Assembly: GCF_019059575.1 (NCBI RefSeq)
Contig: NW_024882034.1
Span: 396,821-460,820 of the forward strand
Source: Amphibalanus amphitrite
Lineage: Eukaryota > Arthropoda > Thecostraca > Balanomorpha > Balanidae
DNA length: 64,000 nt
Direction: 5' to 3'
The position numbers were made by a program, and so were the translations under genes. Shown here piece after piece: positions 1 through 64,000 of this stretch. Numbering within the stretch: position 1 is the stretch's first letter; every line of letters starts with the position of its first letter. The notes under the pieces are model-generated. The model searched no databases. It was not told the DNA's origin and was given only the letters and a program-made list of their open reading frames with translations.

Positions 1-2518
1 TATGGGTGACGTGTGGCTTGTGGGTTTGTGATCTTATGGGTGATACGACGTAGGTCAAATCGTTAAGGAGTTAATGCCGTGAAATTGAGAGGAGATTTCA
101 AATAACCCTCGATCGAAGTTTTGCTTTAGAGATAGTCTTGCTGATTAGTGGTCGCATATCATTTTATCGTGCGGATCCGCATATTTGTACCTACGTGTTT
201 TAAATGCCTCTGAAATCATTTTAGCGAGCTCATCGCCAACCAAGATCGTATCGTCTGTGTTTTAAAGTGAGACTTAACGCTTCATAACCAGATTGTATCT
301 CAGCGACAGAGGCAGCGATTTTGGAACCGCTGCAGTCGCAAGGTGAAACATCAATAACTCAGCTGATGCATGGCCTATTTCTATTTCTATTATAAGATAT
401 CTCAGTCGCTCAGGATATCTAAAATGGGCCCGGGATTTCAGTAATATGTAACAATTCTTAAAACAGATGCAGCGACCGGTCCCTTTTATTCGATGAGGCT
501 TGGCTCATTGTTAGCATGACCTAAGTCGTCTTATTTCTCGTCAAGCTAAAATCTACTCCCAACACCCCTTGTGCTCTTTATGTTCAAGCACGCTTGCAAT
601 CGTTTCTCAAAAGTCAGAAGAGAGAAACTCACTTTGGTAATGAATCGATTGACCATGTGATAACTACTATTCAGTAGCTGACATATGAGGCCTTAAATCA
701 GCAGTTTAGATGATTGTAGGTGTCAAACTATTTACCAAGTGATGCAGAATAACCTTCAATTCCACGCTTTCACTAGCAGACTATCAGATTAGACGATGCC
801 GGTCTGCTGATGGCGTTCTCTGAAAACGAAGCTACGCTTTCCATTCATTCCGACACGAGCTGCTTTTGCCACGTGAAATACGCCATCCACGAGAGAACAT
901 TCAGCCAAATGAAAGTCACACATCAGTCCCGTGAGCAAACGACGACGGGTGTATAATAGAAGATTCAGGCTTTTCAAACATGGAATTCGCTGCCATGCAG
1001 CTTCAGCTATCTAACTCACCTTGACACGGACTATGATTGCTAGATAGCAAGAATTTCTATGTTATAAGCAATTAAAAATGACGAACTATCTTATGGACGG
1101 AATAAAATAATGTAAATATGATCGGAATGAATTATTTCAGCGTCAATCAACTTCAATTCAGCGCATATAATCTGCAATAGTGAAGGACTATCACCCAAAA
1201 CGCCCATGCTATCACCATCAGCAGCCTGATAGTGTCCGACAGCGCGAGCCCCAGGCTGTGTGTTGAGGCAGCGGCCAGACATTTTACGGGCTGAGCCGGC
1301 AAGTGGGCGTCCCGACGGCAGTATCGCGCCGAACGTCGTGAGTTTCCTCTATACAAGACGGCCATAGGCCTGCCAAAGCGAGCTCTCGCGTGACGAAACG
1401 TCACTCAACGGCCTGTACACTGATGTGATGACTATGGAGCCGGGGAGGTCGCGGCCCAGTCGGCGGCGCTGCTAGCATCGCGCTGTTCACTATGCACTTT
1501 GAATTTGCCGAGTGGCCGGCCGCGACGTAAGCGCCTGAGCGGCCTGGAAGGGTAGACTGACCCGCATAGCTTGCGTGTACGGCGGTGCAGTCTACCATGC
1601 CTCCGCGCGCTGAAGGCAGTCAGCACATCGCGCTAGTTGAGAAGCTTTCGAGTTTCGCGGCACAATCACCAAGGTATTTTTGCTAAGTGAATTCGGTTAT
1701 ATAATCGATCAGCCCGTGCTCACACAGTTGAGATAGAGCCGCAGGTGGAGGAGTCTGGCATGTTTTCCAAAATGAAACTCGAAATTAACCGCGGTCCCAG
1801 AGGTTCTAACTGGACTTTTGTACTCTCCTAATCTATTCCGTTCAGTTTGAAAGTTCTGAACGTGTCCCTGCTGAGTGCTGAATGATTCGCTGGTTGCTTG
1901 TTAGCAATCGCAAAATGTAAATATCAAATTTGAACGGAAATCCTACCCTATTCATCGTGAAATGATTAAATAAATTCATTAACGACCTTCATCAGAACAT
2001 CAAATGCATATGTAAGAGCCGGCGTAACGACACAACTTCCCCAGCTTAATGGATTGTAAATCCTCCGGACTTGCCGAATTCCCGATGTCAAACAGGCGAC
2101 ACTAGGCCGTGATCAGAGGCCCTGTGACACGAACTGGCATGATGTGAGGTGACAGGGCATGCAGCGTCGAACGGCGCCTCGGCGGCACCAGTCTCAGAAA
2201 TGCTCGGCACGGCGCTTTGTTGCATTCCGGAGCACGTCACATGGAGCGTCGTCACGTCACGCCGGAGCCGGCGGTGGACCTTGTTCATCGTGACGGCGCA
2301 GTGGTCCATGCTTGCCGTTACACTGGGCAGTGACTATTGCTAGCCGTAACCGTGATGACAGCGACTGTTCTACGTGCCGGAAGCGACTGCTCACTTTACC
2401 TGTCGCTACTGTTGCTTGTGGTCACCGTGATGGTTCGGCGGATGCTACATGCATTGCTCACCAAGACTGCCACCAATAGGTACTCACTGCGACAGTCGCG
2501 GCAGCTCACTGTACTCAC
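1..2518. other. No gene recognised; possible downstream intron of the DPR-like gene
   Basis: I see no exon, RNA gene or element with paired ends here. GC-rich patches near 1430-1580 and 2100-2500 contain only short open frames on both strands, with no recognisable protein similarity. The DPR-like gene to the right reads leftwards and its Ig exon ends in a good splice donor at 2518, so this stretch is probably intron. I looked on the minus strand for the expected continuation of the Ig domain (a V-S-W type start) and did not find it. Confidence 0.5.
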
Positions 2519-3568
2519 CGTGATGCCGCTGGCCTGTTTGACGCGACAGTTGAGCGTGGCCTCTGTGCCGAGAAGCACGGTCACGTTGCCCGAGAAGTAC
2601 TCGTCGTAGTAGGGTCCCGGTCCGGGAGTGCTGACCACCGGCCGAAGCACGCGCTGGAAGTCGAGGCCTGCCGGGAGGGGGGTGGACGGACCTGTCAGAC
2701 TGTCACGGCCGTCACGCCCCCGACATCCGTCACATGTGACAGCGATCAATCAGCGCCACAATGTCGGGGTCCGAGAGGTCGGCCCCGCCGCTGAGTAGAC
2801 GAGTGCCCGCTGGTCATCGCAACTTTGAGATAAACTTTGAGGACAATGCGGGAAATTAGTAGCACCATGAAGAACTTTGATGCGTCGTCGCTGCAGCTTT
2901 TAAATCTCGATTTACCTGCTCTAATCCTCGTCATAGAGGTTTGCATTTAGCATAGTAAGGTGGGATCCAATCACGTTTAATCTAGCATTACGTTTGCTAA
3001 AAGCTGTGTACACGATTTTGCATATGTTCAGCGTTTCGCCGTAGGTTCCTGGAAGTCGATCAGGGTCGCAGTGATTCAGTGAACGTGTCGACACACCATT
3101 AACACTCCATAAAAGTGTCAAAGGCTGGCCATAATTTGTTCACGCGGTCTATCAAAGCTGCAATCATCGTCACGCGCCACATATTCTGATAGGGACAGCT
3201 GGTATTTAACTCTTCCGAATTCTGTCATTTGCATTTCAACAACTTTGTTGACGAGGCCGGCTGTTGAGTGGTGAGATGTGTCAATGTTTTAAACATGAGC
3301 TTGCCGCTGTTCACGAGACGACCGCCAAACCTAACCTCAGGCGACAAACGTGAGCCACTCAGGACAAGTTAGCACAAAAACGTCGTCAACAATGTTTCGG
3401 ATAAGTATGGGTGCTCCAAATGCGGCTAGGAAATGAGATGTGTGTATGACCCGCTAGCCTGTTTGACGAGTCCAGGGCTGTTTCCAACGTCGAACACATT
3501 GAATGATGGGCGGCTCAAGACTATGTGTAGTCGCCGTCTTTGATAATAATGATCTTGTGCTGCTTCTT

Positions 3569-3616
<48 letters not shown>

Positions 3617-6600
3617 ACTAAAACGCACTCCAAGTGACCTTCAAAACGAATCTGTGAATATCTGTGGACGTTTCAAGTCATTAAAGTTTGGGGCGTATGT
3701 ACTTAGCAAAGGCTACTGGAACTTACAGGGTGTCTCAAAAGTTCGTTGACAGGTACCAGCCATGCTTTTTTGTCAATACTTCTGAATCAACAAGAAATTA
3801 ACAGTCGAAATTTTGCATGGGCATTGGTGACAACCTTCCTCAAGCAATCTCATTGTTTTCAAGTGCATTCGACCCTTCATGAGCTCACAAAAAGGGTTCA
3901 CCTCTGACCATGGATCAGGCACGAAAATGTAGGTTGCAAAGTCGGGTATGTTGTGAAACTCTCTGTTTCAGGAGTAATGGGAATGGTTAAGTCGGAAATG
4001 ACACATGGCTAAGTGTCGGCGAGGATGAGTGCAACATGATGATCATCTCATAAAAACGGTGGCTAAAATTTTTGAAGGACGAAATCATGCGAGACTAACG
4101 GTGTTTTGAACGACCCTCGCACGACAGCAGACTCGTGTTCCGGAAAGCAGCTGAAAATGCGGTCATAACTATTGAAAACTGGCAAGAAGCTCACACACAG
4201 AGGTTACCCATTTTCAAAAAGTGCAGGTCATCGTAAAATAAAGACAAATTATAATTTAAAATTGTTTATAATATCTATAACGCTAATTTTTGGGGACAAT
4301 AACACAAAAATCGTCAATGCCAAGGACACCTCACCCTCCAAAAGTGTTAGTTATTGTAAAAATTTTATCTAACGAAGTTTCAAGAGGCAGATCTGCAGCG
4401 AATAATTATCTTTTAAACACAAAATCTCGATAAAACCACACGATGGACAGGTTTGGGCCGTTTACAAAGCAGAACATCTCCCGAGGAAAACACTCCGCAA
4501 CCGAGCGAAGGTCTTGGCATGGGGAATGACGAGCGCTTGGAATTTGCAAAATTTGCACAATGTGTCTGAGAAACAGACGTCCGACACATTCTGCTACCAT
4601 ATGATGCGAAAAATTTACTCCTGGCACTTCCCGTTTGTTCAGGACTGGGGTCGTTTTGAAAAGGCGCTTGGGATGTCGGCGCCAGTCATTCATGAAGGAG
4701 TTAGCGCCAGAGAATGCCTACAAAATACTCATGAATGGTGTCGATGCAAGCTGTCGGCTTTCAGGGAAAATCAGATGTTGCCGGGGAGCTAGTGAAAACT
4801 AAATCCGACGCAGAAACTGCAGGGGATTCCCTTGCAAGAGCTTGCAAGCTGGTAACCTTTTATCAGCCTCCGGCAGCTGACGGAGCAACAAAAATCGGTA
4901 TGGGCAAATATTTTTGGAGATACAGCAAAGGGGTTGGTTTCCAACCTTCTTAATCAGTTGTCAAAACATGCATATTTGTGTAGTGTACACACAGACACCA
5001 AAACCTTATACTTTTGGCCGGTTCTTATATGCTTTATTGGCATGGGAAATGTGTAAGCGAACTTTTGAGACACCCTGGAAATCTAAAAAATGATGGTTCA
5101 AAAAATGTCCTGACATTTGTATTTTATCTCGGTTATTGATTTAGTGTATTGACTGTTTTCGGTTACGCAACTCTCTGAACTCCAGGCGCAATTTTACACA
5201 CAGCCTCAGGGGATGCCGATCTCCAAACACCGGTCCATTCTGCTGACAGTCGGCGTTCGCTCCTTTCCCCAGGGAGTTCGGCCACTCAGCGCACTCCTCC
5301 ATCTGACGGACATCTGTCCAGCTGTCAGCTCGTGCCCGAGTCCCCGGGGTGCGGAACTGGCCCCCAGTAGTGTGCCCCGCGGCCCACCCGCCGGTGAGGT
5401 AAACAGACAAACTCGACCGGTTGGCGCGGCGCTCTGTCCGTCTTCATATTTTCGCCGCTGATGGCGGTGGAAGCTGCTCCCAAGCGCAGCAAACAGAGGC
5501 GTTAAGGCGTGCGTAAATCCTGAGACTTAGGGCCGGCCAGGCGGGTGTCACCGAGGACTACCAACGGCGGTCGGCAACGGCACAGAAACGGGACAGGGCA
5601 GGGCGGGAGGACAGACGGAGAGACGGACAGACGGACAGACTGACAGACTGACAGACGGACAGACGGACAGACGGACAGACGGACACACGGACAGACGGAC
5701 AGACTGACAGACTGACAGACGGACAGACGGACAGACGGACACACGGACACACGGACAGACGGACACACGGACACACGGACAGACGGACAAACGGAGAAAC
5801 GGACAGACGGACAGACGGACAAACGGAGAAACGGACAGACGGACAGACAGACAGACGGACAGACGGTCAGACGGACAGACGAACTAGAGGTATGACCTGA
5901 AGGTATATAAAGACTGCAGAAAAGAGGGCAGTCAGCCGGACGACACGATAATAAATGCACTAGATGCAATTATCTATCCACATGCTTCTCCGCCCTTCCA
6001 TTAGTCGTTGAGTGTTTGCGTCTGTTGGTTTAACCACCGGCACGCCTCAACTAAGATGAGGCGGACGGGAGCGTCGTTTATTGTGGAGCGTTGACAGGGG
6101 AGATGAAAGAACAACAAACATCCGAAGTTGGTGGCCAGTTGAGCGGAAGGCAGCCACCAGAAAAACTGAGGTCGGTGGGTGTTCTGGAGCAGCACTTGGT
6201 AAGAGAGATAGTGAGTTATCTGATCTTGTGATCCGCAGGTGGAAATGAAACATGTCTGGTGTCTACGCTGTATAAAATAAAATTGGAATGAGTTAGTGTT
6301 TTCTTTACAGGATTACTATAATTTGCATGTAGGTATATGTGTTAGACGTGGTCCCGGAAAAGTACACCATGATTCTCGACATTCGCTTAGAATTTCAGCC
6401 TTGCCTCAGCTGGAGCACCTTTCAGCCAGACTAAGTGAGTGCCGGGATGGAAAATGGCGTCACGATCTCCCAGGCCGACTTCCGTAGAAGCGGCGAATTT
6501 CCAGCGGCCGCCGCTCTCCAAGCCACTGACGGAGATCGTCCGAGGTGGCCGGGCCTCATCTGGGATGATTCCGGCAACAGATAGGTCGAACAAATGGTGT

Positions 6601-9600
6601 CCATCAGGCAGGGCGCTGATGGGACGCCCATGGGACAGCTGCTGGATGGCTATATTACCGCGCGGGGTGAGACGCAACCGGTACCAAACGGCAGCAACGA
6701 ACGGGCTACGGCCCGGAGGTGAGGCTCACATTGGTGGGCGGAGGGGAGAGGAGAGGGGAGGGAGAGGAAGGAAGAGGGAAGGAGAGGGAGGGAGAGAGAG
6801 GGAGAGGGAGGGGGAGGGAAAGGGAGGGAGAGGAGAGGGAGAGTTAAAAGGTAGAGAGGGAGGGATGGAGAGGGATAATTTGGGAGAGGGAGAGAGATGC
6901 ATATTGCATAATAAATATCAAACGTTATTCGGACGGACAGCTCTCGAGCAAAGAAGCATTCTGCAACGGTGATGAAAATTCAGTGAGAGAAATGCGGGAC
7001 AGGTTTTTCTTCATTTAGTTTGATCAAATATATGCACAAAGTCATTAGCCAATTAAATATCACCTCATGCAGTGGCAGCACAGGGTGCTATATATTCCAC
7101 CGGAGGGATGTGACGCGTCGAGCGCCACCCCACCATTCTGTATTATCACAGTATGTATCGTGCGGCATGGGGAGGGACATGGGAGACGATATAGGAAGAT
7201 TTGCAAAATAATTATGATTTTACGGGCTTTAACCCTATTAGTGGCAGGCTCCTGGCTACCCCTATTAGTGGCAGGGGGGGGGGGGCTGTTTACGACCCCC
7301 CTGATATCTCGAGATCTAACGGGCCGATTTTCAAAATTCAAACGGCATTCGATTTCGCTCAACGTGATCTACATTTCCAAAAAATAAAAATTAAAAAATG
7401 TCAATAGGGGGGTAGAGTGGGGTAAAAGCGGGCAAATTGCAGATACATTTTAGACTGTTTATCACGGCCAGGTTTCTGAACCAATCTTAACGCAACTTTT
7501 GCCGATCGATAGAGAATGAACCAGGAATTCACATGGATCCTAAAAATATGCATTCTCAAAAATCATAGGTGGATACAGATCATTGAGATTGGGGGTACAC
7601 AAAAAGTATAGTAAATAAGGTTTTTGTTGGTACTGTTTCTAAAAAGGGTGGTAATGGTCTTGTTATGTTACTATTTACTTATGAGAGAACGACTACAATT
7701 GCATTGGTCATGCATAGGCGGTGTCAGGGCACCTATGTTGGGAGGTAAAACACCTAACCCCCACTTTTTGGACGCCTGGATCCGCCTATTATAGCAAAAA
7801 CGTGTCAAAAGAGGATGCAAAATAACTTTGTATATGTTATCACATGATACCTTTCATTCACTGTTCGTAAAACTGGTGCATACAGTTATAATACATCAGC
7901 ATCGTGATCTTCGCCCAAATGACTCGCTTCACGAATAGGACTCCCCAATTCCCAGTGCTCTGGAGCCGCCTCTGGTAAAGTTATGAACTTGAAATTTTCA
8001 GGAAATGTGCCCCATTTAGTTTCAGGAAAAGTCAGAAAATTTCAGCATCGAAGCTTCAGCGGTTTCGGAGATATTCCCGAAAACCCTGAGGGGTGGATGA
8101 AAACAACCCCCCCCTGCCACTAATAGGGTTAAAGGAAGATCCGCGTGGCACGTTGAAAGCATATCCTGTGGAGACGCTATACTCTATAGCACACCCTACA
8201 ATAACCCATCGCGCATGGAGCAACTACCCCTTTATCACACAACGCACAGTTTTGTTATTCATGTATTCAAATGTATTCAGCGGTGTCATTCAGGGGAACG
8301 ATGTCTCATGTTTTCTCCAAACAGAGACATTGCTGCACTGTTCACCGGTTCTTGCCTAGCAGGCTGCCAGCTGCATAAGCAGCTCTGGATCAGCACAGGG
8401 CCGTATACTGATAGGCGTTTCTGTGTTACCGCTGTCAGTGTGACAGTGGCGGACAAGGGGCAGTCACCGGGCTGGGTCGGTGTCTTCGCGACCTGGCCAG
8501 TGGCCACCCCGCCGCGCCGACAGGGGACACTTCGGCTGGTGGGTCGGGTCGTTGTCTCCGACCTCATCGACCCTCCCTGCTAGGTATGACCCCCTGATGA
8601 CTCCGACCCTGGACCCATCAGGGCCGTCCAGCCCACCATGGAAGCCGCAGTGACCGTCCAGCCCATCACTACTGGAGCTGCCGTGACCGTCCACCTCCTA
8701 TAGACGGCCGTCACTCGGCGATTGACCGTCCCGGCCAGTTCATTCTGCGCTCGTTACGGCCGTCTGGGGCCGTCACTGCCCGCCGATTGGCAACGGGTCA
8801 CGTGATATACCCCTGGGCGGTGACCCCCAAGTGCCATTGTCGGGGGAGGGGGAGGGGTGGAGGAGGGGACAGACGGCGCTCCGTGACCCGGTCTTGTGAG
8901 CGACTCCCGTCCATCATTGGCCTGGTTGACGCGCGGCGCCGGTCCGACGCGCCGAATTTGTGGCCGTCGGGGCGTGCGGCAGAAGCTGGCGCAGTCGCGT
9001 CGATCGTGGCGAGAATTCATTAGGCGTCCGGTGGAGCGCGGTCGGGCCGTCCTGAGGTCCGCACCGATCCGTCATCGTGAAATATGTCCGTGACGACGGA
9101 CGGCCGAAATCGCCCCTGGCGGCAGGCCGACTACCACAAAGACGAGACGGACGGCAGCGGAGCGCACTGGTCGGGCACGGGCCGTCGGAGACAGTGCGGT
9201 GTGTTCAGGCACGGACGGAGACATGTGTGAGGAATGAGCGGACCGAGATAAGGGTTGGGAATGGACAGTGGGGGACAAAAGCAGTGCAAGTGTATGTAGA
9301 CGGAGACGGTATTGGGGTATACAGACGGAGAGATAAGGTCAGTACGGATGGAGACAGGGATCGGGAACGAGCGGACGGAAATATTATTTGGGTGGATGTA
9401 GGTATACGGGGGGACGCATTCCAAATAAGGACCGGTACGGATGGAGACGGAAGACAAGAACAGGCATGGGTGAGCGGAGGCAAGCACTTTCAGATAAAGA
9501 CAGCCGGAGTCGGGTACAAGCTTCATAAATTCGACAGATTATCTCCTTCCGATACGGAAATAGTCACTACATCTACCAGCGCCGATGATCGCTTCCCGCC

Positions 9601-11700
9601 AGACATTAGTGTCGCTCTATTGAAACTTTGGCCCCTGCCTGGAAAGTGGACACGGCGAGCCTGAGGCCGAGGGCGAGGTCGGAGCAGAAGCCGGGTCGTG
9701 ATCAATGGGCCGTATGCTCGACTGCGGAGGTTCGTGCCCCCAGAGTCGATTCCAAGATTGGATTAGGGCGTGATGTCATTTGGTAGGTGAATGAATGGAC
9801 CGACCGTGCGTGGCGAACAATTTAAGCGATCAGCTGGAACGGTCGCGGTCACAAATCAGTGACGCTTATTGCCTATTCTAGATTTTCCTGAAAACAGAAA
9901 GATTATCTTTGGACGCCTTAAATAGTATTTTAGTGTTCTAAAACCACCTAGTATGGTAAAGGAAAAACTTGCGTTGTCGCTGAAAAGGGTTGTGTTGTAA
10001 CGCCTATGCATGGATGTGGATAAAAGGGCCCCCTCCCTGCTATCTGAACAAATGAAGGTCTACATATGTAACTCTATGCACGAGTGTGAGGACTAGCAAT
10101 GTAAAATCAGTCTTGAAACCCCGTAATGTTGTAAGTACTGCAAAGTTGCAAAACGATGAAAATTTAAAGTCAGGATTGATTTAAAGTAAAAGTGTTTCAG
10201 CACTTCCTCAGTGAAATTGGTTAAGGACGCAAGTGTTGTGTTTGAATGTTCATATAGCCGGGCGAGTGCATTGGGATGAGCCGATCAGCAACCATAAGCA
10301 GCGACAGGAATTAAACTGAATTACTTCTCTAAAAACATATTCAGAAAACGTAATCCACTACTTAGACTCAAAGTTATCAAGTTGACAAGAGAAGAGTCTG
10401 ATGCTATCCTTTGACCGCATTTTTGTGAGGAAAATATTCGGTTTGGGGTCACAATTTGAGGTGCCTGGTTCAAAGTTTGCAAAACTGATATACAGGGTGC
10501 GCCATAAAGATTTACGTCATAAAGATTGTAAAGATATGTAGTAAGTTACTCCACATGTATTTCGGATATTCATAAATTTTGGAAATTGTGAGCATGCGGA
10601 CACCGTTTGAAAAATGTTTAGCTCGAAAACTTCATAAACAGTCCATCATTTCCTCGCAAGGAAAAAAACACGCAATAGAAAACGTAAAATCTATGAAGCA
10701 TTAAAATGATATTTACAGAAATTCACTTTTACGTTGATCACGCCACTAACTATACGTATATCTAAATTTATGGCAAAAACTAAAGTGATTTTGTATCGTC
10801 CAGTAAAAAGGGTAATGTTTAACTTGCTAAAAGCTGTTTTGATTGTAATTGATCAGCCTGACATGCCTCTTCAATGATCATTGACATTCGGTAAACATTC
10901 GGTAAACATTAACAAACGATAAACATTGATGCCAGTAAACACACTCAGTACATATGGTGCAATCGGAAAGCAACCAGGCGCTTTAGTACACTTCACCTCT
11001 CTCAAAGGGACAGCTGCGATCAATCATACCCTCCGACACCAAATCTGTTGAGGGACATTTATCAAAGCCGGTCACATGCTGCTCAATTTATTGGTCATGC
11101 TCTCTATTGGATGACCTCTAAGGGAGCCGTTCCATTTGCTTTATCTAAATTATTTTATTCTTCGGATAAGGCAAGTCAGAAGCATGTTGGGCATGACCGG
11201 TTCCCAATATCACAGCGTCTGGGGATCTTTGAGAGTGCGTATACATTATGGTATGGGACAGGCGTTTTTGGTTACCAGCGCTTAACGTAAGTATTTCCAT
11301 TCTGTGACCAACCGGGAACCTTCCGATAAAAGGTCAGGCTCGGGACAGCTGCGCAACAAGCTCTGGTTAGCCTGAGCTCTGCTAATGACTTTGTTTACAC
11401 AGTCACTATTATGTGATGTTCTAACCAAATCCACAACATTCTCGCAATATGCATAAAGCTAAAATGCATCCTAAAATTATCCATACCATAGCTAGCTGGA
11501 TTTAAAAGTCACGGAACTTTGTGGTCATATACTGCTACCAAATTTGCAAGACATTGATCCGACGGACGCTCAGTTTATTCTTGGTTGCTACTCCCCTCGT
11601 TTGTAATTGTCAACGATTGATTACCCACGCCGATCCCTATATGTTCCTTACCGTCAGCGGACGACCTCAGCAGCAGGACAAACGCCAGGGCGCCGAGCAT
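2519..11700 (-). CDS. DPR-like immunoglobulin cell-surface protein, 5' exons only (partial gene)
   Basis: Two exons on the minus strand join in frame. Exon A (11700 down to 11652) starts with ATG, has an in-frame TGA 18 bases upstream, and encodes a short hydrophobic leader (MLGALAFVLLLRSSAD plus one base) before a GTAAGG donor. Exon B (2667 down to 2519) follows a pyrimidine-rich CAG acceptor, begins with the two bases needed to complete a Gly codon, and ends at GTGAGT. It encodes a proline-rich linker, then PYYDEYFSGNVTVLLG and TLNCRVKQASGIT. That is the start of an Ig domain with its first Cys, closely resembling arthropod DPR proteins, in which the next residues are V-S-W. Known role: DPRs are neuronal surface proteins that bind DIP receptors in synaptic partner choice. 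The exon pairing is inferred from matching phase across a 9-kb intron full of transposons. The second Cys and second Ig domain would lie beyond the window. A DIP or another Ig family is possible but fits less well. Confidence 0.5.
2668..3725. other. Intronic sequence with a (CTG)15 microsatellite
   Basis: This lies inside the proposed DPR-like intron. The only distinct feature is an uninterrupted CTG run at about 3572-3616. Read on the minus strand (the gene strand) it is CAG. No exon or paired repeat was recognised in the rest. Confidence 0.5.
3572..3616. repeat. (CTG)15 trinucleotide microsatellite
   Basis: About fifteen uninterrupted CTG units follow a short imperfect lead-in (TGCTGCTTCTTCTACTG). 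There is no open frame of convincing length around the run on either strand, so it is treated as a non-coding microsatellite. Confidence 0.9.
3726..5077. mobile_element. Mariner-type element with 1.35-kb span, no intact transposase
   Basis: The ends are inverted copies: CAGGGTGTCTCAAAAGTTCG on the left and the reverse complement of nearly the same sequence ending at 5077. The CAGGGTGTCTCAAAAGT type of end is common in Tc1/mariner elements. TA is present at the left junction (3724-3725) but not at the right, so the target duplication has decayed. Several short frames lie inside (for example around 4514-4950), but none shows the mariner signature. This is either a non-autonomous copy or a badly eroded autonomous one. 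Confidence 0.7.
5078..5608. other. No feature recognised
   Basis: Mixed-composition DNA within the proposed DPR-like intron. Short open frames overlap on both strands near 5140-5460 and resemble chance frames in GC-rich sequence. No splice-bounded exon or repeat pair was seen. Confidence 0.4.
5609..5882. repeat. GACA/GACG minisatellite, 8-bp unit
   Basis: An array of the unit GGACAGAC with variants (ACTGACAG, ACGGACAC, ACGGAGAA) runs for about 270 bases. Because it lacks stop codons it creates long open frames on the minus strand, rich in Ser-Val-Cys-Pro. These are artefacts of the repeat and not a protein gene. Confidence 0.9.
5883..6740. other. No feature recognised
   Basis: Unique-looking sequence of mixed composition. 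Overlapping frames of 60-180 codons on both strands at 6296-6970 have no recognisable similarity, and one runs into the purine-rich repeat to the right. Confidence 0.4.
6741..6896. repeat. Purine-rich (GGGAGA)n tract
   Basis: About 155 bases are almost entirely G and A on the plus strand, in loose GAGGGA/GGGAGA units. Such tracts can adopt non-B structures; that is general knowledge and not something shown here. Confidence 0.85.
7233..8129. mobile_element. TTAA/poly-G family element (copy 1)
   Basis: The ends are TTAA-CCCTATTAGTGGCAGG on the left and the exact inverse at the right, followed by TTAA (7229-7232 and 8130-8133). The left terminal motif is duplicated (again from about 7260) before a run of about 13 G; the right end carries a C run. 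Just inside the G run is a block containing GGGCCGATTTTCAAAATTCA that recurs in copies at 32.6 kb and, more weakly, 26.3 kb. A sequence near 7410-7435 resembles the end of the element at 31252. There is no coding capacity. TTAA duplication with a CCC start suggests a piggyBac-like or Kolobok-like non-autonomous element. Confidence 0.75.
8130..11651. other. Intronic sequence of the DPR-like gene with no recognised exon
   Basis: The GC-rich part (about 8450-9700) carries degenerate repeats of GACCGTCC and of a GGACGGAGACGG type that keep frames open, including one of 195 codons starting at a non-ATG codon (9077). I see no domain or splice structure in it. At 10494 a sequence CAGGGTGCGCCATAAAGA looks like a single mariner-type end, with no partner found. 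At about 11290-11420 lies a segment whose core (GCGCAACAAGCTCTGGTTAG) resembles the tail of the SINE at 20.8 kb. Confidence 0.4.
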
Positions 11701-12289
11701 CCTAGACGTCCGTCGGCTTCATCTGGAACCAGGCCGCGCCTTCTCGGCGCCACACACCGTCACCAGGTCCGCTCCCGGGAGAACACCAGCCGGCGATAGA
11801 GGCGCGCCAGTGGCGCCACAAACGTCACTGCACTGCGCCGCGCTCGTCACCCAGGCGTCAGTCGGATTCGCCGCGGCACGTCAGCGGTGCGCCAGGTTCG
11901 TCCCCGAGGCAGTATCGACGCAATTGGTAATCCCCTCTCTGACGTGGCGGCTCGATCTTGTGAGCCGAGCGGTCCGGTGGGCGCTCGACGGGCGCTGTAA
12001 CGGGAGATGAAGTGTCTTAGTTAGCTGTGTTGCTTAAATTGGGCGACCATATACCTGTGGCGTGGCCGCGACGCCCAAATGAAGGGGCGGAATAAAGAGC
12101 TCCGTGAAATTACACCGGGGAGGTGGGGGCCCGGCGGGAGTCGTCCTATAGTCGGTCCTCGCCGAAAGACGCAAACGAGACAGTAGACACATAGACAGAG
12201 GGATCGCTGAAAGATCAAAGGTAGATTTTGAATGTCTCCAAAATGTCTGCGTACTGCAATGGAGGCCTCAGAGACAAGATATGCATTAT
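11701..12289. promoter_or_regulatory. CpG-rich upstream region of the DPR-like gene (inferred)
   Basis: About 300 bases directly upstream (right) of the leader exon are CpG-rich, unlike the AT-rich flanks, and would be 5' UTR and promoter of the minus-strand gene. No TATA box or clear initiator could be fixed. A short out-of-frame upstream ATG (about 11718) opens a seven-codon frame overlapping the start. The region ends at the target site of the foldback element. Confidence 0.3.
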
Positions 12290-14514
12290 TAGGGGGGTCC
12301 GAAATGTATTTAAGTTGTCCGAAACCACGGGAACCGGGGTTTTCCCATAGGTCCTTTCAATACGTTTCCAAAATGGTGCGGCAATCGAAATTTTAAAGAA
12401 CTTTCACCTTGCCTCAAATCGATTGAAAGTTTCTCAAATTTAGCCAATTTAGTACTTCATGAACTTTCGCTTTTAACATACGTCCCACAGTTTAATGCGC
12501 AATTGATTGGGCCGGTGATCTTGTTTTCAAGGAAAAATAGCTGCACAAATCACAAAATATATTATCATGCATGCCAAGAGTCAAATGATGAAATCACATC
12601 ATGACTAAATACCATGTGGATTACAATAAATCACTTAAAATATCGCGTATCAAGATCCCCAGAACAGGAATCGTTTTGGTCTTTATTTGTCCAAATGCGC
12701 CATATGCATCGAGAACATCTACCTCGCCTGACCTGAGTTGAAAATATCTAGGCAAGGCTATGATTTGAGCCGCGATCTGTTGCGAGTGCAGGCGCCCCCC
12801 CCCCCCATTGCGGGTAATTACATGCATGTCATGACCCCTCAAGGTTGGCGAGTGGCGCTTCTCACATTTCTTAATCCTCACAACAGCAGCTGCTGTGCAC
12901 TTATGCCTGGAGGGAGGGGGGATGAGACATGGCCCTCATGCATTGCCCGCAAAACACTGTGTCAACCATTGTGTCAATTTCACAGCACTGTGTCATCTCG
13001 CCTTCAGGTGATGGCGCCATGTCTACCGCAAGACAAACAAGAGCTGGGGCATCCAAGCCTCTAGTTGGCCAGCCGAGTGAGGCCGTTGCTGACCAGTGGG
13101 CCGTTGCCTTCCTGGCTGATGATGATACCAGCGGGCTGCTGGCCTTCACCGGAAGGCCGCGACTATTTATATACACTGTGGCCGCGACTGCCGACCAGGG
13201 GGCAGGTCCTCAGCCTCTACCTCCACATGAGGCAGGTCAAGGGACAATGGTTTCCAGTCAGCGAGATCGCTGACATCGTCCTGACCGAAGTATGCAAATA
13301 CTGGACAATGGGGAACATCCCGATCGGGGCCAAGAACAAAACGAAGGAGAAGACGTTGGCCCTGATCGACGAGTACCGTAACCTGGGCAGTGCCCAGGTT
13401 ACCAGTACCAGTGCAGTGCCCAGGTTACGGTACCAGTGCCCAGGTTACGGTACTCGTCGATCAGGGCCAACGTCTTCTCCTTCGTTTTGTTCTTGGCCCC
13501 GATCGGGATGTTCCCCATTGTCCAGTATTTGCATACTTCGGTCAGGACGATGTCAGCGATCTCGCTGACTGGAAACCATTGTCCCTTGACCTGCCTGATG
13601 TAGAGGTAGAGGCTGAGGACCTGCCCCCTGGTCGGCAGTCGCGGCCTTCCGGTGAAGGCCAGCAGCCCGCTGGTATCATCATCAGCCAGGAAGGCAACGG
13701 CCCACTGGTCAGCAACGGCCTCACTCGGCTGGCCAACTAGAGGCTTGGATGCCCCAGCTCTTGTTTGTCTTGCGGTAGACATGGCGCCATCACCTGAAGG
13801 CGAGATGACACAGTGCTGTGAAATTGACACAATGGTTGACACAGTGTTTTGCGGGCAATGCATGAGGGCCATGTCTCATCCCCCCTCCCTCCAGGCATAA
13901 GTGCACAGCAGCTGCTGTTGTGAGGATTAAGAAATGTGAGAAGCGCCACTCGCCAACCTTGAGGGGTCATGACATGCATGTATTTACCCGCAATGGGGGG
14001 GGGGGGGGGCGTCTGCACTCGCAACAGACCGCGGCTCAAATCATAGGCTTACCTAGATATTTTCAACTCAGTTCAGGCGAGGTGGAAGTTCTCGATGCAT
14101 ATGGCGCATTTGGACAAATAAAGACCAAAACGATTCCTATTCTGGGGATCTTGATACGCGATATTTTAAGTGATTTATTGCAATCCACATGGTATTTAGT
14201 CATGATGTGATTTCATCATTTGGCTCTTGGCATGCATGATAATATATTTTGTGATTTGTGCAGCTATTTTTCCTTGAAAACAAGATCACCGGCCCAATCA
14301 ATTGCGCATTAAACTGTGGGACGTATGTTAAAAGCGAAAGTTCATGAAGTACTAAATTGGCTAAATTTGAGAAACTTTCAATCGATTTGAGGCAAGGTGA
14401 AAGTTCTTTAAAATTTCGATTGCCGCACCATTTTGGAAACGTATTGAAAGGACCTATGGGAAAAACCCGGTTCCCGTGGTTTCGGACAACTTTAATACAT
14501 TTCGGACCCCCCTA
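12290..14514. mobile_element. 2.2-kb foldback (palindromic) DNA element with 9-bp target duplication
   Basis: Two arms of about 1.1 kb (12290-13389 and 13437-14514) are inverted copies, differing by scattered substitutions and small indels; the left arm has a 25-bp insertion near 13164-13188. The ends are TAGGGGGGTCCGAAATG and its inverse. The 9-bp sequence ATGCATTAT flanks both sides perfectly (12281-12289, 14515-14523). Each arm carries the same 5' part of an open frame reading from the outside inwards and cut off at the centre. A 47-bp hub of GTGCCCAGGTTAC repeats separates the arms. Nine-base duplications with long inverted arms are typical of MULE-related foldback elements; that class is inference. 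Confidence 0.85.
13437..13872 (-). pseudogene. Truncated transposon-borne frame in the right foldback arm
   Basis: The frame begins with ATG at 13872 and stays open to the centre of the palindrome, giving about 145 residues before running into hub sequence (the open frame continues to 13399). It includes RQVKGQWFPVSEIADIVL and YWTMGNIPIGAKNKTKEKTL, with a low-complexity start. A mirror copy starts at 12929 on the plus strand but is frameshifted by the 25-bp insertion. The helical, charged character and the spacing around the Trp remind me of small helical domains in arthropod transposon proteins, but I do not recognise the family. It is probably the N-terminus of a protein of the parental element, left behind when the inverted duplication removed the rest. 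Confidence 0.4.
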
Positions 14515-14523
14515 ATGCATTAT

Positions 14524-15315
14524 ACAGGACTAGGCATATCTCTGCACAGTGCGTACTTTGCAGCTAACGCGGGAGTAGCGAATCGTGTAACAATGCAAGA
14601 AAGTTACACGATTCGTCTTCCACATTTCTTTGGGAGTCACCTTGCACTTTACTGCCGAAATAGGTATATGCTGCGGCACAGAGGTCTATGTATGGCTGCG
14701 ATAAACATTGCATGATTCCACATTCAAGCTTCTGTAGAAACGCCAGTCACTGCGTCTGTAGGAGAGCTGATACCAATATAATCTAGCACTGGCTTCAAAT
14801 TAAAGATGTGTGGTCTAGATGCATTTTTTAAAGCATGTTTTATATGACTACGCCATCATAGAAGTCATTAGATAAAACCTCGTTACGGAGCGAGCGAAGC
14901 GAGCGTAGTCTTTCCTTAGATTAACGGAAATTTCTGAGTATGAGCGGCCGGCCGGCCGTGCGGACGCTTTTGCGAGGCTTATATCTCAGCAACCACTTGA
15001 CCGATTTACATGCGGTAAATTTTGTAGGGTAGCTTCATTCCTTCTACCAAGTATTGGACTATTCCCGATGCATGTGGGTGACCCCTTATGCACGTGCCAC
15101 GTGCAAAACGAAGAGGTGTCAGTTTTGTAATTGTTGCAATATCTCGGTAACTACTTGGCCGATTGCGCTGAAACTTGGCATGTAGGTAGGCACCCACTAG
15201 GCACTGCATATCCATGTGCCAGAGTGGGTTATTAATTAGATATACCTACTGTGTTTCTCAGACCTCAGGTCAGCTATCACAAGACGCACGCTTGTTTTAA
15301 GCTTTGAACATCGAG
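14524..15315. other. Region upstream of the THAP transposase, with a degenerate repeated motif
   Basis: No gene was found. Two related segments, TATCTCAGCAACCACTTGAC at about 14985 and TATCTCGGTAACTACTTGGC at about 15139, are each followed by CGATT and form a loose direct repeat. The same kind of motif appears inside the poly-G elements. A short palindromic patch rich in GAGCGAGCGAAGCGAGC lies near 14890. The left end of the 15-20 kb transposon should lie here, but I could not match it to an inverted partner on the right. Confidence 0.35.
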
Positions 15316-17157
15316 ATGGTGAATTGCTGTGTCCCAGGCTGTACGAACCGGTCAGGGGACAAAAACAAATATGCGTTCTACAGGTTTCCCAGCAACAAAC
15401 TGATCCGTCAACGCTACATTCGTGCGATAAGGTTAGTAAGAATTTTGAGAATCAGCATATTTTACATGTCAAGCTTTCATAAATCCCATCATAAATCTTT
15501 TCCATAAATCGTGCAAGGGAAATATGGCATCTTACCTTTTAATAAAAACATCAAATTATTGTTAACTATTTCTATAAAAGCTATAGAGTATATAATATCA
15601 GATAATGATAAATATTTATTTTTGGCATCATTACGGAATGATTCACAAGGTTAACTCAGAGCCTTGATCGTCAATCACTTGTGCATGGTGCGTAGGTACT
15701 CCATAAATAGCAGTAACAGTAGTCATAGCACAAATATATTTACCAAGTCTGTTGTATGTTTTGGATATGAACATTGAAACATTTACATTTTGTAACATTC
15801 AAATTGAAAATTATTAATAAACTGGCAAGCTTCATTTCAGAAACAATCGCATGAACCTGTTTTTGTGGATATTTTCTACTTGAAGGGCTTGTAACTTGCG
15901 TCATCCTAATCATGCATGCCTAATCTAAATCATCATGTAATCCCTTTTTTCTGTTGCAGGAGGGAGAACTTCACCCCTACCGAACACACAAGGATCTGTT
16001 CGTGGCACTTCCCTAATGGCAAAAAAGCAGGTCCAGTGAGGTTTCCATGGAATGAAGGGAAGCGGATCAACTTGCCTGATGATACCAGACCCCATCACTC
16101 TTCTCCTGGAAACAGAAGACAAGATGCAGCTGTGGAAATGGAAGATGCTGTCCTTGGACCACCTGTGCATAGTGAGGCCATGTTGTCTGCCGAGAACGAG
16201 CTTCTCAAACAGCATATCAAACGACTTGAAACTGCAGCAGCTTATCAGCAGCAGAGGTTCTGCTACAACCAGATTAGCCATAGCGAACAGCTAGTAACTT
16301 ACTATACTAGTTTGAGCAGAGCAATGTTTGAAACTCTAGTCACATATGTGAGCATGTGTGATTTTACATACCACACCTTCAAGGTCACAACGATGACATT
16401 AGAGGACCAAATTCTCCTGGTGTTGATGAAACTGCGACACAACTTTGGGCACACAGATCTAAGCGTGAGATTTAACAAGAGTGTAGCCACCGTTACAAAT
16501 GTCTTCAGGACATTTGTGTCCATCTTCGCTGAGGCTCTGTTCAAGCCTATTTTTGGGAAGGGTATGCCTAGTAGAGAAAAGAATTCTCAATCTATGCCAG
16601 CATCGTTCAGGAAGTTCAGGCACTGCAGGACGACACTTGATTGCACAGAAATTAGGATTCAGCGACCTGATAGCTGTGAGGGCCGCTCAAGCACCTACAG
16701 TGCTTACAAAGCTGCCAACACCTTCAAGGTCATGGTTGGGGTGGCACCCAATGGCACTGTGAACTTTGTCAGTGACGTTTACGGCGGCAATGCCTCTGAC
16801 AAGCTCATCGTGGAGACTAGCGGCCTGTTGGAGCAGCTAACCACAGGCGACCTCATCCTGGCTGACAAAGGTTTTCCTATCAAGGACATTGTACCTGATG
16901 GCGTCACCGTCAACACACCTGCGTATCTATTTCAGCCTCAGTTCACCAAGCAAGAGGTGATGCACAACAGGGAAGTTGCCGAAGCCCGCGTGCACGTTGA
17001 GCGCGCGATTCAGCGGCTGAAGTATTACACCATTTTAGATGGCATACCCCACCAGTATAGGAATATGATAGACAATATAGTTCGTGTCTGTGCCTTCCTC
17101 ACCACCGCCCAGAGCCCTATCATAAGCCACGAGAAACTTAGCAACATGTCCTCTTGA
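15316..17157 (+). CDS. THAP-domain DDE transposase (ISL2EU / Harbinger-like)
   Basis: Two exons: 15316-15431 and 15960-17157 (intron GT at 15432, acceptor TTCTGTTGCAG), giving 437 residues. The junction completes an Arg codon. Residues 1-60 form a C2CH THAP zinc finger, a DNA-binding module (C5, C9, C52, H55, with FP at 24-25). The rest matches the DDE_Tnp_4 endonuclease family: Asp266 in LDCTEI, the GG-N-A-S-D motif, Asp341 in LILADKGF and Glu386 in ARVHVERAI, so the catalytic triad looks intact. A coiled-coil-like stretch (about 113-135) follows the finger. AATAAA lies at 17439. The neighbouring SWIM/YqaJ nuclease is convergent; pairing of such genes is, as I recall, a mark of ISL2EU elements. 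No stop or frameshift is visible, so the copy may be young. The start is fixed by the THAP N-terminus. Confidence 0.88.
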
Positions 17158-17438
17158 GCCGGGTAGCAAACTGCGCGTTATTAGTGGTATCACCCTGTTA
17201 GATGCAACGTTTGCGTAGTTATCAATTGAAGTAAGTCAATAGCATTGTCTGTGTTTTTCTCACCAACGCCCGGAGTACTATCGCGGGAAACTGTGCATTT
17301 TGTCCTAAACTGGTTTGCGAACTGTTTGATATGTCTTCACTGTCTGATGAAACACTTCTTGAGTTATAGCTGTCATGGAAGTATGATAATCTGGAAATTG
17401 TTTCAGCTGTGCGCTGTGGTACGCGACATTTACTTGTC

Positions 17439-17444
17439 AATAAA
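17439..17444 (+). terminator. Polyadenylation signal AATAAA of the transposase gene
   Basis: Canonical AATAAA 282 bases after the stop codon, the first one downstream of the transposase on the plus strand. Confidence 0.6.
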
Positions 17445-17464
17445 ACTGTCCACAAACATGTATG

Positions 17465-17470
17465 TTTATT
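17465..17470 (-). terminator. Polyadenylation signal (AATAAA on the minus strand) for the nuclease gene
   Basis: TTTATT on the plus strand reads AATAAA on the minus strand, about 220 bases past the nuclease stop codon. It lies just beyond the plus-strand signal, so the two mRNAs would be tail to tail. Confidence 0.5.
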
Positions 17471-17483
17471 ATTTGCATTATTT

Positions 17484-17633
17484 ACACACAGTTTGACGTT
17501 TGAAAGTGAAACACGACAACCAGCCTGGCGCGCACCTGTACAGTGACACACATTTACTTACGCACCTGTACATTACACACAGTTTGACGTTTGAAAGTGA
17601 AACACGACAACCAGCCTGGCGCGCACCTGTACA
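17484..17633. repeat. 59-bp direct duplication between the transposon genes
   Basis: The segments 17484-17542 and 17575-17633 are the same 59 bases (starting ACACACAGTTTGACG and ending GCGCACCTGTACA), separated by 32 bases that themselves repeat part of the end (CGCACCTGTAC). They lie in the shared 3' region of the convergent transposase and nuclease genes. Confidence 0.9.
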
Positions 17634-17687
17634 CATTACATCACAGTGGCAAATCTCATATCGCCCAGCAGGCATGAGCCCTGCGGG

Positions 17688-20046
17688 TTAAGCGGACCCG
17701 ATGATGCTCGGCACCATGTGGACCCTATAGAACTGTTTTAGGAGTTCTAGGTTTACAGTCCATGAATCGCTTCTGGCGATGGTAACGATGTGTAAGTCAC
17801 GAGTCGTCCAGACAACAAAGTCACACTTGGTGAAGCCACTTAACCACATCTGGCCCTGTACCTGGTGGAAGTAATCGTGATCTTCTTTAAGATTCAGGTT
17901 TTCGTCCAAGAAAAACTTTCCATCTGCTTGCACGGCTTCCTGGATCGTTCGACACCTGTGTGTCCACGGACACTTCACCTCTAGGAGTGTATCCCCCACT
18001 ACACCATCTGGAGAGGCCCCAAGCATACCATCTTCAGAGAGAAAAATCCCATTCTCTTCCACCTTTTTTCCAGTGCGATTTTCATACGCTCGCTTTGCAG
18101 CTGCTTCGTGGGTTCGTCCCCATTTTACAGCTGCACTGCCGGATGGGTCATAGCCACCAAGGAGCCTTTTGAATAGTGACTTTGGGTATCTTCCTCTGGC
18201 AATTGCCTTCAAGACGAGGCCGAAGTTGCTCGATGTCAGCCTTCCCTTTCTAGCAACAAACCACTTGGGGTTTTTGACCTGACCACTGGTCACCCTCTGC
18301 ACCTCTGCAATCTCTTCCTTTGAAAGAGACAGCATTGCTAAAAGGAAGTGGGACTTGTCAGCTGATGCATGAAACTCAGCACTAGTTAGGATGCTGTCGA
18401 TGTTTGGTACCTTCTCTTCTGGGGAAGGCTGAGACTCTGGAGCCAACAGCCATGCCAGCCCACATGGCTGCTCCCTCACCTGGTCATACAGCCATGCCAG
18501 TTGGTCCTCTTTGACAGAGCTCACCAGCAAAGAACTGTCTTCCTGGGGGAACATCTCCTTTGCTTTCAACATTGTCGCGTTGCTGGATCCTCGGTTCCAT
18601 TGACACTGCCGATCAGTCTGCGACCAGTTCTTCTGTGCATACAGAAGGATGGCAGCCATGTGGGAGCACCGATGCTGACCATTTGGGCATGTGCAGCTTC
18701 CATCCACTGGCTTCTTGTTCTCGACAGTGACCTGAAACACAGAATAACAACAATTTACACCTTTGCAGCAGGTAATCAGCAAGCCTTATTCAGATTTTTA
18801 TTAAATACCTGCATGATATTTTTCTAACACATTAGTTCAAACCATATTCAATTAATATCAAAGTGGACGTTTCACTCAAGTGAAATGTTTATCATGAAAA
18901 TAAGTTCACAAAATGAGCACAATTGATTGCAGCTGTTTATATTCATAGAACCTTCCAAATATGCATTATAATCATAGTTGATATTACAAAACATAAATGT
19001 TTTGGACAATGACTTGATGTTAGATTTTAGCAAAAAGGGATTGCTTTTTAAAAGTATATGCTGTATATCTGGGGATGCTTTAATAAAAGTAAACAAAAAT
19101 AACTGAAATTTGAAAGCAAATTTCTTTGAGTGATCTTGAATGAAGTGAGACTGAAGATTAGATACATCGCCTAAACCAAATTGCCATTTCCATTTCAACT
19201 TATAAACCCTCCTATCCATTTAATTCCACTAAATGTCCATGGTTGCACAGGATGCCACACAAGTCTGCCGCACACTTGCTACGTAGATCAATTGATCTAT
19301 CATTTTACTATACACTTAAATTTAAAACCAAGCTAACATCAACTACACTCCGGGCTGGAGGAGGTCAGGTCCTCCACAAACAATACCAAGTGGCCTCGGT
19401 ACTGGTAGGGCAGACATAGCACGAGCTGCCATGTGAGATATCATAGGTTGAAGGTGGTAGGTTCAAGGTTGTAGGTTGTAGGAAGTAGATTGTAGGTCAG
19501 GTTACGTATCTTTGGTTAGGTGTTTTGATTTGGTTAGCAAAATGCATTCTGGGGCATATGGCAGCTCGTGCTACGTCTGCTACCGTGGCATCTCATTTTT
19601 CCTATTCAGCTTTTGCTAAGGTAAAATAATGCAAGATGCCTGTCACATGGGGATAATATAAAGAACTATGGAGTACCTATGTAGACTCGAATGAAAATAT
19701 ATAATGAAATGTTTCTTTTATTTGGTCATGTTCACTCAATACTTTTGCCACATTCACCTCATTCTCAATTGCAATTGCAATTTTGTTCCCACATTCATGC
19801 CACGATTTCATGAAGGCAGATTTCATAAAGTACTTGAAATGCCTATCACAAGCATGAAGAAATACTCACTTGAACATCATAGGTCCTTTTCTTCATGCTG
19901 GCCTCAACAGAAGCCACAATGTATTTGCCATCCTGCAGGGCAATGGATCGGATTTTGCCACCATCCAATGCTCTTTCACCCTTCTCAATCACACTGGACA
20001 TAGTTTGAAAAAAATCACCTATGGCTGCAACACTAACGAAGGCCAT
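17688..20046 (-). CDS. SWIM zinc-finger / YqaJ-type nuclease of the same transposon
   Basis: Two exons on the minus strand: 20046-19870 (59 codons, donor GTGAGT) and 18731-17688 (acceptor TGTTTCAG), giving 406 residues. The junction restores ...TYDVQ-VTVENKK. Residues 72-83 carry a SWIM-type CxC...CxH zinc ligand set (C72, C74, C81, H83), a nucleic-acid or protein-binding module. Residues from about 210 to 375 match the YqaJ / lambda-exonuclease-like fold: a TSSNFG motif, WGRTHEAAAKRAYE, then ASPDGVVGD and LLEVKCP with Asp301, Glu310 and Lys312 as expected metal-binding and catalytic residues. Related proteins are commonly encoded by DNA transposons next to the transposase; a role in processing excised or target ends is inference. 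An earlier exon may exist upstream of 20046. The frame is intact. The intron (18732-19869) holds a small element with inverted ends. Confidence 0.82.
19404..19584. mobile_element. Small element with inverted ends in the nuclease intron
   Basis: GGTAGGGCAGACATAGCACG at the left and the inverse of GGTAGCAGACGTAGCACGAG at the right bound 180 bases rich in GTAGGTTG/AGGTTG repeats. I could not fix a target duplication. It is a miniature inverted-repeat element or a local inverted duplication. Confidence 0.5.
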
Positions 20047-20785
20047 GATAGCTCACACCATGCCCAAACACGTCAAACACAGCCTGCAGCCCAGAAACGT
20101 GCAAATGTCCGTAACGTACTATTGTTTTCACGTGGTTTTCACCAAATGTCACATATGCGCCACAAATGCTAACACCATTGTGAATTTAGTAGCCTCACAT
20201 TTCTTTGGGCTTTTTCAGCCAAATTTCGATGAAACTTGAAGCAAATCAATTTCAGAAATGTTATTCATCCATCTAAGTTTCCAAAGAAATTCCAAATCAG
20301 GGTCGGACAATTTTTGAATCGCCACAATACACCTTTCTAGATAATCCCCTATCTCTACAGCATTAGCGCAGTCAGCTGTTGGAACCGTGACGTCACACTT
20401 AACAGCCCTATACTGATTATCACCTCGCCTTTCTGCGAAAAGGAGACTACTGAAGGGAGTTTATTGGATGGACGCTAACGCTTCGGAATTTATCAGAATA
20501 TGTTCATCCAATTTGAACTGGGCTGTAAACAAGCGACCCCTGCTGACGTCATCGGCTCAGATCAACCCAATGCTCTCCAGTAGAATGATGAAGGTCTTGG
20601 CGCCGTTATTATGCAGTGCCAGGGCCATAGTTATCGACATATCACTTTGGGCGCTCGTAGAATAAAAACATTTTAATGTTGGTTTATAGTGACTTGAGCA
20701 AAACGTTCTGCTTCTGATATTCAACAATTTTTTTCTTTTTACAATCTTTCGATTTTTTCCCTGTATTCCATTTTTCATTATGCCT
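20047..20785. other. Upstream side of the nuclease gene; right end of the transposon not located
   Basis: This should contain the promoter of the minus-strand nuclease gene and the right terminus of the transposon. I saw no inverted partner for sequences left of 15316. Short open frames on both strands (20021-20239, 20468-20665) are unrecognised. Confidence 0.4.
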
Positions 20786-21130
20786 GTCCCGTAGCTCAGT
20801 TGCTAGAGCGTTGGACTCGCAGTAGTGAGAGCCCGAGTTCGAGTCGTTGCAGCGCTCGTTATTTCAGACTCCTGAAGGGGATGGTCTGCGGTTGGTGGGA
20901 GCAGCCGCAGCTAGTTAGTTGAAGTCAGAGCTAAGTGGCGCAGGTAGTATCCGGCTTTGAAGTGAACGTTAAACTTTGACATCTAAATTCTCCCGTTATT
21001 CGGAATTGCACGATCGGATGATAGGGGTTGGGGTCTACGCAACAAGCTCCGCTTAGCGATGGGCTCTGCCTCTGTCAATCCGTCCATTCACACATTCGAG
21101 CTAAAATTGTTTAAAGAAATAGTAACTCTG
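20786..21130 (+). mobile_element. tRNA-derived SINE
   Basis: The head has a pol III A box (TAGCTCAGTTGC, 20792-20803) and B box (GAGTTCGAGTCG, 20835-20846) at tRNA spacing. However, the anticodon stem cannot pair (TTGGA has no TCCAA partner) and there is no acceptor closure, so it is not a functional tRNA. About 280 bases of unrelated body follow. Its tail (CTACGCAACAAGCTCCGCTT, 21035-21054, and the next ~40 bases) is similar to a second site at about 11350-11400, supporting a dispersed SINE family. The 3' limit is approximate. Confidence 0.6.
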
Positions 21131-22930
21131 TCTCAATGCACCTAGCCAAGCGCATAGTTTGGCTCATCTGGTTAAATTAATAACATACAAAATGTTAATG
21201 TACAGACATGTGACAACAAATATGATCTTGAGATATTAAAATTTTAAACAAGTCAAAAATCGCATTTATTGGATAAAAGGTGGACATTTTTATATTTTAA
21301 TTTCTATGCCAATGTCTAAAAGTTTGGTTCCAAAGTTTGGTAAGCGCGGATTGGCTTGTCGCTCGTCAAAGACTGCGCCAAGAAGATTTGCTGAGTAGAT
21401 CCTGCTTCTTTACGCCCAGTCGGAAAATTCCGGGTAATTGGTAGAAGTTGAAGGCCAACACAAAGCCAGAGCGCAGCCTACCCAACTCTACGACTCCGCC
21501 TAACCATGACCGTCGCCCGCGCCATCTGCACTCGGCTGTGCAAACCTAAACCATCCCAGTGCGGGCTGGATTCTCACGTATCGAGCGCCGCAGCGAACCG
21601 GTTCAGTCTCACAACTGAAAGTTGTACAAGTTAGTTTCTCAACAGGTAAATAATTAACTATGTTCAAAAGCTATTCCGGAACTACGGAATGAAATAACGC
21701 CTCCCACAGCAAATGTCAGGATAATAGCTAAAGCAATGCAACAATAGATAAAGCAGCACGCATTAGGATTGCCAATGCATTAAATGATTATTTATTGCAT
21801 TTGCATACTGCACATACCTAAGAGTCAGTATCAGCGAGTTAGAGTATAGAGCTGAAGTGGCTTGAGCGCGGCATTGTTCAAAGCCGGCTGCGATCGACAG
21901 GAGACGGCAAGTGGCCGTTGGGATCTGCTGCATATGCAGGGCGGCCCTCAGGGAGCCGCTACTGCCCGTTATCATAGTACTATAGGTCGTGTCGAGAGGC
22001 CAACACATCCCGTGCATATTCATAGCCGAGAAGCGGGCTTAGCCAGCGGCGGCGCATTGCTCGTACTCAGCCGCTGCTCGCCCCTTGCCGTCTTTATACC
22101 TAGATCTGAGAGAGAATAGGGAAACTGAGAGCGGCTAACAACAGAACAAGACCCGGAGATGGATTAGAATATAGATAACTGAGTTTAGATTGGTAATTGG
22201 TATGCTTCAGAGGCTGCTCTTTAGCATCTTTGCATGTTTTAAAATCAAGAAACTAAATGCCACAGGTAAAAGGATAATTGATGCAAGGAAAGGCGTAACA
22301 ACAGGCCATCCATAACTGTCGTTATGCTATTTACACTGCAAATGTAAAGTCAGCAACCAAGAATACGCAAATGAAAGATACATATCAACTGTCAGCAATA
22401 AATCATAAATCTACTCATGAATAACAATGCCTACTCGAGGGTGGCTGAGCCAAAGTGAACTCCGAGTTAATCTGATAGAGTACGTAGGTATGGAGGACAT
22501 ATACCCTCAAGAAAAAGGGACAAAGCTCATAACGTAAATCAACTGATGTCGTGGAAATGTCCCGTTTTACACTTTGAAGACCTAGGGGATATGAAGCAAT
22601 CTACTCTGTGACACAACTTCTGTCTTTTCTGTCGGAAGCCGCAGTCAACTCCCACGACCAAACTCGGCTAGAGCGACAGTCCTCTTAGACCAGAGCTATA
22701 GAAGCAGGGCGAGATCTCCAATTACAACTGGATCCACTAAGGTTATTGTGGTCGGGCCACAAAGTAAAAACTGATCTCGCGACCAGCTTTAGACCGTAGA
22801 CGTTCCCGCGGTCACTTATATTTTTACAATGTAAGTAAGTGAATGCCACCCCGGTTTTATTTACAGCTGGAGCGAAGATGTTCAATGCTGACATTAACAT
22901 TGGAACCATGAAAAATGTAATACTTCTGTA
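21131..22930. other. No gene recognised
   Basis: AT-rich with a more GC-rich patch at 21840-22110 whose frames on both strands are short and unrecognised. No paired repeats, RNA gene or splice-bounded exon was seen. Confidence 0.45.
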
Positions 22931-22938
22931 ATGTAAAG

Positions 22939-23359
22939 CAGGGTTGTGCTCGACTCAAAAAAATTTGCCGACTCGACTCAGCATTCAACTTCAAGTGTGT
23001 TGACTCAAAATTGACTCATATAAAAAAGCTGTTGAGCGGGGGGGGGGGGTGAAAAAATTCGGCAGCAAGGCCAGGCCTAAGCTGTTAAGCGAGGGGAGAA
23101 TGAAAAGCTTATATATTTATGTTTCTAGAAAGGTGAGTCAGCTGACTCATGTTCCTAAATGTTTTTGACTCAACTCAATGTCAAAAGTTATTTTACTGAC
23201 TCAACTCTGACTCAACTCAACACCTTAATATTTTTGTCCGACTCAACTCTGACTCAACTCAACAGCTCAACATTTTATCCGACTCGACTCAACCCTGACT
23301 CATTTGAGTCAGAGTTGAGTCAAATTTCTGACTCGACTCATGAGTCAAGCACAACCCTG
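22939..23359. mobile_element. hAT-type miniature element filled with GACTCAACTC repeats
   Basis: The element runs from CAGGGTTGTGCTCGACTCA to its inverse GAGTCAAGCACAACCCTG, with a perfect 8-bp target duplication ATGTAAAG (22931-22938 and 23360-23367). CAGGG ends with 8-bp duplications are the hAT signature. The interior is mostly imperfect GACTCAACTC / CTGACTCAACTC units and a G run at 23038-23049. Non-coding. Confidence 0.9.
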
Positions 23360-23484
23360 ATGTAAAGTGTCATTTTATCTTATGCTGCTTCGTCACGAAT
23401 TCGATGAAAGAGTAAATACCCGGTAGGCATCTATTGTTTTTTTTTTCTATAAAGGATATAACAAGTCATTTTATATGTATAGTA

Positions 23485-24703
23485 GGGTGTTTCATTACAC
23501 TATGGTAAAATAATGTTGGTTCAAAACTCAGCCATATCGACTTTGCCCCAACTCTACCCGTAAAACTGAATCGATTGATACGCTTGAAACCCAAATTTTA
23601 GTATATTTAGGGGTCGCACACTTTTGTCACCAAAACTCGTTACACAGAGAAGGGGGCACAACCTTCCTTGGTGCGCTTGGGCAGCGCCTTCCGGTTGAGT
23701 TCCACGACTCGCAGGCCATCGTTGTTAGGGCCCTGCCGCCCTCAATAGACCGTTGCAGAGCCCTCAGATGCCAGCATAGCCCCCGCAGCCTGGTTGTGTT
23801 GGGGCCCTCAGAGGCCGTCGCTGGGCCGCCTGAAGCCAAATGGACCCTCAGACTTGAGTTGGGTCTAGGGCCGTCACGAGGGCCCTCAGAGACCGTCGTA
23901 GAGACCCTCAGGGGCCAGTGGGGCCCCTGGAGTCCTGTGGGACCCTCAGCGGTCGTCATGAGGGCCCTTAGTGGTCGTTATAGGGCCCAAGGGGACAGAG
24001 TTCGTCGTGAGAGCCCACAGAGATCATCGTAAGGGCCCTCAGAGGCCGTCATATGGGCCCTCAGAGGCCAGCGTGGCCCCTGGAGTCTCTGTGGGACCCT
24101 CAGCGGTCGTCACGAGGGCCCTTAATGGCCGTTGTAGGGCCACAGGGGACAAAGCCCTCAGGTGGGAGCCCTCAGAGATCGTCATAAAAGGGCCCTCTGA
24201 GGCCGTCGTGGGGGCCCTCAGATGCCGTGTGGAGCACCAAACGCGGCTCGGGACACTTCTAGCCGGTGTGGAGGCCCCGACTAGCATGGGGCGCTCCTGA
24301 CCATAAATAGACACCCCGGATGATTCCACATCAGTGTTCGTTTCCCGATCACTGGTTTTCAGGAGAAAATGTATTGGATGGTGCGACGGGCCCCTTGTAT
24401 GGATTTTGGGGGTGCAAAAAAGATATGTTTGCACCCCCATGTTTTTCGATGGGGGTGCAGCTGCACCTCCTGCACCCCCTATTCCGCCGCCACTGCCTGG
24501 CTTTCTCAACCAAATCAGTTCGCAGGAAGACTACTCATGTTACGGCCAGAAACAAAATCAGAGATGAAAAGTCGCAGAAATGTGCGACCTCTAAACATCA
24601 TCAGAATGAAGTGAAATTTTACACAGAAACTTGTGAGCAGATGACATTTGAGGGGAACATCGATATGACTCGCAATATGGCACTTTGAAAATGTGAAACA
24701 CCC
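23485..24703. mobile_element. TA-flanked element containing GGGCCCTCAGAGGCC tandem repeats
   Basis: The ends are TAGGGTGTTTCATTAC-like and the inverse ATGTGAAACACCCTA, with TA at both junctions (23483-23484, 24704-24705), which suggests a Tc1/mariner-class non-autonomous element. The middle (about 23750-24290) is an array of GGGCCCTCAGAGGCCGTC-like units, with a higher-order duplication of about 155 bases (around 23911 and 24066). Frames running through the array on both strands are repeat artefacts. Confidence 0.65.
23750..24290. repeat. Higher-order tandem array of GGGCCCTCAGAGGCC units
   Basis: Imperfect units of roughly 20-40 bases share GGGCCCTCAGAGGCCGTC. A larger block containing GGCCCCTGGAGTC, GGGACCCTCAGCGGTCGTCA and AGGGCCCTTA occurs twice about 155 bases apart. 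A looser array of the same flavour is present at about 44690-45130. Confidence 0.75.
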
Positions 24704-24841
24704 TAATGTATAGGGCATAACATTTCTATCGTTTGCTAAAACGAAAAGCTTTGTGGACTCCAAGACGGCTTATCCTTATGAAAGTGTATCTCATCAAAGA
24801 AATAGCACTTCCTCTACATTACAATCCATATTAGCCGTTGT

Positions 24842-25078
24842 CACGACGGGCTATCTGGTGAATGCACCTAATCTGACCAAATCTGCACCCAAATATCTTT
24901 TACAATACAATAAATATCTTTCTATCGTGTATTTAATCGAAAATGTCTGATAGTTTGAAAAATGAGGTGTATAAGCATCTGCGCAACCCAAAATGGTAAC
25001 TTTTAAGAAACACAATTAACCTAATTTGACCAAATCTGCACCTAATCCGCACCAAATGTGAACCAGATGGCCTTCGTA
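24842..25078. mobile_element. Possible small inverted-repeat element
   Basis: ACGACGGGCTATCTGGTGAA at the left is an approximate inverse of GTGAACCAGATGGCCTTCGT at the right. Both halves contain GACCAAATCTGCACC(T/C)AA. Ends and target duplication are not certain. Confidence 0.4.
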
Positions 25079-26064
25079 AAAACGGGTATTTTTATTGTTT
25101 ACCTCTCGGAACATTGCACTTAGTATGCTATATATTGTCCCTATCACATCTGAGTTATAACGGTGAGAGGTGGGGGAGCGAAACACTTCAATACCGTCGC
25201 TCCAGCACTCTGGTAATGTGCGTACCTATGTGCATATTTCCTTGGACCAGGACGCATCTAATTCGCGCGAAGTCACTTCAGCGTTACAGTGGCTGTCAAG
25301 ATCTAAATATTTAACGTAATCACTCACTTGACCGCAAGTGTTCAGCGTGCCTTTCTTCAACAACAATGGCGGACATTTCTAAGAGCAAAGCTTAGGCATC
25401 GTCCGAGCAGAAGGCTTGAACGTGGCGTAGCTTCTTAGCATCACCCATTATCTATTTTACAATTAATTTGCACACAGTACCTGAACACTTTTTAAAAAGC
25501 CTGAGACATCACTTTTCCAGTTGTTGTTACTTCCATTTCCAAACAAAGCAAAAATGAGCAGTACGTATAGAAATACCTATCTTCATATGCGTAACAAAAA
25601 GCTGTCTGCGGCGAGAACAACCCTAAATTTCACGAGATCCATATGCAATCGTCATCCCATCGCGTGCTCACCTTCGATCAACGCTCCAGACTGCAGCACC
25701 GACAGTTGGGCTGCACGACCACAACCAATTTCAAAGTTACCATGGCCCGGACCGCCGCCTCAGTTGAACGTTCTTCATAGTACGCTCACTCCTCAAATGC
25801 AGGCAGACGACATCCAGTGTGTCCCGTGGTTCCACTATCACCACCGTTCATCCACCAACCATTCAACACACGCTCCACCGCGGCACCACCAGGAAAAGCC
25901 ACAGCTCCAGACTCCAGACTCCAGAAGCCACAGACTACCCTGAGCTGACCGGCATGGGTCGCCCCACCCTCCGCCACCCGCCGCCAGCCGGCGTCTGAGC
26001 TGAGACAGACGGTCGGGCACAGCGCGCGGCGCACCGACCGACCCGCCGACGAGGCGCGCCACAC
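25079..26064. other. No gene recognised
   Basis: The left part is AT-rich and from about 25650 it becomes GC-rich. Frames on both strands at 25521-26370 run into the 18-bp repeat and are kept open by composition. No domain was recognised. Confidence 0.4.
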
Positions 26065-26172
26065 GGGACGCATACACGGCACGGAACGCATACACGGCAC
26101 GGGACGCGTACACGGCACGGGACGTATGCACGGCACGGGACGCATACACGGCACGGGACGCATGCACGGCAC
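26065..26172. repeat. 18-bp minisatellite, six units
   Basis: Six tandem copies of GGGACGCATACACGGCAC with one to three changes each. Because 18 is a multiple of three the array is open in several frames, creating Cys-Val-Pro or Ser-Arg-Ala-Val repeats on the minus strand that should not be taken for a gene without other support. Confidence 0.95.
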
Positions 26173-26249
26173 ATGGGGCTTAGACGGTGCACCGCTCTTT
26201 CTTATATGATACAGATCTCTTATCCCGCGGCCGCGCCCCGTTGAGGTCT

Positions 26250-26600
26250 GGCAGGTTCCACATCCTGTTGGGGGGGGGGGGGGCAATGGGCCCCCCGTCG
26301 TATCTCCGGAACCAATAGCCGGATCGGAAAAATTCAAACGGCATTCGAAAGAGCTCATCGAGATGCACAGCACAAGATAAGATATCGATGACTTTGATAT
26401 TTGACCTGTGACGTCACAGGGAGGCCAAACAAGGTCAAATCAGTCCAATTTACAATGACGATAAGTCGGTCATAAAAATGCAAAAAAAAATCGCAATCTT
26501 GGGTTCTTTTATCTGACGACCTGGAAGGTCACCGATTGTCTTGAAATCCTAAAAATGGGCACCACTCACTGCGTCTTGTGAGGGCACACATGCTTCTTCT
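26250..26600. mobile_element. Fragment of the TTAA/poly-G family
   Basis: A G run (26267-26282) is followed by GTATCTCCGGAACCAATAGC, CGGATCGGAAAAATTCAAAC and GGCATTCGA, the same order of motifs as inside copies at 7.2 and 32.6 kb. TGACCTGTGACGTCACAGG and further GGTCA sites follow. The right end is not identifiable, so this is a fragment or a diverged copy. Confidence 0.55.
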
Positions 26601-26647
26601 TTTCCCGTCATGACCTAGCGCAATTAGGGACAACATGGTAAGGGGCG

Positions 26648-26885
26648 TATCGAGAGTACATGAACCTCCAGGCTCCACGAATTAAACTATTAAAACAGTT
26701 ACATTTAAGGCGTACCGGTTTCGTCTATTGACTTCTTCAGCGCCGTATGAAACAAGGAAAACAAGGTTCCTTGTTTCATACGGCGCTGAAGAAGTCAATA
26801 GACGAAACCGGTACCGGGTACGCCTTAAATGTAACTGTTTTAATAGTTTAATTCGTGGAGCCTGGAGGTTCATGTACTCTCGATA
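26648..26885. repeat. Near-perfect 110-bp inverted repeat (hairpin)
   Basis: The left arm (26648-26758) and right arm (26768-26885) are exact inverse copies except for a 7-bp indel near the GGTACCGG motif, with a 9-base loop AAACAAGGT. The direct repeat ATGGTAAGGGGC occurs just outside (26635-26646) and again at 26911-26922, 25 bases beyond the right arm. It may be a small inserted palindrome or a template-switch product. Confidence 0.9.
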
Positions 26886-26922
26886 CAATACTTGTCCATT
26901 TATAACTACAATGGTAAGGGGC

Positions 26923-27388
26923 CTCCCTCTTGCCCAAGACGTGTGCATAAAACGATAGGCTTTTTCATTATACGCGAGTGCTAACGCGAGCACTGAAAAA
27001 TCCTCACCAATGCAAACTTCTGAGACAGTTGACCTTGAAGATGCTCATTTTTTGCTCGACTGCTCTCTGGGTCTACGCTATTAACAAGGCCGCTTTGACC
27101 GCGAATTTAGTGAGCGTTTAAGTAGGTAGCTAAAATCCCCTTCGACCTGTGCTTGTGGGCGGAGAATCAATAGCCCGGTTATAGAGCCGACCTTGAAGGT
27201 TTTTGGTCGTTTGCCAGATGCCGCTCAGGCAGACGACAGTGAGGGACGATTAGCATTGACCGCTGGCGGAGTGGTCGCCGACTGGGCCCTGGTTATTATA
27301 TCGTTAGCGATCTGCACCGGGGCCGGTAACTGCCAGGCTGTGAGGAAGGTTTTTTATCTCCGAGAGACCGCCTCACCTCCTGATGGCG
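26923..27388. other. No gene recognised
   Basis: A frame on the plus strand (about 27193-27350) encodes a hydrophobic stretch (WALVIISLAICTGAG) followed by a possible donor, but no start codon, partner exon or family was recognised. Confidence 0.3.
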
Positions 27389-27396
27389 TCCGTAAC

Positions 27397-27666
27397 CATC
27401 GGCGCGGGAGCCGGGGGGGGGGGGGGGGGGCAGTGGGGACAGCTTGCCCCCCCAACTCTGGGGCCGTGGGGGCGGTGCCCCCACAGCTTTGAGACGGAAT
27501 ACCACACTTTTTTTGCAGATGTTTTCTTTTTTTGTTGAAAAAGCCGAGGGGTGAAAAATAAGCGGCCTAAAACCGGTGAGAAAACTAGATTTGGGGGTAC
27601 CCTAGGTTAATCTCTATTATGGTGTGCCCCCCCCCCCCCAGTCGGAAAGTAGTTCCCGCGCCCCTG
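27397..27666. mobile_element. hAT-type miniature element, 270 bp, with G/C runs near both ends
   Basis: A perfect 8-bp target duplication TCCGTAAC flanks it (27389-27396, 27667-27674). The right end, read inward, is CAGGGGCGCGGGAACTAC; the left end is a decayed version, CATCGGCGCGGGAGCC. Long G and C runs lie just inside the left and right ends respectively. Non-coding. Confidence 0.85.
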
Positions 27667-27769
27667 TCCGTAACTCCGTCTCCTCCAACATAAGCATGTG
27701 CTTTCCCGATAATTTTGTTTGATCTAAGAAAGAATATGGAAATCGTTAATCGCTTCTCTCTTTCTTTCT

Positions 27770-27772
<3 letters not shown>

Positions 27773-27854
<82 letters not shown>

Positions 27855-27865
27855 CTCTCTCTCTC
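27773..27865. repeat. (TC)n microsatellite
   Basis: About forty uninterrupted TC units followed by CCCTCTCTCTCTC. Confidence 0.97.
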
Positions 27866-28406
27866 ATAATGTCAAACCTTGTTTGTATCGACACAATTTC
27901 CAACACGTTTAAAATTGAGATACAAGCTTTGAAGTGATCAACTCGCTTTTGCTCTTGCCAAAGTCAGACAGCACACTAGGTTCACCGCTACCGCAATCGG
28001 CAGTGAATGCTGAATTTGGCATAGCGGAGCTTATTAGTCACAGACTTGCTTTGATCCTTCTTTCGAATGATATTAGCGTTAAATATCCTCATGAATGCGT
28101 CTTGTGATCGTAGCAGGACTGGAATGATAAATAGTTCGAGTTGGAGAAAGGTGTCTTGTTTACGAATTGTAAATGATATTGAATGAATTGCGAAAGTTCA
28201 TTTACATCATTTTGCCACTCGTCGCTTCGCCTGCTCCGCCAGCTATATAGGCCACTGTGGCCTGCAAGGCTGATGAGCGTTGGTCTCCCTGGCTGGGCGG
28301 CGGCTGTCCCTCCTGCTCTCTCAGCCAGGGTATATCTCCCAGCTACTAAGGCTGCTGCATCCTGCAGCATGTTGGTCTTGCTGGCTAGGCGGCTGGGTGA
28401 GACCCT
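27866..28406. other. No gene recognised
   Basis: Unique-looking sequence, becoming GC-rich after 28200 with loose CTGGCTGGGCGGC repetition. No exon structure was seen. Confidence 0.4.
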
Positions 28407-28509
28407 GTCTCGCTGCACTGCTGGGTGGCTGGGGGTGTTAAGCCCGGTCTCACTGCACTGCTGGGTGGCTGGGCGTGTTCGCCCCGGTCTCGCTGCACTG
28501 CTGGGTGGC
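28407..28509. repeat. 40-bp tandem repeat, about 2.6 units
   Basis: The unit begins GTCTCGCTGCACTGCTGGGT and continues GGCTGGGGGTGTTAAGCCCG, with two to four differences per copy. It is part of a GC-rich patch (28200-28860) whose open frames look compositional. Confidence 0.9.
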
Positions 28510-29748
28510 AGTAACGCTGCTGGGCCGGGAACTGGTCGTGTCTTGGCTGGCAGGCCTCAGGCCTGCACTGCGGTCGCGGGGAGCGGGGCGGAGCGGCGGC
28601 TGCCGGCCGGCTGGGCAGACCATTATGCCGCCCGGCCGGCTGCACTTTTGATATCCGGCCGTCCGTCGGGCCGCCAATCTGCCTATTTGGCCGGGCGCGC
28701 CGCCCGTTAGCTGTCTCAATGCCGTCAAATGGCCTCCGGTCAACGGCCATTTGCCGAACGGCCGGCCGACCGGTGCCGCCGCCGCAGCTGGTCACGTGAC
28801 CCGTGCAGGGGCAGCTCCAGTGCTGCCGGCACCTCAGGTGTGGCAGTCACGTGATAACTGTGCCATAGACTCATTCCGGCCGCTGGCTTTGGCATCAGCC
28901 GAATTTCCGTTCTTTCATTTCAAGTTGAAGTTTCTTTTTAATTAAAAATACCGACATGACCGCTAGAATTGTAAATACAATGGGATCAGGGACAAACCAT
29001 CATCGACACTTTAAAAAAACAAAATTAGCCATGCATTATTAATCCCTCAGTTTCGCATGATGACGTCAAAGTTTGCCTTTGTAGTGTGCTGCATAATTTC
29101 ATCTGTTCTATGTTTAATGTCCTCGGCGGTTTCCGTTGCATCTTATGGCTGCCATCGGAGGTGATTTAGCCGTCTCGATAGGTCCGGACAATCCTCTGGC
29201 GGGCCGTGATTCTGGCGTCTGACTGGGCTTCTTTGACTGGGGGCCGGGAGGAGCCATCAGTAACGGCCGCCGACGTCGGACGGGGCTGGCGGTGTGACGT
29301 CATCCTCCACCGACTCGTCCCCCCTCCCCTCCACCGTCCGCCCAGTACCTACGACGGCTGCCATCTGCAGACGACGACGCTGCGTTACTGCTCAATGTCA
29401 GAAATGTAACAAGGAAATGAGGCTTACTATCCAATACCATTGAAAAGAAAAGAGGATTCCTACCCAATATCAGAAAAGGAAACATTGTGCTACCCAATGT
29501 CGGCAAAATCCATGTGGAATAAATTATCACTACGTAATGCCAGATTGGTGTTTATAGATAGGTATGTATGTACCATGGGCTTCTGTGTACAGCATACACA
29601 GGTCTAGGCCTAGATATACAGAAATGACACTTTCCAGTGTCAGATAAATTCGGAAAGGAGTTCTACTACCTAGATAAAAAGGAAGGCCCTGATGTCAGTG
29701 GTTGAATTGATATCAACGTAACAACAACATCCACCGTCGATTTAATGT
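28510..29748. other. No gene recognised; GC-rich patches
   Basis: GC-rich stretches at 28510-28860 and 29190-29370 alternate with AT-rich DNA. Short frames exist on both strands, without recognised domains. They could hold first exons or CpG-rich promoters of unseen genes, but nothing fixes this. Confidence 0.35.
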
Positions 29749-29756
29749 GTGCTAGA

Positions 29757-30228
29757 CAGGCGCGGATACAAGGGGGGGGGCCATGGGGGCCATCCCCCCC
29801 TTGGCCGATTTTTTTCAAAAATAAAATAAAAAGTTAAAAAGTTAAAAAGCTGAAAAGGGGGCCTCCTGAAAATAAAGTGGCCGAAATCCGATGAGTTTTT
29901 TTTAACCTACCCACTTAGTTATTTCTTAGAAGACTAGCTGAGAAGACTTCTTTGTTAGAAGATTGGTAAAGCTTTTCATAACTTGGAGGTCTCTTATACT
30001 CACAGAGATGACCACTTTTACAGGGCCTCCTAACCTGCACAGAGGGCCTCCAAGCCTGCACAGATGTTGAGATGTTGCCTGAACAGCTAGATAAGCTCAA
30101 TAGACGCAGTTTTTTTTTTGGGGGGGGGCCAACAAGTGGGAAGATGGGGCCTCCAACAGGTGGGATTATGGGGGGGCCTCCTGGTTTCTAATGGCCCCTC
30201 CCTTGGAGATTTTCTGGATCCGCCCCTG
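29757..30228. mobile_element. hAT-type miniature element, 472 bp
   Basis: Ends are CAGGCGCGGATACAAGGGG (left) and the inverse of CAGGGGCGGATCCAGAAAAT (right). A perfect 8-bp target duplication GTGCTAGA flanks it (29749-29756, 30229-30236). The GGGGCGGATCCAG type of end is widespread among animal hAT elements. G-rich runs lie inside both ends. Non-coding. Confidence 0.92.
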
Positions 30229-30236
30229 GTGCTAGA

Positions 30237-31249
30237 TCTATCCATGATGAAGCAATATCTTACCGATCAGAAACTAACAATATGGAGAAATAAACTTTAC
30301 TGACGGCGGAAAGGAACCAAACTGGCCATTTGAACAACAAATAGCTCGGGAAAATATACGATGACGATGTGGACTGAAAATGATGGATAATGGCCTCTAT
30401 CGTCCCGAGTAGACCAGTGGCAATAAGAAATAGCGAATGGAGCCCTGCTGTCTCAAGTATGAGCTATTTTCTCTGCAACTGGGACGATCAATCTGTGGTG
30501 CTACCGATGCTAGATTCGCTGATTGTGGCGCTGTCTGACCCAGTAGAACGATGTCCTGGCGCTCTGAACCCACAGCGGTGGCACCGTGGTGCTGTGGGGC
30601 CAAGTAGAACAGTCGACCATCGTTCTAACCCCGCTCCGGCACGGCGGCGGCCCCGCCAGTGATCAATTCCCCCGGCCGGCGGCACCAACGACTCGCCGGG
30701 GACGCGGCGTGGCGACACCGGCCGCCGCCGATCGTGATTGAATCCCCCGACCGCCGCGCTCCTTCGTAATTAGAGGGCTTTACTGCCATTTCGGAGCCCT
30801 CGCGCGAAATTACGGATTTCGACCGGCAGCCTCACGGCCGGCCGCGCCTGTCCACTCAGCCAACGGAGAGCCGAGTTATGTGGCGAGCTATTGCGGTGAT
30901 GGTCCGATTCCGTTCAGGATAGGGCCCGCTCATATGTTTCTGCTTGTATTTTAGATTATGGAACCGTTCTGTGTGAGCACATTTTGACCCATGATATGAA
31001 GGATGCGTCGTAAGTGATTGCCTTCCATTTGGAGTTGCAACTGCAGTAGTTACGAGCCCATGGAGTAGTGACGGGTTAAGTGGTATGATTGCGATAGCTC
31101 GTTTAGAGCAGTTATCATGTGTTTGTGTTTATTGCCGAGGCTTAGCACCACCAGTGCTTGCGGGATGATATGTTGTCCTCACAGGCAAACAGGCTGTGAA
31201 CAAGACTATTATGGTGATCGAGCTTCTGACTTCGTTCTTCAGCATGTGA
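30237..31249. other. No gene recognised; GC-rich patch at 30520-30870
   Basis: The GC-rich patch has overlapping frames on both strands without recognisable domains. The remainder is ordinary AT-rich DNA. Confidence 0.4.
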
Positions 31250-31251
31250 TA

Positions 31252-32493
31252 GGGGAGAGTGGGGTAATTTGGCCGCTTTTTTTTTAGAAAACGATGTAGC
31301 TAAAAATCGACAACACATTTCTGCATTTTCTCAACGCTGTCAGGTGTGGCATACATTTTACTTTCCTGGACAGTAAACTTGAAATGATAGGGTAACTACT
31401 TATATTGAAATTGTGACGTATTACAAAGGTCTGCAAAGCGGCCAAATTACCCCACTAGCTCAGGGTTATTTGGCCGGGGGGTGTGGGGCAATTTGGCCGG
31501 TGTTAGTTTGAGGCCATGATTTTTGTTATCGGCGAGTCAGCTTCACATTCAGCAATGACGCGTGTCCTACGACGCATTTGAAGCATTTTGGAGGTTGACT
31601 CAGCCGTCACAGGGGTCGAAAATAGTCAAAATAGCGGCTCTAGATGCGATGACAGTTTTTTACGAATAGCTTTTGAAGTAATCAAGCTAGGCCAAAACTA
31701 AAAGTACCATCGTAATTCTTTCGTCATTCCGCATCGAAACATGTATGTTTTGACCTCGAGAGGTCAAGGTCAAAGGTTGGCTTCAGGTCGCGCTACCTCA
31801 GGTCGCTTGACCTCAAGGTTACGTGAGTTCAAGGTCATCATGTATATCATTCGATGCGCCTTGACGAGCTGAACACAATGAGACCATTTGCGCGGTTGTA
31901 TCTTTTTTTTTCTGTAAGTATTTATTAGCAAAAAAGCATCAAATATCCATTGATGACGTCACATGCCCTTACAGCTGTCCAAAAGGAAATATGGCATCAA
32001 GGTAGTCAAAGTTGGTCATGAATTATGTCCTTTATGGTATAATTGACCATGACAACTCGGCCGTCCCAGCATAGTGACTCTGAGCGCACCGGCCAAGTTG
32101 CCCCGCTAGTCCCGGCCAAATAACCCCACATTGCCATTCTGAAAATTTTTGTCTATAAAGTCGTCATAGCTGTACAGAACTAGATGAAATTGCTCTTGGA
32201 ACCGCTGAACACCCTCAAGAATGGCGCTATAATGTTGGAATTCGTTTACAGCCCAAATGCTACATGTTATACAAATTTTTAAACGGAAGTAAAAGTTGCC
32301 ATTTTCTAACGAAATTTACGTTTTATTAATTTTGAATAAAACTAAGAGGAGGAAAGCTTTGACATTTGTCCTCGAGTTAGTTCTGCCGATGACAAATGAA
32401 TAGAGGCCAAAGTTATTTCATTCACTTTTATCAGCTTTCGTACAGGTGGGGGCGGCCAATTTACACCACCGGCCAAATTACCCCACTCTCCCC
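31252..32493. mobile_element. TA-flanked 1.24-kb element with GAGAGTGGGGTAATTTGG ends
   Basis: GGGGAGAGTGGGGTAATTTG at the left is matched by its inverse at the right, with TA at both junctions (31250-31251, 32494-32495). Further internal copies of the AATTTGGCCGG / GGCCAAATTACCCCAC motif occur near 31440-31500 and 32090-32130. The centre (31750-31840) carries several AGGTCA-type half-sites. There is no coding capacity. TA suggests a Tc1/mariner-class mechanism, but the class is not certain. Confidence 0.75.
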
Positions 32494-32585
32494 TACTCTC
32501 ACGAAACTAATTATTTGATTACCAATTCGTGTTCTTTACTTCTAATGTTGATAGTAAATACAAAAAAGACAGCATATAGTTTTAA

Positions 32586-33754
32586 CCCGCGCCCCGTAGG
32601 GCTACCGGCGGACCCTACCACCCGTAGGGGGGGGGGGGGCCGTTTCGACCGCCCCCTAAGATCTCGGAAAGTTACCGGCCGATTTTCAAAATTCAAACGG
32701 CGTTCGATAGCCCCACCCGGGAACTACCTTGTGACCAAATTTCATTGACCTAGCTCAAACCGATGACGTCACAGGTCAGGTCAAAGGTCAGATTTTCACC
32801 GTTCACAGGCAATTCAAGAAATGTCCTGTGAAAGCGAGTAAATTGGTAATTTATTGAAAACCATCGATGGTACATTGTTCGTCAAACACATACTTTGCTA
32901 TCTGAGGTCACTGATACCAGGTCAGGTCACAGCGAGGTCAGGTCACCGGGGGTCACAATATGAATGTGTCGTGTGATACATGTTTTATGGTCCATTTTAT
33001 ATGACAAATGCGATTATGTGGGTTAGGCAGCTTTTGGGGCCAGCCTAGGTCACGTTTTGGTGAAGGTCAGGTCAAGGTCAGGTCAAATTAGGTCAAATTT
33101 CAAAGTTGATATTTTTGCATAAAATGGGTATCGATTCGATGCAGCTCGTCACGGGGAGTCTAATGGTGGTCTTCGTTTTGCTCTACGAGTTCTAGAATTG
33201 CCAAAAATTGAGTTTGAAAATTTGACGTCATCATTTTTGAACAGTTTTTTCGCTATAACTTGGCCAAAAAACGAGGTATCGATCTGAAATTTGGTATGTG
33301 GATAGAAGACGGTAGGCACTATCACATATATTCCGGTTTTTTTCGAAACTCAAAAAACTTTTTGGATTTTTTGGCGAATATATCCAAAAAAATGTTTTTT
33401 TGATTTTTGGGGGTCAAAACTCAAAAAATTAAAAAATTCGAGATAGCAGTTTTGTAGCCCTGTCAATTCTACACCTTTTACGTATTGATCTTTTTTCTGT
33501 ATCTTCAAAGCTGTAGTCCTGACAGGTCTTCTCGCGAAGGTCTTTTTTCGGTCGAAAATGACAGAACATGACGTCACTCTGACGTCATTTGTGGCCAACC
33601 TATCATAGCCTCTAGAAAAATTTTTGGTCACAATGTGTAAAATCGATGCCCGGAGGGGTCCTGAAAGTTTGGTGGCGATATCTCCGGCCGTTTAGGAGAT
33701 ATCGACCGAAAAGGACAGGGGGGCCGTTTCGGCCCCCCCCCTACGGGGCGCGGG
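32586..33754. mobile_element. TTAA/poly-G family element (copy 2), 1.17 kb
   Basis: TTAA (32582-32585 and 33755-33758) flanks a perfect terminal inverted repeat CCCGCGCCCCGTAGGG. A G run (about 32627-32639) follows on the left and a C run (33731-33741) mirrors it on the right. The inner left block contains ACCGGCCGATTTTCAAAATT. Between 32770 and 33110 there are at least a dozen AGGTCA-type half-sites, including a perfect DR1 at 32778-32790. Non-coding; a piggyBac- or Kolobok-like mechanism is inferred from the TTAA. Confidence 0.88.
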
Positions 33755-33758
33755 TTAA

Positions 33759-34469
33759 TAAAATGCTGTATTTCACTATTTCGCCTACCTGCGAGCAATT
33801 CATGTTTAGGCTAATCAATATGCAGTGAATTCAAATAAAATATATGGGTAGTGGGTGGTACGTCCATGCATGGGTTTGAGTAGCAATTTATTAGGAAGTC
33901 ACATAACCGAGTCAGCATTTGCCTCGATCATGATCATAGAGGCTTCTGTTGGCTGGTTATGACTTAATTTATACAAGTCAATCCTTCTGATTACATTTCC
34001 TGGACTGGGGCGTCAAAATGACGAATGCATACGAGCTGTGGACACGTTCGCTAATAAGCATTTATAGAGGCAAACGACGTGCTATGACAAGGACGGGCGT
34101 GATTATGACACCCCTGACGCGGTAATTGGGGGCGTCAATCAGCGTCTAGCGCCGGTCATTTGGTGAATCGCGGAATCCATTCGGTCATGCCGCCGTCCGG
34201 CAGACGGGACCCGGTGATGGCTCGATTCGCTGTAGTCGGATGCACTCAATTCCTTGGCCAGTAGCCACAAGTTTGGGCATTAAATGTTCGTAGCGCTCGA
34301 AATCATGGCTGCTGACGAGAAGTAGTTTGCATGAAGGAGCAACATGGCGAGAGGCAACAATACTTTTGCTGATTTACATTGCATTTAATAAACATTGATG
34401 TTACGTCAAAGTTAGAATCACCTTTTTCATCCCTCCCATCACCAGCTTCGAATTCGCAACAACACACAC
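33759..34469. other. No gene recognised
   Basis: Unique-looking sequence between a TTAA element and the reverse transcriptase relic. No exon or repeat pair was seen. Confidence 0.45.
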
Positions 34470-35803
34470 AGAACCGACTAAAAATTAACCCGAGCAAAAC
34501 TGAGCTGTTGTTTTGTTTGTCAAACCTAAGCAAAAAAAAAAAAAATGTGACTCCGTAACAGTGAAATTCGGTGACGCAAATATCAGTCCATCTTCCCATG
34601 CAAAAATCCTTGGTGTTTACGTTGATTCGGCGTTGTCATCATGGGAAAAGCAAGTCTCTCAGGTTACCCATCACTGTTTCCATGTCCTGGTCGGTTTATC
34701 TAAACTGAGACACAGAATATCTTTCGAAACCAAGAAACTACTGATTCAGGCACTTGTGTTCCCTCATGTGCATGTTTAAAGGGACCCTCCCACCTTAACA
34801 TTACATTTGAGTTGAGATAGCCAAAATGGGGTCCCTGGCTCACAATTACCGGTTTCGGCACTCACAACATCGAGAAATGCCTTAAATCGGAAATATTGAA
34901 TTTCAAAATTGCAGCATTTTGATTCAGAGGGGCTAATGCTTAGGAATACCCCTCTGAATGTGTGACGTCAGCGCAAATATCTAACGATTTTTAAATGTTT
35001 GACTAAAACGTTTTGTAGCACGCGGTGGTATATGCTATTTGCGCGCAGCATCTGCCGCAAACGCCGCACTTCTAAAATAAAGTCGCTAGAAACAGCGGAG
35101 ATCCCAAAAAAGTAAACAAAAGTAAAAGTCTAATATCTTGAAAACCGGTGAATATTTTTCGGTGAAATTTGGTAGATATTCGTTTTCGATCTTTCTGAAC
35201 CGAGCGACATCACTTTCATGCCAATTCATAAACTTCTTTGAAGGTGGGAGGGTCCCTTTAACTGTTTGGGGTGGTTGTTCTGCCACGCTTCGTCACCGAG
35301 TGCAAAAAGCCCTAAATTTTGGAGCCCGTATCGTCACTGGTCTGTCCCGGCGTGAGCATGTTACACCTGCCCTGGAGATGTTGGGGTGGGAGAGGTTTGA
35401 AGGCATGTTGGAGGGGCGTAACCTGGCCATGCTGTGTAAGCTAATGTCACCCGATGCACCGCCGGCGCTGGCCGATCTCGTTCAGAGCCGGTCCGATGTA
35501 TTGGACAGGTCCACCCGCGGGACGTGTGGGCTGGGGGCCAACTAGAGCTCCCGAGAGTGAAAACTGAACGTACCAAACGGGCGTTTCCATTTAGAGCCGT
35601 GAGTGCATGGAACGCGCGCAAGACTCATTCATAACTGTCTAGGTGTGTGTGTCTCGATAGGATAGATGGGAACATTTTATCATGCTGTGTTTTATACTTT
35701 AGTAGTTTTAAGTACCCTGGCTTTTAATCGTGTTTATGACGTGAGAACAGAAAAGCCATGTTTTATGGAGTTCTCAATAAAACTGACTATGACTATGACT
35801 ATG
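34470..35803 (+). pseudogene. Non-LTR retrotransposon relic: 3' end of a reverse transcriptase, interrupted
   Basis: Before the interruption the plus strand encodes LKINPSKTELLF, then KILGVYVDSALSSWEKQV and FPHVHV. After it come VWGGCSATLRHRVQKALNFG and a stretch with LGWERFEGML, ending at a stop near 35543. These are the thumb and C-terminal motifs of non-LTR reverse transcriptases (NPSKTE, LGV, WG..). A related C-terminus (FPFRAVSAWN, 35587-35616) is in another frame, so the copy is frameshifted; an A run at 34531-34543 also breaks it. The 3' end is AATAAAACTGACTATGACTA repeats (35775-35803). The 5' part is missing. The T2-like miniature element at 34780-35257 lies inside it. Confidence 0.75.
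34780..35257. mobile_element. T2/Kolobok-like miniature element (copy A)
   Basis: TTAA (34776-34779, 35258-35261) flanks ends AGGGACCCTCCCACCTT and the inverse AAGGTGGGAGGGTCCCT. TTAA-AGGRR ends are those described for the T2 (Kolobok) family of miniature elements. It splits the reverse transcriptase relic and is related to copy B at 54336 in the opposite orientation (shared TTTGAGTTGAGATAGCCAA). Confidence 0.85.
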
Positions 35804-35811
35804 ACAATGCA

Positions 35812-36075
35812 CACTGGTGGATCCAAGGGATATCCGATTTTGGCAGCAAAAGCAAAACCCCCTCCCCCACAGCGCCCGAAATCGATGAAAATGTATTACT
35901 GTTTTTTCCCAAAACAAAACGTGAGCAGAACAACTTTCATTCGGAAAAGCTTGTTTTAAACTGCACAGCAGTGCGTGAGGAAACGAAATGTGAGGAGCTT
36001 TTGAAGCTAGATAAACTTTTTCGGGCGTATAAGCCCCCCGCAGCCTCCGAAACCGCAATTCTGGATCCGCCAATG
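35812..36075. mobile_element. hAT-type miniature element, 264 bp, at the tail of the retrotransposon relic
   Basis: Ends are CACTGGTGGATCCAAGG and the inverse of CATTGGCGGATCCAGAATT. The flanking 8-mers ACAATGCA (35804-35811) and ACAATGTA (36076-36083) match at 7 of 8. The insertion point is directly after the ACTATG repeats of the retrotransposon tail. Confidence 0.8.
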
Positions 36076-36083
36076 ACAATGTA

Positions 36084-38024
36084 TTATGTAACCTGGCATG
36101 CTGTGATATTTGATTGATTGCTGACTGAAGTTGGTTTAAAAATTGGGGCTAATGCTCGTATACCTCGTATGGTATCCACTCCCAGTTATGAAGACTGGCA
36201 TCTGACCAGCTTCCCGTATTGCTGAGTGGTTGTAACAGGGATGCGAACTTGTCGAACAATACCAATAGAACTTAGCCAATAACTGATATCCGATTGAGAA
36301 CCGGGAGCAAGAATATAGAACTGTTAGCATTATCCTTTTAATTAGGATTAGCCGAAGTTGCGATTAAGTCGGCATCGCACTAAAGCCAGGGCGTTGCCCT
36401 GACAGCTCGACATTTGGGCGAAATATGCGAGCAAGTTATCCGGAGCAGGCCTCGTCAGCGCCATTATTTCGAAGTCGTCAAATAACGGTACTCATTGTAA
36501 GCCAACGGGTCGTCTCATCTGAATAAGGATCGTTTTAGAAGTTTCATACCTCGTTTATGACTTTGCGAGAAGACGGCATGGCATCAATTGTGCCGGCGAG
36601 CGACCGAGGAAATCGGATAATGATGTCTAATTTATCAGACCAAACTGAGGAGCCCGAATTTATTATGCGAGGGCCAGCTGTGGAGACTTGATAAGCTGGA
36701 TAATGGATACGCACACGCAACGCATTACGGGGTATGCATTGCTTCAAGGGGAAATGAATTAATATAGACTTATCTATTATGATTTATGGACTCAACTCAT
36801 ATTGTTGCACCTATCTGCGTCAGACAAGCGCATGCCAGGCTTCACCGCTTTACAGTTAACTTATCTCCCACATAGTTATGTTTGACAAGCCCAGTCGTTG
36901 CTTGTTGATTCAGTCGGACCATGCCAGATCAGTTCCACTCAGGCTCCACCCGAGGCTCATTTGATAATTGAGCCCACGGCCACATCTACATGTCTACACC
37001 TAGCTGTCCCATCACGCCACGGGCCTGACAATTTCAGCAATACAGCGGCCACCATTGACGAGATCATGTATTAAACTCAATATCATAATAGCGCAGCAGA
37101 TTGCGCTGGCAAGATTTAGTAGAACCAACATAATACCGGACAATTTCACAAGCCTTCACCTTCTGATCACGTATTTCAATAAGCGTGCAGCACCTCTTTC
37201 GGTATTGAAGCTAGGAGTCAATAAAAACGTGCCGGGCCGATCAGGCATAGAATGCATCAGCCTGCGATATAGGAGGCGATAGCAGTATCGTCTCGGACGG
37301 TCCAAAAGCTCTGCCCCTACTTCGACGCCTGCACCTATCTCGGCCCGTTTATACCCCTCCGATGCGCATGGTCTTTAGTTTGTAAGCGTCTGGTCTGTAA
37401 GCCCCAGGTAATACGCTTCTGGCCTGCGCGCTCTTGTTCTGTTATATACTTGTTATTTGAGGTCCGCTCCGAGATATGAAACTCTTTGTCTGTCTCTGTA
37501 AGCGATTGATTTCCAAGCACGATCTTCACGCGTGATCTATGTCATGCGCCTGATGTCCACGCTTCTGATCTTGATAATTATGAACTTCAAGCTCCTGTTC
37601 TGGAAGCATCTGAGCTGCTGTGGCTGAAACTGTGGCGAGCTTCTCGTGTCTCTTCAGCGAACCATGTATCGGTCTCCAGAGAACGGATTTTGGCGCCTGA
37701 TCCTGGTCCAATGTCTGGTGCAAGCAGTTCACATCCAACGTCCAGTAAGCACCGATAAAAGTTCAAAAAGTATTGACCAAAAGTTCGCACTCAGCTTCCA
37801 CTGAACGACCGCACTCTTCAATGAAACGCTGCGCTCACCGCTTCACATTTGGACAAATGAGCTGCAAGCAGACGCAAACAACCGTTGACCGTCAAGAGAC
37901 GTGCACCTTTTCTTCGACGGTGATTGAACACAGAGGAACACCATTCTTGTGTTTGCTGCTAACGCTGTCCGCGGCTTCCACTGCTGCCGCTGTCTGCTCC
38001 CGTGTCAGGCCACGCTGGCCGGTG
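36084..38024. other. No gene recognised
   Basis: About 1.9 kb without paired repeats or a recognisable exon. Short frames on both strands (for example 37526-37790 minus, 37773-38195 plus) are unrecognised. Confidence 0.45.
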
Positions 38025-38163
38025 CGGTCACTGCCGGCTCTCCATCTGCCCTCGCCGGACGGTGTCACTGCGATCACTGCCGGGGCTCTCTATCTGCCCT
38101 CGCCGGCCGGTGTCACTGCGGTCACTATCTGCTCTCTGTCTGACCACGCCGGTTGGCGTCGCG
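38025..38163. repeat. 46-48-bp tandem repeat, about three units
   Basis: Units begin CGGTCACTGCCGGCTCTCCA and include TCTGCCCTCGCCGGACGGTG; the third is diverged. The array keeps frames open on the plus strand. It belongs to a GC-rich patch (37970-38330). Confidence 0.8.
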
Positions 38164-38509
38164 GCAGTTTACAAACGCCGTCTGCGCCCCACTGACTGTC
38201 CTCGAGCACAGGATTGCCGACACGATTGGACGATAGGGGGCCGGCCCGATAATTGTTCGGCGACAAGTGCGCGCCGGGCCGCGCCCAGGTGGCAGTGTGA
38301 GGAGCTGCCAACAGCCGTCACATGCAGACACTGCACCAGACCCTAATTTATCAAAAAGACACTGACGTCCTTGAGAAGGAGTTCCGGGTCACATCTGAAG
38401 GACAGCACTGAAGTGGTGGGTCACAGCTCAGCCACCATTTTTTTTTAACTTTTCGGGATAGTTGTGATATTTTATATCAGTTCGTTCGTATAAAAAGCTG
38501 TGCTTAGGC
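38164..38509. other. No gene recognised
   Basis: GC-rich to 38340, then AT-rich up to the TTAA element. Overlapping frames are compositional. Confidence 0.4.
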
Positions 38510-38513
38510 TTAA

Positions 38514-39404
38514 CCCTCGCATGTGTAGGGGGGGGGGGTCGGATGAACCCCCCATGGTTTTTCGCGAATAACTCGCGTAAAAAGCGGCCGATCGCGACGA
38601 AACTTTCAGTACCCTCTCATTGATCAATTTTACATCTACCCTGAAAATTTCATGACCCTGACCCAAATGACCTTTGACCTGTGACCTCTTTTCCGAGACC
38701 ATGTTTGGCCTGAATCGCGATTCCGCGTATGTCGGCTCGCATTAGCCGCGCGTTTGCAAGCTTTTCGTGGTTTCAAACGTTCAAACATGTGATTTGATGT
38801 TGCTCCCATGCATTAGAATGGGTGTCAAGGTCACCTGAAGGTCAGGTCAGGTCATTGACCTTTGGTGACCTCGGGTGACCTCGGTTCACTTTTTCGAGTT
38901 TTACATGTTTCTAGGCTAGTTTTTGGAGCTGAATTCGAATTTAGCAACCATTTGAACATTTACGAAGTAGTTTTGGTGCCTTCGTAACATGTTACGAAGC
39001 TGTCAGAGGCGGTTGACACGTACTACGAATACCCGTCACAACCCCTACTGGTTGACCTGACCTGACCTGACCCGACCTGGTCTAAATGCTTAAAGACATC
39101 ATCTGTGATGAAAACTAACACGATATTCGTGATGAGCACCCCGAAAAACCCCTTAGCAGCCACACTTTACGACTTTCTAATAGGTCCCGATTTTCCCGAC
39201 TTTGGGTCATTGACCTGACCTGGAAGGTCAACCAATGACCTAGGACCTTAAAATTGGGTATCATCGGCTTCCTCTCGTCACGGGCAACACGCTCGTTTTT
39301 TCCGCGAAGCTCTAGCTCGATCAGGGGCCAAACGGCAAGGGGGGTCCAACCGACCCCCCCCCCCTACACATTAGAAGCTGGCAAACGCCGCACACATGCG
39401 AGGG
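38514..39404. mobile_element. TTAA/poly-G family element (copy 3), 0.89 kb
   Basis: TTAA (38510-38513, 39405-39408) flanks CCCTCGCATGTGT inverted ends. On the left a G run follows directly; on the right a 30-bp segment separates the end from ACACATTAG-type sequence and a C run. Dense TGACCT/AGGTCA sites occur at 38650-38700, 38825-38885, 39050-39080 and 39205-39245. The block next to the right C run (GATCGAGCTAGAGCTTCGCG and AAAAAACGAGCG on the minus strand) closely matches the left subterminal block of copy 4 at 54200-54250, showing common descent. Non-coding. Confidence 0.88.
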
Positions 39405-39408
39405 TTAA

Positions 39409-42400
39409 TTTGAGCTAATCATTGTCACTTCAGAAATTCTGATACCTATAGTTCCTTGAAAAATATTTATAGAGAACACACAAAAGAAGAAAATGTTAGG
39501 AAACAGAGGGCAAATTTATCATATACCGACGTGCAAATGAGAGGGCATCGCCGGGGTGTTCAAAATATCGCTATAAGCATGCCGTTTGAAAATCGCCTAA
39601 ACATATCGACCAAACATAACATATAAAGAAGGGAGCTTTCGGTCGTTCTGGAAATCAATAGGTAATAATGCGGCATTAAAAACACACACTGGGCCATAAA
39701 CCAGTTAACGTGACTAAATGGTGCGGGAACCTTGCTGTGTTTTTGACTTTGTACTCGCCGAGATGAATTTGTTGACAGAAATCTTTCATGACGATTGATC
39801 CTTCGGGTTTTTTCTGATATTCCTTGCACCTATGCAGCATTTCTTCACCTGAAACAATTACTAGATAACACCATTAATGCTTAGAAAACGACTTTAAAAG
39901 CAACAGATACCTACATATAGGTACAGTCCACAGCAGAAGTAATGTGTGGTTTCAGTCATGGGTATGTTCTGCTTCTGAAGCCTAGGAACGATTAGCCAGA
40001 CTGCAACGAGACTTTAAATGTAGCTTACATGTATCTTCACCCTTTCAGCTACAACTTTATCTATTGACGTCTTCTTTTCAATCAGTCCGCATTTAAAAAT
40101 CGTCGGTCAAAGCCATCCGTTGAGATTGGTAAAACCACACATTACTTTAGCGGTGGGCTGTACCTACACTGTAAAAAATATTGACGAGCTATGTGTCAAA
40201 ACAAGGGTCTCGAAACAGTCACCAGGTTGTCAATGCTTCCGGTACCTACCACTTGACTAGTTACCGCTTAGTTAGCTTACAGGCTGAGAACTATCCAGAT
40301 CGTTATGATCCGGTATTGTTATGATACCCTAGGTGTACCTTTGTTTTGAAGTGCTGAATTAACTATCAAGGTTGTTTGACGTTTGTTTTCGCCTCAATCC
40401 GAAACGAGGAAGACCCTCATCAAATTATTAGGTGAAAGCCAGCCTCAGGATGATCAAAATACTAGGGGTAGTTTTGTCATAGTAATCTGTGAAGGTTGAG
40501 GAACAAGCCGTAGCAATGCACTCGTCACTAAACCAGCCTGAGATTATTCGCCAGGTAGCGGCTGCGTTTCCCCAGGTATATTGGCGTTTCCCTACTTGCT
40601 GAATCATGTTAGCAACTTTCCATTTCCAGACACTTTTTACGGCAAATAAATTGTTGGGTTATTTGGAAGGTGAATGACAATTTTATTTCTATAAGTCAAT
40701 ACATTTGTATTTCCGATTGCCCTAAAACTTTTTTTTTAATCGTTTGCGGTAGGTTTTTATTGTTCGCAATAAAGTTGCGCACCTGTGAATCCTTCACTTA
40801 ATGCGTTCCCGGCTTCCCGGCGCCAGCTGTTGCGCTGTGCCGTGCCAGTGCCGTGCCGCGTTCGGTCGGGGGTGCGCGAGTCTGTGCAGTGCGAGTGTTT
40901 ATCACTGGGCAAACCTGTATCGTTTCCATTTGTGCAGTGTCTAGTTATGAAGAATTGCTTGCCGATATATGACCTGCAGTGATCGACGTTCTGATTCAAT
41001 AACTTGCCATAAGCCATTATTCTCAACGAAATCGCGCAGAGACGTTTGCAAAGTTGTCGAGGGGGGGGGGGCGAAACAAGAGCGATTTTAAATGAATTGC
41101 TCTCCATGCAGTGCAATAGGACTTAGGTTTAATTTTTCGAAAGTTGTGGAGCCGCCCCCGGTGTCCGGCCTGGCCAACTCTCTCAAGAACCGACAGCTAA
41201 CGGAGCACTGAAGTTTCACTACGACGATTTCCGCCAAAGTTATGAAGAAAGGGCAAGTGCAAGAAGTACAAAACTTCTCTTGGTAATCAAAACTTAGGTT
41301 TGGCAAATTCCAAACCCTAAGTCACTACAACTGTGGATATAAATAAGCTGGTTATTGACGGCCAAGCTCTGGCCAATCTGAGGTTCAGACCTATCATCAA
41401 GTTCATGAGGCAGCTGCGGTTGGGCGGCTCACGGGCTCCACTGCATAGGCTCAGACAGGTACTCTACAAAATGTCGTCTGTGTTCTTAGGTTCAGATCTA
41501 TCGATAGGTATGTGCATGCTTCTGATTCGATTGATAACTGTAAACGGGCGCTGGAAGTGAAAGATTCGCTTGATATACGAAAGGTGCATTGCAAGAAAGC
41601 ATATTATTTCAGAAATACACTTTCATTTTATCTTGAGCGTTTTTGGAATGGGCCGGATGAATTCGTCATCAAACTGGTAAGGGATTTCGTTTGAAGACCA
41701 CCGATATTTAATAATATGATGGTCTTCAAACGAATTCGCTGGCAAATTCGATGACTGGATTGGGCGGCGTAGGATCTGCTGGTCATCTGACTATGGGTTG
41801 AGCAATACGTTAGTTTTGACCTAGTTTGAGCTTCATTCGTTAAGTAGGAACAAGACGATGCTTCTTTTGAGCATCGTCACTAAACAAGCCGCCCTCGTTT
41901 TGACATTGTTTTTCGTTATTATTGTTACTAGGTACTTTGTTATCATACACAGCATTAACGAGGACCTGCTTCCAAAACAAGGCAGAAACGCTCCAGCTAT
42001 TTTTGGGACGTGGTAAAAACTAACCGACACCTGGTAACTGTCATCTGACGAACACAAAACAAGCCAGGGGCTCGCAGCGTGTGTCAAAAGTAGGATGCAA
42101 AACTAGTCTGTACCCCCGACATTTAGCGTTGACCTATTTATTACGGAATCAATTTTACAACTCGGCAACGTTTCAAAGCCTCAGTAAAGTGTTTAGGTAG
42201 GTAATTTAGGGGCTTTTGGTAGAAAAAACATGATAGGTACCTACGAGTAGTAAAGTAATCTTGGTACCTACTACCTAATCAATGATGTTTTCGATAGACT
42301 GCTGAAATTTTGACGTTGGTCACCAGCGTGAAATTTTGGAGATCAAACGGATCAAATAGGTGCCCACTGCCCAATATTCCGACGTGAAAGAAAAGGGCTA

Positions 42401-43336
42401 CCAAACACGAACACTTCATCTGAGCAGATTGCGATACGGCATAGTTAGGTGCCTATTTACCTAAAAGTGACCTTACGAATGTAGCATATCACCGGGTGTC
42501 AGTATTCGGAACAATTCATTTTTTCGAAGATTATCTGTGATAGGTAATAGGTATCCCAGTCGCATGCTTTCAGTAAGTAACGCAGTATGAGTCTTTGCAT
42601 CGTGATTCACGGGTCTTGATTCGAGCAATTTTATTGTTGTTTGTTTTGTTGGGTTGGGCCCTTTCGGTCTGACCAGACCATTTCATGGGGCCGGAAGGAT
42701 GATAGGAATTAGGTATATGTAGGTAGTACATTGATCTGGTCGAGCACCCTGGTGAGTCGCCGGGGCTGAACCCGTCCAGAGGGAGAACAGGCCGACCAGC
42801 CCCCCCCCCCCCAAGCACTCACCGCACCAGGCTACGGGCGTGCTATTACGGGCAATCCCGCATGGGATGAAGTTGCCCGTCCAGCCCGGAGCAGGAGAAA
42901 GAGGCGTGGAGGAGAAGGAATTGTATGTCCCGTCTCCGACTCTCCCGAGATGGAAGACATGGGGAACGAAGGTCGATCAATAACCGAGTATAACCTTTAG
43001 GTAAGAAGTGCGATTAGAGTGACTACCGTACCGATAATGCTAACCAGGGCATTGGCAGCCGAGAAGAAGTGAACACAGCCGAAAACGCAGTGTCTGCCTG
43101 CCGCTGCCGCCAAAGAAAACTGGATATATAGTGGCGACATCTACTTCAAAATTCTTATCAGTGAGCGACGAGCGTCACCTACGTTAGATCAGACCAGTTC
43201 TGAGACATTACCTTACCTAGTCTAGTACCTACCTATTAGGCAATTGTTAGAGAATTTATCACTTTGTGCTCATTGATGCAAACTGACTAGCCACATTCTC
43301 CTAATTTATTTATTCAATAATTCGAGTTCTTGATTC
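39409..43336. other. About 3.9 kb with no gene recognised
   Basis: Mostly AT-rich with several TAGGTACCTA-like motifs. A CpG-rich patch at 40800-40900 could be a promoter or a first exon of an unseen gene; nothing confirms it. Isolated G or C runs at 41060 and 42800 have no inverted partner. A 15-bp perfect stem (41686-41700 with 41720-41734, TTCGTTTGAAGACCA) is present. Confidence 0.4.
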
Positions 43337-43843
43337 CACCAGAGCAGGGGTGTCGTTTTCCGAAAATGATTGGTAGGGCCCAAAGGCGGCGGCCGGCCAT
43401 ATGTGACGGGGCTTAAAAGGTAGGGTACCCCCAAATCTGCCTTTCTCATCGGATTTCGGCCACTTATTTTTTCGCCCTGGTCATTGACAAGACAAACCAA
43501 AATCTAAAAAAAAAAACATTTTGGAAGTCTAGGTCCTCACCGAGCTCCATGCACAAAACGTGCAGTTAAATAGGCAGTTATAATAGTGTCGGAGGAATGC
43601 ACGCCATTCTGAAAGAGGCCCACGGCACGGCTGTGCTGCAAGGGGCCAGGAACGGTTTTGATGGACCGCGCCAATTGCAATTTGCAGGGTTCGACAACTA
43701 ACAAGGTCTCGAAACACCACGATAGTTAGAAAGGCCTGCTTGCCAAAATAAAAGGATGACAGTACGAGCCGGCATTCAGAAAGTTACATGCCCGATCATG
43801 AAGAAGTAGAGAGATACATCATCGACTTATTAGACCAACAAGT

Positions 43844-44360
43844 TCATTTATTCAAATAACCACCGCTAAGACAAACACATTTCGCGCAGCGCTTCGGGAG
43901 AGCCCTCAAAGTCTCCATAATCAAGTGGGTTTCGGACCCATCCCACGTCCAAGACGGCTGCTTTAGTCTCCCTGCAGTCAGCGAAGTTGCCACTGCTAAT
44001 TTCCTTATGTTGGGGAAGAGGTGGCAACCAGAGGGTGCAGGGTTCGGAAAAAAGTGGATGCGACAACAACTCGAAGCCACATTTCATCGCTTCACTGATC
44101 GTCACCCCGCGCATGTACGCAAGTGCGTGGACGTGGATCAGGTGCACACTTAATCAGCTTCCCTATAGCCTCTCCTCGATGTCTATCGAATGGACGCACA
44201 TCATCAATTGTGCGCCCCTGTTTTAGAAAGTTGACAAGCAGAGCCCCGTCGGCATTCCAAAATGCAACCACTATCACCTTGCCGACTAACTTCAACTCGA
44301 AACACTCATTTGGTGGCCGTTACTCGGTGTGCTTCCACTTGCGCAACTCGGCACGGTGTC
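43844..44360 (-). pseudogene. Mariner transposase relic (C-terminal half)
   Basis: On the minus strand three frames together show mariner motifs: GKVIVVAFWNADGALLVNFL and KQGRTID (first catalytic Asp region), CGFELLSHPLF, PNPAPSGCHLFPNI (the usual P.L.PSD.HLF region, with the key Asp replaced by Gly), and a C-terminal AKCVCLSGGYLNK before TGA at 43844-43846. The pieces are in different frames, so at least two frameshifts are present. The N-terminal half and ends are absent. It lies inside the hAT element. Confidence 0.75.
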
Positions 44361-44689
44361 CCTTAGTGACACCCACGTGACACCCACAATTCCTTTACGG
44401 TGACAAGTCAATGACATCTTCTAGATATTCGAAAATGTTTATATTACTTGTATACCGCTGACGAAGTGACAATAATAGTCACGAAACTGTCCGGAAAAGC
44501 CGAGTACTTTAATTCTAGATATTCGATAAAGGGGCCAAAAACACCGCGCTAAGCCTCCTTTCGAGCTTGCCTTTTCTCTGCAGAGTCCACAAACGGGGGA
44601 TACATCTTGCAGAGATCTTAAACATAACATGATAGATTCCAGTGGCGTAGCCAAGTGAGGGGGGGCGGGCACAGGGGGCACGTGCCCCT

Positions 44690-45130
44690 CCCATCGGGTC
44701 CAGGGGGCCCTTCGGGTCCCTGCGGCGCCAATCGGCCGCTGAGGGTCCACGCTGGCCATATTTCGTCTCAAAGGGACCCCACAGGGCTCGTCAGAGCTCA
44801 GCAGCTCTAAGGGTCCCACGCATATCTGTGATGGCCATAAACCAGTGTATCTGAGGACCCCGAAACGGCGCTTAAGAGAGCCCTCACCGGCGACTGTGCA
44901 GGTCCCACACCGGCGCCTCTGAAAGCCCCACACATGTGCATCTGACTAACACCCACCGGTGACTTTTGCGTGGCCCACACCGGCTATTCTGAGGATCCCA
45001 CCAGAGTCTGAGAGTACCGTGCCGTTCTCTAAGGACCCCACTGAACTTCTGAAGGTGCTGCCGGCCTCTGAAGACCCTTTGCCGGTCTGAGGAGTGAGGA
45101 CCCCTTGCCGTTCCCTAAGAACCCCCTGCC
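44690..45130. repeat. Degenerate GC-rich tandem repeats inside the hAT element
   Basis: Imperfect units of about 30-45 bases share CTGAGGACCCC / CCGGCGCCTCTGA / ACCCCTTGCCG. They are similar in style, though not clearly in sequence, to the GGGCCCTCAGAGG array at 23.8-24.3 kb. Confidence 0.5.
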
Positions 45131-45357
45131 GGCTTGCGAAGGGTTCGCGACAGCAGCTCCTACGGCCCAGCAGGCTACACACGTCTGTGACGACTGTACA
45201 AATATGCTTGTTTGCTTATCTGTTTATTTTGATTTTTTTGCCAACTGATAAGTGACAAAAGATTGGTAGGGCTCAGCGAACATTGGTAGGGCCCAAATAA
45301 ACATTGGTAGGGCTCGGGCCCTACCAGGCCTATACAAAACGACGCCCCTGCACCAGA

Positions 45358-45607
45358 CAGGGGTGGAGAATTAGGGGTTTTGGGGGTGCTCAAGCACCCC
45401 CTGAAATTCAAAAGAGTCACCGTGCAATAGTGCTCCAGCGGTGCTTAACTTACGTCTGAGACACAAACTGCTTTGCGTAAGCCGCGAGGTGAGTGATGCT
45501 GCTTGGAAAACGTACCTTTACGTGCTTATCTACGCAAGAATTCGAAGCTTCCATTCGCCAGATGCTAGAAAAGCACCCCCTGGGATTATGACAATTCTCC
45601 GCCCCTG
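45358..45607. mobile_element. hAT-type miniature element inserted in another element's target duplication
   Basis: Ends are CAGGGGTGGAGAATT and the inverse AATTCTCCGCCCCTG, flanked by a perfect 8-bp duplication GCACCAGA (45350-45357, 45608-45615). The first base of that duplication is the last base of the neighbouring hAT element. A GTGCTCAAGCACCCCCTG hairpin lies near the left end. Non-coding. Confidence 0.9.
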
Positions 45608-45615
45608 GCACCAGA

Positions 45616-46577
45616 GTCAAATAAGTCTTGAGTTGTTGACTACTTTGTATTGCTAATTGCTATATCTCAGTCATAACTCATCATGATCAATGCAATGTTT
45701 ACACTATAATGGTATCACCACCCTGGTTGAATTTTGAATTTAAAGGCATGGTGATAAATCCATTTGATAGATTTATTCAGAATTCAAAAATTAATTCAAC
45801 TTTATAACAAAGCGAAATTGCTGAAAGAACAACTTTGGAGTAGGGAGGTAAATTTTCTAAGACTTCAAATATGGCAGTAATTTGGTAGGAATTTCAGAAG
45901 ATGTTAGTGACGCGTATAAGACATTTCGGAAAACTACGTCCTACGTCCCTTATAACATAGGTACACAAAATAACACAGTGTCAGTGTGATATACATAGAC
46001 CAAACATAGACTTTCTGTGAAGAGCTTTCAGTCTTTTCAGTAATATTTTTTATTACTGTGTACTAGTTTGGTAGGTATGTACCTACTATCGGAATTGATT
46101 TCACAATTCTGCTGTTAAATTGAATACCATAAGAAGATAGAAGGGCAGACTACACGAGGTAAAGTAAAGCACATCATTTGGCTTTTGCCAGCTCAAGCTT
46201 ACATCTAAAAAGCAAAAATATTTGTTGGTTTATTGCTCAACATTCACCGGTGCTATAACAACGGTTTTGAAAATTGAGGGAAATGCTTAATGAGGCTATA
46301 TTGAATGCAGTATTAGCTTACAGTGTGGTTCTCTATGTATTCTCACCATCTGGGTGACGTGCAATTCCATTCCCAGTTTTTATAATTCTGATGCTTTGAA
46401 CATTTGTGCTGTCAAATACATTCTTTTGCTGCTGAGAGGCTGCCTTAATGCTAGAATTTAAGAAGTAAAATCCCTCAATTTCATTGGTTAGAAAAAATAT
46501 CTTTGTCTTTGACAGGAATCTCTTCATTTGAAACTGCTGTCCAGTTGTTGAATATATCTGCTATTCTGCTGTTTCAG
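45616..46577. other. Upstream region of the DHRS7-like gene
   Basis: AT-rich, with no gene. Two possible splice acceptors lie at the right edge: TTTGACAG ending at 46514 and TTCTGCTGTTTCAG ending at 46577, directly before the ATG. The gene may therefore have a 5' exon further left that I could not identify. Confidence 0.45.
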
Positions 46578-47552
46578 ATGATGCTGTGGCCTGTTGCTGT
46601 ATGTTTACTGCTGCTGCTGCTACTGTTCCTGCTGTGCGACTGTGACCCAGTGCTGGCTGTGCTGTCGGCACTGGGCCGTGGTAGGCCGGCTCTGCGCGAT
46701 CGCGTCATCTGGCTAACGGGAGCCTCCAGCGGGATCGGCGAGGCGCTGGCCGTGGAGCTGGCCGCCTGTGGCGCGCGGCTGGCACTCTCCGCCCGGCGGC
46801 CGGCCGAGCTAGAGCGCGTGCGCCGCAGGTGTCTGGAGGCGGGCGCTGCGGCCGACCAGGTGCTGGTGCTGCCACTGGACGTGACCGAGTTTGAGCAGCA
46901 CCGGCCGGCGCTGGACCGGCTGCTGGCGCACTTTGGCCGGCTCGATGTGCTGGTAAACAACGCCGGCCGGAGCCAGCGGTGCGCCTGGGCCGACACGCGG
47001 CCGGCCGTCGACCGGCAGCTGTTCGAGCTGAACGTGTTCGCGCCGGTGGAGCTGACGCGCGTGGCGCTGCCGGAGCTGGTGTCGCGCCGCGGCGGCCAGG
47101 TGGTGGTCATGTCCTCCACGGCTGGCACCTGCCCGGCGCCCTGCTCCGGCTCCTACACCGGCTCCAAGCACGCGCTGCATGGCTTTTTCGGCGCGCTGCG
47201 CTCCGAGCTGTCGGCGGCGGGTCTGCGCGTGACGCTGCTGTGCCCGGGGCCGACGTTTTCGGACCTTCTGCGCAGCGCGTTTGTCGCCGAGCCGGGCCAA
47301 GTGTTTGGCGGCGAGATGTCCGCCTCCGACCGGCGCATGACCGCCGAGCGCTGCGCTCGGCTCTGCGCAGTGGCCATCGGCGCCCAGCTGGCCGAGGCCT
47401 GGATTGCCATCCAGCCTATTCTGCTCTTCCAGTACTTGAACCACTACACGCCGTGGCTCATCAACTTTGTGTTCCAGCTGACGGGCGCGCGTCTGGCCAT
47501 GCAGCTGAGAGACAGTCGCAACTCGGTCCCAGTCGAGACCAAACAGAAATGA
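46578..47552 (+). CDS. DHRS7: DHRS7-type short-chain dehydrogenase/reductase
   Basis: A single open frame of 324 codons. Residues 3-20 are a hydrophobic membrane anchor. The SDR fold follows: TGASSGIG (47-54, cofactor-binding glycine motif), SARR (71-74; the basic residues suggest NADPH preference), NNAG (127-130), Asn152, Ser180 and the Tyr193-x3-Lys197 catalytic pair. The C-terminal part with WIAIQPILLFQYLNHYTPW matches DHRS7 better than other SDRs. Known role: an ER-membrane NADPH-dependent reductase of retinoid, steroid and other carbonyl substrates; the natural substrate here is unknown. Length is close to the human protein (339). The coding part lacks introns although vertebrate DHRS7 is split. 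A plausible acceptor directly precedes the ATG, so a 5' UTR intron, or extra N-terminal residues from an upstream exon, is possible. The exon is strikingly GC-rich against AT-rich flanks. Convergent with importin alpha. Confidence 0.88.
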   Translation: MMLWPVAVCLLLLLLLFLLCDCDPVLAVLSALGRGRPALRDRVIWLTGASSGIGEALAVELAACGARLALSARRPAELERVRRRCLEAGAAADQVLVLPLDVTEFEQHRPALDRLLAHFGRLDVLVNNAGRSQRCAWADTRPAVDRQLFELNVFAPVELTRVALPELVSRRGGQVVVMSSTAGTCPAPCSGSYTGSKHALHGFFGALRSELSAAGLRVTLLCPGPTFSDLLRSAFVAEPGQVFGGEMSASDRRMTAERCARLCAVAIGAQLAEAWIAIQPILLFQYLNHYTPWLINFVFQLTGARLAMQLRDSRNSVPVETKQK

Positions 47553-48281
47553 ATACCGCAGAGATGAAGATCAATGACGGGAGGCCCGGTACGCTGTCCA
47601 TTCATCGCTGTTTTTTTATACCCACCTTGTACTGGATTGGATATAAGGTTGAGGAATCTATAAGGGTAAGGATTTAGTGGGACTTGTTAGCACACATGTG
47701 TCGCCAATTCATGCCAATCGATAGTGTGTAATGTTGTATTTCCCAGTAAATAGTCTATATTTCAATATTTCGACCAGGGTACCAACATCGTAGCTATGGG
47801 CGGCTATCCACCTTACGTGGATAGGAAAACGTAGTTTTTCTGGCAGCCAGTTGTTTGCATTCGTCGCAATCAATGCCGTGTACGAGTTACAAGGTTATAA
47901 ATGTTTTAATAGATATGAAAACAACGGCTAGAAGTGATAATATCTTAGGCATTTTCCGATGTCGCAGCTTTTTTCTTTTGGAAATTATCGAGCAATTTCC
48001 ATCAAACCCAGACGTTTATCTGAAACACTGTTTGCCAGTCACCAAAATGTTGTTGTCCATAACCATTCTGCAATTGAACTGGAAATGGCTGTTCTGTGAC
48101 CGGTTGATGAGCTTATTACCTCCCGCAATCGTAGCCGAGAAACTGTTGCTATTTTTACGTGGTGCTATAGGTGTAGCAAATGAAGCGCGTTTGTACAAGC
48201 CATCGATTACTATGTGACGGGGGATAAATATTTCGCAATATACGCGATAAAGAAAACAGCTGATGCGTCCTGCCACGTCTA

Positions 48282-48342
48282 TGTAGTACAGTAGTAGTGT
48301 ACAGTAGTAGTACAGTAGTAGTAGTAGTAGTAGTAGTAGTAC
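48282..48342. repeat. (TAG)n / ACAGTAGTAG microsatellite
   Basis: An imperfect start (GTAGTACAGTAGTAGTGTAC) grades into about nine uninterrupted AGT units. A second, shorter ACAGTAGTAG cluster at about 48664-48690 bounds the fragment to its right. Confidence 0.9.
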
Positions 48343-48832
48343 TTTTAAGTTGAATTTGAGGTCACAGGTCGGGTCAAGGTCGGGTCAAACACCTGAAATC
48401 GGGCTTTCAGTAGCATGGACTTCAGGACTTCGCAATGGGCGCCTCTCGTCACAAACTCGTTTTCATGTAGGGGTCAGTCAAGCATAGGTCAGGGTCAAGG
48501 TCAGGTCAACCGGGTAGGCACATATCCCCGAAAATCAAAACTGATATTCGCAGTCTGTGACACATGTTTTATGGGTAATTTGGGCCGTAGAACACGATGG
48601 TGACATTCATTTTATCATATGTGTACGTGTTTGGCTAAAAAAGTTCAATTTAAGAAATGCATACAGTAGTACAGTACAGTAGTAGTAGTGTATACAGATG
48701 CTAAGTCTGTGTCGTGTTAGTTCCAAATCGAAACGAATTAGTTGCAAATCGTTTACGTTTCAATTATTTGAAATGAAGAGTCGTTGGCAGGAAGCAGATC
48801 GCCCCCCCCCCCTCGCATCAGGGTTTGTGCGT
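48343..48832. mobile_element. Degraded TTAA/poly-G family fragment
   Basis: GGTCACAGGTCGGGTCAAGG and GGTCAGGGTCAAGGTCAGGT clusters, CTCTCGTCAC followed by CTCGTTTTC, and GTGACACATGTTTTATGG all have counterparts in copies 2 and 3. A C run followed by TCGCATCAGGGTT at 48803-48828 resembles the right end of copy 3. The left end is lost or replaced by the TAG microsatellite. Confidence 0.5.
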
Positions 48833-49094
48833 ATTCCACTTTCCGAATGCTAATGAAGGAACATTTCGGAGATGTCGAAATAAATTTACCATATAATTCG
48901 CTGGACGCTGGTCGACGCATAAGAAGCCACCAGCCCACAGAGTCGTAGCTGTCCGTATAGTCCCCACTCGCCTCATGCTCAATGTGACATTGTTCAATGA
49001 CGCACTAGATAGGAGTTCCATAAAGGTGTCCAAGCCTTCCCGACCCACCAGTCCTTCGAATAAGAACTCGATAGAGCATCGATAGAATACTTGG

Positions 49095-49100
49095 TTTATT
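49095..49100 (-). terminator. Polyadenylation signal of importin alpha
   Basis: TTTATT on the plus strand reads AATAAA on the minus strand, about 400 bases past the importin alpha stop codon (49501-49503). It is in the expected place for the 3' end of that mRNA. Confidence 0.6.
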
Positions 49101-49500
49101 TCCATACAAAATATCTGAACGACTAAAAACATAAAATATCGAGGCGCGTCTCACCCCGACCAGGCCTGGCGGCTGGATGGCCGCCAGGCGCTTCGCGGCA
49201 CGCACAGGAGATGACAAAAGTGGCTATTGATCGGGAGCGGCAGCGCACGAGGCGCGTGCAGCTCGCCGCGGAAACAGACAGACACCGGAAGACGGCTGAT
49301 TCCCGTTGTACATTGTCCAGCGTCCCGCCCACTGGAGGCGCGTCAGTCGTCGGTGGCACGCGGCACGGCGCGCGCCCTAAAACGGTCCCTATCAGTCCTC
49401 AGTCGGCACCCCAGTCAGCATCACAGTGTCTCGGAGACCAGTCTCGTGTCGGGCGACGAGCGCCCCGTGTGTAACGCGCGCGGCCGCTGCCGCCGCTCTC

Positions 49501-52500
49501 CTAGAACTGGAAGCCGCCGGCCGTGGCCGCGTCCGTGTCGACGCTGAGCTGGAAGCCGGCCGCGTCGGCGGTCGGCGCCGCCACCTGGGCGTCCTCCTCG
49601 TCGTCGTCGCCGAAGTACTTGCCGATTATGAAGACGGCCTTGTTGTAGATGGTCTCGTTCTCGTGCGTCTGCAGTGACTCGATGCGGTCCAGGCCGCCGC
49701 ACTCCTCCACCTGGAGAGCCACGGCGCCCTCCTGGCCCACCTGCTCGGCGTACTGGGGGGCAGACAGACACAGACGGTTACAAGCAGCACGGCACGTCGG
49801 ATAACCAGCGGAAAGACGGCAGACTACAGACAATATAGCTAGTGGATCTTGCTGTAGAAACAAAACAACATTATCGAGCAAAAATACGCTGTCGCAATAA
49901 TAAGAACTAGCCCCACGGTAGCACAAAGCCCTCTCACGAACAATTCCTTGGGCCGCTGTCACCAGCCCACAACGCCCAACTTCCAACTGAGAGTGAGCCC
50001 CGCCAGGAGCCCGTCGGGCCAATATCCCTCGCGTCCACTCACCCGCAGCACGTTTGACAGCGCGTCCAGGATGACGGTGATGAGTTTGGCGTCCTCGGCG
50101 GCCAGCAGGTCACAGAGCGGCTTAATGACGCCCAGTCGGCAGAGCTCGGCCACCTGCTCCTGAGAGCCGCCCGACGTCAGGTTCAGGATCACCCAGACGG
50201 CCTCCCGCTGCGACCGGTAGTCACCCTGTAACACGAGGAGGAGAGATGGGTCAGACACAGTACTGATTCAATGGTGAGCGATAGTCGCCGTAGACTCACA
50301 AATGGACAAACAGACCAGAAACGGAGTGAGCGGGTCTAACTTTACACGGCGACAGCACCGCTCAGAACGGCTTTTTATCTTGGCATCTTCACAAGACCTG
50401 CAGAGCGATGAACAATATTAACCTTTCGTCAGTTGATTGGCTACCAAAGACATTCGAAGGTCACAGAGACGCCAAACTGGCGTACCGTGCCGCGCCACAC
50501 GCCGGACTCCCCAAACTAGGTCATCACGCGACTCACGCACACAAACATCGGCAGCCTTCAAAACACCCACTCCCCAACCCCACACCACCGGCTAATTAAC
50601 GGTTCCACGACCCCGCGCCGCCTACCGTACCTTCTGAAGCACCTCCAGGACGGGCCCGAGGAGGCCGGCGTCGATCACCGCCTGGATCTGCTGCAGGTTG
50701 CCGGCCGTCACGTTGCTGATGGTCCAGGCGGCCTCCTTGACCACGTTGGCCTTGCTGTGAGCCAGCAGGCGCGGAAAGTAGCGCATGGCGCCCGCCTTGA
50801 CCACGGTGTCCGTCTGCGCGTCACTGCCGGTCACGATGTTACCGAGCGTACGCAGCGCCGGAGAGATGATAGCGGCCTCCTGGGGACAGAGACGGGATAA
50901 GCTTCACAATGGGAGATTAGTCGTCACAATAATAGCAGATTTTTCAGAATCACAGAATCCGTGAAACACATCACACGATGGTTTTCTACCATATTCATAG
51001 TTAGAACCAGGGCTGCGGAGTCGGAGTCGGAGTCGGTCGGAGTCGACAGTTGTGACCGGAGTCGGAGTCGGAGTCGGAGTCGATTTTAGAAACCCAAGCC
51101 GGAGTCGGAGTCGGAGTCACCGAAAATCTGTCGACTCCGCAGCCCTGCTAGGTCTGCGGAGTCGGAGTCGGGAGTTGGAGTCGGTCGGAGTCGACAATTC
51201 TGCCCGGAGTCGGAGTCGGAGTCGGAGCTGGTTTTTGAAAGCCGGAGTCGGAGTCGGAGTCGCCGAAAATCCATCGACTCCGCAGCCCTGTAGAACTATT
51301 TTTCAGGGTAGAGAACATTAAAAAGCAGATCGGCCATGCCAAGCAGCATCCGTACGGTTATCACGAGCCTTTGAACTCCGGTTGCTAAGTCCAGTAACTG
51401 CGTGCGTGACACAAGTACATAACACGACAGTTGGAGCTGATCAGAAATATAAATAAACAGTATTACCTTCGACCATGAGTGACCACGAGCCCACCGTCGG
51501 CAACGCTTAGCAACCCAAAAGTTTATGTCAAGCGATCCCTCCCCCCACACCCATCCCACCTACTCAAAAGGCAGCAATCCCGTCCGTACCTCCGACCCGA
51601 GCAGCTCGACGAGGCGCGGCACCACGCCGGCCTCGATGACGTGCTCGATCTTGTCGTTGGATCCGTCGGTGAGGTAAGAGAGCGCCCAGCACGCGTCCGT
51701 CACCACCTCAGTGTCCGTGTGGTGGATCAGGTGCGCCAGCGCCGGCAGACACTGGCGCACCGCGTCGAACGGCGGCGGCGGGTTCTTGTTGCGACACAGG
51801 TTGCTTATGGTCCACGTCACGTTGCGCAGAAAGTGGGCGTTGGTGTCGGGCCGCACGAGCGCCAGCAGCGGCGCCACGATGCCGCACGAGATGGTGTAGT
51901 CGCGCAGCTCGGGCCCGTCGCCGGCGATGTTGCCCAGCGCCCAGACAGCCTGTTCGGCCACGTGCTGCTCGGTGCTCGACAGCAGGGTGATCAGGTGCGG
52001 CACGGCGCCCTGGTTGGCCACAAACTGTCCGAAACACATAGACGGGAGCGGGGCGTCAGTCAGAGACAGACAGACAGAGACAGGACGGGAAGAACAGGCG
52101 CACTGCATGTCCTCTAAACATCTTCACATGGCTATTTCTGAGTCTAATGAGTGATCATTGAAGATTCATAATACAGCAACATCAGCTGAACACATTCACG
52201 AATACAACTGTTTATAGTCCATAAGACATTAATTATCAAAAGAAAACCGCAACTTTATATTAAGAGCGCGTCTCAGGATCACTGCTTACATAATATATAA
52301 ATAAAACATTTCGCGCATTAATCGACGCAAAATAAAGTACAGACCAGTCGCTTGCGAGGCCCACCCATTAGCTGATAACGCCGAAAGATAGACCCTCCCC
52401 GGCCCGGCCGTCCGTCTACCTTTGTCTGCTCGGAGGTGCCCGAGGCAATATTGGTGAGCGCCCAGGCGGCCTCGAACTGCAGCTGCGGCTCGTCGGCGTG

Positions 52501-53225
52501 CGTCAGGAAGCGGATACAGTGCGGCACGATGCCCGCCTGAATCATAGTGTCGATCGGCGGGTTACGCTCGCGACTCAGAATCTTCCTCGCGGCCTGCACG
52601 GCCGTCAGCTGCATCGACTTGTCCGAGCCGACAATACCTGGGGACAGAAGCGCAATTAGACGGTCCATCGGGACAAGCAAACTGTGCATCGATTTCTTAT
52701 TTGGATGTTTAGGGGAACACTCAGACCGGAAAAAAACCCTAAATGGAAAGTGAAAGTTCAACAATCGCCTATCACTGAATAAATATAAAACTGTTAAAAA
52801 AAAGAAAGGAGCATAACAGGTTTAGGGTTAAGCTGACAATCATGGGCAAGGTCATATTATTGCTTTGTAGCTATGTTTCCATCGAACATGAAACTGTGTG
52901 TCACGGTGATGCGTATTCGTTACGGGGTACCATCCGCTGTTTGCGACAGTCCCCGTACCCGCGTCTCACCTGCCACGATCTCCTCCATGGTGAGCGAGGG
53001 CTGTTTGGCGGTGCTCGGCTTATTGGTCGACTCCTGCAGCGGACTGGTGGCCGTGTCCTCCTCCGTCAGGCAGATGTTGCGCCGCTTCAGGATCTGGTCA
53101 TCCTTCTTGGCCTTGCGCAGCTCCACGCTCGTCTCCTGACGCCGGCGGCGCAGCTCGTCAGAGTCCTTGCCGCGATTCTTGAAGTTGCGCATGCGCGCGG
53201 CGGAGCTGCGGTCGTCGGCGGACAT
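49501..53225 (-). CDS. KPNA2: Importin subunit alpha, KPNA2/Pendulin type
   Basis: Six coding exons on the minus strand, all GT-AG and all in phase: 53225-52970, 52637-52420, 52024-51590, 50879-50631, 50225-50043, 49752-49501, giving 530 residues (human KPNA2 has 529). Residues 11-55 are the importin-beta-binding domain (FKNRGKD at 15-21, RRRR at 26-29, KRRN at 47-50). ARM repeats follow, with the Trp/Asn pairs that line the NLS groove ([82 protein letters not shown]). The C-terminus ([17 protein letters not shown], then an acidic DDDEED tail and GGFQF) is the part that binds the export factor CAS. Role: adaptor carrying classical-NLS cargo to importin beta for nuclear import. CATSPLQE-like and KKDDQ residues near the N-terminus place it in the alpha1/Pendulin clade. 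An acceptor at 53236-53237 suggests a 5' UTR intron. One intron hosts hAT insertions. No defects seen. Confidence 0.96.
51008..51290. mobile_element. Tandem-dimer hAT-type miniature element of GGAGTC repeats, in an importin alpha intron
   Basis: Outer ends are CAGGGCTGCGGAGTCGGAG and the inverse ACTCCGCAGCCCTG. The same unit occurs twice head to tail: the first ends CCGCAGCCCTG at 51147 and the second starts GGTCTGCGGAGTCGGAG at 51151. The interior is mainly GGAGTC hexamers with short spacers such as CCGAAAATC. TAGAAC flanks both sides (51002-51007, 51291-51296), six bases of a likely decayed 8-bp duplication. Confidence 0.8.
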
Positions 53226-53235
53226 TGTGGCACAG

Positions 53236-53501
53236 CTGGAACGGGATGAAAATACGTCGGTTAGTCAAAATGCTTCACTTGAAACATTCTTGGGGGATGT
53301 AAACTACTCTGTTTGCATTAATTAAATGCACAATACTTGATCCAACTAGAATAAGCTTTCACGGTTTGAGTTGGCCAGGAACAGCTCAAAAACGGGCCAG
53401 GAATAGGCTATTCAGCGGCAGTGAAGCATCACTAGTCTCCTCTCACACTTTTCCAACAACGTCATGAGATTCATATCATTTTTTGAAGCACTTCACTGCA
53501 T
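53236..53501. other. Upstream of importin alpha coding sequence
   Basis: Probably 5' UTR intron or promoter of importin alpha. No TATA box or first non-coding exon could be identified. It ends at the target duplication of the retrotransposon relic. Confidence 0.4.
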
Positions 53502-53512
53502 ATCCTTAACCC

Positions 53513-54123
53513 TGTTGTTGTTGTTGGTCTCCCCGGGTCGGCTCACGGCCGACCGTAGCCCAACGGCTCTTGGTGACTGAGGTAGCCGCGGCTCAAGGCC
53601 GCCACGGCCCCGCCGTCCCGAAGCTGCGTAGGGTCCGGTCTGATATTGCCGAGTAGGCGGAGCCTCGCGCCAGCCAAGCACGGGCACCTCAGCAGCACGT
53701 GCTCCGGCGTGTCTGGGCCCTCGCGACACACCAGGCAGCGCGCCGCCGGGCAGGCCAGATCACTGCACTGTGGGCAGTCGCGCTCGGGGCGGCGTCCGAT
53801 TCTGTGAAGGTAGCTCTGCGAGCGGCTCCAGTGTCCCGCCCGCAGCTGGTGGACGTTGACCGCCTCGTCGCGAGACTCCAGGAGCACCGGCATCGGCATC
53901 CGGTCTCCCATGATGGTTTTGAAGAAGCTGTCTGGCCAGCTGCGACGCCATGCCTTGGTGGCGGAGCGGCCGACTGCCTTCACCATCGAGCGGACGTCCG
54001 TTGGGACGGCGTCTTGCGACAGGCTGGATGCCTCTTTAGCCAGCACGTCCTCTCTCTCATTGCCGGGTATTCCGCAGTGCGCTGGGATCCACTGCATGAA
54101 GACTCGGCGTTCTCCGTCCTCCG
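53513..54123 (-). pseudogene. 5'-truncated non-LTR retrotransposon with an RNase H domain
   Basis: On the minus strand a 184-codon frame (54097-53543) starts MQWIPAHCGIPGNEREDVLA, the third motif of the RNase H domain found at the end of I/R1-type non-LTR retrotransposons. A CPQCSDLACPAARCLVC...EHVLLRCPCL zinc-like region follows. The 3' tail is a short CAACAACAACAACA repeat. The insertion is flanked by the 11-bp duplication ATCCTTAACCC (53502-53512, 54124-54134). The 5' portion (endonuclease and reverse transcriptase) is missing, as usual for target-primed insertions. The remaining frame has no stops, so it is not very old. Confidence 0.88.
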
Positions 54124-54131
54124 ATCCTTAA

Positions 54132-55844
54132 CCCTCGCCGGACCTATCAGTTTTCTACATACGCGCCCGGCCGAGGGGGATTGGTACGACCCCCCCCCCC
54201 TCGCCGTTTCGTCCCTGATGGAGCTAGAACGTCGCGGAAAAAACAGCGTGTGCGCCGTTAGACGCAGCGACTGGTACCCAATTGTAAGGGCTCAGATCAA
54301 CCGATGAACTCTGAGGTCAGGTCAAGCGGCCTTAAAGGGACTATCCCACCTTCTAAAATGTTGTTAAAACCAGTTGAATTGTGCCTGACTTTATAGATTT
54401 GATGACCAGGAACACGGTTCTGGCATTTATTTTTCATTAAACATCTTAGGCTTCCCATATTCCAAACACAAACTTTCAAATATGTGACGTCACAGCCCAA
54501 AATTACCTCCTTCCCCAGGCCACATTACTGTCATAAAGCTGATTCTTTTTACTCTGTAGGCACCACAACAAAGTTCAGACCAAGTTTTAAGCGATTTTTC
54601 AACGACAAACCCATTTAAATCAGAATGACTAAACGAGGTGACGTCACACTAACGGTCGCTCCATGTTGAAGATAGGGCCTTGTACAAGGCCCATTTTCAA
54701 ATGAAGGGAACGAATTTCTTCAACACCAAGAGGCCGCGGGGGTTGCAACCTAGATAGATAGTGGTTTCTGAACCTCGCCGCAAACTTGGCTATCTCAACT
54801 CAAACCCCATGTTAAAGGTGGGATAGTCCCTTTAAGTAGGGGTTCGGTTTTTGGTAAATAGCTTGTCGAAAAACGGCCGCAGACCCGCGATTTTGGCATC
54901 ATCCTGTTCGCCTTGCTCAAGCGCGTCGAATGCTTTACTTTTTGTTTGGGTGAGGTCAACATGAGGTGTTGACATCGGGTCACGGTCAGGTCAGAGCCCC
55001 CAGGCCACGAAGCTGGTCGAAGGAGGTCATGTTGCATATCGTGTGATTCGGCAGATTTTCCTGAGGCCATTGGTGGCTTTCCCAACTCGCTAGGTCAATT
55101 TGATCAGGAGTTATTGACGAAAAATTCTTGACCCTAGTGATGTCATAAATGACGTCACACAAGGTTAACAATGCAAAAGTGAAGCATCGAAACTTGCAAG
55201 GAGTGCATGAAATCACGATTCCGTGCGGTTGAGATAGTACGAGATCGTCCCCGGCACCAAAATGGTAGCTTTCCATTTTTCACCATCGACTTTTAGGTAA
55301 TGGTAAAGTCACGTTCAAATCTTTGTTCGCCCATAATATGCACGTGACTGACCTGACCTCATGTGACCTTTAGGAAGAACTGAGATATACAAGTTGTGAG
55401 ACCTCTGGAGAATACTAGGCACTTGTAAGCTTCATCTCCCTGTGAAAGCTCCTCTGGCACTGAGGGCATTGCAAAGTTGCGACATCTGAGACCGTGCAGA
55501 GGTTCACTGATCACGTCATAGGTCAGTGACCCGACCTAACCCAAAAATGCGGTTGGTGTCAAAAGATCAGGCGTGAATCAAAGGTCAGGTATGTCACGTT
55601 TCTGGGCGGTGTTTCACGGGATGCTGCTACCACGCTGCTATCAAATTGCGCGAGCTGACGTCACACTTGTGGTAGTGTTGGAGCAATGGGCCTGTTGATG
55701 TTTCCATGGAAACCCAATTTGACACGTGTAAAAGCAGCGTGCTGCTATCACCTGTGAAACAGGGCCCTGCTCTATCTCCAGCGTGTTCGAAGCTATCGTC
55801 TGGCGGGGGCGGCAGAACCCCCCCCCCCCCCGCGGCGACGAGGG
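54132..55844. mobile_element. TTAA/poly-G family element (copy 4), 1.7 kb, with a nested element
   Basis: TTAA (54128-54131, 55845-55848) flanks short ends CCCTCGCCGG and the inverse of CCCTCGTCG. C-rich runs occur near both ends (54191-54203, 55818-55831). The left subterminal block (GATGGAGCTAGAACGTCGCG, AAAAAACAGCGTG) matches the right block of copy 3 in inverse orientation. GGTCA-type sites occur at 54312, 54950-55000, 55350-55375, 55515 and 55582. The T2-like element at 54336-54831 is inserted in it. Its left end lies within the target duplication of the adjacent retrotransposon. Confidence 0.8.
54336..54831. mobile_element. T2/Kolobok-like miniature element (copy B)
   Basis: TTAA (54332-54335, 54832-54835) flanks AGGGACTATCCCACCTT and the inverse AAGGTGGGATAGTCCCT. 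The right side contains TTGGCTATCTCAACTCAAAC, the inverse of the left side of copy A at 34.8 kb, so the two copies are the same family in opposite orientation. Confidence 0.88.
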
Positions 55845-55870
55845 TTAAAGAAGGTACAATAAAGCGAAAT

Positions 55871-56149
55871 CAGAGATGCGGAGCCGTGAAAATTTCAGAC
55901 GGCTCCGGCTCCGGAGAAAAAAATCGGCTCCAGCTCCGGCTCCGGGTGAAATGTCATGGCGACCCCGGCTACGGCTACGGCTCCCGCTCCGACTCAGTAC
56001 ATCCCCTATGTGCAGTTATGCGGAGCCGTGAAAATTTCAGACAGCTCCGACTCCGACTCCGGCTTCGGAGGAAAAGATCGGCTCCGGCTCCCGGTGAAAT
56101 GTTATGGCGGCTCCGGGCAAAATATGCCGGCTCCGGCTCCGCGACCCTG
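55871..56149. mobile_element. Tandem-dimer hAT-type miniature element of GGCTCC repeats
   Basis: Ends are CAGAGATGCGGAGCCG and the inverse of CAGGGTCGCGGAGCCGGAG. The flanking 8-mers AGCGAAAT (55863-55870) and ACCGAAAT (56150-56157) match at 7 of 8. The unit ATGCGGAGCCGTGAAAATTT occurs at the left end and again at 56019, so this is a head-to-tail dimer like the one at 51008. GGCTCC/GACTCC hexamers fill the interior. Confidence 0.78.
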
Positions 56150-56175
56150 ACCGAAATATTTAAAATTTGTCATAC

Positions 56176-56650
56176 ATCCTTTAACCGCAGCCTGCTGGGG
56201 ATCCTGGATTTCCAAGCCTGGAGGGGGGGGGGGTGGAAGGGGCTGAAACCCCCTCTAACTCGGCTCCTGGTCCTGGGCCACGTAGCGATACGGGGTAGGC
56301 GGCCTGAGAAAGAACGTCAAAAATAATGACGAAATGACTTTGGCCACTGTTTGGGTTAAAATGTCAGGTCACCAGAGGTCATCAAAGGCCAAATTTTGCC
56401 AATTTTCAGGCCAAATGTCGGCAATTTCAACAAAACGGACCATGACAGAAAACCAAGCTACAACGCCTTGGAGAAGCACATTTGCTTTTTCAATGCTTTT
56501 TCTGAATACTTCCTTCAGATTTGACAAAGGTCAACGGTTTTGCCTGCAAGGGACAAAAACTGCCAAAATGGATGATTTTTTTTTAAGAAATAGCTTTTCT
56601 GCAATAGCGTTTCACTCAAGCATGACTGTGGCGTGGCGGCTCTAAATCCC
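56176..56650. mobile_element. Possible left-end fragment of the TTAA/poly-G family
   Basis: TTAACCGCAGCCTGCTGG at 56179, a GGATCCTGG/GCCTGGAG stretch and a G run (56223-56232) resemble the duplicated left end of copy 1. GGTCACCAGAGGTCATC follows at 56368. No right end was found, and the assignment is tentative. Confidence 0.35.
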
Positions 56651-56894
56651 AGTTACAATACAAGGTCAAACAGTGATTCGCAATTATGGCGGATTGAAAC
56701 AGACACGCCAAAAAGTGTAAGCACCACCACGGTTTTAAAATGTCATTATCTTTACTATTTTGTATGTTTTTTTTCCAATTGTACCTAGCTAAATTAACAT
56801 TTTTAAAATTGAATATATTTATTGTAATGAAACTAAATCTTATAATAATTTTCTTTCAAAATACTGATCCATTTATGGAATGGCCAGCTGATTG

Positions 56895-57996
56895 CAGACA
56901 TGTGCATGGATCCGAGTAATGGATCTATGATCTCAGTGGATCTCGAGGCAAATTGAAGGTTCGGATCTATGATCCCACCGAATTCGGCGTGAAAAATTGT
57001 CCTGGATCTATGATCTCACAGGATCTGACAATAAACCAAAAGCATGCATCTATGGTCTGAGTGGATCCCACCATGAACAACATTTGAAACCAGGCTTCCA
57101 AGTGTTTCTCTGTCAATAAGTGCCATAAAACTATGGATTATGACGTGTTATCACATAAAAGCACTAAATAAGAACGTTTGTGAGTTATAACGAGTGATCT
57201 CTTGGGATTTCTGTGTTGACCAAAATAAATGAGGATCTGATCCCACTGGATCTCAATCAAAAATACTAGATTCTGTTCTATGATTCCTACGGATCTCTCG
57301 ATAAATTAAAGAGCTGGATCTATGATCCAGTCTGCAAAACGTGGCAGCCAGCTCGACGAGGTGTTTGGGGCAGCCGGAATACTGCCCCAAATGGGGCAGT
57401 TGACTTCCGGGCAGCCCAATTTCTGCCCCAAATGGGGCATCTACTCGGGGCAGGTTAGATTATGCCCTAAATGAACTATGTATGGCATAAAAACCACACA
57501 TATAAATACATTACCCGTGCAAATGCTGAAATCGGTCGCGGTATGATTCTTACTTCTTAGGTCTGGGGCGATTTGATTAAGGCTCGTGAAATTCACACAC
57601 AAACCTTTCCTTGGTGGCTAATACGAAACACGGCGCGGAAAACATTCATAGCCCTGATAAAGGGAAATTTGAATATGGCAGCAGTTTTAAATGACAATTT
57701 CTGCGCTTTAGCGACGATTGTGGCGCAGCCCACTTTTTCTCGCGCGTTTCAACAATACTCCGCTTCTTTATTATTTTCTCCCGTACCGTGCGCCCCGCCC
57801 CCGGAATAGCCAAACTCTGCCCCAACTTCTCAAAAGCTGCCCCGATTTCTGCCTCTGCCCCACTGTGTCTGCCCCGACGAGATCTCGTTGAACCCTGCCA
57901 CGTTTCGCAGACTGGTCTATGATCCCGACGGATCCGAGATCAGGATCTGTGGGATCAGATCCCAGATCCATTTTCTTGGATCCATGCACATGTCTG
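56895..57996. mobile_element. hAT-type element of GGATCTATGATC repeats, with another element nested inside
   Basis: Ends are CAGACATGTGCATGGATCC and its inverse, with a perfect 8-bp duplication GCTGATTG (56887-56894, 57997-58004). The interior repeats GGATCTATGATC(T/C)CA-like units at least eight times. It is split by the element at 57327-57915. Non-coding. Confidence 0.9.
57327..57915. mobile_element. Nested hAT-type miniature element with CCCCAAATGGGG palindromes
   Basis: Ends are CCAGTCTGCAAAACGTGGCA and the inverse of CCAGTCTGCGAAACGTGGCA. A perfect 8-bp duplication TCTATGAT (57319-57326, 57916-57923) was made from the host element's own repeat. The interior has several TGCCCCAAATGGGGCA palindromes and CTGCCCC runs at the right. 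Confidence 0.88.
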
Positions 57997-58194
57997 GCTG
58001 ATTGTGATGCCCAGAACCTGCAGAAAGGCTGTTTTTCTATTGCCATTTTTGAGTGAATGTGTCAAATTTCAAATTGCTCTAATTTCTAGTGGAAAATGGA
58101 AGCCCTTTCACTCTGATACCTAAATGGACGCGATACCGCAGGTACCAGCACGTTATACCGTTTTTCATCTGTAGTAGAGGGCTGCATTTGTGCC

Positions 58195-61100
58195 CATATA
58201 TCAGTTGGTGACATACCAGGGAAATAAGCTAAAATTAGAGCGCTCTATTTATTGCTCCTGCCCCATGTTGAAGAGATACCCCTAAAAGCGTGATCTTTTA
58301 TCGGCCCTTACGCAGCAAGGCAGTAATTCTCAGACCGGTGGATGGTATCAATAGAAAGAGAATGCGTCAAAGATTAACATGAATTAATTAAAATAACATT
58401 AAAATGTTAATTAAGCGTGGAAATAAGTCCCAAACATAAGCTAATTATTGCTCCTACCTCGGCGACGGCGCTCCCCGCAGTCGGCGGAGAAGCTAAAATA
58501 AAAGCCACCATCCTCCTCCGTAAGTCAATTTTAGAGCGGCCGAGTGGGCCGATGCGGGGCCACCAAACTGAGGTGAGACGTGGCTAGTAATTGCAAACCG
58601 CCATAGAAATCAATATCTTAAGACGTACCATATGGGATGATTACTCTGAAGCTGGAGTGAAAGCATGAGTAGATTGCAAGAAACGAAATGCATAGATTGG
58701 TTGAATTATGTACAATAGGCACAGCTCAGATGAAGCCATTTCTATGATGTTGATATATGACATAACCCTTCCTCTCCTCACCTATGACCTAAGTGCATTG
58801 GCAGTTACCGGCAGTTTTTGAGCACGAGTGTAATTCGCCATCGGACCGCAATACATGTTGCCAGGCTGCTGCAATTACAACGAACATACGAATAATGCCT
58901 TCATTTGTAGGCGTTTGTTTTTTAGGCGGTCTTTGACGTGCAAGGGGGGCGGGGGCATACCTGTCGACAACTTGAGTTTCTCCGAATTTCAAAAACTCCC
59001 AGAATTTCAATTCCTTATGCACTGTTGTAGGTACAGCTATGTTCACAAGTTTTCGTTTCCTCCTGTTCTAAAAAGGATGATATTTGTCGATTTCGTGCGT
59101 CGCTGATAGGAGGGTGCGTTTAATAATTAGGCCCAACGCTTTCTGCATCCGCGAGTACCTTCAAAAGGGAACAACAGTTTCCATTTATTACACTATGGGA
59201 CATGTGACAAAATGACCACTGGAACACGCATGAAACGGAGCTCATATTCCTAAAAATGTCTACAATCACTTCTTTTCTGACACTATTAGCAAATACCATC
59301 TCAAGTTAGGTGGTTGACAGACAGTTAATGCCTAATGGAGATCTGGGGAGACTGAGTGATGCCAATTCACCACTTAACTGATAATGAGGGCCGAGGGAAG
59401 AGAAACATGCAACATGCACAACTGACAACTTGACAAGTGACAAACACTACCACTATTGTGCAGTGCAGTGTGCACAACAAATTACAGCAGCCAGCCCAAA
59501 AATGCTTTTGGTGGCTAATTGCAAACAAGTCACTAAAAAATGTCTTAGTTGCAGCTGAACACTGCACAATAATCACACTGTTCACACATTGAGTGAGATG
59601 CCACAGGTGGTTTGAATCACACTTTGGTTCAACTGCAAATCTGAAGTGTTGTCATGAGGTTCATGCCTCCATGATCACAGCACTTTGGTTGTGGTTGGCA
59701 TAACACTTGTAGTCTGCAGAGTTCCACATGAACTGCAGACACCTCATCTGGTGGTCTTCATGTTGCTCAACTTCTTCAGGAGGCAAATGTCGACCACCCA
59801 GCGGAAGCATGGCCCTGCAGAAAAGAAAGGTAATGCATAAGGTACAAACATTATCTGCTGAAACAGCTCCTTCTGTTGGCTGTTATTAAACTTTTAACAT
59901 AGGTAACATAACAACATGTATTCCATGTATATTACATTTGTTGAAGTAAAATACTGCCGGCTATTTCAAAACCAGAAAATGAAATTATATTGTGGCATAA
60001 TTCACCTGCTCAGCTATCAGTATCAAATAATAATTAATTTAATATTTGGCATATTCTATATAACACATTCATAGAATATTATGCTTCACGTTACAAGGAC
60101 TCACAATCTTTCTGTTGGGTGTTTGATTGACGCATTAACTGAGTTTGTCTTAGGTTTTTATTGCAAAAAATTCATATTGCATTATTGTATCAAAATACTG
60201 CCAGCAATAACAAAACAAGAACATGAAATGCCAATGAGCAAGCCGCCATTCCTTAAAATGGATTACTTTGAAAGGAATTTTAGTTTCTTTTAAGGAAAAG
60301 GAGAAATGATTATCAGGTAATTATCAGAAAATCACTCAACCTGCAAGTGGCTGGGTGGTTTCACAGCAAACATCAAGCCAAAACATATACTTACATCTAT
60401 CTAACAATTGAGCCATTTGACTACTACAAGGATATGTGAGCAAAATAAGAATCCAATTATCCAATGTTGACTTCCTTGCAAAGTTTATGCCTTATTTTAT
60501 GAAAATGTGTCACTAGAATATGATACTTATCATCGAATATTATTTAATTTACGATTTATTTCGATCGGAATGCACATGGAGTCCCGCGCCATTTTCGTCG
60601 ACGATGAATATGATCGTGTTTCATGAAGAGATAAGGGGTTTCAATGGTCTTTCAAAGCAATAATTTGATGCAAAAATGTGTAGGAAATAATATGAAGCTG
60701 GTTCAAATGGCCATCAACCATTTAAAACACCGAAAATACTCACAACTCCGTCCCGACGACCACGCAGCACCGCGAACGCCACACTACTGGCACAATGCCA
60801 AAACTGCTGTCACAGCGGAAATGTTTTTTTTCTCGATTGCAATTGTGGAATTATTAATTAAACAGAAGGTGATCTTTCCGAAAAACCGACTCATTTCATA
60901 CACAGATGCATGGAAAATAAAAAAATCCCGGTAAGTTTATTTGTATTGTTTTGTCGATTTTGACATGCTCCTAGTTTGCAGCCATATTTCGATATGTTCT
61001 ACAGGGAGTTCAGAATTATTTCAGGACCAATCTTTTCCTCATTCATTTTCCCGTCGATCATGAAATTTTTAGAGCGGAACAATTGGTTTCCAGGCGGTCC

Positions 61101-61259
61101 GAGCGATTTTCGTGAGAAGGGTGCAAAAATCGGCGTCATTTTTAGAGCCTCGACACCAGCTCAACACAGGACCCTATGGGAGACGGTGAAGTAGCGGGAG
61201 CAATAAATAGAGCACTCTAATTTTAGCTTATTTCCCTGGTGTGTCACCGACTGATATGG
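58195..61259. mobile_element. 3.1-kb element with about 60-bp inverted ends
   Basis: Left 58195-58258 and right 61196-61259 are inverse copies with few mismatches: GGTGACATACCAGGGAAATA, then AGCTAAAATTAGAGCGCTCT, then ATTTATTGCTCC. I could not settle the target duplication. The interior is AT-rich. It includes a possible terminal exon on the minus strand (59668-59817), suggesting an eroded or intron-rich autonomous transposon. The superfamily is not recognised. Confidence 0.75.
59668..59817 (-). CDS. Possible terminal exon inside the 3.1-kb element
   Basis: On the minus strand a TTTTCTGCAG acceptor is followed by about 49 codons: AMLPLGGRHLPPEEVEQHED, then HQMRCLQFMWNSADYKCYAN, ending AVIMEA and TGA. 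The acceptor, uninterrupted frame and codon choice look coding, in contrast to the surrounding AT-rich DNA. No family is recognised, and the preceding exons were not found. It would be the C-terminus of a transposon protein or of an unrelated gene. Confidence 0.3.
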
Positions 61260-62285
61260 TCACCAAAAGTCTACTTATTGACCAATCAATTTTTGGATCT
61301 AAGCCTTGTAGTTTCCCTCGAGCTGCGCAACATATGTTATGAAAGTGACATCAAAATAACAAAACATGAAGAAATCGTGGTATATGGGAAAGTATTACGT
61401 AACTGAAAATGTCATCCAGCGCCATTTTCAGATTCCACCAAAATTCCAACTCTGCACTTGAGCCATCTTTACAATTATGTTTTCAAGACACATTTGGGCA
61501 GGGCTATTGAATATTTTGCATAAAAACACAGGAATAATAACACAGAAATCAAACGGAATACTTTTTAATTGATAAAAAATCAATAATGTTAGAACAATGC
61601 GAACAGCACGTGTTGCGCCGGGTTCGTCTCAACATCTCAAATAATCATGTACAGCTCAGTATTTGACGGAATATGGTGTAAACGTTATCCTTTGCATCAA
61701 CAAGAATAGCATAGAAATAACTCACCAAAATAGGCCCGGGAAAATATATAAAGAAAAACGTCACTCCCCAGTCACTCCGACCGACGCCGCGCCAGAAGTG
61801 AGCCGGAAAGTCAAAATCCAATCCGAACAGCTGATGCCAGTGACGATTGTTTGAATACACCAATCACAAAATAGGTTACAAATGCTGATAGTGATGAATA
61901 AGTCAGAGAAGATAACTTGAAGAACTAAATGTAGGTCTTTTTTCAATTTTATGTCATCAAATATATTTTTTAAAACACCCGAAACAACAAAAAATTTTGT
62001 TTCAAAGAAAAATCACTTTTATTTTTGCAAGCAATAGTGACGATGTTTATGTAAAGAAAGCTGCCACTTTTCCCGGTGACTTGCACGGAATTGGTGGGAA
62101 TTGGCATAATTTGCATATGACTTATTTCTGTGCATATCATCCAACGACATTGATAATTTATAAAACATAATTCCTTGATTAACGCGTCAACAGGTTTTCC
62201 AGGTCCTCGTCTTTCGTTTCCCACCCATTTTGGCTGGTTTCATGCATCCTGCCGTCCTCCGGAACGCTTAATTTGAGATCACTAC
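61260..62285. other. No gene recognised
   Basis: AT-rich sequence with short frames on both strands near 61645-61946. No paired ends or exon structure was seen. Confidence 0.45.
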
Positions 62286-62490
62286 AATGTGCCGGTTTTT
62301 TACTTTGACCTTGACCTCTGACCTTGATAACTGACCTGAGATAAAACAAAATTGGGTGCTTTAGAATCTTCCTGTGCAGATCTCTCGTCAGGTACCGTTT
62401 GTTTCCGTAGCTCCCTTATTTGCGGAGTTAGTAGGGGGGGGGACGGAAAACGGCCCCGGTTGCGGTGGTTGGGATTACCCCTCGGGTCCT
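62286..62490. mobile_element. Fragment of the TTAA/poly-G family
   Basis: TGACCTTGACCTCTGACCTTG and AACTGACCTGAG, then AAAATTGGGTGC, CTCTCGTCAGG and GTTTGTTTCCGTAGCTCCC occur in the order seen in the right part of copies 2 and 3, ending at a G run (62433-62440). Terminal TTAA-CCC was not identified. Confidence 0.45.
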
Positions 62491-63242
62491 CCTCAGATAA
62501 ACTAGCGCAAGACTGAAATAAAGCTAAGTTTCAATTCGCGCCAACGTTGGCATTCTTCGTACTGAAGTTCGCATGCAGAGTTTTTGTAGTTTTAAAGCTA
62601 TGCATGTTGTGTAAATATATCCTATAAGCACCTATATATCACCTGAAAAAAACTATGTGTGGATGCATACCTAATTTTCGAAGCTAGTACGTACTCCGTA
62701 TATTCATTTCGTATTTCCATACTGCCACGATTCAATCATTGCGTGCTTACATACATCGTTGCACACGGACAAAGGTAGGTGATCTGTGCATCTACATATG
62801 TACTGCTTGTATTATGGCCCAGTCTAATGGTGCCAATCGGAGCTTGGACATTCGAAATTACAATCTTGTCCAATATCCAGTCCGGAATTTTGTTGGACAA
62901 AAGCAGCATGTTTGGACAACATTGTACACCTCAGCATTCCTACACCTCATCATTTTTAGTAATCGTGTAAGTATCTACCATTTTCACCCGGTTTAATCAC
63001 CCGGTACATTTAGCATTGATTGGCGAATGGAAAGCTCAACTCTCGATATGATGAACAAAATTGGGCTGATAATAGTACATTCATGCATATTAAATAACAA
63101 TGTTGAGTGTAAATTATTGCGTTGTTTGCGGACGTCTTTAGGCAAATGGCTGGCTTGGACATCGTAGGACGGGCAGTCGACGAAAACATCGGACACTGGA
63201 CATACATTTTCCGAAACTTTCACCACTAGTTCAGTCCACCGG
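62491..63242. other. No gene recognised
   Basis: AT-rich, with frames of 60-85 codons on both strands but no domain or splice-supported exon. Confidence 0.45.
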
Positions 63243-63600
63243 CTACCGCCGCGCTCCGCTGGCCGAGGTCCTCGCGGTGTGGGTGTAGGTAGACACCAGC
63301 GACCGCTGCCTCTCAGCCTGACGGTGGCCGGTGACGGTGGTCGGCCGGGGCACGGTGAGACGGGTGGGGCCGGGGCCCGGCGGCGGCGGTCCGGCCAGCC
63401 TTCCCGTCCGCTCGGCGCCGGCAGGCAGCCGCAGACTGTGCACCGTCAGACACAGCCGCGCCAGCTCCTCATCGGGAGCAGTCGGACCCTCGCCGGGAGC
63501 CGCCGACAGCCCCCAGCCGGCGAACTTGTCCCGGTGGCGGCGCTGGCGGCCGCTGCCGCACCTCTCAGTGGTATTGGGGCCGCTAGCAGCGGGGACGCGA
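63243..63600 (-). CDS. Candidate C-terminal exon of an unrecognised gene
   Basis: A GC-rich island on the minus strand encodes about 115 residues ending in a stop at 63243-63245, including RRHRDKFAGWGLSAAPGEG, DEELARLCLTVHSLRLPAG and a Pro/Thr-rich tail. Codon choice (CTG, GTG, GCC, ACC) resembles that of importin alpha and DHRS7 here. TCCCCGCTGCTAG near 63590 is a possible acceptor. No domain is recognised, and the plus strand is also open (63331-63744), so composition alone could explain it. Confidence 0.3.
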
Positions 63601-64000
63601 TCGGCACTGCTCACGGGTGACCGGCTGCCGCTCGGACCGTTACACCAGGGCGAGGGTTTCGTATGCTGGTGCCGAGCCCGTGACACATTTTTCGTGATCG
63701 AGGCGTCCGTCGTATACCGCCGACTTTACCCGGCCCTGTTCTGAATCTGATGAACCAGCGGGGGTTACAAGTCCCACTGGTGTTGGCTGCACCAGAGAGC
63801 TGCCTGGCTGATTTTCAAACGGGTGCTTATCGTGCTCCTGACACTGAATGTTGAAATTAACCCGTCTGTGATCACTGCGCGTTTCAGCTGGCTTAGCAGC
63901 ACATCCAGGAAGGTGTTCAAATGAACACAGTCTGTAGCCGTGCGATTTTAGGGCCAGAAATTGTATCCGAGTCCTGTTTGGATTTTTGATGCCTGTCGCT
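63601..64000. other. No feature recognised at the right edge
   Basis: If the candidate exon at 63243 is real, this is probably the start of its upstream intron. No paired repeat or exon was seen. Confidence 0.4.

Follow-up and report, generated by a model that had tools for sequence, protein, structure and literature searches.

Four TTAA-flanked elements with one short and one long G-run end, probably non-autonomous relatives of piggyBac, in Amphibalanus amphitrite

Four complete TTAA-bounded elements, c1 to c4, lie in the window, the stretch of 64,000 nucleotides of Amphibalanus amphitrite DNA that was analysed, and share the general form TTAA-CCC...GGG-TTAA with a length of 0.9-1.7 kb. They are very probably non-autonomous piggyBac-like elements (MITEs), which would be mobilised in trans by a transposase that binds a palindrome inside each end. 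The palindrome begins with a run of G that starts near bp 14 in one end (the short end) and near bp 42 in the other (the long end), and its position is the feature common to families with different tip motifs. In this one genome, natural ends built on the same plan with many tip motifs number about 36,000 of the short and 44,000 of the long type. As piggyBac-like MITEs, the elements are of an ordinary kind and an unusual form, and the two-end rule is exceptionally sharp in this one genome.

Extents, copies and target sites of the elements

All four of the complete copies listed by an earlier, sequence-only reading of this DNA are present, with the correction that the right border of c1 is 8132 and not 8133 (Table 1). 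CCC starts all eight ends, and c2 begins with CCCG. When TTAA pairs separated by 200-3500 bp were scanned, the 16-nt tips paired at 16/16 positions in c1 and c2, 14/16 in c3 and 9/16 in c4. The null set of 100 dinucleotide-preserving shuffles gave a mean of 0.00 TTAA pairs at >=14/16 and of 0.01 CCC-starting pairs at >=10/16, so that the 9/16 of c4 is not distinctive by itself. The length of c4 is inflated by a nested Kolobok-like element, and the interiors of c1-c4 have little overall similarity.

Table 1. Parts of c1-c4 and related features in the window (bp counted from the first C after TTAA)
Feature	Positions	Strand	Description
c1	7229..8132	+	904 bp; TTAA on both sides; left end long, with the tip repeated 16/16 at +27 and G12 at bp 42; right end short, with G8 at bp 15
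c2	32582..33758	+	1177 bp; TTAA on both sides; long end left, short end right
c2 left terminal repeat	32586..32601	+	inner part CCCGTAGGG again at 32621-32629, +28 bp inward
c2 long-end palindrome	32627..32656	+	G13 from bp 42, C5 at bp 67
c2 short-end palindrome	33718..33741	-	G9 from bp 14 off the right tip, C6 at bp 32
c3	38510..39408	-	899 bp; TTAA-bounded; reversed: left end short, with G11 at bp 15; right end long, with G11 at bp 41 and ATGTGT again at +26
c4	54128..55848	+	1721 bp including nested element; TTAA-bounded; left end long, with G5 at bp 44 and C11 at bp 59; right end short, with G14 at bp 14
Kolobok-like element nested in c4	54332..54835	.	TTAA on both sides; tips AGGGACTATCCCACCT 16/16
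Decayed relative	26220..26648	+	left long-type end (TTATCCC, G14 at 26270); right long-type end
Possible further long end	56181..56402	+	TTAACCG tip, G11 at 56223; profile E 0.0027
Possible long-end remnant	62303..62480	-	masked profile E 0.0085 at 62303-62435

In the assembly (807.55 Mb, 2644 contigs), a first look gave 4015 candidates for c2, 1846 for c1, 3765 for c3 and 10,408 for the interior of c4. Among 40 scored copies each, identity was 96-100% for c2, 94-100% for c1 and 97-100% for c3; for c4, only the allele matched at 100%, and relatives reached 78-83% over ~760 bp. The exact 20-nt tip of c2 occurs 2731 times in the assembly, and its reversed control 0 times. The earlier suggestion of several subfamilies with one architecture therefore holds, c1, c2 and c3 being separate high-copy families. 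In the 20 best-scoring copies fetched for each of these three (60 in all), divergence from the majority sequence was 0.6% for c2, 0.8% for c3 and 1.1% for c1 (from the 15, 18 and 15 copies in which both edges are exact), values that are biased low because the fetched copies are the best-scoring ones.

Identical 4-mers flank 54 of these 60 copies (c2 18/20, c3 19/20, c1 17/20). TTAA is found on both flanks in 49 copies (15 of c2, 18 of c3, 16 of c1) and another identical 4-mer in five (TTAT in two plus one, CTAG in one, TTCA in one); the flanks are unequal in six. The joined flanks of nine of the 60 copies match across the junction in sequence fetched for the analysis, and seven of these matches were aligned. 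Five of the seven are paralogous empty sites that hold the target once (c1 copies L106 and L113, c2 copies L066 and L073, c3 copy L094), those of L106 and L073 with one mismatch within the 4-mer; L094 was inserted at TTAT, and its empty counterpart is in the window near 14883-15131. The other two were unusable, that of a c2 copy (L064) for a gap at the junction and that of a c3 copy (L088) because it meets a neighbouring element. The duplication of TTAA anticipated by the sequence-only reading is thus supported by the 49 TTAA-flanked copies and the five empty sites, but the specificity for TTAA that it assumed is not strict, because TTAT, CTAG and TTCA are duplicated too. Membership in hAT was rejected, since an 8-bp target duplication is expected there and 4-bp duplications were found. 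All four elements are also present on the allelic contig C660, so that none of them is polymorphic between this contig and the window.

Other insertions were observed in the window. A hAT-like insertion at 23483-24705 (8-bp duplication ATGTATAG, tips TAGGGTGTTTCA) is absent from C660, which has a single ATGTATAG; also missing there is 15229-20408 (about 5.2 kb), with open reading frames for DDE_Tnp_4 (15910-17157) and SWIM/YqaJ (17688-18785), about 0.4 kb of other sequence standing in its place. Two hAT-like miniature elements at 27397-27666 and 29757-30228 have 8-bp duplications (TCCGTAAC and GTGCTAGA) and, a little inward of their tips, G-runs that have C-run partners. A palindrome at 12288-14516 was rejected as a TTAA element because its edges carry a 9-bp duplication, ATGCATTAT; it corresponds to a long-armed foldback element (12290-14514) with tips TAGGGGGGTCC, presumably Mutator-like. 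A Kolobok-like element at 34776-35261 (TTAA on both sides, tips AGGGACCCTCCCACCT) lies inside an apparent degraded reverse-transcriptase frame, a likeness judged by eye; the frame joined across the element resumes in another frame and is not a clean insertion proof. This element and the one nested in c4 were kept separate from c1-c4. For the insertion of c4 as a break in an RNase-H-like frame, no homology was found on the other side. The open reading frames of the window include an importin-alpha-like one (armadillo repeats) and a short-chain dehydrogenase. Rfam gave no match within the window, and in viral contigs the pattern scan picked out 29 stretches, with paired ends at 10/16 at most (two of the 29, with the same sequence) and nothing usable.

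The motif AGGTCA is dense inside c2 (15 copies, 32746-33095), c3 (17, 38668-39241) and c4 (11, 54314-55587), with none in c1. The four elements, which make up 7.3% of the bases, hold 43 of the 92 window copies of AGGTCA and likewise 12 of the 13 of AGGTCAGGTCA, and the first AGGTCA cluster stands at long-end bp 183-200 in c2, c3 and c4. AGGTCA possibly represents nuclear-receptor half-sites or a further transposase motif; on AGGTCA in MITEs, nothing relevant was found in the literature searched. The palindrome TGACGTCA, which we take to be CRE-like, has eight of its 15 window copies inside c2 and c4 (32764, 33223, 33569, 33580, 54485, 54639, 55150 and 55656), two of the eight within the nested element.

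Organisation of the short and long ends

The G-run of c1, c2, c3 and c4 starts at bp 15, 14, 15 and 14 in the short end and at bp 42, 42, 41 and 44 in the long end, a difference of 27, 28, 26 and 30 bp. The inner tip motif appears again in the long end of c1 (16/16 at +27), c2 (9/9 at +28) and c3 (6/6 at +26), and a recognisable copy was not found in the long end of c4. The shuffle p values are <0.001 for c1, 0.015 for c2, 0.31 for c3 and 0.99 for c4, so that only the repeats of c1 and c2 are significant individually. In the 13 nt preceding the G-run, agreement is best within an element, this being the best of the 24 possible assignments among the four elements (39, next 35).

The G-run forms the outer arm of a palindrome of the G...C type, which is near-perfect in the majority sequence of copies, e.g., G10-CCG-TTT-CGG-C9 in c2. 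The longer run is outermost in seven of the eight ends, the exception being the left end of c4 (G5, then C11). The G-left/C-right appearance described earlier arises because each end, read from its own tip, has an inward G-run; this look was confirmed in 8/8 ends, although the left end of c4 deviates in the lengths. The start of the G-run is fixed in 91 of the 96 ends of 48 copies, its length ranges from 4 to 18, and the C-run partner is kept in all 96; in the c2 copies, the long-end run lies at bp 42 in 14/15 and the short-end run at bp 14 in 15/15. Folding was discarded as proof of a hairpin, because only four of the eight ends fold better as DNA than shuffles. Of all G or C runs of >=8 in the window, 14/21 have a partner run, compared with 7.7% of random 35-mers.

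Alignment of the ends showed that the long ends are mutually alignable, as are the short ends. A profile built from three ends recovered the fourth for all four long ends (E 2e-8 to 7.5e-20) and all four short ends (E 6e-4 to 5e-9). When G/C runs of >=4 were masked, three of the four long ends were still significant (E 1.7e-10, 1.3e-12 and 6.5e-9; left end of c1, 0.089), as was one of the four short ends (right end of c2, E 0.006; right end of c1, 0.31), and the left end of c3 and the right end of c4 were not recovered by the masked short-end profile; the best reversed-window decoy in the masked search had E 3.2. The four short ends are matched by the long-end profile too, aligning from model position 25-34, which displaces them by 27-28 bp. 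What the sequence-only reading described as conserved subterminal blocks on two sides proved to be two versions of a single long-end segment, starting at bp 90 in the left end of c1 and bp 89 in that of c4. One variant is shared by the left ends of c1 and c2, the other by the right end of c3 and the left end of c4.

Among the fragments, 26220-26648 is a clear relative, which seemingly has two long-type ends in one fragment. Its ends match the long-end profile at E 1.6e-11 and 3.2e-8 (4.2e-5 and 2.1e-8 with runs masked), and the right one is truncated by another insertion. The matches at 56181 and 62303-62435 are weak only (E 0.003 and 0.009); for 56181-56402, there was no match in the run-masked profile and no fitting right tip within the window. 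The stretch 48359-48827, with AGGTCA clusters followed by C11 and a GGGTTT edge, is possibly another decayed relative.

A search of the whole assembly for TTAA-CCC ends with at least eight Gs, also suggested earlier, revealed two preferred run starts. The pattern, TTAACCC followed after a gap by a non-G base and eight Gs, was counted on both strands and in three bins of run start, with the reversed pattern as control. The run starts at bp 13-17 in 36,360 ends (18,116 + 18,244; control 34; ~7,300 per bp), at bp 23-35 in 640 (329 + 311; control 71; ~49 per bp) and at bp 40-44 in 44,371 (22,117 + 22,254; control 28; ~8,900 per bp). As a rough estimate, long-end elements would amount to about 5-6% of the assembly (44,371 x about 1 kb / 807.55 Mb, allelic contigs included on both sides). 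On contig C1, among the matches listed, 12 of 14 reverse-strand short ends lie 0.9-2.0 kb from a forward long end.

TTAACCC ends with runs of at least six Gs were also surveyed in 169 kb of fetched sequence, comprising the window, flanks and transposase loci. Outside the c1-c3 families there are 23 such ends, one of them the right end of c4; the run lies at bp 14-18 in 15, at bp 41-43 in seven and at bp 69 in one, which runs into a neighbouring tip, and the C-run partner is present in 22/23. Among paired elements with runs of at least five Gs, 26 of 27 were scored as one long and one short end. The remaining one, L045, came out as short/short, a G5 within its tip having been taken for the run; with its G12 run at bp 41, it is read as long/short. 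The element c4 is absent from the 27 pairs because its tips are too divergent. At positions 1132-1135 of L033, adjacent G-run ends seem to share one TTAA, the end of one element being the start of the next.

Transposases, proposed mechanism and alternative explanations

None of the 27 window open reading frames tested (of 105 of >=100 aa, plus smaller ones inside elements) has a piggyBac domain, and no transposase domain was found in c1-c4. The assembly has at least 116 scored matches to PF13843, many of them open frames of 550-680 codons, and PF13843 was found in 0/14 control genomes. These results support the supposition of the sequence-only reading that the transposase is not encoded in the window. 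Five of six transposase loci read are elements of 2.7-3.4 kb with CCCATTAR tips, TTAA and intact PF13843 genes; no G or C run >4 was found in the first 96 nt of either of their ends. At the sixth locus, a TIR was not found, and the 1 kb upstream of five more transposase genes had no TTAACC in gene orientation. A longer copy with the same ends and a piggyBac transposase, for which a search had been proposed, is not among the six loci read. The tip of c1 (CCCTATTAGTGGC) resembles that of the CCCATTAR elements (CCCATTAGTGCC), a likeness that may offer a lead to the transposase, and a lead only.

Four of 14 piggyBac transposase copies whose surroundings were seen sit inside G-run elements. At L124, the transposase element lies inside a c4-like element, and the joined flanks match c4 bp 3-668 at 82.5%; L126 lies inside a 3.9-kb element with long and short G-run ends; the flank of L130 is 86% like c4, and that of L132 is 91% like c2 (over 100 nt). 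The G-run element at L126 was rejected as the owner of the 604-aa transposase, because seven of eight other copies show the inner tip and unrelated flanks; the inner tip is absent from the eighth.

In the proposed mechanism, a transposase supplied in trans would cut at the CCC/GGG tips and excise the element, which would then be joined into a 4-bp target, mostly TTAA, thereafter present on both sides. The short end consists of a terminal motif of ~13 bp followed directly by the G-run...C-run palindrome, and in the long end the palindrome lies ~27 bp further in, behind a repeat of the inner terminal motif that can be recognised in c1-c3. If the T. ni piggyBac transposase is a guide, the core of the enzyme would read the tip motif and paired C-terminal cysteine-rich domains would bind the palindrome, and the long end would accommodate another dimer, which would keep the unlike ends together. 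Tip motifs that differ among families and agree within an element would be expected if each is tuned to its cognate transposase core. We infer the palindrome to be a binding site, movement to occur in trans and the transposase to be of the piggyBac type.

The sequence-only reading had named piggyBac and Kolobok transposases side by side. Elements of the Kolobok type, or of another TTAA superfamily such as Sola3, would use the same target with another transposase; they would agree with the TTAA duplications at c1-c3 copies, and genuine Kolobok-like elements with AG...CT tips and TTAA occur in the window (34776-35261 and 54332-54835). Such an origin of c1-c4 is nevertheless very improbable, and piggyBac is preferred, because Kolobok termini are described as 5'-RR and YY-3' (PMC9587614) and all eight ends here are CCC...GGG; moreover, the two-end offset is described for piggyBac. 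A chance likeness of unrelated G-rich repeats with TTAACCC edges would fit interiors that are little alike and the loss of most short-end similarity upon run masking, but its probability is negligible in view of the masked long-end E values compared with the decoy, the 21 matches (five ends) to TTAACCC-N(7-37)-GGGGG compared with 0.13 in shuffles, the genome-wide counts and the target duplications; the genome-wide spacing and the empty sites refute it.

A less remote, though still unlikely, explanation is that the elements are piggyBac-like and that the palindromes are a general by-product, or a structural feature (slippage, hairpin, G-quadruplex), common to many DNA transposons here. The two hAT-like miniature elements with G-runs and C-run partners, the foldback element, which starts TAGGGGGG, the range of run lengths among copies and the modest number of ends that fold better than shuffles all speak for it, and, because G-run palindromes occur at hAT-like tips too, they need not be sites for a piggyBac domain. 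Some 80,000 ends at two run starts against 640 between them and a C-run partner in every one of the 96 ends argue the other way, and a piggyBac-like offset is unexpected for a by-product.

With c1-c4 taken as piggyBac-like MITEs whose palindromes would be bound, it is conceivable, and suggested here tentatively, that a piggyBac lineage has a transposase that reads a G-tract palindrome by its start and not by its length, under a rule of one short plus one long end (bp ~14 and ~42). If this is true, a slippage-prone G-run site would stay usable despite its varying length, and the end rule would be the DNA-transposon counterpart of the V(D)J 12/23 rule, readable in some 80,000 natural ends. With so many natural ends, rules of end pairing, spacing and motif matching would be derivable by statistics. 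The elements also show that G-tracts of very low complexity can keep exact positions in mobile DNA.

Comparison with known TTAA elements

No report of G-run palindromes at TTAA elements was found in the open-access literature searched. The CMITEs of Acropora corals are likewise TTAA MITEs with CCC tips, family-specific TIRs and a conserved inner region; they are about 100 bp long, have a single conserved interior of 75 bp and carry CC[C/T]T at their tips (PMC2872659), whereas the elements here are ~0.9-1.2 kb (c4 1721 bp), only subterminal positions are conserved, and c2 has CCCG. CMITE membership was ruled out by the size of 899-1721 bp, the dissimilar interiors and the CCCG start of c2. The CCCATTAR piggyBac elements of the same genome have TTAA and CCC tips in common with c1-c4, but the G-run palindrome is absent from their first 96 nt.

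In animal piggyBacs, CCC is described as the usual first three bases of otherwise divergent TIRs (PMC10813416). CsuPLE1.1 of Chilo suppressalis and other piggyBac-like elements have TIRs of 13 bp and subterminal inverted repeats of 25 bp in asymmetric positions; unlike c1-c4, CsuPLE1.1 is autonomous, and the available part of its description does not mention G-run palindromes (PMC4273485). piggyBat of Myotis lucifugus is a piggyBac relative that also needs unlike ends, and the palindrome bound by its cysteine-rich domain has no relation to the one in piggyBac (PMC11707139, PMC13405395). It has three palindromes, in the left end only, whereas c1-c4 have one on each end.

T. ni piggyBac (IFP2) has in common with c1-c4 the TTAA target, the CCC tips, a palindromic subterminal repeat and one end that is 27-28 bp longer, with a duplicated inner motif (PMC7351741, PMC12324416). 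Distances of 3 and 31 nt separate its subterminal repeats from the TIRs (PMC12324416); the right end contains an insertion and a duplicated motif, RE bp 34-63 being almost identical to LE bp 7-35, and the unlike ends were termed a puzzling arrangement and an enigmatic feature in the structure paper (PMC7351741). Unlike the non-coding c1-c4, it is autonomous, 2475 bp long, and has its own TIR and a palindrome without G-runs; in c1-c4, the palindrome arms are variable G/C runs that start 2-3 bp nearer the tip, and the tip motifs vary by family. The T. ni piggyBac transposase touches bp 7-16 with its core, and its cysteine-rich domains, as a dimer, sit on the palindrome at bp 17-33 (PMC7351741). 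TTAA duplication, CCC tips and asymmetric subterminal repeats at a T. ni-like offset are all found in the elements described here, and their palindrome stands at the place where the cysteine-rich domain of piggyBac binds its own.
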